DNA of 64,000 nt from Polytrichum commune (Eukaryota; Streptophyta; Polytrichopsida; Polytrichales; Polytrichaceae): assembly GCA_950295325.1 (NCBI GenBank), contig OX485804.1, positions 26,972,001 through 27,036,000 of the forward strand, read 5' to 3'. The first letter of the stretch is position 1; each line of letters starts with the position of its first letter. Positions 1 to 64,000 of the stretch are shown in pieces. A model generated the notes under the pieces. The model ran no database searches. It worked only from the letters and a program-made list of their open reading frames with translations, and was not told where the DNA came from. A program made the translations under genes and the position numbers.

Positions 1-1174
1 AGATCATTGGAAAGATAATTTGGTGCACTAAGTATAAATATTATGCTTAGGATTAAATTACAGGGCAGAATAACACTTTATATTTTAATTGTTAACTAAG
101 GTACGCTTACTACCAAACTAGTTACAAAGAAGGAGGCAAGGTCGACGCTCGGAAAGTGGAGCAAGGAAGGAGGTAGCGGCTCGGCCTACATCAAGCCCAA
201 ATCAACCGAGGAAAATTGAGGTAAATTAACTAACCTTAAGCCTTCCATTTAGGATTGGAGGGAGCACGGCTAAGGTACGCATTTCTAAACCCACTCACCT
301 ATCTCGTAAGGTCAAGTGGCTTGACCACTTGACCGCCAAGGGAGTACCCAATTCCATTGTTTTCGGGGCCCTTGGTATGTTTTGTGGTAGTAGCTTCATT
401 TATTAGCAAGTTTCGTGTGTGGTAAGTCGGATTAATCACCGACACAACCACTCTGAATGTTGTTGGTGGAAAGGTGGGGTTAATGACCCGCGAATCCACT
501 ATTATGTTGTTGGCCCCATAGATTGGGAGTAATGGCCCCAATTTATGAAGATTGCGTAACAGGTTGAACCTACAGGTCGTCCGTCACCCTGGTCCCATTG
601 AGTTGCATTTCGTGGTCTATCCAGTGTAAACACATTTAACAATTAAAACATACAAAATAAATCGTAAACCCTTGTTGGCAAGAGACCCGAGGTAAGGGGT
701 GATGCCTAATATGTTAATGTAGTAAGTTAGGACGTGCAAACAAAAGTAAGTAATTAAGAAGGAATTTGTGTGAAGGGTGGGACTTAGGCCAAGTTCCCCC
801 GCTTAGAAAACTAAATAGAACTAAATAAAGAAATAGGAAGAATTGAATGGTCCATCAAATTGTCGTTATTCCGTTCGTTGAGTTAGGGTGGTATGAGTCA
901 CACCCGGTTGGGTGTATCAGAACCATCCCAATTCACAAATTAGGATTGCCTTGGTTTCAAGGCTGGTGCGTCTGCGCGTAGAATAGGTTGTAGGTTAAGG
1001 TTAGAACTAGATATGAAATTGGTTAGTGGAGTTTAAAGCCACACTAGTAAAAAACTAAGGCCTAACCTCCGGAGGTACTACGACGCATATTTAATCTCCC
1101 TTAAAAATCTAACTACTCACGTTATACACCTATCATCCGGGTTCGGCTTGGGCGCCTGCAAATGCAGGCCACCT
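1..1174. other. Intergenic, no gene recognised
   Basis: I see no open frame with protein-like composition and no RNA gene here. The short frames are interrupted and low in content. The texture resembles the untranslated parts of plant LTR retrotransposons, but no paired LTR or primer binding site was found. Confidence 0.4.
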
Positions 1175-2817
1175 TCACCGAAGGGCTTGTGTGATACTTT
1201 TAGCCTCCCTCGAAAGGGGGTGGCCCAAAAGTACCACATCATATGTGGGACTTGGAGCAACCGGACTCTTACCTTGTGGCTCCGGAGGGGGGTTCATCTT
1301 ATTTTTCCCCTTTCTAGTGGACTTATCCAACGAATTCTGCACCTTCTCCCGCTCTTTTTGGTCAGCTCTCTCCTCAGCTTCCTTGACCCTCAGCGTTTTC
1401 TTTCGGTCCTCTTCAATGCGTCGTTTCATTGCCTTTGCCCTCTCATTTTCATCTTCTATGGCCTGTAAGTCAACCATTTCAATTCCAGACTCACCTACAG
1501 CCTCCCTTGATTTCCTGAGCTCAGTCTCAAAAGAAGGAGTGAAACTTAAAGCGCAATCAAGATACCAGGCACCGCCGGTAAGGTGAGAACTTGTCCACGT
1601 GCGTTGTTGAAGAGCCGAGAACATGCACGCTGAGTTTGATCTATCAAGCCATGTGTTCAAGAATACAGGAAGGTCATATTTGGAAATAGCTCCTTTCGCC
1701 AAAAGCTCGTACTTAAAGTACCTGTGTTACGAAATAGCACATAACATTAACATCAACAATTTCCGAACTAGCAAAACACAGAATATGGACTGAACCAATT
1801 ACTGAAATTAATAAAAAATCCTTAAAGATTAGAGACGCACCGAAAAAAAACTCGGCAGACAACTAGGTCAACTCCGTTAAATCCAACAAACTCGTCACCT
1901 TTTTTGAAGGAATCTTGTCCTCTGAAGTAGGTGCTGAAGGCATGGTCCCATAACTTCATGCGACAGTCTTCGATATACGCTAGCAATAACATGGGCTCAC
2001 TGGCAATACTCATGTTGATAGGAACTCGGTCTTGACGCATGGTCTCGTCAAAAATGAGACTGGCCTGTTCTGAGATCTGTTAAGCAAGAAAATAAGCATC
2101 AGTTGGACCAATTTCTAAATCAAATCGATGAAATAAAAAATGATAGTTGTGTAAATTACATGCCAAAGATGAATTCAATGAACTGAAAATTGAATAGAAG
2201 CAGTGGACTTACTCCTGCCCAGAAACAAGCCTTTGCCAAGAAATTTGCCAATTTATCTTCGTTGATAGGCTTGGGAGGTAGCTTTCGGGCCTCGCGAGTG
2301 GAAGCAGATGAATTAAAGTACTCTAGCCATTTTATTTTCATTGCCGGAGACGCCCTTGAAGTTGCAATGAGCTGCAACTTCTCTAAGTTGAGGTCCGGGG
2401 AAAGTGAGTTTAACATGTAATGTCGCTCAATCTGAAAGACAGAGCTCTTGTAAGTTCCTCAGTCAACCGGATAAGCTTAAAAGATTGATATGGACAAAGG
2501 ATCAGGGTGCGTACCTCACGTAGCCAACCGTCGGTAAGCTCCGGGTTCGCCACAGCAACCAATTTTCCCATTTTCATGCGAAGTGCCATAGATCTCTTCT
2601 CAACTGCGGCTTTCATCGCAGCCGCCTTGTCAGCAGGGGAGACTTCTCCTTCTGATTGCTCCACAAGCTGACGTGCACCCTCGTCTGCAGCGAGACCCAA
2701 CTCATGCTGCACAAAGAGAGAACAAGAACGAGGAAACCAAATTTTGAAATGAAAATGAAATTAATAAGTTGGACAAGATGTTTTGGACCAAAGAAATGAA
2801 CTAGAGCTAGACAAATG

Positions 2818-4690
2818 AGAGCACCCGAAATCTGAACCTAGAGCCGAGGCTTCACATTGTTAGAATCTAACCTGAAATGAGGCCATCAAATCCAAAACAT
2901 TAAGTGAGACCTGAAATCTGAACCTATATCCAGGGCTTCAATGTGTTTGATTTTAACCTGAAATGTGGCCAACTAGACTTATATAAAGTGAGCACCCGAA
3001 ATCTCAAACTAGAGCCGAGGCTTCAAAGTGTTAGATTCTAACCTGAAATGAGGCCAACTACATATATATAAAGTGAGCACCTGTAATTCGAACCTTGAAG
3101 CCGAGGCTTCAAAATGTGACCCTCTTGACCTCAAAATGAAGGTTTCGGTCCCGAAACCCATATATTGGACACCCACATAATGTGAGAACCTGATATCTAA
3201 GCCTATAGGCCACTTTCAAAGACTTAGATTCTAACCTGAAATGAAGCTAACTAAACCAACATAAAATGAGCATGTGAAAAATCAAACTAGAGCCGAGGCT
3301 TCAAAGTATTAGATTCTAACCTGAAATGAGGCCATCCAAACCAACATAAAGTGAGCACCCGAATTCTCATACTAGAGCCTAGGCTTCAAAATGTTAGATT
3401 CTAACTTGAAATGTGGCAACTAGACTTATATAAAGTGAGCACCTGAAATCTCAAACTAGAGCGGAGGCTTCAAAGTGTCAGTATCTAAGTTCAAATGAGG
3501 CCACTTAGAGTTAGAGTCTAACCTGAAATGAGGCCAACTAAAACAACATAAAGTGTTTACCTTAAATCTGAACCTAGAGCCGAGGCCTCTTATTGTTAGA
3601 TTCTAACCTGAAATGAGGCCAACTAGATAAATATAAAGTGAGCACCTGTAATCTAAAACTTGAAGCCGAGGCTTCAAAATGTGACCTTCTAGACCTCCAA
3701 AGGAAGGTTTCGGTCCCGAAACCCATATATTGGACACCCACATAAAATGAGACCCTGAAATCTAAGCCTATAGGCCACTTTCAAAGATTTACATTCCAAC
3801 CTGAAATAAAGCTAACTAAACCAACATAAAGTGAGCATGTGAAAAATCAAACTAGAGCCGAGGCTTCAAAGTGTTAGATTCTAACCTGAAATGAGGCCAT
3901 CCAAACCAAAATAAAGTGAGCACCCGAATTCTCATACTAGAGCCTAGGCTTCAAAATGTCAGATTCTAACTTGAAATGTGGCAACTAGACTTATATAAAG
4001 TGAGCACCTGAAATCTCAAACAAGAGCCGAGGCTTCAAAGTGTTAGATTCTAACCTGAAAAGAGGCCAAACACACATATATAAAGTGAGCACCCGAAATA
4101 TCAAACTAGAGCCGATGCTTCAAAGTGTTAGATTATAACTTGAAATGAGGCCAACTAGATATATATAAAGTGAGCACCTGTAAATTGAACCTTGAAGCCG
4201 GGGCTTCAGGGTGTGACCCTCTAGACCTCAAAAGGAAGGTTTCGGTCCCGAAACCCATATATTGGACACCCACATAAAGTGAGAACCTGATATCTAAGCC
4301 TATAGGCCACTTTCAAAGACTTGGATTCTAACCTGAAATGAGGCCAACTAAAACAACATAAAGTGAGCACCCGAATTCTCATATTAGAGCCTAGGCTTCA
4401 AAGTGTTAGATTCTAACCTGAAATAAGGCCAACTAGACTTATATAAAGTGAGCACCTGAAATCTCAAACAAGAGCCGAGGCTTCAAAGTGTTAGATTCTA
4501 ACCTGAAATGAGGCCAACCACACATATATAAAGTGAGCACCCGAAATCTCAAAGTAGAGCCGAGGCTTCAAAGTGTTAGATTCTAACCTGAAATAAGGCT
4601 ACTTAGGGACCTCCTAATAATGGTTCGGTCCCAACCCCATATATTGGATATCCACAAAATGTGAGAACCTGAAATCTTAACCTATAGCCC
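2818..4690. repeat. Satellite array, ~85-bp units in a higher-order pattern
   Basis: Degenerate tandem units of about 80-90 bp share the phrases GTGAGCACC, GAGCCGAGGCTTCAAA and CTAACCTGAAATGAGGCC. A second unit type with the near-palindrome GGTTTCGGTCCCGAAACC recurs at 3141, 3716 and 4238, giving a higher-order period of about 520-575 bp. The array lies between exons of the decayed gene, so it probably expanded inside an intron. Confidence 0.85.
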
Positions 4691-4790
4691 ACCATCAAAG
4701 TTCACATATTTCACAAAATCATTAGGACTATTCCGTGACGCACCTGAAATATGAAATTTGTAAACACATGTAATGGTAACGAATACCAAG

Positions 4791-5200
4791 CATGGGTAGG
4801 TCACTCCATTGTCAAGTTGAACACCACGTGCGACCAAAAAAAATCTTCTTTTGGTAAGTTGCACCACCAAAATGGGTCAAAATTTTATCAAATTTTGTTC
4901 ATGAGTAGATATACACAGAACCTATGACATAGTTAAAAGTGGTAACTAAATTTGATGATTTTTTTTTTTCATAAAACATACCATTTCTAACTAGAATGAC
5001 AGAGAATTGAACTAAAAAATTTACTAAAAAAAATAAAGATGACTAAAAATTTCAAAAAAATATTAAAAAGATACTATCACTGGTTATGTATATGTAGAAA
5101 AAATATCATAAATTTTAAAATTATATATGACATGTAATATAGGGGTAGCAAACTTTGTCCGCACGTGGTGTCAACTTGACAATGAAGTGACCTCCCCGTG
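4791..5200. mobile_element. Non-autonomous TIR element with 8-bp target duplication
   Basis: The left end CATGGGTAGGTCACTCCATT matches the reverse complement of the right end, CACGGGGAGGTCACTTCATT. The similarity runs on through an ACCACGTGCG subterminal motif. The element is flanked by an exact 8-bp direct repeat, ATACCAAG (4783-4790 and 5201-5208). The interior is A/T-rich and non-coding. The target duplication on the minus strand overlaps a CTTG|GTAT exon edge of the decayed host gene. An 8-bp duplication fits hAT-like elements best. The TIR does not begin with the usual CAGGG, so a Mutator-like origin stays open. Confidence 0.8.
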
Positions 5201-6179
5201 ATACCAAGTCTTCTGAGACTTCTTGCACTTTTTGAGGTCGGTTGGACTCAAAATGTCATTGAATTGTTCAATTGACATAAGACCATACTTCTGAATCCTG
5301 AAGAGGGTATGGACAATGTTGGTCTTCACATGAGAGTCCTCTGTATGTCTAAATATAAAAATCAAATGGAAGATATTAGATTATCGTAGTAAGAAAGAAA
5401 GTGAAATCATATTGAATTTTCAATGAAAGATTATATATCAAAAGAGAATGAACATACTTGTTTATGTTGTGCATGACTTGCATAACAAGTCCATTTTTCT
5501 CCTTTGTGTCAAGGAGAATTGAATCCACCAAATAATGCCAATCCTCATCAGTTCGGTGAAGTCTGTCAATGTGATTTAACCAAGCTTGACGCCTATGGTT
5601 GCCGTCGTACACAAAAAAACATCAAATTTGTGAATGGAGCCAACGCTGGATCCGAGAGGAGAAATGAGTTGAAAATGGTGTTTTTGGCGTCCCAAATAGG
5701 ACCTCAAGAAGCTTTATCAGCTTCCGTCACTTCATGGGTCTTTCCGTCTTCATTGGTGGTTGTAATATAAAAGACCGAAGCGCCTTCCATGTATCCGTGC
5801 ACAAATTCTTGCTCGAGCTTAGCAAGATCGGATGCCAGAGTTGGCCGTACCATTGGCATTGCCATCAATCTGCACAACGGAATATTAAATCGCGAGGAAC
5901 TGTTTGGTTGAAATCTCAAGCTTGTGATCGTGGCCACAGAGTTAACTTTCTGCCTAGTCCGAATCTCATCTTCATTACCTAGAAAGTGAGCATCATTTCC
6001 AAGAGACTCTTCTTCTACCTCATGCTCGTCCTCTAGTATATGCATATCTGGAAGCTTTCCTTCCGATACTTGTGTCGAAGGTGGCGAAGATATAGCATAC
6101 ACCTACTAAAGAGTCAACACATTGTAGGTCAAAGTAAGTATCATTTGACCCAAATTGATAATGTTGCTTTGTAATTAAC

Positions 6180-6696
6180 CTCTAACCATTAGAGCCATAT
6201 AATGTGAGAACCTGAAATCTTAGCCTATAGCCCATCTTCAAGTACTAGATTCTAACCTGAAATGAGGCCAACTACACATATATAAAGTGAGCACTTGAAA
6301 TCTCAAAGTAGAGCCGAGGATTCAAAGTGTTAGTTTCTAAGTTGAAATGAGGCCACCTAGGGACCTCCAAAGGAAGGTTTCGGTCCCGAACCCCATATAT
6401 TGGACAGCCACATAATATGAGAACCTGAAATCTAAGCCTAGAGCCCAATTGAAATTCTCCATTTTCTAATTTGAAATGAGGCCAACTACACACATATAAA
6501 GTGAGCATTTGAAATCTCAAAGTAGAGCCGAGGCTTGAAAGTGTTAGTTTCTAAGTTGAAATAAGGACACCTAGGGACCTCCAAATGAAGGTTTCGGTCC
6601 CGAACCCCATATATTGGACAGCCACATAATATGAGAACCTGAAATCTAAGCCTAGAGCCCACCTTCAAATTCTACATTCTAACTTGAAATGAGGCC
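6180..6696. repeat. Second block of the same satellite
   Basis: Two copies of a ~210-bp unit hold the same phrases as the 2.8-4.7 kb block, including GGTTTCGGTCCCGAA near 6380 and 6590. The block runs directly into retrotransposon gag sequence at about 6696, which marks a breakpoint. Confidence 0.8.
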
Positions 6697-8491
6697 ATCC
6701 CGGCGGGATGTACCCATTTGTGGTTTGCAATCCCGCCGGTGGGTTAAAAGTTTGTCTCGCATTACCATGGTCGTAATACAAATTTGGTGGTCTAAGTTCA
6801 TTAGGTGGTCCACCTTGAGGTCTAGCTCCTCTCATATTATCCCTCGCTTGTTGTTGTGGATTGGCCACCGGATATGGCATGCTAATGACTTTATCCGGTT
6901 GACGATATTCATCCGAAGGATGGTTTCCCCCACAATTACTACAACCATAACCTTGTCCATCGGACCAACATTGACCTTGGGCGTGTTATTTCCCACAACC
7001 CGGGTGAAACTCTTTCTTCTCATTGTCTTGACCACCTTGACCTCTAGGAGGGTAAGTTCTATTGTTCCCTTGACCATAGTGAGGTGGTGCTTGACCTCGT
7101 TGATTTTGTAGAGGTGGACCATTGTGTCTTCGTTGATCACGGTTTTATCCAACTCTACAATATTGACGAGTGTGGCCCGGTTGGCCACATTGAACACACC
7201 ATAAACCCGACGAATATCTACCCGACTCAATAGGTGGCGGAGGTCCCGGTTGTTGGCTCTTGATCATCAATGACATTTGATCGGTAAGGCTTTGCATTTG
7301 TTTGATCATGGCCTCTTGGAATCCTAATTGACTAGCATCTAACCGTCGCTCTACTTCCTCAAGGTGAAAATCAACTCTAGGGGCTGGTAGTGCTAGTAGT
7401 GACACTGGTTCTCTAACCGCCAAAGGATGTGAACCCGCATCGGCTATAGCATAAGGAGCTTGACTCTCATACTTGACCGGATCGACCGTAACCACTCTAG
7501 GTCGAATGGGGATGAATTGAGGTATCAATTCATCTTCCCTCCTCCACAAACGCTCATGATCTTTGTCCAAACTTTCTATCTCCCTAGCCGCTCGTTTGGC
7601 ATCCGTTAATGTGCGAGGACTTCTCTAAAAAACACTCCTAATGGTTTCCGATTTAAAAAATTCTTGGATAAAGAATTGTTTTAGTGTGTCGTCGTTGAAC
7701 ATGGTGCCCACGAACCGCGTACACACTAAATCAAATCTTCTAATATAAGCCGAGATCTCTTCCTCCCTACCTTGCTTCAATGAAGCTAACGCTCTCAAGG
7801 CCGTGCTTTGACCAACTTCCGGACGGAACTTGTTTAAGAACTCTCTTTGTAGTTGATCCCAACTTCTAAAATGACCTTCGGCATGATCCCTATACCACTC
7901 ATAGGCCTCGCCCTTTAAAGTGGTGGGAAACCAAACTAACCAATAACCCGGGTTAGTCACGAGGGAGCTAGCCAACCTCTTCATATATCTCTCCATATGC
8001 CTTGAAGGATCCTCATCCTTAGTTCCATAAAACTTAGGAAAGTGGGACGGTATGTCCACCGCTTGTAAGTTTTGTGGAACTACAATGGATAAGCCTCTCG
8101 GCCTAACCAATGGATCAATCGGCGGTATAGGAGGTATGGGTGGCGGATCCATCCCTCGATCCCCATCCATCGTGATCGGTGAACTATCTAACAATCCACT
8201 ATCAACTTCTACCGGAAACTCCTCTCTAGGTGTATAATTTTCCGACGAAGTTTCTCCACTCAACTTGGAGGAAGTGATCTCCTCTTCAAGTTGAGCTCCT
8301 AATTCTAATGTATCTAGAATTAATCTAGTTCTAGGTTCAACATTTAAGCAACTCTCTATTCTAACATCATCTTGTGTTAATCTATCACTAGTTCTAGAGG
8401 ATCGCCTCTTTCGCGTAGATTTTTCTAATCCTACTATCAAACTTGGTTTTTGAGAACGTGTCTTACCTTGCATTCCATAAGCACCGATCAA
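6697..8491 (-). pseudogene. gag: Ty3/gypsy-type retrotransposon gag, truncated and interrupted
   Basis: A start at 8491 opens 288 codons with a retrotransposon gag (capsid) domain: FPKFYGTKDEDPSRHMERY, WFPTTLKGEAYEWYRDH, and LQREFLNKFRP followed by LKQGREEEISAYIRRFD. After a stop at 7625 the same frame continues (7570-7145) to a CCHC zinc knuckle, CVQCGQPGHTRQYC. Further stops follow near 7145 and 7000. The same frame then carries a second, damaged knuckle (CSNCGGNHPSDEY, last Cys replaced) and ends in satellite DNA at 6697. No protease, reverse transcriptase or integrase follows, so the element is cut off at its 3' side. Gag packages element RNA in cytoplasmic particles; this copy cannot make a full protein. 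Confidence 0.85.
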
Positions 8492-11400
8492 CCCTTACTT
8501 GACCCAAGTACAATCCTCACATTTCCCCTCTTAATCTCTCTACTTATCTTGGTGTAAATAAAAAAATTATGGAGGTAAAGACAAAGAACATGCAAGCGAA
8601 CTTAGGTGAACAATCCCAAACAGGGGATAGGCATGTTCATGTCAATTCTTAGTCAAGTCGGAGCATCACCTCCGCACTTTTCTTCGAATAGGCACTCACC
8701 ACAATACCGATAGTGAGGGGGTGACCGTTGCCATACACTACATTGAAAATCAAGGCATCACCCTCAAGTTTCCAACATAATGTGATGGCTAAGGAATTAC
8801 CCTCTACAACGGGTAACGACAATAACAAATACTAAAATCGTTTCTTAATTATTTAGAAGTTTCAATTGGAAGAAAATGACATACCTCAAGCTATCGCTTC
8901 TCCCTGCAAGTTAGCACTCCCCTCGGTTGTGGTTCAACGTGATATCACAATCACTAAATCTAACTAATAATTCTAACCTATAGATTCCAAGCCCCAAGAC
9001 TTGGAGACTCACCCCGGGGTGAGTGTCGAAGTCGAAATTCCTAAATTAATTATCCATCTAAAAATTTAATGAGCTACCGATATTAGGTTCCTTTTGATAT
9101 TTTTATCAAAGCCCCAAGAAGGTGGCGAATGTACCTTCGCCGCGCTCCTTCCTCAAAAATGAAATTGCATAATTGACAATGCAATTCATTCCAAGGAATT
9201 AATTGAAATACAACTACTCTAATAAATTCAATTGAAAAACTCAAGTTAGAATACTTACCGAGCCTTGAGCGCTCCTTCCTCTCCCTCAAGTTTGTGTCTC
9301 CAACTTCCTACTTGCCTCCAAGTCTTCTATTTTCCTAGTCTCCTAGTCGCCTCCAAGCCTTGTAACTACTACCTGCTTCACTCCCAGCATACGCACCATT
9401 TATGTGAGGCCAAATCCACCACCCTTTTGTGAAATCCCCTCACTCTTTTGATCTTGACCTCCTTTCTCTTGCCATTGCAAGAGTCCTCCACATTCTCCAT
9501 TAATAATGCAAGTGAGTTATTTTGACCGATAGGTGCAAGTGTTGAAAAACACTTTTATCAATGGTTAAACACACTCATACAAACCCACGCGTGGTACCAA
9601 CTAGCCCAATGAATCTAACTATTTAGCCACCACTAAAATGGCCTAATGTGATTTAGTTTTTAATGTGCTAACACCCACTAATTGAGCTAGCTTTGCTAAC
9701 CCCTAGATGGCCTAATAATGATTTGTTGCTAAGCCTCGCGGCTGCAATCTAGTCCACGGTCTCGGTGCTGTCTAGCCCACGGTCTCGGTGCAGTCTAGCC
9801 CACCAGCAGCCCAGCTGCAATCTAGCCACGGTCTCGGTGCAGTATAACCCACCAACAGCCCAGCTGCAGTCTAGCCACGGTCTCGGTGCAGTCTAACCCA
9901 CCAGCAGCCCAGCTGCAATCTAGCCACGGTCTCGGTGCAGTCTAACCCACCAGCAACCCAGCTGCAGTCTAGCCACGGTCTCGGTGCAGTCTAACCCACC
10001 AGCAGCTAGCTGCAGTCTAAGTCCAAGGAGTTCCAATACCCGAATGGGTAACCCAGCTACTAGTTGCACCTTAATACAAACCCTCTCATTCACTAATCAA
10101 ATGTTTTCTAAGTTTTTCTTCTTCTTTCCTTTTCCTTGCTCCCAAGTAATGAATTAATCTAACACACTAATTTCACTAACTACTAACTAATCAACACGTG
10201 CAATCTTAAACTCTAAGAGCTCCCTCACTTGGGAGGCATTGAGAGAGAGAGCTTAACTAACTACCTTCACTAAAAACTAATAACCCACCCACGTGGCTCA
10301 AGCTCTTAAGAGCTTGCTCCCTTGAGAGCGCTTGATGGAGAGAGAGGTAAATGAGAGAAAAAACACCTTAAGTAGCAAAGAGGGAGAGAGGGAGAGAGGT
10401 GAGGATAGGGTGAGAAGATTAGCACCTCCAATCACAATCCCTTAACCTTCTCCTTCAAAATAGGGACTAATCCCCATCCACCAAGCTTCCTTCTTCCTAA
10501 ACTAACAAGATGGATCCAAAAGTGGGCATTTAACCCGCGGAGCTCACCTTGCTTCACCTTACCCCCTACTCACATTATTAAGGCATACTCTTATTGAAAT
10601 CAAACCTTGAACTAATCACACAACACCACCTAATGCCTAAAGTTAAATCCACACCACACTTCACTCTTTTTATATTTTGTGAATAATCATCACTCATCAA
10701 AGTCAACAAAAATTGGTTTCGAAGAGTTAATCACCACATGTGGGCACCATTTTGGGCTCACACCCGTTTTCTGATTCTTTTGGAGACACGCATGCAAGGG
10801 AATTATGAGGATGTTTGGAACTCAGTTAAACATGATCGGCATCATCTCAACCTCCTCTTGCGGCGGTGCTATTCTCCAACAGCTCATCATGGTCACTACC
10901 GTAGCACCATAGCTGGCTCGTGCACCTCGAAACGAACATTCGTTTATTTTCTGAATAAGTTTTGTCAACTAAAAATATAATTTATGAAACCTCGTCAGTC
11001 TTGTGATTTAAAAAAATTTAATTTGTTTCTTGAATAAGGTCCAGCAGTACTCAAAGTAGGTTGGTGTTTTTTTCATTCATTCGTGGCGGCTTCTTGGCTT
11101 AAATCCTAAGTATCCACCTTAACCTTACTTAGTGTGGCTCTTGTTTGCCTTTGCAAAATGTATGAGTTAGGTCTTTTGTATTTGCACTTTGGCATGTGTG
11201 AGAAGAGTGTTGGAATTGGCACCAAAACAATGACATGTTGATTTTGCTTTTATTCCTATTAGCAAGGAGGAGAGGGAGATGGATATAGAAAGAGAGTTTG
11301 CAACTTTGAGTGAGCCGGGCGCCGAGTCATTAACGCGTTAGCATGCAACCTCTCATGTTGCGTTGACGTGGTTGGAGCTTAGAAGAGTCCAAAATTTCCA

Positions 11401-12189
11401 TTGTTTAGTTTTTTCCCCTAATATATTTTTTCACTTATTCATTTGATTGGGTTCATAATTCTTGATTTTTTTTCAATTTTTGATTTGCCAAGAGGATCCG
11501 TGTAGAGGTAACTGCGACGATAGAAGGTTCAATAAACAAGCATTTCTTGACGATGATAAATCAACTAAAAATGAAAACAAATCAGATGAAAGTCCGAGGG
11601 ATCCTAAATTTCAAAACTAAAATGTTAAGCAAACGGATGGCGAGCAATTTTCTACAGAGTCAACCAAAGCCCACGTCAATAAAGAGGCGCACCTCCGCCC
11701 CATTGAAGCAACCTTTAAAATGTGGTTCAACCTTAATTTAAACGGGGATTTCAACATCACAAAAAAAATAAAAATAAAAATAAAAATAAATTGCAGAATA
11801 GTTCAAGCCCACAATAGGATGCAAAACATAAACTCTCATATAGGAATGTCCACATGCAAAACCAAATAAAATTCACTTCACCCATTGTCGTGTCTTGAAC
11901 AACCCCATTCATCCTCCTCACAGTCCATGGAGGCATGTTTTCCAACATCTTGCCCTGCATCCTCAATTGGCACCATCTAAAGGAAAATAAAACCCTTGCT
12001 TTGACCAACTTTAACTTTGACATCAAAACTCCCAATTTGAACTTGAAATAACAAACTGCATGATACACAACATACAACAGGAATGGCACAATGTCCAAAT
12101 TGGTCAAAATTGTATGCCAAGTTGAAAAATCACAAATTGTGCAACATATCTTACAAACAAATTATTGAACAAATAAAATCAGTTTATAT
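8492..12189. other. Retrotransposon leader/LTR-like and unassigned DNA
   Basis: The stretch upstream of gag is where a 5' leader and LTR would lie, but I could not define LTR ends or a primer binding site. It contains a perfect 18-bp palindrome (9007-9024, ACTCACCCCGGGGTGAGT), a minisatellite listed separately, and GA-rich tracts near 10380. A coding-like stretch at 11500-11600 (FNKQAFLDDDKS) soon hits a stop. No gene is claimed. Confidence 0.4.
9735..10020. repeat. 49-bp minisatellite, about 5.5 copies
   Basis: The word GGTCTCGGTG recurs at 9781, 9830, 9879, 9928 and 9977, an exact 49-bp period. The unit also holds CAGTCTAACCCACCAGCAG and CAGCTGCAGTCTAGC. Earlier, shorter copies lie at 9735-9780. 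It is not coding. Confidence 0.9.
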
Positions 12190-12384
12190 CAAGCCATGGA
12201 CAATTCCTTCAAACACCAAAAACCTTCAAATCCATCCCGTACATACCTCAAAGATATCCTACAGTACAATGATAACGCCTCCAAACTCCTTAAGTCCATA
12301 GCTCAATACGAAACTCCTCCAACGCCTCACTATCTCAATTTCTTCAAACAAGTCAAACCCCCCAACACTTCAATTACTTTCCTC
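12190..12384 (-). pseudogene. Decayed far end of the LRR array
   Basis: Minus-strand sequence still resembles the LRR units (GGTTTGACTTGTTTGAAGAA and similar) but has several stops. It joins 13769 onward once the intervening TIR element and one 8-bp target copy are removed. Confidence 0.65.
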
Positions 12385-13768
12385 CACGGGGAGGTCACTT
12401 AGTGCATTTTAAAAACGACGTGCGGCATAATCACGGGGAGGTCACTCAGTAGGATTTTTGTGTACCACGTGCAGCGGAGGGGTATTTGTTTAGGGGCTAT
12501 TTACCTCCAAGGCACGAATTAAAAGCTCCCTATAATTATATAATAATCTAAAATGGCCTATTTTTTTGTACCCTATCATTACTTATAATGCCCATGTCAT
12601 TGAAATTTTTTGTAGTCTATATTCCTTTTAATTAAAAAAATTGAATTTAAGAATGTATGCAATGCAAAAGTGATGGGAAAAGCATGGCAACAAAAAAATA
12701 TAAAAATTACGTACCATTGCAAAAACCAAGTATAAAAACTCCTCCAAGCAAGATCTTTATGTGGATCAAGTTTGTTATCTATAGGATCTGATTGTGGGGT
12801 GCATTTTGTCCAACGGATCACAACAATGTTATTGTCAACTGTAAAATCCGTTGCCGAACGAAAAAGGGGACGTTCAATGACTGATGTTAAAGCTGGAAAT
12901 GCTACTAACATATTGAACGGAGTAGATTCCAGTTCATGGTGGGTGGGTAGGGTGCAGGCTATGCGGCGGCGCAATGGGAAACAATTTGGAGTACTTAGGC
13001 AAGCGGTTGACCTCCTTGCTCGAACGGAGGAATTAGGGAGGAGAACTCCTAATAATTCCCACATCGAAGTAATGTTGCAATATTATAGAAATATCCAGGC
13101 TGTAACAAATTTAAGTATGATCACACGGATAGCAAATGGATTGATGTAGATTGTATTATATCTACGGTAACCATGAGCTACAATTCTACAAATGAGGTGT
13201 ACACTCTTGATAGGAATGATTCAGAGCAACTGTCCAAGTTTGTGACAGAACAAACTATATAAGATTCATGACCAAGCTTAAAGTGTTTCACACTATATGA
13301 TTTTGGTCTTCACTAGCATGTAAAGTGATTTTGAATAAAGGATTTTTATGGAGCGGGTGTTGTGTTTGTGAACACACACACAATCTTGTTGTGTTTGTAA
13401 ACACACACTCAATCATGTTGTGTTCCATCCTAAGTCTTCTTTTTGTATTTTCACTTTAAGTTTTTGTACTTGGTTTTTGCAATGGTACGTAATTTTTATA
13501 TTTTTTTGTTGCCATGCTTTTCCCATCACTTTTGCATTGCATACATTCTTAAATTCAATTTTTTTAATTAAAAGGAATATAGACTACAAAAAATTTCAAT
13601 GACATGGGCATTATAAGTAATGATAGGGTATAAAAAAAATAGTTCATTTTAGAATATTATATAATTATAGGGAGCTTTTAATTCGTGCCTTGGAGGTAAA
13701 TAGCCCCTAAACAAATACCCCTCCGCCGCACGTGGTACACAAAAATCCTACTAAGTGACCTCCCCGTG
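12385..13768. mobile_element. 1,384-bp long-TIR DNA element inserted in an LRR unit
   Basis: TIRs of about 309 bp pair 12432-12740 with 13459-13768 and start CACGGGGAGGTCACT. An extra 47-bp terminus at 12385-12431 repeats the same start. An exact 8-bp target duplication CTTTCCTC lies at 12377-12384 and 13769-13776. The host LRR unit gives the empty site, because the consensus there has one copy of a TTTTCCTCAAAG-like word. The interior has a coding remnant: frame 13089-13262 on the plus strand reads DSKWIDVDCIISTVTMSYNS and ends in a stop. I do not recognise a transposase. It belongs to the same family as the element at 4791-5200. Confidence 0.85.
12597..13262 (+). pseudogene. Coding remnant inside the TIR element, family unknown
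   Basis: A plus-strand frame at 12772-13149 contains MRRRNGKQFGVLRQAVDLL. A different frame at 13089-13262 continues in protein-like fashion (VYTLDRNDSEQLSKFVTEQT) to a stop, so at least one frameshift or lost intron separates them. It may be a captured host fragment or a transposase relic. Confidence 0.3.
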
Positions 13769-16700
13769 CTTTCCTCAAAGAATTGCGTTCATTGAATGAT
13801 GATTCCCTTAAAGCCTTAGAGTACATATTTTGGAAAGGAACTCTTCCAAAGCCTCGCAATTACCTATGTACAATTTCTTCAAACAGATTAACCCCCAATC
13901 CTTCCTATAATTTCTTCAAACATATGCATTCACGGATTGATAGTTTGTCCAAAGCCTTTACAATGCATATTCTTGTAGGGAACTCCTTTGGAGCCTCGTA
14001 TTCCCAAATGATCAATTTCTTCAAACCAGTCAACCCCCCCAACCCTTCAAGTATTACATTAAAATCTAATTCCTCCAAAGCCTTAAAAGTGGATACTCTA
14101 GAAGGGAACTCCTCCAAGGCCTCGTAATCCCTCATGTCTAATTCTTTCAAATAATTCAACCCCTCCAACCCTTTCGGTATTTCTATCAAAGATTTGCACC
14201 CTCTGAAAACTTATACCTCCAAAGCCTTAACAGTGCATACTCCAGAAGGCAACTCCTCAAAGACCTCACAATCCCTCATGCCCAATTGCTTCAAACAACT
14301 TAACGCCCCCAACCCTTCTGGTATTTTCCTCAAAGATTTGCATATTTTGAATGATAATTCCTCCAAAGCTTTGAGAGTGCATATTCCGAAAGGGAACTCC
14401 TCCAAGGCCTCGCAATCCCACATCATCAATTTCTTCAAACAAGTCAACCTCCTCAACCCTTCCGGTAATTTCCTCAAAGATTTGCATCCATTGAAATGTA
14501 ATTCCTCCAAAGCCTTGAGAATGCATATTCCGGAAGGGAATTCCTCCAAGGCCTCGCAATCCCGCATCATCAATTTCTTCAACGAAGTCAACCCCCCAAA
14601 CCCTTCCTGTATTTTCCTCAAAGATTTGCATCCATTGAAATGTAATTCCTCCAAAGCCGTGAGAGTGCAAATTCCGGAAGGGAACTCCTCCAAGGCCTCG
14701 CAATCCCACATCATCAATGTCTTCAAACAAGCCAACCCCCCTAACCCTTCCTGTATTTTCCTCAAAGATTTGCATCCATTGAAATGTAATTCCTCCAAAG
14801 CCTTGAGAGTGCCTATTCCGGAAGGGAACTCCTCCAAGGCCTCGCAATCCCACATCCTCAAATTCTTCAAACAAGTCAACCCCCCCAACCCTTCCGGTAT
14901 TTTCCTCAAAGATTTGCATCCATTGAAATGTAATTCCTCCAAAGCCTTGAGAGTGCCTATTCCGGAAGGGAACTCCTCCAAGGCCTCGCAATCCCACATC
15001 CTCAAATTCTTCAAACAAGTCAACCCCCCCAACCCTTCCGGTATTTTCCTCAAAGATTTGCATCCATTGAAATGTCATTCCTTCAAAACCTTGAGAGTGC
15101 ATATTCCGGAAGGAAACTCCTCCAAGGCCTCACAATCTGAGCTGTATAATTTCTTCAAACAAGTCAAAACCCCCAACCCTTCCGGTATTTTCCTCAAAGA
15201 TTTGCATCCATTGAAATGTAATTCCTCCAAAGCATTGAGAGTGCCTATTCCAGAAGGGAACTCCTCCAAGGCCTCGCAATCCCGCATCATCAATTTCTTC
15301 AACCAAGTCAACCCCCCAAACCCTTCCGGTATTTTCCTCAAAGATTTGCATCCATCGAAATCTAATTCCTCCAAAACCTTGAGAGTGCATATTCCGGAAG
15401 GGAACTCCTCCAAGGCCTCGCAATCCCACATCATCAATTTATTTAAACAAGTCAACCCCCCCAACCCTTCCGGTATTTTCCGTAAAGATTTGCATCCTGT
15501 AAATGATAATTCCTCCAAAGCCGTGAGAGTGCAGATTCCGGAAGGGAACTCCTCCAAGGCTTCGCAATCCCACATCATCAATTTCTTTAAGCAAGTCAAC
15601 CCCCCTAACCCTTCCGGTATTTTCCTCAAAGATTTGCATCCATTCAAATGTAATTCCTCCAAAGCCTTGAGAGTGCATATTCCGGAAGGGAACTCCTCCA
15701 AGGCCTTGCAATCCCACATCCTCAAATTCTTCAAACAAGTCAACCCCCCCAACCTTTCCGGTATTTTCCTCAAAGATTTGCATCCATTGAAATGTAATTC
15801 CTCCAAAGCCGTGAGAGTGCATATTCCGGAAGGGAACTCCTCCAAGGCCTCGCAATCCCGCATCATCAATTTCTTCAACCAAGTCAACCCCCAAAACCCT
15901 TCCGGTATTTTCCTCAAAGATTTGCATCCATCGAAATCTAATTCCTCCAAAACCTTGAGAGTGCATATTCCGGAAGGGAACTCCTCCAAGGCCTCGCAAT
16001 CCCACATCATCAATGTCTTCAAACAAGCCAACCCCCCCAATCCTTCCGGTATTTTCCGTAAAGATTTGCATCCTGTAAATGATAATTCCTCCAAAGCCGT
16101 GAGAGTGCAGATTCCGGAAGGGAACTCCTCCAAGGCCTCGCAATCCCACATCATCAATGTCTTCAAACAAGCCAACCCCCCCAATCCTTCCGGTATTTTC
16201 CTCAAAGATTTGCATCCTGTAAATGATAATTCCTCCAAAGCCGTGAGAGTGCAAATTCCGGAAGGGAACTCCTCCAAGGCCTCGCAATCCCACATCATCA
16301 ATTTCTTTAAACAACTCAACCCCCCTAACCCTTCCGGTATTTTCCTCAAAGATTTGCATCCTTTGAAATGTAATTCCTCCAAAGCCTTGAGAGTGCATAT
16401 TCCGGAAGGGAACTCCTCCAAGGCCTCGCAATCCCACATCATCAATTTCTTTAAATAAGTCAACCCCCCTAACTCTTCCGGTATTTTCCTCAAAGATTTG
16501 CATCCATCGAAATCTAATTCCTCCAAAACCTTGAGAGTGCATATTCCGGAAGGGAACTCCTCCAAGGCCTCGCAATCCCACATCATCAATGTCTTCAAAC
16601 AAGCCAACCCCCCCAATCCTTCCGGTATTTTCCTCAAAGATTTGCATCCTGTAAATGATAATTCCTCCAAAGCCGTGAGAGTGCAAATTCCGGAAGGGAA

Positions 16701-19700
16701 CTCCTCCAAGGCCTCGCAATCCCACATCATCAATTTCTTTAAACAAGTCAACCCCCCTAACCCTTCCGGTATTTTCCTCAAAGATTTGCATCCATAGAAA
16801 TGTAATTCCTCCAAAGCCTTGAGAGTGCATATTCCGGAAGGGAACTCCTCCATGGCCTCGCAATCCCACATCATCAATTTATTTAAACAAGTCAACCCCC
16901 CCAACCCTTCCGGTATTTTCCGTAAAGATTTGCATCCTGTAAATGATAATTCCTCCAAAGCCGTGAGAGTGCAGATTCCGGAAGGGAACTCCTCCAAGGC
17001 CTCGCAATCCCACATCATCAATTTCTTTAAGCAAGTCAACCCCCCTAACCCTTCCGGTATTTTCCTCAAAGATTTGCATCCATTCAAATGTAATTCCTCC
17101 AAAGCCTTGAGAGTGCATATTCCGGAAGGGAACTCCTCCAAGGCCTTGCAATCCCACATCCTCAAATTCTTCAAACAAGTCAACCCCCCCAACCTTTCCG
17201 GTATTTTCCTCAAAGATTTGCATCCATTGAAATGTAATTCCTCCAAAGCCGTGAGAGTGCATATTCCGGAAGGGAACTCCTCCAAGGCCTCGCAATCCCG
17301 CATCATCAATTTCTTCAACCAAGTCAACCCCCAAAACCCTTCCGGTATTTTCCTCAAAGATTTGCATCCATCGAAATCTAATTCCTCCAAAACCTTGAGA
17401 GTGCATATTCCGGAAGGGAACTCCTCCAAGGCCTCGCAATCCCACATCATCAATGTCTTCAAACAAGCCAACCCCCCCAATCCTTCCGGTATTTTCCTCA
17501 AAGATTTGCATCCTGTAAATGATAATTCCTCCAAAGCCGTGAGAGTGCAAATTCCGGAAGGGAACTCCTCCAAGGCCTCGCAATCCCACATCATCAATTT
17601 CTTTAAACAACTCAACCCCCCTAACCCTTCCGGTATTTTCCTCAAAGATTTGCATCCTTTGAAATGTAATTCCTCCAAAGCCTTGAGAGTGCATATTCCG
17701 GAAGGGAACTCCTCCAAGGCCTCGCAATCCCACATCATCAATTTCTTTAAACAAGTCAACCCCCCTAACTCTTCCGGTATTTTCCTCAAAGATTTGCATC
17801 CATCGAAATCTAATTCCTCCAAAACCTTGAGAGTGCATATTCCGGAAGGGAACTCCTCCAAGGCCTCGCAATCCCACATCATCAATGTCTTCAAACAAGC
17901 CAACCCCCCCAATCCTTCCGGTATTTTCCTCAAAGATTTGCATCCTGTAAATGATAATTCCTCCAAAGCCGTGAGAGTGCAAATTCCGGAAGGGAACTCC
18001 TCCAAGGCCTCGCAATCCCACATCATCAATTTCTTTAAACAAGTCAACCCCCCTAACCCTTCCGGTATTTTCCTCAAAGATTTGCATCCATAGAAATGTA
18101 ATTCCTCCAAAGCCTTGAGAGTGCATATTCCGGAAGGGAACTCCTCCATGGCCTCGCAATCCCACATCATCAATTTATTTAAACAAGTCAACCCCCCCAA
18201 CCCTTCCGGTATTTTCCGTAAAGATTTGCATCCTGTAAATGATAATTCCTCCAAAGCCGTGAGAGTGCAGATTCCGGAAGGGAACTCCTCCAAGGCTTCG
18301 CAATCCCACATCATCAATTTCTTTACGCAAGTCAACCCCCCTAACCCTTCCGGTATTTTCCTCAAAGATTTGCATCCATTCAAATGTAATTCCTCCAAAG
18401 CCTTGAGAGTGCCTATTCCGGAAGGGAACTCCTCCAAGGCCTCGCAATCCCGCATCATCAATTTCTTTAACCAAGTCAACCCCCCTAACCCTTCCGGTAT
18501 TTTCTTCAAAGATTTGCATCCATTGAAATGTAACTCCTCCAAAGCCTTGAGAGTGCGTATTCCGGAAGGGAACTCCTCCAAGGCCTCGCAATCCCGCATC
18601 ATCAATTTCTTCAACCAAGTCAACCCCCAAAACCCTTCCGGTATTTTCCTCAAAGATTTGCATCCATTGAAATGAAACTCCTCCAAAGCCTTGAGAGTGC
18701 ATATTCCGGAAGGGAACTCCTCCAAGGCCTCGCAATCCCACATCATCAATTTCCTCAAACAAGTCAACCCCCCCAATCTTTCCGGTATTTTCCTCAAAGA
18801 TTTGCATCCTGTAAATGATAATTCCTCCAAAGCCGTGAGAGTGCAAATTCCGGAAGGGAACTCCTCCAAGGCCTCGCAATCCCACATCATCAATTTCTTT
18901 AAACAACTCAACCCCCCTAACCCTTCCGGTATTTTCCTCAAAGATTTGCATCCTTTAAAATGTAATTCCTCCAAAGCCTTGAGAGTGCAGATTCCGGAAG
19001 GGAACTCCTCCAAGGCCTCGCAATCCCACATCATCAATGTCTTCAAACAAGTCAACCCCCCCAACCCTTCCGGTATTTTCCTCAAAGATTTGCATCCATC
19101 GAAATCTAATTCCTCCAAAACCTTGAGAGTGCATATTCCGGAAGGAAACTCCTCCAAGGCCTCGCAATCCCACATCATCAATTTCTTCAAACAAGTCAAC
19201 CCCCCCAATCCTTCCGGTATTTTCCTCAAAGATTTGCATCTTGTAAATGATAATTCCTCCAAAGCCGTGAGAGTGCAGATTCCAGAAGGGAACTCCTCCA
19301 AGGCTTCGCAATCCCACATCATCAATTTCTTCAAAGAAGTCAACCCCCCCAATCCTTCCGGTATTTTCCTCAAAGATTTGCATCTTGTAAATGATAATTC
19401 CTCCAAAGCCGTGAGAGTGCAGATTCCGGAAGGGAACTCCTCCAAGGCCTCGCAATCCCACATCATCAATTTCTTTAAACAAGTCAACCCCCCTAACCCT
19501 TCCGGTATTTTCCTCAAACATTTGCAGCCATCGAAATCTAATTCCTCCAAAACCTTGAGAGTGCATATTCCGGAAGGGAACTCCTCCAAGGCCTCGCAAT
19601 CCCACATCATCAATTTCTTCAAAGAAGTCAACCCCCCCAATCCTTCCGGTATTTTCCTCAAAGATTTGCATCTTGTAAATGATAATTCCTCCAAAGCCGT

Positions 19701-20113
19701 GAGAGTGCAGATTCCGGAAGGGAACTCCTCCAAGGCCTCGCAATCCCACATCATCAATTTCTTTAAACAAGTCAACCCCCCTAACCCGTCCGGTATTTTC
19801 CTCAAAGTTTTGCATCCATTGAAATCTAATTCCTCCAAAGCCTTGAGAGTGCATATTCCGGAAGGGAACTCCTCCAAGGCCTTGCAATCCCACATCCTCA
19901 AATTCTTCAAACAAGTCAACCCCCCCAACCCTTCCGGTATTTTCTTCAAAGATTTGCATCCATTGAAATGTAATTCCTCCAAAGCCTTGAGAGTGCCTAT
20001 TCCGGAAGGGAACTCCTCCAAGGCCTTGCAATCCCGCATCCTCAATTTCTTCAAACAAGTCAACCCCCTAGCCCTTCCGGTATTTTCCTCAAAGATTTGC
20101 ATGCATTGAAATG
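13769..20113 (-). pseudogene. Distal part of the LRR array, cut off from the receptor frame
   Basis: On the minus strand the LRR frame is lost at 20114 by TGA (a GAATTA to GAATGA change relative to the consensus). It is then shifted by loss of one base in the C-run near 20067. From about 20066 the LRR frame is open without a break to a TGA at 15075, which has the same sequence change. It then runs on to stops at 14211 and 13905 and decays. About 35 units lie between the two TGA variants (5,039 bp, which is 35 x 144 minus 1). The long open stretch suggests recent expansion from functional units rather than long decay. It could be 3' untranslated sequence, a reservoir for exchange with the functional part, or a separate allele state. 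Confidence 0.7.
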
Positions 20114-23100
20114 TCATTCCTTCAAAACCTTGAGAGTGCATATTCCGGAAGGAAACTCCTCCAAGGCCTCACAATCTGAGATGTATAATTTCTTCAAACA
20201 AGTCAACCCCCCTAACCCTTCCGGTATTTTCCGTAAAGATTTGCATCCTGTAAATGATAATTCCTCCAAAGCCGTGAGAGTGCAGATTCCGGAAGGGAAC
20301 TCCTCCAAGGCCTCGCAATCCCGCATCATCAATTTCTTCAACCAAGTCAACCCCCAAAACCCTTCCGGTATTTTCCTCAAAGATTTGCATCCATCGAAAT
20401 CTAATTCCTCCAAAACCTTGAGAGTGCATATTCCGGAAGGGAACTCCTCCAAGGCCTCGCAATCCCACATCATCAATTTCTTCAAACAAGTCAACCCCCC
20501 CAACCCTTCCGGTATTTTCCTCAAAGATTTGCATCCATCGAAATCTAATTCCTCCAAAACCTTGAGAGTGCATATTCCGGAAGGGAACTCCTCCATGGCC
20601 TCGCAATCCCACATCATCAATTTCTTCAAACAAGTCAACCCCCCCAATCCTTCCGGTATTTTCCTCAAAGATTTGCATCCTGTAAATGATAATTCCTCCA
20701 AAGCCGTGAGAGTGCAGATTCCGGAAGGGAACTCCTCCAAGGCCTCGCAATCCCACATCTTCAATTTCTTCAAAGAAGTCAACCCCCCCAATCCTTCCGG
20801 TATTTTCCTCAAAGATTTGCATCCTGTAAATGATAATTCCTCCAAAGCCGTGAGAGTGCAGATTCCGGAAGGGAACTCCTCCAAGGCCTCGCAATCCCAC
20901 ATCTTCAATTTCTTTAAACAAGTCAACCCCCCTAACCCTTCCGGTATTTTCCTCAAAGATTTGCATCCATTGAAATGTAATTCCTCCAAAGCCTTGAGAG
21001 TGCCTATTCCGGAAGGGAACTCCTCCAAGGCCTCGCAATCCCGCATCATCAATTTCTTCAACCAAGTCAACCCCCAAAACCCTTCCGGTATTTTCCTCAA
21101 AGATTTGCATCCATCGAAATCTAATTCCTCCAAAACCTTGAGAGTGCATATTCCGGAAGGGAACTCCTCCAAGGCCTCGCAATCCCACATCATCAATTTC
21201 TTTAAACAAGTCAACCCCCCTAACCCTTCCGGTATTTTCCGTAGAGATTTGCATCCTTTGAAATGTAATTCCTCCAAAGCCTTGAGAGTGCATATTGCGG
21301 AAGGAAACTCCTCCAAGGCCTCACAATCTGAGATGTATAATTTCTTCAAACAAGTCAACCCCCCTAACCCTTCCGGTATTTTCCGTAAAGATTTGCATCC
21401 TGTAAATGATAATTCCTCCAAAGCCGTGAGAGTGCAGATTCCGGAAGGGAACTCCTCCAAGGCCTCGCAATCCCGCATCATCAATTTCTTCAACCAAGTC
21501 AACCCCCAAAACCCTTCCGGTATTTTCCTCAAAGATTTGCATCCATCGAAATCTAATTCCTCCAAAACCTTGAGAGTGCATATTCCGGAAGGGAACTCCT
21601 CCAAGGCCTCGCAATCCCACATCATCAATTTCTTCAAACAAGTCAACCCCCCCAACCCTTCCGGTATTTTCCTCAAAGATTTGCATCCATCGAAATCTAA
21701 TTCCTCCAAAACCTTGAGAGTGCATATTCCGGAAGGGAACTCCTCCAAGGCCTCGCAATCCCACATCATCAATTTCTTCAAACAAGTCAACCCCCCCAAT
21801 CCTTCCGGTATTTTCCTCAAAGATTTGCATCCTGTAAATGATAATTCCTCCAAAGCCGTGAGAGTGCAGATTCCGGAAGGGAACTCCTCCAAGGCCTCGC
21901 AATCCCACATCTTCAATTTCTTCAAAGAAGTCAACCCCCCCAATCCTTCCGGTATTTTCCTCAAAGATTTGCATCCTGTAAATGATAATTCCTCCAAAGC
22001 CGTGAGAGTGCAGATTCCGGAAGGGAACTCCTCCAAGGCCTCGCAATCCCACATCTTCAATTTCTTCAAAGAAGTCAACCCCCCCAATCCTTCCGGTATT
22101 TTCCTCAAAGATTTGCATCCTGTAAATGATAATTCCTCCAAAGCCGTGAGAGTGCAGATTCCGGAAGGGAACTCCTCCAAGGCCTCGCAATCCCACATCT
22201 TCAATTTCTTTAAACAAGTCAACCCCCCTAACCCTTCCGGTATTTTCCTCAAAGATTTGCATCCATTGAAATGTAATTCCTCCAAAGCCTTGAGAGTGCC
22301 TATTCCGGAAGGGAACTCCTCCAAGGCCTCGCAATCCCGCATCATCAATTTCTTCAACCAAGTCAACCCCCAAAACCCTTCCGGTATTTTCCTCAAAGAT
22401 TTGCATCCATCGAAATCTAATTCCTCCAAAACCTTGAGAGTGCATATTCCGGAAGGGAACTCCTCCAAGGCCTCGCAATCCCACATCATCAATTTCTTTA
22501 AACAAGTCAACCCCCCTAACCCTTCCGGTATTTTCCGTAGAGATTTGCATCCTTTGAAATGTAATTCCTCCAAAGCCTTGAGAGTGCATATTGCGGAAGG
22601 GAACTCCTCCAAGGCCTCGCAATCCCACATCATCAATTTCTTTAAACAAGTCAACCCCCCTAACCCTTCCGGTATCTTCCTCAAAGATTTGCATCCATTG
22701 AAATGTAATTCCTCCAAGGCCTTGAGAGTGCATATTCCGGAAGGGAACTCCTCCAAGGCCTCGCAATCCCACATCATCAATTTCTTTAAACAACTCAACC
22801 CCCCTAACCCTTCCGGTATTTTCCTCAAAGATTTGCATCCATTGAAATGTAATTCCTCCAAAGCCTTGAGAGTGCATATTCCGGAAGGGAACTCCTCCAA
22901 GGCCTCGCAATCCCACATCATCAATTTCTTTAAACAACTCAACCCCCCTAACCCTTCCGGTATTTTCCTCAAAGATTTGCATCCTTTGAAATGTAATTCC
23001 TCCAAAGCCTTGAGAGTGCATATTCCGGAAGGGAACTCCTCCAAGGCCTCGCAATCCCACATCATCAATTTCTTTAAACAAGTCAACCCCCCTAACCCTT

Positions 23101-23911
23101 CCGGTATTTTCCTCAAAGATTTGCATCCATTGAAATGTAATTCCTCCAAAGCCTTGAGAGTGCATATTCCGGAAGGGAACTCCTCCAAGGCCTCGCAATC
23201 CCACATCATCAATTTATTTAAACAAGTCAGCCCCCCTAACCCTTCCGGTATTTTCCTCAAAGATTTGCATCCATTGAAATGTAATTCCTCCAAAGCCTTG
23301 AGAGTGCCTATTCCGGAAGGGAACTCCTCCAAGGCCTCGCAATCCCACATCATCAATTTATTTAAACAAGTCAACCCCCCCAACCCTTCCGGTATTTTCC
23401 GTAAAGATTTGCATCCTGTAAATGATAATTCCTCCAAAGCCGTGAGAGTGCAGATTCCGGAAGGGAACTCCTCCAAGGCCTCGCAATCCCACATCATCAA
23501 TTTCTTTAAACAAATCAACCCCCCTAACCCTTCCGGTATTTTCCTCAAAGATTTGCATCCATGGAAATGTAATTCCTCCAAAGCCTTGAGAGTGCATATT
23601 CCGGAAGGGAACTCCTCCAAGGCCTCACAATCCCACATGTACAATTTCTTCAAACAAGTCAACCCCCCCAACCCTTCCGGTATTTTCCTCAAAGATTTGC
23701 ATCCTTTGAAATCTAATACCTCCAAAGCCTTGAGAGTGCATATTCCGGAAGGGAACTCCTCCAAGGCCTCACAATCCCACATGTACAATTTCTTCAAACA
23801 AGTCAACCCCCCCAACCCTTCCGGTATTTTCCTCAAAGATTTGCATCCATTGAAATGTAATTCCTGCAAAGCCTTGAGAGTGCATATTCCGGAAGGGAAC
23901 TCCTCCAAGCT
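13780..23911 (-). repeat. ~70-unit tandem array of a 144-bp LRR-pair unit
   Basis: Each 144-bp unit codes 48 residues, two 24-residue plant-type LRRs (SLRKIPEGLGGLTCLKKL and ALEEFPSGICTLKALEEL are the two halves). Unit length is kept exactly, with the one 1-bp loss near 20067 as exception. Higher-order duplication is visible: the marker at 16795 recurs at 18091 (1,296 bp, 9 units), one at 20161 recurs at 21313 (1,152 bp, 8 units), and one at 15421 recurs at 16861 (1,440 bp, 10 units). Because the period is a multiple of three and copies are alike, other frames on both strands also stay open and should not be read as genes. Confidence 0.95.
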
Positions 23912-26900
23912 CGTACAGCTTGAGATGTCCAATTCGAGTAGAGATGTCAAATGGATTAAGTCGTTGGGTAATATTTTCAAATCTTCGCAGTGATTAATGT
24001 GGAGTTCTTCCAATTCTAACTTTCCAAGGCCAACTGGAAATTCCCCTTGTGGGAATATGCACTCTATGAAAGTTACTTCTTTCAAGAATTTAGGTTGGAA
24101 ATTTTGGAATATAGCAGGTGTGCCAATTTTCATTTGAAATAGTTCAAGTACACCCAATGTTTGAAGATGGTCTTCACCAATGTTCATGAATTCGTTGATG
24201 AAATATGTATGTTGCTGTAAAATGTTGTCATATAGAGTTGAGAAATGGATCCTCAACCATTTTAGTGACACAGTTTTGGTAATGATAGCTAAAAGCATGT
24301 CGATATGTTCACAATTCTTAATACTCAGAAATCGTAGGTTTTTCATAGTGCTCACCCCTACATTTGTTTGAATTGCCAAATTATTCCTTTCAAACGTAGT
24401 AAATGAAAGGCCTTCCACAAGTTCTATGCCCTGCAAGTACAACATCACATGCAATTAATTCTCTAGTATAATTATCACCATATTCTAACAAAGTAGCAAA
24501 GAATCTACAATTTCATTTGCATTATGTATCATACCTTGTGATTCCAATGTTCAAGGAATGTTGTCAAAGATAAATTCCAAACTCGAGTCTGTTGAAACTC
24601 TTTTTCAACAATCATGCGTCCCATATCCCGCAATTGATCATGTATATCCAAAATGTCCCTTTTGTCAAATTTTACCAATGATTTGTCTTGTAGACTTTCC
24701 AATGTTTGTTGGGCACTATTGATGTCATCATGAAACTTTCTAAGTAGTGTTGCTTTTGTAAACTTCCAATCACCAATTGAGGAGCCCTTGGAAAAGAAAC
24801 AACATATGTCTAAAAACATACTTTGTTCTTTCTCACCGAGTTCATCAAAGCTAATCCTCAATGTATCCCATATTTTTCCATCTATGCTTCCATCATGTCT
24901 TGCCCTCAACAACCTTTGTAAAGTTCGCTCCCATATTCTCAACCTCCTTTCTCCATACAAATAACTACCCATCACCTCCAAACTCAAAGGAAGCCCATCA
25001 CAAGCCTTTATAATCTTCTCAACTACATGTTCCAAATATGGCAAACATGGTTGGTTGGTCGCAAATGCATGGAGAGAAAATAATTCTTTAGATTGCTCTT
25101 TATCAAGGGTCTCCATATCTACTTTACCAACTATAGGTATGTGTTGTTTCAAAGACTCCCAACTACGGGAAGTAGCAATAAGTTTGCTACCATGAACATC
25201 AAGACATGTGCGATCACCCATTAGTTCTTCCACTTGCCTTGCGTTGCCCACATTGTCCAAAACAATAAGGATTTTTTTGGTCTCTTGCAATTGTTTCAAA
25301 AATGTGTGCCCTTCTTTCAATGTTTTGGTTTGAGGTGGCTCTTTCACATCTTGTAGTTTGTATTTCACGTGAATGGTACAACTTTCACATGTAAAGTCAC
25401 CCACGAAGCATGTCGCACCAAATTTGTGGGAAACATGGTCGGTTAGAGCATTTGCCAAAGTTGATTTGCCAATTCCTCCCATGCCAACAATCCCCAAACT
25501 ACCAATGTCGTGAAGTTGCTTCTCCAATTCCAATATCTTTCCTTCGAGTCCGATCAATTTGGAGATTCGCTTTGTTTCCTTAGTGACCTACATAAAATGC
25601 CAAATGAAAACTTTCATTGCCATCCAACAAACCTCACTAGAAAAATACCACTAAATTCCAAATTTTACCAATAAAGTCACAATGCACAACCTTTTGACCC
25701 CTACTAAAAGTTGACAATGAAGGTTGACCTCATTCAATGCTTACCTGATGAGCTATTTTATTTGATGTTGTGATGTTTGAATTCTCTTGAGCACTTGATG
25801 ACGAAATGGAAATTGCCTCCAAGAAATTTGATATGTAACGTGGCAACCATTGAGCAAAGGTGATAAACATTTGCCACAAAAGAAGAATTGCCCATATATT
25901 GAATGCATGGAGTTTTTGTTTGACCATTGTCCAACATCGCTTTGGATATTCAATACAATTGCTAGGAGTTGTGGATTCGTGCAAAATTTTAGCCACTCTC
26001 ACATCACTAGCAACCTTGAGCATTGCATCACTTTTGACTTTTCTCAACCTCTCAAAGATATCAAGGAATGTGGGCCTATCCAAAGGTTCCGAAGACCAAC
26101 ATTCATGTATCAAGGATTTCAAATCTTTAGAGCAAGTTTTGGGTAACTCCGGTCTCTTGTTTTCCAAAAACCTCACATAGTCACGTAACATCTTTCCCGT
26201 GTAAGCTCTCTCGTTCGAAAGAATCTCGTAGCACATCATGCCAAAACTAAATACATCCGTTTTGAATGCATCCACCTCTGATCTTCGTTTTGTATGAGCT
26301 TCAGGTGCCATATATCCGCAAGTACCAAAACAACCTTCATTTGTAGGCACTTGTGGGGAGTTTTTCACTTCAATCTTTGAAATCCCAAAATCAAGTATCT
26401 TCACATGCACATGTTCCAATGTTGAGCCACCCGTTGAAGTCAATATAACATTATCGGGCTTCAAATCACGATGCGCCACTTTCATGTCATGAAGATAACA
26501 CATTCCACTTGCAATTTGTATCAAAATGTCAACTCTCATGGAATCTGTGAGCATATTAGGTCCTTCCAAAAAACTTGATAAGCTCATAATTCCTCGTTCC
26601 ATGACGATTTCAAATCCTTGACTTTCTCCTCCATGTGCATCACCATCTGTTGAGAAGCCACACCAAAAAAACTTGATGATGTTGGGATGATTCAATCCGC
26701 CCAAAATACTAGCCTCTTTGCGAACGATTGTCTCATGCTCAGGGTTGTCAACTTTGATAACCTTTGTAGCAGTTTCAAATCCTAACCATTGGGTTGAGTA
26801 TACACTCCCATACCCCCCCTTACCCAAAGGCTTAGGTCTCCTCCCATAGTTAGGGGGTTCATAGATATATGGAAAGACAATGCTATCTAATTCACCACCC

Positions 26901-27469
26901 GCAACCTTTTGCAACCCCATTATTCGTTCCATTAAATATCGCAAAAGCATGCAATGATCTTTGCAATTGTCAATTCTACACAAATTCACTTCCATGGATA
27001 GTCGTTCAAATATTGCATTTTGGTCTTGCTCAACGTCATCAATGGATGTTGGGTAGAATGTTGTAGACTTTTCCATATCTCGGATTTCAACTTCACGATT
27101 GGGAAAAGATTGGGAAAATATTTCGCACATTGTGTGGAAACAATACTCAAAGTCCAAGAGAAGTTCTCTGAAAGATTCTTTGTTATTCAATTGCATGACC
27201 ACCACTTGACACCAATCACCGACCTTGCAACATTCTTCAACCATATGCCTTGCTTTCTTCATAATACCAAGCATCACTTGCTCTACTTGGTGGAACACAT
27301 CCATGCCATAGGAACCATCGATCATCCTTTGAATTGTTTTCAGACCATTTTGAATATTCACCAACAAATTCTTGCATTGCCTACTATTCAAAACCTCTGG
27401 ATTCTCCTCTATTTTAGGGAAGTTTGTAACTTCCTCTAGAAAGCCTTGTATGTTTGTCATAATTTGCAT
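20114..27469 (-). CDS. Kinase-NB-ARC-LRR (PNL-class) immune receptor with giant LRR domain
   Basis: Three exons (27469-25745, 25587-24535, 24430-20114) join in phase 0 at CAG|GTAAGC..GTAG|GTC and AAG|GTATGA..GCAG|GGC, giving 2,364 aa. Exon 1 has an N-terminal helical region, then a kinase domain with all key motifs: GKGGYGSVY (216-224), Lys near 236, HRDLKPDN (333-340), DFG (360-362), APE (388-390), and a hydrophobic stretch AFNIWAILLLWQMFITFAQW near its end. Exon 2 is NB-ARC: GMGGIGKST (610-618), ILIVLD (681-686), GLPL (773-776), FLDICCFF, and IHD in place of MHD (890-892). Exon 3 has about 175 residues of irregular LRRs, then ~26 pairs of near-identical LRRs from ~1100 to the TGA at 20114. 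Known NLRs work in the cytosol as nucleotide switches in pathogen sensing. The first exon start is uncertain: an acceptor (TTTCCAG) lies at ~27478, so a short upstream exon is possible. Confidence 0.85.
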
Positions 27470-27700
27470 ATGTTCCTGGAAAATCATACACAAAACATCA
27501 CAATCAACATAATTATGTGATATACCAATATGCAAAACACAAAACCTTAGGGAAGTTTGTAACTTCCTCTAGTAAGCCTTGTATATTTGTCATTTTCATA
27601 AAGGAATCGCTCTTTGTCCGTCTTCCATCAAATCATACTTTGCATATATTTCTACTAAATCATACACAAAACATCACAAATCAATAAAATATTTAATATT
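27417..27700 (-). repeat. Duplicated start of the receptor kinase exon
   Basis: The stretch 27417-27540, which codes MTNIQGFLEEVTNFPK plus upstream intron-like sequence, is repeated with changes at 27549-27700. The second copy reads MKMTNIQGLLEEVTNFPK and is followed by a possible donor, AAG|GTTTTG. It may be the true first exon, or a by-product of local duplication. Confidence 0.65.
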
Positions 27701-30700
27701 CCAATAAGCAAGACAAAAAGGAATATTATTTTCATTCTTTGACGATAATAAAACTACAAGTGTCCTCAAGCTAAGCAAAACTAGAACCTCAAATGTCCAT
27801 ATTTACAAGAAGCTAGTGAATGATATTCAAAGTACCAACCACAACCTCTTCAAATTGAAATCAATACAATATGCTCAAATGAAAACATACAATTATAGTT
27901 CATTCTACAATGACAATTCTCCTTTAAAGCTTTAGCCGCTTCCACATGACAACTCACATTGTTAACCTTGACAAGACACAATGTACACAACTCAATGAAC
28001 AAAATTTCAAAACTGAGAGGTGAACTAAACAATTCACCTTTTCTTCAAGAACTACAACAATGTAATCAACCAACATAATCAAAGAATTACAACTATTAAT
28101 GCATATTATTCCTTCCCTATCAACGTTTAATGACGAAACATAAGTTATTAATTTAGGCCATAGATAGACATTTAGGCCAAGTCCGCTCATCAACATACCA
28201 AACCAAACATGGCAAACTAGAGACACTTAGCATGAATGGTTAAGACAAAACCATTGTCATTGAATTAGCAATTCAACTTCAACAAGCATAATGTGCACTC
28301 TATTTGATTCTATCAATAAATCCCTCTACTTGCAATATGCACATGCCTACCTCTAAATGTTCGCCCACTATGTCACAATGTGTATATATCTATGTCTCAA
28401 AGACACTATTATTGTAGATTATCAAGTTGGTCATCACTGCCTAGCTTTGCACAATGTCTACCTAGTGTTGTTTATTCTATAGTTTGTATTTGCTCGACAA
28501 ATCTTAAATTCTTAGTTCAAGGAGAACATGTTGCAAGGTGGAACGATCATCCTACCAGATGACTTCCTCTAACTTCCTAAGAACATTTCTAGCTTAGGAT
28601 TTCAACTACACTAAATTGGCTCATCAATGTGACAATATTAATCCCCCAACATGTCATGAATATATTACAAATATTTTAATATTGAATGTCATATTGGACT
28701 AAAATTGCTACAAGAAAATATTCTATTGGTAAATAAGTAACAAGATCATTGTTAGTAATATTAAAAGCACATCTTACATCCAAGTCTTCACAATAGCATT
28801 TACACTTACCTAGATCCACTTGTTGAAGTGAAATTTGACTTGACAATACTAACTTGTAACAAAACTATGCCCATGAACAACTTAAAACCGATAGGTTTGC
28901 CTTTGGGCCAAAAAGACTGACTCGAGCAACATTCTAGCAACTAAGAATGCAAATTTGCACTCACCAAGAACACCTGTCATCTCCACAAATGTCTAAACTA
29001 CCTAGGACAAACAAAGGTGCACAACCCACATAGATCCTGAATATAATATACACATAAGAGAATATCATACCAAAATGATTTAACTTCAACACAATTCAAA
29101 CAAATTGTCAAAGACAAAGAAGTGAGGATAGAACATAAAGAGCTTCTAGTGTCCACCTTCTCAAGACATGAATGTCCAAAAACGATGAGCACACGTTCTT
29201 GTTGATAATGCCTAGTGACCATGTCTAGGAATGTTGGAATGCACAATTCCAATAACTTAATATATCATTTTCTACCACACCTTCAAAGGACAAGTGACAA
29301 CAACATGACCACATATTCATATCCTAGAATATTGGTATTACAAACTCCTATTAGCATGAGCACTACTCTAACTTTCAACAAAATCATAGGAGACAACACA
29401 ATAGGGTGCTCTCTGGAATTGTATGTGCCAAAACATCAAACTTCTACAATTGGGTTCACTCTTGCATGAGCTCAACATATAATATATTATTGGTTATCAA
29501 TGACCTTATTGCATGGTGGAATGATCTTCCTACCGTTTGACTTGTCCCATCTCCTTCCCTAGAAATTCAATTCATGCACAATGCAAAATCTCCCCTCAAC
29601 AAGGCTTGTGGATCTTTCCAATGCAATAAATGGCTAATCAATTTGACCATCATCAACTTCCAAACTTTTCATAAATGTTCAAAACCAATACTATTATTGT
29701 AATAATGAATGTAATGGTAGATGAAACCATCCCATACAATGAATTACGAGGGATATAAGCAAGAAGATTACTATTTAAATTCATGCTTAGCATATTAAAC
29801 CCTATTATCTACAATATAGGATATCCTCACATGGAGAATACACATAAAGTTGTTCAAATAGTTGAGCTTGATGCTTTCTCAATGACTTCAAACCCCAAAT
29901 GAACAAAACAAATCACAGTATTCAAAAGGTTGCACTAGTGAGCCTATTTCATCGAGCATCTATGAGGATGTTTTCCAACCTATGACATTGACACATAATG
30001 GTTTCTACAAGCAATAGCATTATTATAGATTGTTGCGCAACTAGCCGACAAACATTTGTTATAGTTATGCACCATCACAACATTGCATGAAGTACCACCA
30101 ACGATTTCCTTACTCCATAACTTGTTTATGAGCATCAACCAAAGCACGAGACCAGGTTGCCTATGGAACAATGGAAGTACTACAATGAGTGGCCCCAAGG
30201 AATTGTAACAATACTATGTTGAGGAACAAAAACAAGTGGATAGGTTCAACTTTGGACCATAAAACGACCTTGGGCAAGATTCTAGCGACTTAGTGCTCAA
30301 TATACGAATTCCCACAAGCCAAGCGCACACATGCGTAAACAACTACCAACACCAAACATACAACCCACATAAATTCCAACTTTTTCATGACACCGACAAA
30401 GTACTCCAATGAAATATCTCAAAATATCTAAAGATGGAGATCCTAATATTGAAATATGCACAAAGATAATATCGAACTTTTTTTTTAACTTCAACATGAT
30501 TCAAAACACTAACAAAGAGAGAGAACAGAGATAAGAAAATCATTTACATTAATGGTTTATTCCACAACAACCTATCAAGGGCCCTTGCTCTTGAATTACT
30601 TCCTTTGTAGTGTTATTTCCTACCTTCTGGTACGAGGACAAGTAAACACTGACAAACAATTCAACTTCCTCATTTTTTTGCATGCCAAATCCTCACGGAC

Positions 30701-31189
30701 TAGGTATATCCATACCTTCCACAAAGGCAACTCTTTACAAGAACAGAGGTAACACAAGAAAAAACTGCAAACCCTCATCTAGACGAACCAGACAAGTAAA
30801 CTATTGAACCAGAATGGTTACATACGTTTCAAATGATTTGGAAGTAACAAACTCGTCATAAGTCTCGAGGTCTAGAAATGCTCACCTTGTAGTCCGGCGC
30901 CATCTCCTTCAACACCACCTACAAGAGTATAATTGTTTGCGACAACTTTGCTCCCTTCCCAAAGAAGCGTACAACCCTCGGGTTGTACAATGATGATCAC
31001 AACCGTGATCACTTAAAATGTACACCTGGAAGACATCATTAGATGCAAAAAAATTTAGTTGCAGCATTCGGCTAGCATATAGTAAATGCCTCCATTATTG
31101 ATACTCATACGAAGATGAACAATTGAATGTATGTTGAAATTTATATCTCCATAAAAAGGACCCCATGAATAGTCTCTCACCTAATCAAA

Positions 31190-31910
31190 AGAAGTACCAT
31201 TTCACTAAACACAAGAAAGTATCCAGTTGCTTCAAAGTTGGAACACCCCTATTCCAACATTCATTGTTGACTTCTTCAACAACCAATGATCCTAACCCCT
31301 GAAAATACACATCAGCAGTCACAACTTTAGTATTCCCGACAGGGATCTATGAAATCCACATCAGGGAGAAATTTGAAACGAATTTGCGCATCTTCAATCA
31401 TTGCAATCCATCTATCTGTAAGAAGAGCAATACAAACTTCCCATCCACACCTTACTCTATCTAGAGCCTCGTAAACCATGTCATCATCACTACTAATTTT
31501 TTCGAGTCACAGCAGTGCGATGATTTCGAGATATAACACTTTCTACATGAACTATCCTCTGGGCTTGAAGTCTTTCTCACTCAAATGTGTGGAAGCAAAC
31601 TTAAAAGTATGCATTTTGAGTGTTCAAACTGTGGAAAAGTTTCCAGTCATCTACACGAGTGAGTACAAAAAGCAAGGCAACCCATTTCCTCACTATCCCG
31701 ACAACTTCGCTAAGAGTAGGTCATGAAATGGCTGGACCCCCTCAGACACTTTTGTACCACCTGAATACTAGAGAGAACGAAGAGTATCACATATTTGAAG
31801 GCAAGGGTACCAACTGTTCTAGGAAACTGAGCAACAATTTGCAGATAAGTCATGTCATACAAGGATTTTGGCACGTCCACTTCCACTCAAAGAACCCTAA
31901 ACTCCCTAGA
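31190..31910 (-). pseudogene. Lost gene, copy A
   Basis: Minus-strand frames read as protein for stretches: VDVPKSLYDMTYLQIVAQFP near 31880, then DDDMVYEALDRVRCGWEVCI (within 31503-31327, ending in TAA), then VVEEVNNECWNRGVPTLKQ (about 31310-31200) after an acceptor-like TTTTCAG. Frame changes and stops break the reading. I do not recognise the family. A related, more decayed copy lies about 1.8 kb to the right. Confidence 0.45.
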
Positions 31911-33004
31911 GTTGATTGATTTGATGTCAATACAACACACTATTAAAAAAAAAACCAAGCGAACAATATATGGTTCAAGGTTGAGAGGAATAAACTAAAT
32001 TGTAGAGGTGTGAGCTCCATCTTGGTTCCAAACATGCTATGGATTGTACAATTTCTAAGATCCTTGTAACAAATCAGTGTCCTATCTTACACAATTCGCA
32101 GAGCAGTGGATTCAAATACATTCAATCGAATCGAGTCTATTGAACAACAAGCTCCATACTCCACGTGTCACTGACTGGCCATGGCCACAACTCAATCAAG
32201 AACACAAATAAGTTACAAGTACTAGATGAAGTAACAAAATTAGGGAGACACAAAATTCACAAATGTCCATAAAATCACTTTCTTCTGGAGCCTGCAATCC
32301 ACTTTGAACTTCCTACATACACGCTTGCAATCACTTGCGAGGATAGCTTTAAAACATATAGGTATTGACTAGGCATTGCTACGATGAATGGCCCCAGGGA
32401 ACTATCACGTAATTGTAAGCAAGAACAAAAAAACAATTTGAAAGGTCTGCCTTTGGGCAAAGAAAATGGACTCAACGCATGATTCTAGCGAGTAGGCGTT
32501 TAGAATGCAAATTTCTACCAACAAAGCATACATCCTCTATACAAATGTCTAAACAATTAACGAGAAACCAAGTAGATCCCAACTTTTTCAAGACACTGAC
32601 AAAACATCTTTCTTGGCGTTGACCAAAACCCCATTAGATACGACCTTTCCTCCATTCATCCCAATAGAAGCTCCACCCCAACCCGACCACATAGCAAAAC
32701 ACACCAACCCCTTATTCATATTTGCTTACTCCACAACCCTCACCAAGCTACACTAATTCCACACAAGACCAAAACCCACCTGAGCCCACGAGTTGTAGCC
32801 CAAACTGCATTTCCAAGGCCACCCACACCGATGACAAACAAATTTCTCCAATAGTAGATTTCCGATTAAACATCGTACAAGAACAAAATTTTCTCTATAT
32901 TTTCCCATGTTGCCAAACCATCATCATCAACCTGAGAGGCAATCCAAACTAGTCACTTGAACCCGTGGTCATGACCAGCATTGTTGGACGGAAAAGGCCT
33001 CACG

Positions 33005-33740
33005 AGTAGTCTCTTATGTAATCAAAAGAAGTCCATTTTCACTAAACGCAAGAAAGTATCAAATTCCTTCAAACTTGGACCATTTCAATTCATGCTACTT
33101 CATTGTTGGCTTCCTCCACAACCAATGATCGCAACTCTTGAAAGTACACGTCAGCGATCACGAATTCAAAAAACCTAAGAAGTATTTGTGAAACCCACAT
33201 CGGGAAGACTTAAAACAAATTCATGTAACCTCAATCATTGCAACCGGTCGTACTATAAGAAGAGCAATACATTTTTCCCATCGACACGCTACTCTATCTA
33301 TAGCCTCATGAACCATGTCCTCATCACTACTAATTTTTAAAGTGATTGCACTGCGATGATTTCGAGATATGACATTTTCTGTAGGAACTGTCCTACAGGC
33401 TTGAAGTCCTCGCTTAGGTGTGTGGAAGCAAACTTAAAATATACAATTTGTGTGTTCAAATCATGGAATAATTTCGAATCATCTACACGTGAGAGTAAAA
33501 AAGTAGGGGAGCCCGTTTCCTCACTCCCCTTATAACTTTGGGAAGATTAGGTCTTTGTTCTCACATGAAAGATCTAAACCCCCTCGGACACTTTTATAGT
33601 GCCATAATAGAGGAAAGAAGAGTATCACATATACTCGAAGGCAATAGTACCAATTGTTTTAAGAAACAGAGATGAAAACCCCCTAAGTCATGTCATACAA
33701 GGATCTTGGCACATCCACTCCCACTCAAAGGACCCGAAAT
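33005..33740 (-). pseudogene. Lost gene, copy B
   Basis: This parallels copy A over its whole length. The matching segment reads KISSDEDMVHEAIDRVACRW (near 33338) where copy A has KISSDDDMVYEALDRVRCGW, but it soon meets a stop. The VYFQELRSLVVEEANNE segment near 33150 also stops at once. The match at the protein level shows both derive from one coding ancestor. Confidence 0.45.
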
Positions 33741-34200
33741 CTTCCTCATATTGGTTCATAAACCTTGACATGCCAACTCCATTAGAAAAAAAAACGCACA
33801 TCATCAGCACGCAACTGCTAAGGACCCCATCCCCCACCCGATGCTCGAAGAAATTCAAAGTTTGTAACAATACATGTAACCACAACCGCTTGAGACATAT
33901 AAGTGCATGAGACCATCAACTCGTGTAGAGCACAACAACCTACACATCCACCCCCGTTCCGGTCGAGAACACATTGGCACTTTTCTCCAACCTGGCCAAC
34001 ACAATGCGCTTTTCTTTCTACACTCACCTCCACGTCCAAGTCCAACTCAAAAAATTGATCACCGCACCGCACCACAACCAAATCAACCAAACCACGAAAA
34101 TCGATCTTCCACCTCACAAATAACTCAAATCTTGACGATCACAAATGTTGACAAGTGTGACCCAAAAACAACACGGACCAAATTTCGATGCTCAAATTGA

Positions 34201-36499
34201 GGAGACGCTATTATACAAGTAGGGAGTTTGACTTGCTTGCCTCTTTGAAAAAATCTAAGTAATTATTCAAAGGGAATGAAATTACGAACAACTTGCATTC
34301 CTCGTCATTTCCTCTACTCCATCATTGAAGACATCTTGCACAAATTTCAAGCCACACTTTCTGGCCAAATCAGTTTAATTCCACCGGTCTTTGTATTTCT
34401 GCCTTACACCTAGTAGAACATTCTTGTATAACAACTGGCCAAATTGTTTATTTTGTTGCCATAAGATGGACTTGATCTTGAATGGGTTTCTTTATATCAT
34501 TGCGTTTCTTTATATCACCAATCTGCTTCTGTATATGTTAATAACTAAATCTGGCCAAATTCAATCTGACAACCATGAGAGTTCGTCTTTGTTAATTTTG
34601 GAATCAAAGTGATTAATGTTTTAAAGTTTTGAAGTGTGTCATTCATAGACCACCATTTTTGGGGGGGTTTTTATTATTCATCATGGGGCCCGTGACTTGG
34701 GCCGAGGGCCTCCTTGGTTGACAATGTGCTTGAGTGGACCCTCGTCCGCCACATAATTTTAACAACCCTTGACACCTTCTCCCAACGCACGATGAAATTG
34801 TCGGTACTTATTAAGCTTATTAGCACCGGAAAGCAAGCTCACAAGGTAGCAAAATTAGTAGTGCAACACCAGGATAACACAAGAGTGGCTTACTTACCCT
34901 CAAACCATAATATCAATAGTAAAAGGCCCATCTCCAAAGGGAATTAACACAATATTTGACAGACAACCATAACCATACATGAAATTGCAATACTCTGCAC
35001 CATTACAAGTTAAGTGAGTACAGTTCTATCACTCATGCTATGGTCGAAGCATCTCACCATCAGTACGGGCATGCTTAGGCCCTCCTGTTGGCCCTCGAAA
35101 GTCAGTCTGTTTACAAAGAGTTGCGATGCAAAACACAGTCAGCATAGAGAAGAAACTGAAAACAAATGACCTGCAACCAGTCTCAAAATCATAAGGCAGT
35201 CAAAAATAAGTAAACCTCAACCATAAATAAGTAATCCTTCTCTTACTTCATCTCTCTAAAGGTCTTCAGCTGTCATGAGATACATGAACAGAACTAAACG
35301 AGGGCAGTGAGAAAATATGTGTTAGATAGATGTCAGGTGTGGAGAGAGATAGGTCTTCAGGCACAATAGTATAAATAACCAATAGACTTGCCAAGGGTCC
35401 AACCTGAAGCATGATTAACGCTCTTGCCTCCTGTACCCCTCAAGCTTCGGCAAGCTTCTACACCTTCAAATTCCCTACAACAGAAACCAGAGGAAAATTC
35501 ATCCATGTTAACCCAAGACAATAACACTGACAACACCATTGCGGCTTAGTGACAAGATCAATCAAACAAGAAGACGCGGCTTCTGTAAGAAAGGAACAAA
35601 TTTCTAAAACCCGATAAGACCAACACTTCTCTGTTCTTATAGCAGAAGAACAAGTGAAGGTCACCCGTGTACTTTACTCAATGCAACTAGATCTATTACA
35701 TCCCACAACAATATAACTCTGAACTACTACACATATTAAGACAGATCTAACAGAAATTCCGATATAATGCTCGGCACTTCTTTATGCGAACGTGCATGGG
35801 ACCTAATAAAGACAGTACAAGAGGACACAAGAACATCCGGACTTGATATGCTAAGGTAAACCCAACACATCACAAAAGACATTCAAAACAAAAAAAGTAA
35901 ACCAACCCGGGATGCTAAGGGATGTAAAAACAAGACCAATCCCTCACATGTGCAGACACCTTGGACGTATATGCAGAACTTCATATCCTAACTGCTACTT
36001 TGAGTGCAAAAACCTTGCGAGGAATATCGCAGGAACACCCAGAAATGCAACAACGTACCGAAAACGAAGACACCTTCGCTAAACTGACATGAAACAAAAC
36101 ACAACAAAACAAAACAACACAAAACAGAGCAAGCTAAAGACCAGCCCAGAGGATGTCCTCCCCATCTCAACAACAAAGAATCAGCCCAAAAGGCCGCGGA
36201 TCCCACACACCCAAATCTGAAATTGAATTTTAAAGCTAAACCCTCAACTGATCGCAACTCAAACCCAAGCCAACAACACTCCAAACTCCACAGAAAACCA
36301 TCAACACATCCCAAACCTTCGACACATTGAAAACTGCAAACATTCTTTCTGTCTCCAAGGGTGGGATCACTCACCACCACTCCCAAATGCTCCCATTTTC
36401 GATCACTGACCACGACATCGCCACCGCAACATATCCCTCCCCTCCACTTCCCTCCCCTTCCAAGGAGCGCCCCAACCTGCACAACACACCAAATTCCTG
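34201..36499. other. Mostly non-coding; weak small spliced candidate on the minus strand
   Basis: Nothing firm. On the minus strand, 35539-35410 reads from a Met through FEGVEACRSLRGTGGKSVNH, and 35105-35040 reads TDFRGPTGGPKHARTDGEML and then a stop after AAACAG. The two do not join in frame in the obvious way, so an exon may be missing or the resemblance to coding is chance. Confidence 0.25.
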
Positions 36500-36935
36500 C
36501 CCGAAAAGCTTGAAACGTTGATGCGGGGGAGGTGGGAACAAGATGTGATTCAACTGGGCTCCACTGCAAATGGCGTACACACGTGCACGATAGAGAGAGA
36601 GAAATGGTGTTCTGCGAGAGGGCTCCAAGTTGAGAGGCGACGGGGGCTATGGAAACTGCTGTGCTTGTGCTTCCCTGTGTGGGTGTTGTGGAGGAAGGAC
36701 GCCAGGGACGGGACAGGGGCTATGGAAGCTGCTGTGCTTGTGCTTCCCCGTGTGGGTGTTGTGGAGGAAGGAGGCCAGGGACGGGCCGGGCCGGTGGGAG
36801 ACAGACGGGGACGCAGAGGAGCGGGTCGGGCGGCGCGGCCCGGGCACGGGGAGGTCAAGTGGTACGTCGGGAAGGAAGGTGGGAGGAAGGGGGCGCCGGG
36901 CGACGTCAGCGGGGTGGGGGACGTGTAGTTCATCC
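36500..36935. repeat. GC-rich block with a 73-bp tandem duplication
   Basis: The word GCTATGG plus about 70 following bases at 36646 recurs at 36719 with few changes, and the sequence after it is strongly G-rich. The several open frames on both strands follow from base composition and the duplication. It may be a promoter or untranslated leader; no gene is claimed. Confidence 0.5.
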
Positions 36936-39900
36936 GTTACTTTCTAGGACCTTTGTTGTTGCTTGCGCCCAACGGCGACTGGGGAGTGGCCACCTAGTCA
37001 GCAACTTAGTAATAATCATCGACATGACTTAGGTTATTAGTTGAGTGGGGAGGGACTTAAGTGTCACACTAATTAAGATAGGTGGGCTTTAAATGCTTAC
37101 TTTTTTCCAACCACACTTGATTATCCCAACTACTGTAGTGTGTGTCACTACTCGGGGAGTTACACGGTGCAATAACGTCTTACTCGGGAGTTCAATGTTC
37201 CTTAACGAAAGTTCAATTGGATATTATAGGCTATATAAATGACTTTGTTTGGTAAAATGCTATGTTCTCGTTAAATGGTTATAGCAATGTATGACTCCGA
37301 ATAATAACACACACTAATTGGGATAAATCAGTCTAGCCCACTTCTCCTAGGATATGAAACACGCGGTTAGTACCTAGGAGATGGTTTAGCAAGTCTAAAT
37401 CAAGGCCATGGACCACTTTCCTCGTAACATCTGGAGCTCGTGTGAATATCTTATTTATTATCAAAGTGGGGATTTTTGCACTTGCTAAATGGCTCCTAAA
37501 TGATCATATGTATCCCCTTCCTCAAAATTATGTTTAGTTTTGGAGCCTAGAATGGATATCATATTTTGAACACCGGTCCCATTCATACATGCGCCTTTTT
37601 GGTATATGTTCACAAAATCACACCAAACCATGTACTACTGAAATACAAGTGTTTGATTAGCATAAGTAATTAAATTAGGCATGTCTACCTTAGATACCCG
37701 AATGATACGAACTCGACACTGGTAAAAACTTACTTTCTACAAATTTGATGTTGCTTCATCCTACATTAATGTACTCATGTTAATTTGGAGTCTCTATGTG
37801 TGATTTAGGCATTGATTGACTAAATATAGAAATAATCAAGCTATATATAGCAATAAATGTTTTTCACCCTCCACTTTGGTAGATGCTCCGGAACATCACC
37901 CTATAGTGGGTTGGACAAAATTCTACAAATTTTGAAGTCATTTATTGATCGATTATTCACGATTTAAAGATTCACACTTGATAATTGAAAACTAAATTAT
38001 TTGTAGATTAAGTGCGGGCAACTTCCTTTGACATAATTCCCATTCTTTTCACAAGCTATGTTGTTTGCCATTACGGAAGGCAACCGCTTGGAATAAAGCC
38101 TTGTCAAAATTGTCGTGTAGCACAACGCAAGGCTGACCTCACGTATTGATGTGTCCATTTTGGTAAATTAGACATCATAGATTCGAAAAACGCCCAGCGG
38201 TGACTAAGAAGTGCCCACGTAGTTAGGGTGAATGGCTATTATCTTATGGACATGACTCATGTCAAGTGAGTATGACTTGTTAGATAGTTTTTGTCCAATC
38301 CCCAAAAGCCTTATCACTCGTCTATCTTACCAATGGTTTTAGTTAATGAAGTCCCTTGCTCCCTCATAGCTAAGACTAAAAGCAATCAATAATAAGAGCC
38401 ACATGTGAAACTTTTAAAGGTGCTACATGCTTGCCTCATCTCTAGGTACTCATGTGAGGATCAGTGCTTGAGATTTAAAACTTCCATTTTTGAACCATGC
38501 CACATCCTTTGCCAATTAGGCTCGGGACTATATAGCATCAATGGTGTGAAGGCCATGTTTTTAGAACAAACTTTTAGGCTAAGCTAAAGTCAAATGGGAA
38601 GGGGTCATAATTTACCGACATACCACACTAATTTGCTATTGTTTTACCATAATAATAAAATAAAAATATTTTATTTTATTGTGGTTGATGTACGGATGAG
38701 CAAAGTACAAAGTTTTTGTGATATAATTTTGACCCAAGGTAATATCCACATGCAACCCATTTACAAAGGCAACATGTTTGCACATAGCAATGTAGATTAA
38801 TTGGCCGCCAGACTAAGGGTCACTTTACACACATACCAAAACCGTGACTATGAAAACCTAAGGATCCTTGAAAATTATCCAAAGGTTGTGCCATGGGAAA
38901 TAAAATTCTACTTTTGCAATTGAAGGGCCCTCAAGCTCAGTGTAAAGTGCAAGTGGATCATATTGAGGGACTGCAACATATTTCCAAGTTCAGGTCCCCA
39001 CAACAATATAATATTTATAAGAGCTCATGACAATTTAATTGGTTGCTATAGCCCCTAGATTTGTGTCAGACATGCCTCTTTTGATGTGTCTAACACAATA
39101 TCCAATAGACCATGAAATACTATCCAATTGATGCCATGTAGATTTTCCACCCATTTGAATTTCTTTGGTCCTTTATGCATTCAAGGTCTAGTGTAACGTG
39201 AACTTGGACCATCTTTAGCTTCTCAACCAATCATGTAATTTGTATATCACGGGCAAGGCCCCTCAAGCTCTAGTGTAAAGTGGTCCTAGAATCATATTTT
39301 GTGCATTTTTGCGCCAATGATTGAAGGTGGCCTGCTACAATATATCCAACACAATGATGTTATTGGTGGTAATGTAGCCACTATTCAATTTGGTTACCAA
39401 CCACCCCTCCTTTTGCAATATTGTTATTACAAACCTTGCAAGAGATCGGGGTCTCACATGTTGCCAAAGGTCAAAGCTAATTGAACATGAAACATTATTG
39501 TTTTGATATATTTCTGAGCACCCAAATGAGCAAAGACATATTAGACCTTAAACTTGCTCCCACATGTTTCATCAAACAATGTGGGACATGTAGAACTCAA
39601 GAATTTGAGTACACATGGTGAAGCGGGTTGCAAATAATGCTCAATGTACAACACAAGGTACATGTCACATGTAAATTACATTGAACATGTACAAATTACA
39701 TTGCTCATTTTTTTTTTTTCGTAAAAATTGTTGTGAGAAGATTTGCAAGGCACATCTTTGACACATTTAACAAGAAGTGAAGACAAGAGAATGAGCAAAC
39801 TTGAATTTTTTTTCAAAAGGGGCAAAATGCCCTTTTTGGAAGTATATTAAAAAAAAATCAGCACATTCACTTTTTGGTGCATGGTCATTCTTCTTGGTCC

Positions 39901-40055
39901 GCATTCGGTTTTACACCTAGTGAGGGGCCCAAGGCTTTCAAAACTGATTTTTTAAGAAGTTGGACCATGGAAGTGGGACCATGAACTCAGACCATTGAAA
40001 AAGGCCCTCTTCCATGGTCTGACTTCATGATCCATAGTGTAAACCGGCCCTGCGT
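39901..40055. mobile_element. Small foldback element, possible MITE
   Basis: The outer ends CGCATTCGGTTTTACAC and GTGTAAACCGGCCCTGCG are partly inverted. An inner stem pairs GGGACCATGAACTCAGACCAT with CATGGTCTGACTTCATGATCC. No clear target duplication. Confidence 0.35.
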
Positions 40056-40766
40056 AAATGATGTGGACCACCCATGTCATTAAGCAAGAGCACAATGTGA
40101 AACCGAGGAAAAGAAAGGGGTTCGAGATAATTCTCCCAACTTTCCCCACTCTTAGAGTGGGCCCGTCGTGGAAGGGGGGGGGGGTTTTCCCAGTCTTGGG
40201 AGACTTGGGATATGTATCATGGAATCAACTTCACCGATCCCCGGTACCTAACCGACATATATTGGTATACGTGCCTAATTAACAAACAACACAATAACTT
40301 GGACACCAAAATTTCATGTTAAAAAGAGATTTGAGTAAGTGCTCAAATAATGCTAAGCATTGTACGTTCGATAGTCAACACGATGGGGGCTATGTGACCA
40401 TTTAATGAGTAGGAGAATCTTCACTTTGATGATGAAATAGAGATTCGTATGAGTTCTGAAAATTACAAGGCAAATGGTTATGGGCAAGATTCACATATGC
40501 TCATCATCTCGGACTAATTGTGTGTTTGATATCCACATATATGTTAATACCCTATTCACACTTGTGGCCTCTTTCCTTGCTAGGCCACTTCACACACAAG
40601 GTTGAAGGCCCATGGCCATGGCAATGTACGAGCTCTCATTGGTTGAAAAGGCGGAGACCGTTCAAGTTCACGTCACACTAGGAGGTGAAGACCTAAAGGC
40701 CCAAAGAAAAGTTTGTGGACGAAAAGTCTACATGGAGTCCTACATGGCAGTTTGTGGATTAGGGTG

Positions 40767-40837
40767 CATGGTCTACCGGAATTTGTGTTAGGCCCACCTC
40801 CAAGCGGTGGGCCTGACGCAAATTCCGGGAGACCATG
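40767..40837. repeat. 32-bp perfect-length inverted repeat (hairpin)
   Basis: Arms 40767-40798 and 40806-40837 pair with only three mismatches around a 7-base loop. Such hairpins can be a small-RNA precursor or a foldback relic. No mature product is claimed. Confidence 0.6.
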
Positions 40838-41468
40838 ACTTTTTAATTTTTTTTCTTCCCAACATCATAGATTTCAAGACAGGTTGCAGGGCGAATTCCA
40901 AAAACATATTCCATGATAGATTCCAAGACAGATCCCAAGACAGACAAACACCACCAAATGATTCTCGTAAATTGATAGAGTTTGAGATATTATATTAAAC
41001 CAAATCCTCCCCTCTTTTTCCGCCAACAAAATATGCGATGGTCCTGCAACATGGTCCATTCTCACTTCACACTATCCTTAGGGCCTGTGACTACATAAAA
41101 CGACTTTCCCAACACCCATGGTACGGCCTTTGGATGAGAGTCAAGGGTCCTCACCATTACAAGGTCATGGCTCTTGGCTCATGTGTGAAGTGGCCCTTAA
41201 CTTAGTGCACTTTAATATTTGGAGACCAGTTGACACCTCTTTGCCATACCCGCGTGTTAACCAGGTTGGTATCTTCGTTACAACCCTATTCACACTTGTG
41301 CCCTCTACGTTCCTTGCCAAGGTCTTCTTCGCCGCTTGGAGGCCTCCGCAACAACACTTGCAGTCAGTCGACGATCGATGCGGAAAGAGATTTTGTTGAG
41401 AGATTGGCCATGACCCCGCCATCGCCAATTGTGGCAGGCGATCGGGGAGGAGGGTTTCGATAGCCGTG

Positions 41469-44400
41469 ATGGAGGCTGAGTGCGTTGTCTGTTTGCAGCA
41501 GTACGATGACGGAGAGCACACGCCTCGCGTTCTCTCATGCGGCCATTCGCTCTGCCAGAGCTGCACAGTGGAGCTTCCGGCCCAATGGGGTGGGATGAAA
41601 AATAGTCATGGTGATGGTGGCAGGAATAATAATTCTGGTCATGGTGGTGGTCTGGTTCGGTGCCCTGAGTGTAATCAGTTCACGAAATTGCCCCTGGGAG
41701 GTCACCTTGAGCTTCCCAAGAACTTTGAGCTCATGCGGTTGATTCAAAACAGACCGAGAACAACAGCACCTGCCCTCAATGACGATGATGGTTCTTTCCA
41801 GGCGAAAGGAAAAGATAGTGGTGTGCAAATTATGAGGTTTAAGGGAAAGGATGTGAAAGTAGCAGCAGTAATCGGGAGTGGAGTTGAGGGCTATGGAGAG
41901 GTTGTGCTTCGGATTCTCCCGCAGGAAGCTATCAAGCCGAGGCGGGGGCGTGTTGGTGGTTTTATCATTGGAGATATGTTGTCCTTGGACCGAAAATTGC
42001 ATCCAATGTTGCAAGAGGTCGTCAGTTTACAGGCGTTACAGATTGTGGAGGAGATTTGGAGTGTGAATAAAGAATATGAAGAGGTTGTGAAACTGGCTTG
42101 GAAGAGTGTGCCAATTGTGGTTCGGGCTGAATTAGTGCAATTGCTGTCAATTGCTGATCGTTGTTCTGCGCATGTTGCTAAGGTGCTTGGCTGGTGGATG
42201 TCCAAAGATGGTGGTCTTTTTCTAGTTTCTAGGGTTTGTGTGGAAGGAATCAAGCAGGCAAGATGTCTACTGCCTATTACCGATGAATTCGCACTCGATC
42301 TGGAACAAGAAGATGGGAGGAGCTCCTCTGAAGCTCCGAAAGAGGACACAAGTTTGGGCAGGAATTCTCTAGGAACCTTAGTGAGGTTAGGTGTGGAGCT
42401 TTGTGAAATTCTTCTGGAATTTAATGCTGCTGGGCTCATTTTGTTCGCGCTTGCTCCAGATTGTCTAATATTAGATAACCTCGGTCATCTTCAGCTTCAC
42501 ATCGGCAAAATTTCCTTCTGGAAAGACAAAGTGCGTCACGAAGTGAAAGATCCAGATTTGAAAGACCCTCTTGTTGATCTCAACCTACCTGGTAGGCCGA
42601 ATGTCAGCGAACTATTACAGGGTTCATGTAGAGGAGAGGGTGTTTTAAAAACTGAATATGTGAGCCCTGAAGTGCTTGACCACTTCAAGGGGCATCAAAG
42701 GACAAACCAAACAGCAGAAAATTCATCTCAAAAAACATGCTCTCATTCAACAATTGCCGATGAGCATGAGGGCGAGCATGTGGTATTGACTCAGAAGGCG
42801 GATGTATGGTCGTTGGGATGTCTATTGCTACGGATATTCTCAGGAAGTGCGTTACTTGGAGGTCTACCGTTTTCCAAAGTGTTGAGTATGATTGTGCATA
42901 AAAAGATCACACAGGAAGCTTTTGGGGATGATGAGTTGCCAGTTCTTGGCCATTATGCTCCTGTATTAAAGCTTATATTGAACTGCTTTGCGCAGTCGCC
43001 AAGTGAGAGGCCTCAAGTGGGCGATATATGGTGGGCACTCAAGGAGCTCATTGACGATCAGGCACTGGGCTCCCCATCTCTTTGGAATGAAGCTGTTGGC
43101 GAAGGTTTCAAACAAATGGAATTTGAAGAAAGTGGCAATAGTATTTTAGGAACTGAAATTCCAGAGGTGGATTCTACAGATATTTCACGAGTATTGATTT
43201 GTAACAATCCCTGCATCACAGTATTAAAGACTCTCCATGGCCATCGCGATACAGTGTCATCCTTAGCTGTTTGTGGTAAGACTCCTTGTTTTGATTTTTC
43301 TGCTGATTGTTTGGAAAGAGTTTTACTTCAATTCCAGCTGTTGGAATTTACTTAAAGCTGTCCTAATGAAACTCTGGCTGATAGAGGTTCCTTTGTTTGT
43401 CATGAATACAGGAACATGAACAATAACGCCCTTCTCATTATGTAATGCTGTGTTTTGGTAAATATGCAGGAAACTACTTGATAAGTGCTTCTTTTGACAA
43501 GACTCTGCGTGTCTGGTCCCTCAGAGTAAAATTCTTCTTATCGTACCACCTCTTTCCCATCTTGGACTTCATGTCTTTGCTCTGTGTGCATCTAATTCCG
43601 TGAAGTCCTTCCTCTGTTATCTTCATGTCTTCATTCAACCCTATGTTTCAAGGGTTTAGGATGTAGGGCTTTTGGTACACATCAAGGGTTCTGTTCTTGG
43701 CTGTGATTCAAGCTTAGGCTCAAAGGCTAAGACTAAGGCTAAGAAGTAGTCCAAGATAGCCAAGAAGTTTCCACTCTCAAGAATTGCTTCTTCTGAAAAG
43801 AGTATTGTAGTAGGGAGTGGCTTAAAGAACAACACCATTCTTCTACTCAGACAAACTAGTGTTTCGGCAAAGCCAGATTTTTGTCTGTCTCAATTTCTCT
43901 CATATCATGCTTGGCTTAACAGGATAACAGACCAGTTCAGGTATTGGAAGGTCATGGACAAAGGATTACTGCACTTGCTGTTCATGAATCAACCGAACTA
44001 TGTGCTAGTGGTGACTATGGAGGACAGATCTGCTTGTGGAACTTAGCCACTGGAGTTTCCTCAGCACCTATGGCCACCTGGCAGGAGCACCAGGATTGGC
44101 GATACTCAGGGGTTGCTTCTCTCGTCTTCTCCAATGATGGAGTTCTGTACAGTGGAAGTGGTGACAGGACTGTCAAAGCCTGGCATATGACGGTAACCCA
44201 TAGTTTCTTCCTCTCAAGTTGCTAATTCTGAAGTCCGTGCTTCTGTCAAATGGATTTGAAACTAATAGCTTCATAGATTTCTGGTTGCATCATTTTGTGT
44301 TAAGGTTACTGCCAGAAGACCAATTCACGTTCTCCTTCCTGGAGTCCAGCAATTTTATCTCAGTTAGTTTCTCCCTCTCAAGTTGCTAAACCCAAGTTGG

Positions 44401-46107
44401 TGTATATGGCAAATGGATTTGAAACTAATAGCTTCATAGGTTCACGGTTGCATCATTTTGTGTTAAGGTGACTGCCATAAGACGAATTCACGTCCTCCTT
44501 CCTGGAGTGCAGCAATTGTGTCTTAGTTAGTTTCTTCCTCTCAAGCTGCTAAACCCAAGTCGGTGTATATGGCAAATGGATTTGAAACTAATAGCTTTGT
44601 AGGTTTCTGGTTGCATCATTTATTTATTTATTACGGTTGCCTTCAAAAGACTAATTCATGTCCTCCTTGGAGTGCAGCAATCTGAGAATATTGTTACTTT
44701 GGAAGGACACAAGGGAGTTGTATCAGCTCTACTCGTGGATGGTCCAGTCCTGTATAGTGGAAGCTGGGATGGCACCATCAGATTGTGGTGGCTTCCTGAT
44801 CACAGCCTTTTGGCACAGCTTGGTAATACATTGTGTCCAACTCTGGGTGGTGTTCGTGCACTAGTTAAAAGCTCTGGTGGCCTCCTGTTTACGGGACACG
44901 ACTCTGGTGTCATTCAGGTTGGCGATCCTTCTGTGCCTTGGAATTCAATTTGCTTAACGTTTTATCAGATGCAACAATCAACAGTTTCTGGTGATTACAT
45001 TAAATAGTCCTAACAGTGTGAGTGGAAAATTAATGTGGAAATAATCGATGTGGGGCACACTAATTGTCTAGTCAGGGTTGAAATAATGTGGGCTGAAGAT
45101 CCTTGGACTTCCTGTAAGTCTTCCTGGAGATCTCCAACCAACGCCTTCTGTATTAGTCCAAGGACAATAGTGCCATAAAATAAAGTAATAGAGTCACCCA
45201 CATTAATTTCCTAGAAGAACAATAAATGTGGCCCACCCAAATCTCAAACTAGAGATTTGGCATGGGTTGAAAATTAACATGGTCCTCATTAATTCTCATG
45301 TGGGTTCTAGATAATTATTGTGGCCCCACACTAATAATGTTATTTAGTGTACTTTGTAAGTGAGCTTGCACTTGTATGCTTGGAAATATAAGTTGCGAGG
45401 TCCCCACGTAGAGAGGCCTGTAGTATATGTTCGCTAGTTTATTCTCATATCTATTTTATCAATTTAAAATTGCAGGTTTGGGACGATGAGGAGTGTGTCG
45501 GGTCGTTGGAAGCACACAAGGGGGTGGTTTCTGCACTTGTGTGTGACCAGTCTTGGCTATACAGTGGTAGTTGGGATGGCTCTATCAAGGTACTTTTCAG
45601 AGTCAAGATATTGAATGTTCCATTATCTCCTTGATACTTCGGTTTTCTGGGTCCTTTGTTGACCCCATAAGGAACCAAGCGTTTCTTCCGTTTACACCTC
45701 TTGGAGGACAAGGAAGGGATGCAGGTAATGTAACGTTATTGATTTTTGCAGGCTTGGCCACTTTGTGAGATTGTGATTGGTTCTGCTACTCCCATGGAAA
45801 AGGAGATTCCTGGGTCATCAGTTCACTCAATTTTGTACAGCCCAGACAAGCTATATGTCGGTTTATTGCAGACCATTCAGGTGTGTATGCCCCGGCTTTG
45901 TTTCAGAATGTGAAGGGCCTCTAAAAGTTTTAGTTCAGTATGCTGCAGGTTGATAGCAGATGCCACAGATTCTGCATGTGTTTAACTTATAGTAGAGATG
46001 TGGTTGTCTGAAAAGTTTGGTCCAGTTTGTCCCATGTTTTACAGCTCTTTAGGATGTGGTTGACTTTGTCTAAATATGCAACTGCTGTGCAGGTCTTCAA
46101 TAGGTGA
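41469..46107 (+). CDS. RING finger - kinase-like - WD40 propeller protein
   Basis: Seven exons (41469-43275, 43470-43525, 43923-44192, 44678-44917, 45476-45589, 45752-45880, 46093-46107) join in phase to 876 aa. A C3HC4 RING sits at the N-terminus (C5, C8, C24, H26, C29, C32, C65, C68). A kinase-like domain follows to about residue 540, with VSPE and ADVWSLGCLL. The place of HRD..N reads ALAPDCLILD and that of DFG reads HIGK, so it is probably a pseudokinase. Residues ~590-876 form seven WD40 blades, each closing in a W/F strand such as FDKTLRVW, GSWDGTIRLW or GSWDGSIKAW. The order matches a plant protein family I recall from Arabidopsis (At1g21651 type). It is likely a ubiquitin ligase with a WD40 substrate surface; the role is inferred. 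ATG at 41469 is chosen over the GTG at 41466. Introns are short and A/T-rich. Confidence 0.88.
44202..44677 (+). repeat. Intronic triplication of a ~163-bp unit including a splice acceptor
   Basis: Units start at 44202, 44366 and 44529 (AGTTTCTTCCTCTCAAG-like). They share ATGGATTTGAAACTAATAGC and each ends in CTGGAGT(C/G)CAGCAA, a copy of the true acceptor GTGCAG|CAA at 44677/44678. The last unit supplies the acceptor used in the gene model. Confidence 0.85.
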
Positions 46108-49006
46108 AGGATGACTTCTCTTCAAGTCATGCTGCAATTTTAGATAGTAATGACGCAAATTTCTCATGTACAGCCTTCAAAATGCACACAAAATCCTACA
46201 AAAGACATGATTATACCCGATCTACAACCTGTGTTGCCAATATATTAACCTTTTGCCAATATAGAAACCCCTCATTTCTTCCTCACTTTCAATCACTACT
46301 AGTGTTTGAGGCATTCATAATCGACCAGGTCCATTTAACCGCTCACCAGGGTACCTGTAATACTGATGTGGATGAGTTTTGTTGTTTGTCTATATTTTTT
46401 TATGTGGTGGCAGCTTGTGATTGATATGTACCCTCATCAGAGTTTTGACAATCCAAGAATTAACATGGGCTTTTTTGGGTTAACTTATAGATTGACTATG
46501 TGTTCTTGTAAACTTTACCGCTTCAAAATTTGTAGCAATTTCCATATTCATGAAAAATAAAAAAAATAAAAATTGCATTCTCCTTGGAATTTGTTTCTCT
46601 TTGCAAGAAAAATATTCCCCTGCTTAACAGATGTCTCAACCTTACTGTGGTAGCCAGTTAGTTCTTCAGCAGTTCAAGCTGACATCCTCATGGTGACTCT
46701 GTAAAATACTTACCAAAGCAGTAATCGTTGTTGACAAAGTTGAAAATTGTTAGTACTTATTGCCAAAGGTTCAGGAGGTGGTATCACCTGGAAGACAGTT
46801 ATTCATGCTGGTATTGTATCACTGTAGAATTTGTCTCATCACAGATGATGAGCTATTGCAGGTGCTACTTCCGGATATGATTTAATATAAATTTTTCTTC
46901 CTGGAAATAGTGTTAGCACATAGGTAGCTTTATAGATTCCAAATTCCTTGCATCTGGTAACCCTAAGGGAGACGTGCCTAAATCCACCATAGCAATAATC
47001 TGGACACCAGTGCTTCAGTGGTATGTGGATCTGAGAATGTGTTTATAAGAGGTTGGATTGCATGCTCAAAACATGCTAACCATTTTATTTAAAAAAATGG
47101 TTAATACAAGAGTTATTTGTAAAGTGTCTCAAAAAGGGGCGACATTGTGAGTTTGATCCTTCTTTGTGAACTTTCTATTAGGAGCTTGTTGTGTATCACA
47201 GCCTATTTTGAAAACTGGGTGAAAATTTTGGGACTTCCTCTTTTCACATCTTAAACTTTGAGAGAATTTTAGGATCTAACATAGGGTATGCGCATGTGAC
47301 CCGCTATCCAAGATCCTCAATTACCCTATGCAAGATTGGCTTCACTCGCCCATCCTTATAAGACAAGCTAGAAAGCTGGTTTTAAATAGCTTGACACCAC
47401 TTTTTGTGTATGGTAATTTAAGCATTGAAAAAACTTGGGTGACTTTGAGTTGATTCTCATAAACTCAAGGTTTGAGATTAAACTAATTGGGGATGTTAAA
47501 ACCTCTCCCTATGAGCTTTTAGGAGGAGGTGGATAGGGGCAAGGGCAACCCCCAAAACAAATTCAAGATTTTTTGAACCCGACTAAAAATTGTTCCCACC
47601 CCGCCCAACTTCGTGAAAGACATTGCCCTTGCATTCTTGAAGGCCGCTTGTCCACAAAAAATCTCATATTGAGTAAACTTCAACTTCAGGTCCAAAAATC
47701 TAATATGTATGTGCAATTCCACTTAGTAAATAAATAATTGAATGGAATTTCATACCCAAAGTGAAACTGTCAATAAATCATGTAATTAACTCACAAATCA
47801 AAATCATCATAAAGTCCTCATTAGCATTGAGGTTATAATTTTTGTGAAATGCAATTTGAAAGGGCCTTTGTCATTCTAAAATGAAACTCAAATCAATGTG
47901 CTGATTTTAATTCTAAAACTAAAATTAGGCTCATGAAACTTAATTAGGCTCAATATGCTTGATTACATTTAATCACGCTTAATCAGTTTCAATGTGTAGG
48001 AATATTTGTGAAAGTAAAAGGCATTCCTTAAACTATTATAAAATATACATACTAAAATCAGCACATTAATTTAAGTTTAATTCTAGAATGATGAAGACTT
48101 TATCAAATGGTAAGTCTCAAAAATCATAACCTCAATGCTAATGAGAACTTGGTAATGTATGTGACTTCAAAGTTAACTACATGCTTAATTGACAGTTTCA
48201 CATTGGGTATGAAATTCCAATCAGTTGATTTATTATTAAGTGAAAGTGTGCATATATATATATATATTGGATTTTGAACCTTGAAAACGAAGTTCACTCA
48301 ATATGGGATTTATGGACGAGAAGCATTCAAGAATGCAAGGGCAATGTTTTTACGAAGTCGGGCGGGGCGGGGCGGGCAGCAGTTTTTGGTCAGGTTCAAA
48401 AAATCTTGATTTGTTTTGAGGGCTGCCCCTGAGACTATCCAGCTCCCCTAAAAGCTCGTAGGGGGAGGTTAAACGTCCCCCTAAACCCACTGCATGGTTT
48501 CATCTGATATACTTTACAAACTCTAATTGGGAGGACCTATATGACCATCTTCACTTCCATAATGGATGAGACGTTCATATGAGCTCCAAACTTCGCCTAT
48601 GAGACAAATGGGTATGGGCTCGGTTTGGATTTTGTAATGTTCTCACACTAATTGTATGTCTTAAAACCTGCAAGTGGGTGCACTGAGAAAAGTATCCGAA
48701 TAACACGTCTACCTTAGAAGTCCTCATGTTTAGTAGACCTCCAAGATTACTGACCTGGATCTTATGCTGGGTTTAGTTTACCACTTGGGGACTGATAGGT
48801 TGCACAAGGATCAAAAATCTCACATTGATTACAACACCACGCCTACAGTGAGGTTGAACACTCATTTTGCACAAGGTTAAACTGATGACAACAAGCATAA
48901 CTTGAGTGTGCTGAAGAGTTCCACACATGCGAGCAACTGGAGAGTACATTGTACTTTACGATAGACTAGATTAATTCTATAAAGCCTCTGCAGACATGTT
49001 AAGGTA
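46108..49006. other. Intergenic: 3' untranslated end, dispersed repeat, long-TIR element
   Basis: A/T-rich polyadenylation-like sequence lies near 46555. A dispersed-repeat copy appears to be split between 46960-47095 and 48485-48720. A TIR element (listed separately) lies between the halves. No gene. Confidence 0.45.
47488..48483. mobile_element. ~1-kb element with ~350-bp terminal inverted repeats
   Basis: The left arm from GGGGATGTTAAAACC and the right arm ending GGTTAAACGTCCCC are inverted copies for about 350 bp. They include AGGGCAATGTTTTTACGAAG on one side and its diverged complement on the other, and GCATTGAGGTTATAATTTTT near the inner end. A TAA on each side could be a 3-bp target duplication of the PIF/Harbinger type. 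A microsatellite (TA)n lies in the right arm. No coding content. Confidence 0.65.
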
Positions 49007-52000
49007 TCATATTTGACCTGGGGGACGCTGCTGTCTGCCATCTGGAATAGCAATAAGAACCATTGGCTTGGAAGTCCGCAACAATGGGACATCACAAATA
49101 AAGTAACCCTTCCTCTCCAACTGGATGATTTCACCACGCTTTATGTTTCTCATATTAGAGTCGCCCACTGCTGTAATCTCATTCCGGGTATTGGGATTGA
49201 GGGCTGAACGAAAATCATCATTCTCCTCCAGCTGTATTGCAAGGCCCAAATATTTAGAACAATCTTCATCTTGATATAGAGCTCATAAGATACAAACTGG
49301 AGTCTTGATACCATGTTTTTGCAGGGTTTCAGAATTGTAGACTAGAAACACATAAATACAATTCAAGATTCGCCTTAGAACAGGACAGAAAGAAAATATA
49401 TAGCTGTACCTTTTTCTTAGTGATGAGATGGTCCAGTTCAACAAGAGTCAAAGGAACCAGCTCCGTGGTCTCTGGGAGCCAAGTCAGTTTCAGCTTGGTA
49501 CTCTTCACTGACCCCTCCAAGTGCAGCTCCCCTTGTAGCCCCACAATATCCCCATTCTCATCCTTTTCAACCTTCCAAATATAAGCATTACCCCAGTCCA
49601 TAAGTGTTACTTCCTCACCTTCTGAAACAGCTGCACCATCTGCCTGATCAAGCCATATGCGTTTTGTGAAGACAGTTGCCTTCTTTCCAGCACCCTCAAA
49701 CTTCTTGTGTCGCAGGATCACTCTAGTGAAAGGAGTTTCAGGACCATTGCTAAGGTCAAGAAGAACTTTCTTGCCTGAAAGAACAGCAGTGTGTCTGGGA
49801 CAAACTGGGTCTATTATTTTCTTGTTTATTGTCCAGAGTTTATCCCATTCCATTAAGTTCAAATTCTTTGATGCTCCCTGTGCACAAAAAGACATTTTAA
49901 TAAGTAGACACTTAAAACAGAAGCAATAAACACCTCAACACGACAGAGAAGAAATAGGCACTTCCCAGCATTATCCACACTGGCATTAAGTGCAGTTAGC
50001 CACAAATCTTGATACAACCAAAAAGTAGTGAATATCAATATTGTTCAATATAACTGAATGGGTGCATGTTCAGAAAATAGTCAAATTTGGCCATAAAAAT
50101 CAGCACCTGAGATAAGATGAACTGCTTGAGAGCTTCAACTGTAAGACCCCTGCGGATTATGCCTTGAACTGTTGGAAAACGGGGATCATTCCAACCCTCC
50201 ACAAACCCATTGTCCACAAACCACTGAAGTTTTCGTTTGCTAAGCAGTGTGTACACAAAGTTAAGTCGACTGAAATCCCATACATGGACACGTCGTAGTT
50301 GCATATCTTCCAAAACTCTGTAATATTGATCATTTCGATCATGATACTCACTGGACCGTAGCGCGTGGGTAACACCTTCTATACTGTCCACAAAAGGACA
50401 TGCAAAATCATAAGTTGGGTAAACCTTATATTTGGAGCCCACACGGTGGTGAGGGGTTGGATTGCAACGATAATACACAGGGTCACGCAGGGATGCATTT
50501 GGGTTACTCATATCAAGTTTCCCACGAACACAGCACTGTGTCCCTCTGTCTGTCCCAGCTATCATCTCTTTCCAGAGCTTCAAATTCTCTTCCACACTCG
50601 TGTTGCGGCACCTAGATTCAATAAGGGCCTTCCTCTCCATTTGCATTTGCTCACGTTCAGTGTCATCCACATAAGCCTTCCCTTCTTTGATCAATTTCTC
50701 ACACATCTCCATTAACTGTGGAAAGTAATCTGAGGTGTATGTTACTATATCTCCCTTCACACCTAAAGTTTCAAGATCCTGGAGGATACTTTCCACAAAC
50801 TCGTCCTTCTCTTTTGCAGGGTTGGTGTCGTCAAAACGAATAATCAGACGACCTTGGTACTTTTGGGCCAAAAACTGGTTAAGCAGAGCAGCCTTGGCGT
50901 GCCCAATATGCAAGTAACCGCTTGGCTCTGGTGGAAATCTTGTGCACACTTTACCCATTTCTGCACCAGGAAGATCAATCTCAAAGGAACCATCCACCTT
51001 CTCCTTTGGCTCTGACGATGTTGCTGATGAAGCAGATCTCGCAGGTCCTGCAGCCTTGCCAGTCTCTCCTACAGGCCTTCCGGCACCACGACGGCCAGTG
51101 TGCTGTCCCAAAAGTTGAACAAGTCCTGGGTACTGAGCCAAAATGCAGTTATACCAGCGCACCAAGTCTGTGTATTTAGTCGACTTCCGTAAGCTCTCCC
51201 ACCTTGGTCCTGCCCCTGCAACCGCCAACACATCAAGAAGCTAAATACAGGGTTTAGGTTTTAGGGTTTAAGCTTGAATAGAGATGACTCTACTAGTATC
51301 AAGAGTAGTCCCTCCAATTCTGTGAGCCTTAAACCCTCCCTCCAGAATAACTTTATTGGGATAAACCAACAAGGTTTATCATTGAACACAAGGACTTATG
51401 TTCTGCAATCATAACCCTAGAAAGCACGAGTCAATAGCAGACAGGAGAAATTAAGAATCCCAGGTGAACACTGGTACTGAAATCCATCTGAAGCAAGAAA
51501 AGGTACCTGCAAGGTACGACACCACTGTCGTATCTGCGATGGTGATATCATAGCCCACGAGGAAAGTGCGGAGGGCAAGATAAGAATTCGTGAACTCACA
51601 TGCACTCTCAAAATCAGCACCTGCACTGAAAGTGGGTGCATATTCGAGCCATTCATCGACCTGCTCAAAACCCACAATTCGGGTTGAAGCGATTAGGGTT
51701 CCCTATTGAGATCCACACCTTTCTGTTAAATTCCCATAGCATCAAAATTATAAGTGAGAACACACCTGTGAGCCTGTCAAGGCATCTGAGCCATAGAAAT
51801 TCGGAAGCTTGCTCGCCCGCCCTATGTACCGAATAAGGGTGTTGGCCCCTTGCAGCCCCTCGCTGCTACATACACAGCCAAACCAAACCAGGTTCCTTAC
51901 TATTTACCGACAAAAAATGAAACACTCAACTCCTAGGGTTAGGGTATTAAGGAACCAACTGGATGGAGTGCGCACAACATTCTACAAGGGTTCGTGTGTG

Positions 52001-52368
52001 GAATCGAAATGGCATACTCGGATTGGAATCTCAGAGATGGCTTCGAGGATGGCCTAAAAGGGCTCCTTACGATCCACCAAGTACAGATGAAACACTCGAC
52101 TCCTAGGCTCAGGGTATTGAGAAACCAACTAGATGGAGTGCGCTCCGAACAACATTACAAATGGGTTTATATGTAGAACCGAGATGGCGTACCCGGATGG
52201 AAAGCAGAGAGACGGCTTGGAGGATGGAGGCAGTGATGGTTGCAATGCGAGAGGGATGGCACCCACGCAGGCTGCCACCAGCACTGGCAACGGAGTAGCA
52301 TCTGGAGAGTAAAAGAGCGTCGCGGCCTCGCCGTTCTGCCCACCTCCTCCTTCGCTCTCCCTTCCCAT
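49007..52368 (-). CDS. Cytosolic glutamyl-tRNA synthetase
   Basis: It charges tRNA-Glu with glutamate in the cytosol. Six exons (52368-52193, 51862-51766, 51660-51507, 51215-50107, 49877-49410, 49231-49007) join in phase to 742 aa, close to the plant cytosolic enzyme. The N-terminal part (1-~175) is a GST-like domain (NTLIRYIGRASKL, DEWLEYAPTF, ALRTFLVGYDITIAD). A short linker follows. The class I catalytic core has HIGH at 245-248 in GYLHIGHAKAAL, IRFDDTNP, and the KMSKS-like LSKRK at 467-471. The C-terminal beta-barrel anticodon-binding part (VLLDLSNGPETPF, GDSNMRNIKRGEIIQLERKG) marks the eukaryotic/archaeal GluRS-GlnRS lineage. GluRS rather than GlnRS is inferred from the GST-like N-terminus and the VYYRCN/HHRVG context. 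No defect seen. Confidence 0.93.
51250..51269. promoter_or_regulatory. Telo-box-like words in GluRS intron 3
   Basis: GGGTTTAGGTTTTAGGGTTT contains the complement of AAACCCTAA, a word often found near plant translation genes. Its position inside an intron makes a role doubtful. Confidence 0.3.
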
Positions 52369-55300
52369 CGTTCGATGTAACTTGTGATGATGATGATACT
52401 GACGACGATGATGGATTCTGAGGCGGAAAACCGCAGCAGCTCGGAGGATCTGGTGGATTGGGTCCTTAATCTATGGCATCAAAAACCTCCTTAAATCTCT
52501 TCCTCCTCCGCAACAACATCGGCAACTCTACAAGGCACAGGAATGAAGCCTCCTTCGAAGCATGAACGAATGAATGAATCAAAGGGGGACGGAGCCAGCT
52601 CTCGCCAGCCGTCGATCTTCTGAAGGGCTGAGATGTGCCGCGGTCCCCCCCAACAGAGCCCCAGCCATCTCATTGGTTGAAAATCTTATGGAGGGTTAAA
52701 GTATGTGGGTGTTATTTGCTTCCTTTCTCATCTTCTCCAACTTCCACCAATTAGATTTACAAAACAAAACTCATGTTGCATTAGCAAATCTACAATCAAA
52801 CATCTATAAAAATTGGATTGAAAATTCGACCTCCCTTCATTTAGTTATGGTTGTTAGAAATGCATGTTTGTTGATTGTTTCATTGAATACACAAAGTCCT
52901 CCCAATCGTGTTCATTATTGAGTGCAGAGTAGTTATCAATATTTGAAAACGTAGTCCAATGTGTTTTGTACATGTGTCTTTATGTTGTTTGCTCTTCGAT
53001 CCCCATCGAACCACATACCAATCAAATATAGGGGCCCAATCTACCTTGATATAAAGATAAACGGCCCTATTCCTACAGCTAATTAAGGCGTGTTAATCCA
53101 ACATAGCAATGATGTGGACATATGTGTTTGAGCGGTATGTGGTTAGTTATAGATCTAAGAACATGCACCCAAAAGACATGTGTTTAAAAGAGATTGGACT
53201 ACATGCTCAAAAATTGTCAACCACTATAGGTTGAATACCTAGTGAACACCGTTGGGGGGGGGGGGGTTATATAGCCACTTAATGAGCAGACGAATATTCG
53301 CTTTGATGATCAATTTAAGATAGTTAAATGAACTATGAAAATGATGCGATAAAAGACTATGGATTTGCTATGAAGGCACAATTTGGATTTGCTAATAGTC
53401 TCGCACTACTTTTGTGTTCATATCCTAATATGAGAATTGGGTGTGAAAAAAAAAACTAAGTAGTCAAATAACACACGTCTAGGCATACTTCCATATGATT
53501 TGGGATAAAGCTTCATGACACTTGATGAGGGGGAGGGTGAAAACGCCTTGATCACTACGTAAAGCTTGAGAGCGTTGTTTTTATCAAATCATTATAGTCT
53601 GGGGAGTTTATATTGCAATAAACAACCCCCCCCCCCCTTAGTGGTGTTGTAAACCAAATTTGGCCTCTTCTCATGGGCTATAAAATTCATGGTAAAACCC
53701 CACTCGATAAGCAAATTTTATACAATCCAGTGCCATAAGAATGAGATTAAGGTAACCAAACTTCAATTTGTGATGACTTTCAAAGAGCGATCTTCTTAAG
53801 TGGTTACATAGGTGTGTCTCAAATGGTCAATGTTGACATGTTTTGAGCATTGATTTTCCAATTAATGAGCAGTTGTATTTTCAGTATTTGACCTCGTTAT
53901 CGTACTTGAGGAGAATCTTGTGGTTACACTCAATAGCAGGGAGGTCGATGCATTATCAAACTTCAGTTTTGTGAATTTTCAAATTCTTTTCAACATTTTC
54001 AAAATTTGGATATATTTAATTTCTTAAAATTAACATATGATGTGAAGGAAAATAAATAATAACTATAACGCCCTTGTTGAAATGAGGATTATAAGAATAC
54101 CTACTAGAAAAATGTGAGTTATAGGAGAATATGTGAACCATTATGCACCCCAAAAGTAGGTGTTTGAACAAGACATGTGTAGCTTATCAATCCTTAAAGC
54201 ACCAACTTTTGCATTCTACAAGTCTAGAGGATTTTTTGTGGCACGAATCACCAAACCATGAACTACTACATCGTTTATGGTGTTTAGTGTCATGTGCATT
54301 ATTTGTTAAGGGTCTAGATTGGTTGTCTGGAGGGGATCTAGAGGCCTAGAAATATGACGTCCTCTTATTGTCAACATGACACTATTTGTCAATATAAATT
54401 GCTTTTTGAATTGATTGATTTTTGTACGGTATGATTTTTTCGGGTAGCACATTTGAGTCCTTGGATATAAGCTTCTACAATTATCCTAGGGGAAGAAATT
54501 ATCGAGTATACTAATGGCAAGTGTCACGTGTTTATAGTTTTGGTCAACTTGCTAACCCTTGTGTAACGGATGTGTAACCTAGGCGTGGAGCTCATAAACT
54601 TATTAAACATACTAATGCCAAGATATTAGCAAGCACACTAATGCCAACTGCCAGAATTTACATTGATGGTCAAAAAAATAATAATTATAAGTGTAACCTA
54701 CATATACCCTCATAATAGGGTAAGTGACACTATCAAGCCAATGACATTCATTACCATAAACAATGTAGAGAGAGGGCATGTGTGATCACTTCCAAAGAAC
54801 AATAATCTTCAGTTTGATTGTATATCACATTCGCATCTCAACACCGATTTTTGAACTTGAAATGGCAATCCTTTGTGATTTGTCAAAATTTTAACTAGAT
54901 GGGACAATCCTTGAGCCAATCCAACAATCATAAATGTGTGCGAAGTTGAAAGTGCCGTTGGCAATTGGACCACAATGTAACTCATTCTCATTCAACGCAT
55001 TTTATAATTCCCCTAAAATCTTTTCTAGCCGAAAATGTTGATTAGCAACATGTTTAACCCTTAAAGGTCCGAGAGGCCTATTGTGGGCCTCAAGGTGTCA
55101 TATGGAGGGGTAGTAAATGATTACTTCCTAGGTTTCAAATTTGTCATGAAAACATCATCGATCCACCTTATTAGTATCAAGCTTAATATGATCTCTTGTT
55201 AGCGCTTTGAATTATATAAATAAGGAAATGTGGCTACTTGCCCCTCTAAATTGACATGCTACAGTTTGTGTTCACCTCATCATGCTATGACCTCAAGTCA

Positions 55301-55634
55301 TCCTTTTAGTTCAAGGTGTCAAAAGTTACCCTATCGAAAATAAACACATTTATCAAATCCAAACATAGATATAGATAAAAATGACTTATGGAAAGATCCA
55401 AGCTCGAATAAATGCCCCACACTCAAACACATACTAAACATATCTACTCACCATTATCACATAACATATGCACATATATCATCTATCTCTTGCTCTTTTT
55501 GGATCATAGGTTGTGCTAAACATATGCATTCAAAAAGATAGACCAAATAACCTACTATTACAACACTCATTGGAAATTGTACAAATCGTCATGTGGAATC
55601 CCGTGTATTATATTAAACTCACCTCGGGCCTCAA
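52369..55634. other. Intergenic, dispersed repeat
   Basis: The GluRS 5' untranslated and promoter region is near 52369-52700. From 52980 to 53640 lies a dispersed-repeat copy with a G-run at 53255 and a C-run at 53627, which may be inverted ends of one insert. No gene is seen from 53640 to 55634. Confidence 0.4.
52980..53540. repeat. Dispersed repeat copy
   Basis: Phrases such as CATAGCAATGATGTGGACA, CGGTATGTGG, ATGCTCAAAA and CACTTAATGAGCAGACG are shared in altered form with 40310-40530, 46960-47095 plus 48485-48720, 37320-37720 and 56290-56700. Confidence 0.55.
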
Positions 55635-58600
55635 TTAGGGTGAAAGGAGAGCATTTAACATGCACCCAACGACAACTACAAGGACCGACGCTTGAAGATT
55701 CAAATGCTTCCCGAAACTTGGAGCGTGACTTGGCAAGGAAGGGAAATCTTGAGGTGCGGGGAGCACACAAATATCGCCATTGAAGTAGATGTGCTTGGGA
55801 AATGCCCATCCGTTACTTAGAGTGAAATCGGCCCCTTTTCGGAACAAAATTTCCGACTGCACGTTTCCTTGGGGACCCGCGTGTATAAGCAAGTCGTTGT
55901 AGAACTTGATGCCCCAAAACATGGCCGAGTCATCTGCACAAAGAGCGATAGGATGATTCGTTAATTAAACAAACCAAATTTAATAGGATTACGTAAGGTA
56001 GATAGATGTGTTTTGAATGGAGAGCTCAGGGGATTATTGCATATGAGTCTACCTCTCATTCGTCCAACATAAAAGCCATGAAATAGTATGCAATTAATCT
56101 AGAGGTTACTTTTTGAAAGTTGATTTGATAGGGGAATTAGTTTTTGAGGATTCTGGATTAGTCTACTGGAGGTCGTTTGAGATGATACAACCACAAACCT
56201 ATAAGGGGCCGAGTTTTTATGTTGGATGGGCGAGAGGTGTTACGTATGCTCTCGTATACACACTAACTCCTTCTCTCCATTTTAAATGGTTTGAGTCTTT
56301 TTCCCCTACTAGCCCGCTTCTCCTAGGATGGGATAAGAAACAAGCCGCTTATTACGAGATGGTTAGCGAAACCCAAATCGAGGTTGTTGCTACTTCCCCC
56401 TCATATAATTTCAGAGCTCATATGGATGTATGATTCATTATCAAGTTGAAGATTCTCGTGCTCATTAAATGGTCGTATAGGTGTCCCAATCATTTTGACT
56501 CTTGAGTTTAGAATGGTGAACATATTTTCAACACATAGTTCAATCTTTTTTAAACACATGTCTTTTTTATGTCCGTTTCTAGAGTCACACCTAACCACAT
56601 ACCAATCAAATATAGGTGTTTGATTAAGATAAGTGACTGGATCAGGCACGTCTACCTTAATCTACAAATATATCCCGGGGTGGGTGCAACTCTCCCTATT
56701 GGCTTTAGAAGCAACATCTCTAACTCGTTCAAAAAGCTTCTAATGAAGTGAATGGTTTGCTATTTAAGAAAGAAGGAACAATGAAGAGCTCAACTCGCTT
56801 GGAAAGTGGCATCCAGAGGAATCCATTGATACCAGATTTAGTGTCTGAATTAGGATTGATGATTTCACAATTTAAATGTCGTCATTTGAAGAATAAGTTT
56901 TGAAGTTTTTTTTTTTTTTTTGGGTAAAGCAGGGTTCACCATCTAGACAGGCTCCTAAGAGAATTTAGTAAAATTTCTTATAATTTAAGCAAATCACAAA
57001 TTAGGGTGCTTCATGAAAATGTTTTAACAACTCCCAATCCATGTTCTAAAGGCACTGACCCACGCGAGTGCTACAAATACATGGTATGAATACCATAGCA
57101 CCATGGCAACTTCGACACTAATTCATTCATTTCTAAAGCAAAAGTACTACATGTCACATTGAACTATTGACTGAAAGCCAAGATAAAGTGGATGTGGCAT
57201 AAAATGTAAATTACGATTCGACATGCCAAGTGTTGAACCTTAAACCCTAAACCCTGAGGACATCTGTGTCGAAACGATTCAAGCTCTTGCACTTAGATAT
57301 TAAGCTTAAGAGCCGAGGAAAGGTAGAGATGACTCACTGCTGTATGTGCCGTAGGGATTGAGCGCCTTGTACTTAAAACTGAAGGCCTCTGTGAAATTGT
57401 TGAAGTTCGGATGCTGGGCTACCAAGTTCCAGTTTGTGAAGTTTTTGGAGAAATCCCGATTCGTGACCGTGACTTTGACTCGCCAGTACTCCTTATAGTT
57501 TGTTTTCACGTGCCAGTGAACCTTCACGGGGCACATATCCCTTGTGCAATACAGTGTGCCTGAGCTTAAAGCTGGTGTAGATCGTCTAAATGGCGTACTC
57601 CTGTACTTTATACCCAACCCGACAAAGAACAAAGCGCTGAGATAATTAGAGTGATCAAAGTTACATAATTTTCAGTTTCATCGATTGCAAAGTTCAAGTA
57701 GATAGGCGTTGGCGGTGTTTGCCTTCTGTCTCAAAAAAAAAAAAAGTTCAAGTAGATTCCAACGCATTAAAGAATGCACTATTTGGATACTGTATGCAAA
57801 AGTTACTTGAGGGTTTGAAGTCTCCTATTTGTAGGTGATCTAGAATCAACTACACAAATAGAGCCCAACGCATTAAAGAGTGCAATTTTTTGGATATTGT
57901 ATGCAAAAGTTACTTAGGGATTTGAAGTCTTATTTGTAGGTGATTTAGAATCAACTGCACCTATATTGATCATGTGTTCAAGTGGTGCATTGTCATCCTC
58001 CTAATCAATATTTATTTATTGTACAGGATTTCGAGGTGTTGATTTTTTAAGTCCGTGCTGGTTTTGAGTATATAATACTTTATACATCATCAAGTTAACC
58101 AGTTAATGTGCGATTATGAATGAGAGACATTGTTTAGATGGTTATAAACCCTATGAATGTGGATTCCAAATGCATCATGTTTATACTAGATCATGAAACC
58201 ATGTAGATTTGCAAGCGTAAATCTGATCAGTAGAAGATGGAGAACAAGAAAAACGAACCAAATAACACCCGCATTTCCTTACATGTGTGCAAAACATTGC
58301 CCCATTATTGGAAGGAGCAAAGTGAAAGAACATGAGTAATGACGAATTCTGAACTGTGTCACAAAACAGAATTAGCACGCAGGTGACTTACGGATCGACA
58401 CACATCTGGCGATGGGAATCGGAGGCGGCTGCTGCTGCCGACAAAGAAGCAACACTTGTGAGATTAGACATGCAAGCACACGAACATTCGGGGCACGGCA
58501 CGATCGTGTTGTTGTAAAATGCGGAGAATGCGACACAACAATTTGGCGCCTGTTGCGCCAACGCTTGAACGTAGTTGCATCTCACATTCCATGTCACTGC

Positions 58601-61600
58601 AAATTATCAAATTAATCACATTAATATACGCAGGTACAGATAATCAAGATCCTCTTGAAATTAAATGTGGTAAAAGTTGCGAATTCATGTTGGACTCAGG
58701 GCACCATGTTCATTGGATACCGCTAGGTTATATATAGACCCGATATGTGTATTATAAGGATGAAACTTATCTAAGTACCAGTATTCAACCTAGTATTGTA
58801 ACAATCTTGATACAGGTCAGGATCGATTTTGGACACCATAATATTGTTTTGATGTGCGTGTCGATATCATGCATTTGGTTTAGGATTGGTGCCACTCATA
58901 TAAATGGATCTAGAAGAAGGAAAAACGCCTAGTACCCTGTGTGGGTTATTTACTGATTCATCCCAAGTTAATCTATAGACCTACACTAATTCAGGTCTCT
59001 TGACGTTAATTACACTAAGAAAAGAAATCTCTGAGTTATAATTAAGGCCCTTGGGGTTCCCAACCTCTCCATGACTAGAAGCAGGGTTCCAAAAGGGAGT
59101 CTAGTAACAACACTCACTGGTTTTCGGGGCAAGTAGCTACCCCAGTAGAGCCCAGAGGAAGGGCATGCAATGGTGTCATGGCCTTGATGACTCATGATCA
59201 GTTCGGTTTGGGTTCAGCCATTGACAATAAATGACATGGCAAAGGAGCGATGCTAGAAAACTATACTAAAATGGGAAGGATGAACACCAGGAATTAACAA
59301 ATTTTCTAAACTCTCTTTTTCTGTAACGTATTCCATAAAGTAATGTACAATCACTCAAATTTGATGACTAGGCCATACAAATATTCTTTCACCTTAGATA
59401 CCCACCAATATTTTCCTGGTAAGTCTACAGTTTTTGATAGTGAACCCACGTGTAGGTTCTCTGAATCTACCGTTATCGATGTTGATTGTTACTACCATGC
59501 AAATTCACATGTAGACTGTAGTCCAACATTGGTGTACACCCATCCTTAACTTTGACTCAAATTGAACAAGATCCGCAATGAAAAAAAAACTACTCACTGA
59601 ATGCTTCGGTGAATCTGCGGCCATCGTCGGCAGGGAAGGTACTCTTCTTGACCAGCACGGCCGGACTACAACTGTAGCCAGGGCCCGAGGGAGTGAGAAT
59701 GGCGAAGTTGCGCGGGAGCACAACACTCGTGTTGGTGGTGCCCGCTTGCCCCACTTTCACTTGAAACGCGGCGACTGCGTTCTTGGCATCCTGCCCGAAT
59801 GAGGCCAGCACGCCCCCTCGACAACAGTTGGCGATCTGCATGCTGGGAACGGCCGTCGGGAGGAGGTCGATCACGACCGGCTTCTTGTCGCAACAATGTG
59901 GCAGGGGCTCCGTTTGGAACTGCGAGCAGTCGCCCTGGAATGTGGTTTGGGCACCCACCATCGTCCAGATTATCTCCCCCGCGCCCCAAGCCCAGCTGAG
60001 CTTCCACCCAGGCAAATCAATGTGCCGGTACTGCTGCCAGTTGAACATCGTCACCGTCGCCTGCAAAACACTCATTCCTTTCCTCAGAAAAAAAATCATC
60101 ACTTGCATGTCTCTTGTTGTTTAGAGATACACTAACAGTATTCAAGGGGTGGAAAACAGTAGTTTTCATGAATGTTGTCGTGATTCCGGTGGGAAGTCCG
60201 TTCACTAAGTAGGAGGTGGGCTGGCTGGCTATGAGCTAAATGGAGGACCTAAAATACCTAGTAGCTAAATCCAAATCCACTTTTCAAAATATCATTATGA
60301 CATAAACCTTGCACATTGCCCTCAAACACTTGTTCTCCTCTCGGAAAGGACCTTCAAATTTATGCTAAGAGGGTTGGAGGAATGATGTGGCAGCCACAAT
60401 GTGGTCTATAGCTAGCTACATTAAAGGTTTATCCCTAGTTTAAGTTGAGAAGGACTTTTTTTTGTGCGACAATTCCAACATACACATTTACACGATACCT
60501 TCTAGTCCTCTGGATGACAAAAATTGTGTGAACAATCCTGACTTAACAAAGATGCCATACGTATAATCATATCCATCATAAGAAGTATAGATTTTCTTTC
60601 AAAAAATTGATGAACAAGGATGAATTGTTTCAAACGATTTTAGATAGATTTTGCTTTGGCTTTTAGGATCTTAACCAATTGACGTCTGACGTGGTGTTTC
60701 ATGATTGGGAGAGATGATGACCTCCCTAGAGCATAACCCTCGTCATTCCCCGCCTTCAATCTAGCCGGTAGATCTCTATGAATGGAGAGGACCTCAAGGA
60801 AATAGCACCAAATGGATATGTCCAGTAATCCCATCTACAGGCCTCTTGGCTCTCAAGGGCAACCAAGTCCATATCACAACACATGCCCCCCCGGGTGGCA
60901 ACAGCTCAACCATTTTCACTGGTTGTTTCTAAATCACTTCAAAGACTCTAATGATTTGATGATCTCTGAATTCACACAGGGAAGCAACATGCTTGGATAG
61001 ATGGTGTTGAGATCATGAATCCATCATAACATTTGTGCATGAATCGGAACAGGTTCATAAGTTCGCATGTCGTTTTCAAAGCTGATTAGAATTTTATATT
61101 TTCCTAATTTAGCAGGGGTCACGATCCAGAACCCCTAGGTGTTTGTTGTCACTTTTAAGAAATTTTAATCTATAAATTCTAGAGATTGTGATATGGACTC
61201 TTGGAAACTCTAATAGTATGAAAGATTCAGCTCCAAAGTGAACTTGTACACAAATCTTTAAGTGCATTGCCACCTCAAGAATGGAATATTGTTACTCCCA
61301 TCCTGAAATCAATCTCTCCTAAGCAGGTCTAAGAAACTGAGCTCCAGAGACAGCAGGAAATCTCAAAAGACAAATTATGACCCGGCTAACTCGAATGTCC
61401 ATGGGATTGATATAACTCTGGTCGGCTACACGCACGAAGCTCATACATGTGCTGTAAAACTCCTGGAAATTTTCATTTTGAATCTACACATTTGGTAAAG
61501 TCTCCTCAATGAAGTCAAGATACTAAGTGAAAGTAAACCCTAATGAACTCATCCTCTGCCGGCACATGAATTTGAAGTAGCAATGCAATGTTGGAGAGGT

Positions 61601-61989
61601 GAGGTGTGAGAAGAGGTACCAGATATCCATCGGATGTCCACGACATGACGTCCCATTTGATAGTAATGTTTCCATTGGGGTCAAGAGGATCAAAAGCATC
61701 TGCATGCAGAATCAAAATATTCAGGCAAACTGTTGGATCATATATTGGGGCAGTGGCAGGAGATCTGCCTGTTTGCTTGCTTGTGTGCTTGATGTGGACT
61801 TTCAGGATCAACTTGATTAAGCATGCTGCAATTTTGTGTCACCAACGATTCTACCTATCCGCATGCACAGCTTAAGTTAACACAATTACTTAAACCGAAC
61901 TCGTCACCTGCGCATTGCAGTCCAGAAATTAGGAGGATGATCATGGCCGGTCCACCCAGGTGACGCCACTCGAATATGGTGATCTTCAT
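55635..61989 (-). CDS. COBRA-like GPI-anchored cell-wall protein
   Basis: COBRA proteins act at the outer face of the plasma membrane in oriented cellulose deposition. Six exons (61989-61908, 61699-61620, 60060-59598, 58596-58392, 57636-57338, 55933-55635) join in phase to 475 aa; the family is usually about 430-460. Met starts a signal peptide (MIILLISGLQCA near residues 16-27). The mature part begins DAFDPLDPNGNITIKWDVMS, followed by WQQYRHIDLPGW, MVGAQTTFQGDCSQF and QIANCCRGGV. The family cysteine motif CCVAFSAFYNNT sits in exon 4. Exon 6 has SAMFWGIKFYNDLL and a hydrophobic tail (ASVLVVVVGCMLNALL) fit for GPI attachment. After PCPECSCAC there is an Ala/Ser-rich insert (SLSAAAAASDSH) not usual for the family. 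Introns reach about 1.6 kb and hold repeats. Confidence 0.93.
56290..56700. repeat. Dispersed repeat copy inside the last COBRA-like intron
   Basis: The word CTTCTCCTAGGAT and a ~350-bp stretch ending in AATATAGGTGTTTGATTAAG and CACGTCTACCTTA match 37345-37720 at moderate similarity. The copy lies in the intron between 55933 and 57338. Confidence 0.6.
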
Positions 61990-62574
61990 GGCTGGCTATA
62001 CCAGGGCGCTAAGCTATCTCTAGCAGCTCTGCCGGTGATTAAACCTGGAGTTAATTCGAAGTCGTTCATATGAGTCCTGCAGAACCGCCTGCAAATGACG
62101 CAACAACTCGGGAACAATAATTCCTCTAACTTATCCCACTTCTCCTTGGCCGAATCTGTCATCATGCATCTTCATCAGGCCAGTCCGGCACCAGTATTTC
62201 CCATCTAATTCTTTCTCAATTGAAGATAATTTTTGAGTCTGTTCTTGTGCAAGCAATGCGCCTGCAATGCGCCTGCAATTACCGTCCCGCTCAGCAACTG
62301 CCGACCAATCCTTCCCTCTCCCTCTTCCACCAGAAACTCTATGTGCACACAAACTCCCACATCCCTCAATTGAAGGAAGAATATATCATGCACAGAGAAT
62401 AACTCAAGAGAATATCAATGTATGAAAGATGGAATAACTCTTCATGCATTGCTTGAAGGCGATCATGGTCAGATCTATATATCTGCGTGTCTCCGGAACA
62501 TTTCACTGTCGATCAGTCTCTCTAACTACGAAACTGGAAAATGACAACCTCAACAGGTGAGAGACAGACTCTTA
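61990..62574. promoter_or_regulatory. Upstream region of the COBRA-like gene
   Basis: No gene seen. The direction of the neighbouring gene makes this its 5' flank. I did not identify a convincing TATA box. Confidence 0.3.
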
Positions 62575-62994
62575 GGGCCGGTCCCACATGGGGTCCCAAG
62601 TCCCAAGTCCCACTCATGTTTAGCAAGTCCCAAGTTCCCACTCATGTTAGCAAGTCCCAACATGGAGGCAAAGTCCCAACTTTTGAGCCTCGAGAATCCA
62701 TTCAAATATGATTGATTATCCTTAAAGTTTGATCTTCATTATTTCATGCAAAAACATTCACAGGACTTGTGTTGAGAGTTGGGTTCTAGCTTTTTGCTCA
62801 ACTCAACTCTCAACACAAGTGTCAAGCCTCACCTCCAAAAAGTGTTGTCATGTAGTCATCCATGTCATACTTGGGACTTAGGACTTGGGATCCCATGTGA
62901 AGTGGAAAGTCCCAACTTCCATCCTATCAATAGTTGATAGTGCATGAATTGACCTCCAATGACTTAAGACTTGGGACCCCGTGTGAACCGGCCC
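62575..62994. mobile_element. Tourist-like (PIF/Harbinger) MITE
   Basis: The 420-bp element starts GGGCCGGTCCCACATGGGG and ends in the inverted form (CCCCGTGTGAACCGGCCC), flanked by TTA on both sides (62572-62574, 62995-62997). The centre folds again: ACTTGTGTTGAGAGTTG near 62765 pairs with CAACTCTCAACACAAGT near 62805. Internal short repeats of TCCCAAGTCCCA are present. The three-base TTA target fits PIF/Harbinger. Non-coding. Confidence 0.85.
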
Positions 62995-63396
62995 TTAATC
63001 TTGACCCTACGACTAGATGTACGGGGTGTTGCATGTTGAATGTCATCATTCATCCACCCTTCTACATCAATCACAACATACATTAAGGTGTAATCGGAAC
63101 CTATAACCCAAGTTCCAACCCAAAACCACCCTCATGACATTTTTCACATGTTCTGCACCAAACGCAAACACAATTGAAAGGGTTGTTAAATCATGTTTCA
63201 TTATTTAGAGGTGTGTAGTCTCATTATATGTCTCAAAAGCTCACTCTACATGAGCTTCATAAAATTGTGGCCCCCCCCTGTGACCAAAACTAATATCTTA
63301 CATTACACAAAGCTTTACATAGAAACATTTGAAGCTAAGATTCTATTTGGGCAAAGATAGATAATTGACTCTCTTATGGAGGAGTTGAAAGTTGGG

Positions 63397-63536
63397 CCAC
63401 ATTCGTAAGCTAATAATTTAATCTAAATAAGCCGAACCGGAAGAAGAAGCAAATAGAAAAGAAGCACGGCACCAATTAAGATCAAAGGAAGTAGCAAACC
63501 TATTACTAAATAAACACAAATAGGTGCAAATTCCAT
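63397..63536 (-). pseudogene. nad3: Nuclear fragment of mitochondrial nad3 (NUMT)
   Basis: The minus-strand start at 63536 reads MEFAPICVYLVIGLLLPLIL, the N-terminal transmembrane part of NADH dehydrogenase subunit 3 of complex I. A ~5-bp insertion near 63470 shifts the frame and leads to a stop at 63423. In the other frame the copy continues through FASSS-like sequence to AYECG, and the similarity ends at 63397. The intact mitochondrial protein is about 118 aa, so about 40% is present. The sequence upstream (63545-63830) is in frame but not recognised. Confidence 0.75.
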
Positions 63537-63871
63537 GAGTATTTCTTCGCGACGATTTCTAAAGTGAATACAATATACCCAAACTATTCTGACCCAGGAG
63601 AGTTTTCTAGGCCCCGACGTCGTTACAATAACGGTTGGGCCTAACGCATGGGTCCAAGCTCCCAAACTAATATTAAACCCAGACACTGTCCCATTGCAAG
63701 GCAATGTATCAATGACATGTGAACATGCTCTCCAAACCTCCCCTCCTGGGTTTCTCGGTGCCACCTGATCAAACCCTAAAGCTCCACCATCCCAATTACC
63801 ACGACCGTTGATGTGCATGGCTCGGGTATTCTGGGTTTAGGGTTTCGGCATTTGCAGGCATTCCGTTGCCA

Positions 63872-63932
63872 GGATGGATGGATGGATGGATGGACGGACG
63901 GACGCAGTGGGCGCACATTCATTCATTCATTC
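63872..63932. repeat. Microsatellites (GGAT)n/(GGAC)n and (ATTC)n
   Basis: Tetranucleotide runs at 63872-63904 and 63917-63932. They are non-coding. Confidence 0.9.
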
Positions 63933-64000
63933 TTATACCACAGCTAGCTTCAGATGGACTTGGGTTTCGGAGAGCTTTATACACTTCCTGCACTGCCAAA

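Follow-up and report, generated by a model that had tools for sequence, protein, structure and literature searches.

Variation concentrated at predicted exposed residues in the tandem leucine-rich repeat array of a PNL-class NLR gene, probably from a moss

Results

A three-exon kinase-NB-ARC-LRR gene

The window, the whole stretch of 64,000 nucleotides analysed here, carries on its minus strand a gene of three exons that read as a single frame of about 2,361 amino acids, from a start at 27460 or 27469 to a TGA stop at 20114. Exon 1 (25745..27460) encodes a DUF1221/HeLo-like helical domain, a protein kinase and a hydrophobic stretch; exon 2 (24535..25587) encodes an NB-ARC domain with a Roq1-type winged helix; and exon 3 (20114..24430) encodes a leader of leucine-rich repeats (LRRs; 24430-23849) followed by 25 complete LRR pairs of 48 amino acids and most of a 26th. 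Joined from the ATG at 27469, which the first-pass annotation had chosen as the start, the exons (27469-25745, 25587-24535 and 24430-20114) give 2,364 codons with one terminal stop. The ATG at 27460 was considered the likelier start because methionine occupies its position in 15 of 17 close sequences, and MTN or MAN is found there in three of eight distant paralogs.

Pfam searches of the window protein confirmed that kinase, NB-ARC and LRRs lie in one gene: the kinase matched PF00069 (E 1.6e-40) and PF07714 (3.9e-41), the NB-ARC domain PF00931 (2.4e-24), the winged helix PF23282 and the LRRs PF23598 (8e-149). The kinase domain (26045..26833, minus strand) contains the full set of catalytic motifs reported for it earlier (G.G..G.V, ATK, HRDLKPDN, DFG and APE), kept in all 17 aligned sequences, and the NB-ARC motifs of that report could likewise be read in the translation (P-loop GMGGIGKST, LIVLDN and GLPL). 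Introns 1 (25588..25744) and 2 (24431..24534), both on the minus strand, are GT-AG and of phase 0; judged from the DNA alone, both joins fall on codon boundaries, so that the frame is kept across the domains as the first-pass annotation had derived. The intron 1 donor is GTAAG in 16 of the 17 sequences and GTAAA in the remaining one (L022), with GT and AG at the same position in all 17, while the intron 2 donor AAG/GTA is shared by 17 of 17 sequences and the acceptor TGCAG by 27 of 27. The domain order and the phase-0 introns fit the PNL (PK-NBS-LRR) class to which the gene had been assigned.

Relation of the N-terminal domain to DUF1221

The N-terminal domain (26881..27460, minus strand) gave no Pfam family above the cut-off; searches at E values up to 1 did not bring up DUF1221 for this protein, no HeLo model in Pfam matched, and the best weak match was to an unrelated family, HOCHOB (0.007). 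Among 11 sequences searched against Pfam, DUF1221 was found in one (0.031) and MLKL_N in two (0.039). A profile of the domain compared with the PDB had its best match in 6lba (E 0.014, the next being 0.22), which we take to be AtMLKL2 and whose matched part is DUF1221 (2.6e-55). Comparison of the domain with DUF1221 by hhalign gave 96% from a two-sequence alignment, and a BLASTP alignment to a DUF1221-kinase from this genome (7e-33) spanned almost the whole of exon 1. A single-sequence AF2 model of exon 1 was helical in this domain, where plant MLKL has a four-helix bundle, but at a mean pLDDT of 38.6. By these comparisons, the N-terminal domain is detectably homologous to DUF1221 and the kinase exon resembles plant MLKL (DUF1221/HeLo plus kinase), so that a sensor and an executioner may be fused in one protein.

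The tandem LRR array

TRF reported a 144-bp tandem array on the minus strand (14057 to 23909; period 144, 68.4 copies, score 16,115), in which walking counted 68 units, or 69 if a less well matching final unit is included. Each 48-residue unit comprises two 24-residue LRRs. The units have a mean identity of 0.938 to their consensus and average only about 90% alike, which makes the earlier description "near-identical" too strong; 53 of 69 are distinct, and the longest exact internal repeat found measures 673 bp. One 1-bp register change occurs ahead of the ragged end of the array.

All of units 0-24 are complete and keep the gene's frame, and unit 25, where TTA is changed to TGA as the first stop in the array, is without its last four residues. 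The in-frame array thus amounts to about 52 LRRs, in agreement with the at least 52 from ~26 pairs first proposed, and the leader adds about two. The nonsense codon of unit 25 is present again in unit 60, 35 units on, and unit 26 carries a 1-bp deletion after the stop. Because of the stop and the deletion, units 26 onward lie outside the gene's frame, so the claim of an array running to ~70 pairs holds for the repeat as such (68-69 units) but not for the coding sequence. Units 27-59 share one open frame, part of a frame of 1,697 codons; the stretch from unit 27 to unit 60 (15075..19961, minus strand), open in another frame and unjoined to that of the gene, ends at the second copy of the nonsense codon.

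Variation between units

Between units, replacement differences show a 6- to 8-fold concentration at residues whose predicted orientation is outward from the LRR beta sheet; in an AF2 model, positions 19-23 and 43-47 of the unit form strands. For the window gene, entropy averaged 0.96 at six exposed codons and 0.06 at the scaffold codons (p 0.00065 by permutation), with an exposed-site set for the 48-residue unit that was fixed after the entropy table was known and that follows the published LxxLxLxx motif. When pN was divided by the unit-wide pS across the 25 coding units that are complete, the ratio was 1.76 at exposed codons and 0.21 elsewhere, and spanning-tree counts gave 12.2 replacement changes at the 6 exposed codons and 14 at the other 42. 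The same ratio fell at 1.02-2.93 for exposed and 0.13-0.32 for other codons in each of the 13 genes tested, which are all those with at least 17 in-frame pairs among 27. In L059, a gene of a second NLR group, 12 replacement and 0 silent changes were counted at 3 exposed codons and 12.5 and 4.5 at the other 21, the site set being defined in the table's own script but after the translation was known; its non-exposed positions 2, 5, 12 and 13 vary too.

When the synonymous rate of the same codon was used, pN/pS was 0.84 at codon 21, 0.44 at codon 23, 0.97 at codon 45 and 1.29 at codon 47, from pooled units that are not independent and that leave out those under 75% identity. Some non-exposed codons also vary, namely codon 6 in the pool and codons 16, 39 and 40 in the window, at least as much as exposed codon 23. 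Positive selection at the exposed codons is suggested only, and the non-exposed codons look constrained. In a fold search with the LRR model, the 50 matches listed were other LRR-type or axonemal chains, none labelled as NLR.

Related genes in the same genome

The genome surveyed (408 Mb in 64 contigs, seven of them 42-78 Mb) holds more than two dozen related genes built like the window gene. Matches to the kinase exon numbered 27, all with at least 79% identity and spanning 517 or more of its 585 residues; 25 of them are without a stop, and one of the two stops (in L007) lies upstream of the inferred start. A tandem array is present in all 26 close paralogs, differing in length and content. 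The frame breaks inside the array, before its end, in 26 of 27 genes, and 14 of the 27 have 13 in-frame pairs or fewer; many of the genes may therefore be non-functional.

One paralog, L031, keeps 27 pairs in frame. Another, L013, has an apparent frame of 41 units, but only 19 of them are in frame owing to a +1 shift at unit 19. Frames measured from stop to stop in other genes could be overestimated in this way; the sampled part of L059 was checked base by base. In the second NLR group, a gene at C4:11944484 has a frame of 2,924 amino acids with a 24-residue LRR array, unbroken in the 6 kb sampled. Given L031 and this gene, the window array cannot be called one of the longest imaginable, and the window gene is neither unique nor the longest of its kind in the genome. 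Two paralogs, L016 and L018, show 0 differences over the 684 bp of the leader and carry 11 versus at least 50 units, and L010 and L011 have their first 11 units in common and then diverge.

In 11 long-array genes (of the 13 with at least 17 pairs, exons 1-2 of L011 and L029 being left out), exon 1 had a pN/pS of 0.57 (0.47-0.70) and exon 2 one of 0.49 (0.38-0.64). Six early-broken paralogs had 0.92 (0.62-1.51) for the NB-ARC domain and 0.59 (0.45-0.79) for exon 1, and five related long-array genes had 0.55 (0.35-0.86) for NB-ARC. A relaxed NB-ARC constraint is not claimed for the early-broken paralogs, since the intervals around 0.92 and 0.55 overlap and exon 1 is alike. One six-locus comparison used five of its six loci, L003 being left out with its orientation motif unmatched.

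Discussion

We read the window gene as an NLR immune receptor of the PNL class, probably from a moss, whose repeat array serves as a recognition surface and whose HeLo-kinase part serves as an executioner, and we give this reading a probability of roughly 0.7. At the level of sequence, the predicted protein joins a helical N-terminal domain related to DUF1221/HeLo with a kinase, an NB-ARC/winged-helix region and a C-terminal LRR solenoid; the scaffold of the units is conserved, the residues predicted to point outward are the most variable, and where genes have identical leaders their arrays still vary in length and content. In the mechanism that we envisage, whole units would be gained, lost and exchanged via unequal crossing over or gene conversion, and the array would form the recognition surface. 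A pathogen or guarded host protein might bind along its concave face and so switch the NB-ARC domain, and oligomerisation would gather the HeLo-kinase modules, which might act as executioner like plant MLKL, by membrane action and/or phosphorylation.

The window copy could instead be a decaying or dead paralog, its frame broken by neutral minisatellite expansion within an LRR exon and its homogeneity due to recent slippage rather than to selection for recognition. We consider this unlikely. It is favoured by the nonsense codon shared by units 25 and 60, the deletion in unit 26, the frame breaks in 26 of 27 genes and the NB-ARC pN/pS of 0.92 in the early-broken paralogs. However, the contrast of 0.21 outside and 1.76 at exposed codons is not the product of slippage alone, pN/pS in the 11 long-array genes is 0.57 and 0.49 in the first two exons, even the early-broken paralogs stand at 0.59 in exon 1, and the catalytic motifs are intact in all 17 sequences. 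It is highly improbable, in our judgement, that splicing, readthrough or frameshifting joins the out-of-frame downstream units into a receptor of at least 60 pairs. Units 27-59 are open in one frame and their exposed-site variation persists (pN exposed/pS 1.46), but the stops and frameshifts of the paralogs lie at differing places, which does not suggest a recoding or intron signal in common; with no such signal seen among the paralogs, readthrough or splicing over the stop was rejected. Moreover, at non-exposed codons there are 28 replacement and 13 silent changes in the 33 downstream units versus 14 and 14 in the 25 coding units, an informal comparison pointing to relaxed constraint downstream. 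An assembly artefact, which the first-pass annotation had raised against itself and to which tandem repeats are prone, is scarcely credible and was rejected as the main reading on the 673-bp longest exact repeat found and the 53 distinct units of 69; all 26 close paralogs have arrays of varied length and content, and the unit differences cluster at exposed codons.

Beyond the reading as a PNL-class receptor, we tentatively propose, with considerable doubt, a modular receptor system: dozens of NLRs in at least two groups would use coding minisatellites that gain whole modules by duplication, lose them by deletion and trade them between paralogs, each module with a few variable contacts on a fixed scaffold, so that surfaces are assembled from parts; the out-of-frame units behind the stop would be a silent reserve of modules, and the PNL sensor would be fused to an MLKL-like executioner.

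The source of new recognition surfaces in plants, which are without adaptive immunity, is a long-standing question. What is new here is the 6- to 8-fold concentration at exposed residues, the leader-identical genes with unequal arrays and the likeness of the kinase exon to MLKL. Since scaffold and contact positions are clearly separable, the units can be counted and paralogs with identical leaders carry different arrays, unit turnover is directly measurable. With modules that vary most at predicted target-contact spots and more than two dozen genes built alike, the family is therefore a good case for the evolution of repeat arrays into recognition surfaces. The HeLo link provides a concrete hypothesis for the kinase part of moss PNLs, which may be a cell-death module of the MLKL type, joined in one protein to its sensor.

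Comparison with known systems

The titles and abstract openings listed in literature searches described neither such an array nor a HeLo-PNL link, which does not imply their absence from print. The PNL class of NLR genes in mosses was described from Physcomitrella patens (PMC3352924); in the parts of that account used here, these genes have in common with the window gene an N-terminal kinase, a middle NB-ARC and a C-terminal LRR, with phase-0 introns separating the NB-ARC from both the kinase and the LRR, whereas a homogeneous tandem LRR array and a HeLo/DUF1221 domain go unmentioned there. The Pkn-NLRs of Chia et al. 2024 (PMC11218826) have the same architecture, and a P. patens kinase produced a response in Nicotiana benthamiana that was modest and variable; the excerpts considered keep Pkn and MLKL as separate categories and mention no such array.

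The HeLo domain of plant MLKL is given as PF06760/DUF1221 in the section of PMC8559963 drawn upon. The resemblance to plant MLKL lies in the alignment of almost all of exon 1 to a DUF1221-kinase gene from this genome; unlike plant MLKL, the window kinase is fused to NB-ARC and LRRs, and its own N-terminal domain is without a Pfam HeLo match. As in the Arabidopsis hvNLRs, so far as the portion of PMC8226289 cited here describes them, variation is focused on residues exposed at the concave face of the LRRs; in the hvNLRs it is a high amino-acid entropy between alleles of a species, whereas here, in a single genome, entropy was measured from one tandem unit to another within a gene, on a unit scaffold that is strongly conserved.

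Exon structure and domain order of the window gene

The three open frames named in the first-pass annotation were found on the minus strand of the window, and the profile search proposed there assigned them, with Pfam, to a protein kinase (exon 1), an NB-ARC and Roq1-type winged helix (exon 2; Roq1 being its nearest solved relative by sequence) and LRR families (exon 3). When 27469-25745, 25587-24535 and 24430-20114 are joined, the sole stop is the terminal one, so the domains lie in one frame, and both introns are predicted to be phase 0, in keeping with the frame-preserving phases claimed earlier. Of the splice sites, derived from the sequence and its paralogs, the exon 1 donor is GTAAG in 16/17 sequences (GTAAA in the paralog L022), the exon 2 acceptor TG(T/C)AG|GTC and donor AAG|GTA in 17/17, and the exon 3 acceptor TGCAG in 27/27.

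We favor the ATG at 27460 as the start, since Met is kept at this first conserved Met position in 15 of 17 close sequences and MTN or MAN is found there in three of eight distant paralogs. An acceptor-like TTTTCCAG lies directly upstream of this ATG; an additional 5' exon is therefore possible. A partial tandem copy of the exon 1 start (ATGACAAATATACAAGG..., 27546-27593 of the window, minus strand) is found just upstream of the real one.

The LRR array and its paralogs

The array (TRF: period 144, 68.4 copies, 14057-23909) is built of 48-aa units, each consisting of two 24-aa LRRs. The gene's frame runs through units 0-24, all of them complete, and unit 25 terminates with TGA at 20114; unit 26 carries a 1-bp deletion within a G run, and units 27-59 are open in a frame different from that of the gene. 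A random base-calling error is an improbable explanation for the nonsense codon, because this codon recurs in unit 60, which differs from unit 25 at 6/144 bases. In total, 53 of the 69 units are distinct, and the exact internal repeats found reach 673 bp at most. The plus strand has long open frames antisense to the array (14155-16458, 16798-18093 and 19974-23993; up to 1,339 codons), probably a by-product of its period being a multiple of three.

Searching the genome (408 Mb, 64 contigs; the window is C2:26972001-27036000) with the NB-ARC exon returned at least 116 matches (115 of 460 candidates scored), and among the matches listed 27 loci, window included, had at least 81% identity. From each of the 26 others, 8 kb behind the NB-ARC exon were fetched, and the 144-bp array was present in all 26; unit counts ranged from 4 to at least 50, the longest arrays being truncated by the 8-kb limit. 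More distant NB-ARC relatives, such as C6:9325517 (64%), adjoin LRR matches at 79-80%. Kinase-exon matches at 79% or above also numbered 27, each spanning at least 517 of 585 residues; 25 are stop-free, and one of the two stops (in the paralog L007) lies upstream of the inferred start. The kinase motifs are all retained in 17 aligned sequences. For exon 1, pN/pS was 0.57 (0.47-0.70) in 11 long-array genes and 0.59 (0.45-0.79) in six early-broken ones; for exon 2 the values were 0.49 (0.38-0.64) and 0.92 (0.62-1.51).

The earlier reading of the gene was right in its observation, but the exceptional length it ascribed to the array was not borne out: the paralog L031 has 27 in-frame pairs against 25 in the window gene, and a second group of NLRs includes a member in a 2,924-aa frame. 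Three further paralogs (L007, L029 and L030) have 24 in-frame pairs each, and the lowest count is one; at least 17 occur in 13 of the 27 genes and at most 13 in the other 14. Only L031 stays in frame through to the array end (within the 8 kb fetched for loci other than the window). The arrays of L019 and L024 are each interrupted by ~1.5 kb, possibly an insertion, at comparable points (following 12 and 13 units, respectively).

The second group came from a search for NB-ARC domains (126/466 candidates scored), which placed an NLR at C4:11944484 inside that frame. The next 6 kb (L059, C4:11945159-11951158) are open throughout and hold a 72-bp array of 73.4 copies that continues past the end of the sample; of 72 full 24-aa units counted, 29 are distinct, and synonymous variation between them is very low. 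For some relatives of this array, such as the one at C6:621786 (2,086 aa), the search also lists an NB-ARC whose frame agrees in length and position. The longest frame holding a related array (3,674 aa, C6:37268448) had no such NB-ARC among the matches listed. With a second group carrying one, homogeneous LRR arrays are a habit of this genome and not a peculiarity of the window gene, a PNL whose array is unusual yet locally common.

Array turnover

Close paralogs differ in their arrays. The 684-bp LRR leader of L016 and L018 shows no difference, with 11 versus at least 50 units behind it; L018 and L021 differ at 1/684 bp of the leader and have at least 50 versus 20 units; L010 and L011 have the 672-bp leader and first 11 units in common and differ thereafter. 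Since leaders are identical or nearly so while arrays differ, array length and content change much faster than the flanks. Gene conversion of the leader would look alike, and would itself be intragenic exchange. Between the window array and three compared paralogs, 0, 0 and 2 of 69 units were common at 98.6%, so no recent exchange of the window array is seen with these three.

Variation between units

Variation is concentrated at exposed codons, the motif-defined positions predicted to face out of the LRR beta sheet. Among 345 pooled coding units, codons 47, 45 and 21 ranked highest in entropy, followed by 6, 23, 43 and 19; codons 21, 23, 45 and 47, and not 6, are the outward x residues of two LxLx strands, which AF2, run on the leader plus 14 units (mean pLDDT 71; ten-residue blocks within the array 63-89), predicts at positions 19-23 and 43-47. 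Entropy at the six exposed codons versus the scaffold was 0.96 versus 0.06 in the window (permutation p 0.00065), 1.59 versus 0.22 in L031 (p 0.0001) and 1.94 versus 0.20 in the pooled units (p 0.00005). Relative to unit-wide pS, pN was 1.02-2.93 at exposed and 0.13-0.32 at other codons in 13/13 genes tested.

Spanning-tree counts, which avoid counting one change many times, gave the same concentration in all six sets tested; per site, the exposed codons of the window gene had 0.80 replacement changes and its other unit codons 0.14. In L059, the three exposed codons had 12 replacement and 0 silent changes and the other 21 codons 12.5 and 4.5; positions 2, 5, 12 and 13 vary too. The concentration was weakest downstream of the window gene's stop (0.67 versus 0.28), where the 33 units 27-59 retain the exposed-site excess. 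At non-exposed codons, replacement changes number 28 in these units and 14 in the 25 coding ones, with similar silent changes (13 and 14), a pattern that would fit recently lost constraint or exchange with coding units.

A claim of positive selection is countered by high silent change at certain exposed codons and by the pooled ratios with each codon's own pS: 0.84 (21), 0.44 (23), 0.97 (45) and 1.29 (47). It is safe to state that the scaffold is strongly constrained and that exposed positions are either free of constraint or under diversifying selection.

Other features of the window

Elsewhere, the window holds a 651-aa RING-type zinc finger frame (41400-43355, plus; Pfam, its kinase-like C-terminal part below cut-off), two frames encoding class I (Glu/Gln) tRNA synthetase domains (49329-51240, minus), a COBRA-like protein frame (59590-60120, minus), a retrotransposon gag-like frame (7625-8494, minus) and arrays of satellite-like repeats of 85 and 214 bp (2819-4599 and 6193-6697; TRF).

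N-terminal domain and comparison with known receptors

The ~200 residues before the kinase of the window protein had no Pfam match. A profile of 11 diverse N-terminal sequences had 6lba as its top PDB match (E 0.014; next 0.22), and with the kinase start added 6lba came second (6.8e-07). The matched part is DUF1221 (2.6e-55), which, according to PMC8559963, constitutes the HeLo domain in plant MLKL proteins. Exon 1 aligns almost end to end (7e-33) with L057, a DUF1221-kinase gene found in this genome and the only one of 15 DUF1221 matches above cut-off, and a profile comparison of the N-terminal domain with a two-sequence alignment gave 96%. Three of the 15, all weak (E 0.11-0.47), lie on the same strand as an NB-ARC exon and 1.4-1.7 kb upstream of it. 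Against the HeLo link, the Pfam scan found no HeLo model in the window protein; member by member, HeLo models appeared at 0.031-0.039 in one and two of the 11 sequences, alongside unrelated weak matches.

Homology supports a HeLo-like domain, a kinase and an NB-ARC switch. In such a receptor, ligand would be contacted along the concave LRR face, oligomerization would activate the protein, the HeLo domain and kinase might act as executioner, and new recognition surfaces could arise by unit exchange. With its pattern of variation, the window gene is well suited to testing how immune receptors evolve in a modular way.

Phase-0 introns are reported for PNL genes in the portion of PMC3352924 that we consulted, and both introns of the window gene are likewise phase 0. 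Pkn-NLRs and MLKL are separate in the corresponding portion of PMC11218826; we conclude that these PNLs probably have an MLKL-like protein as their P part.
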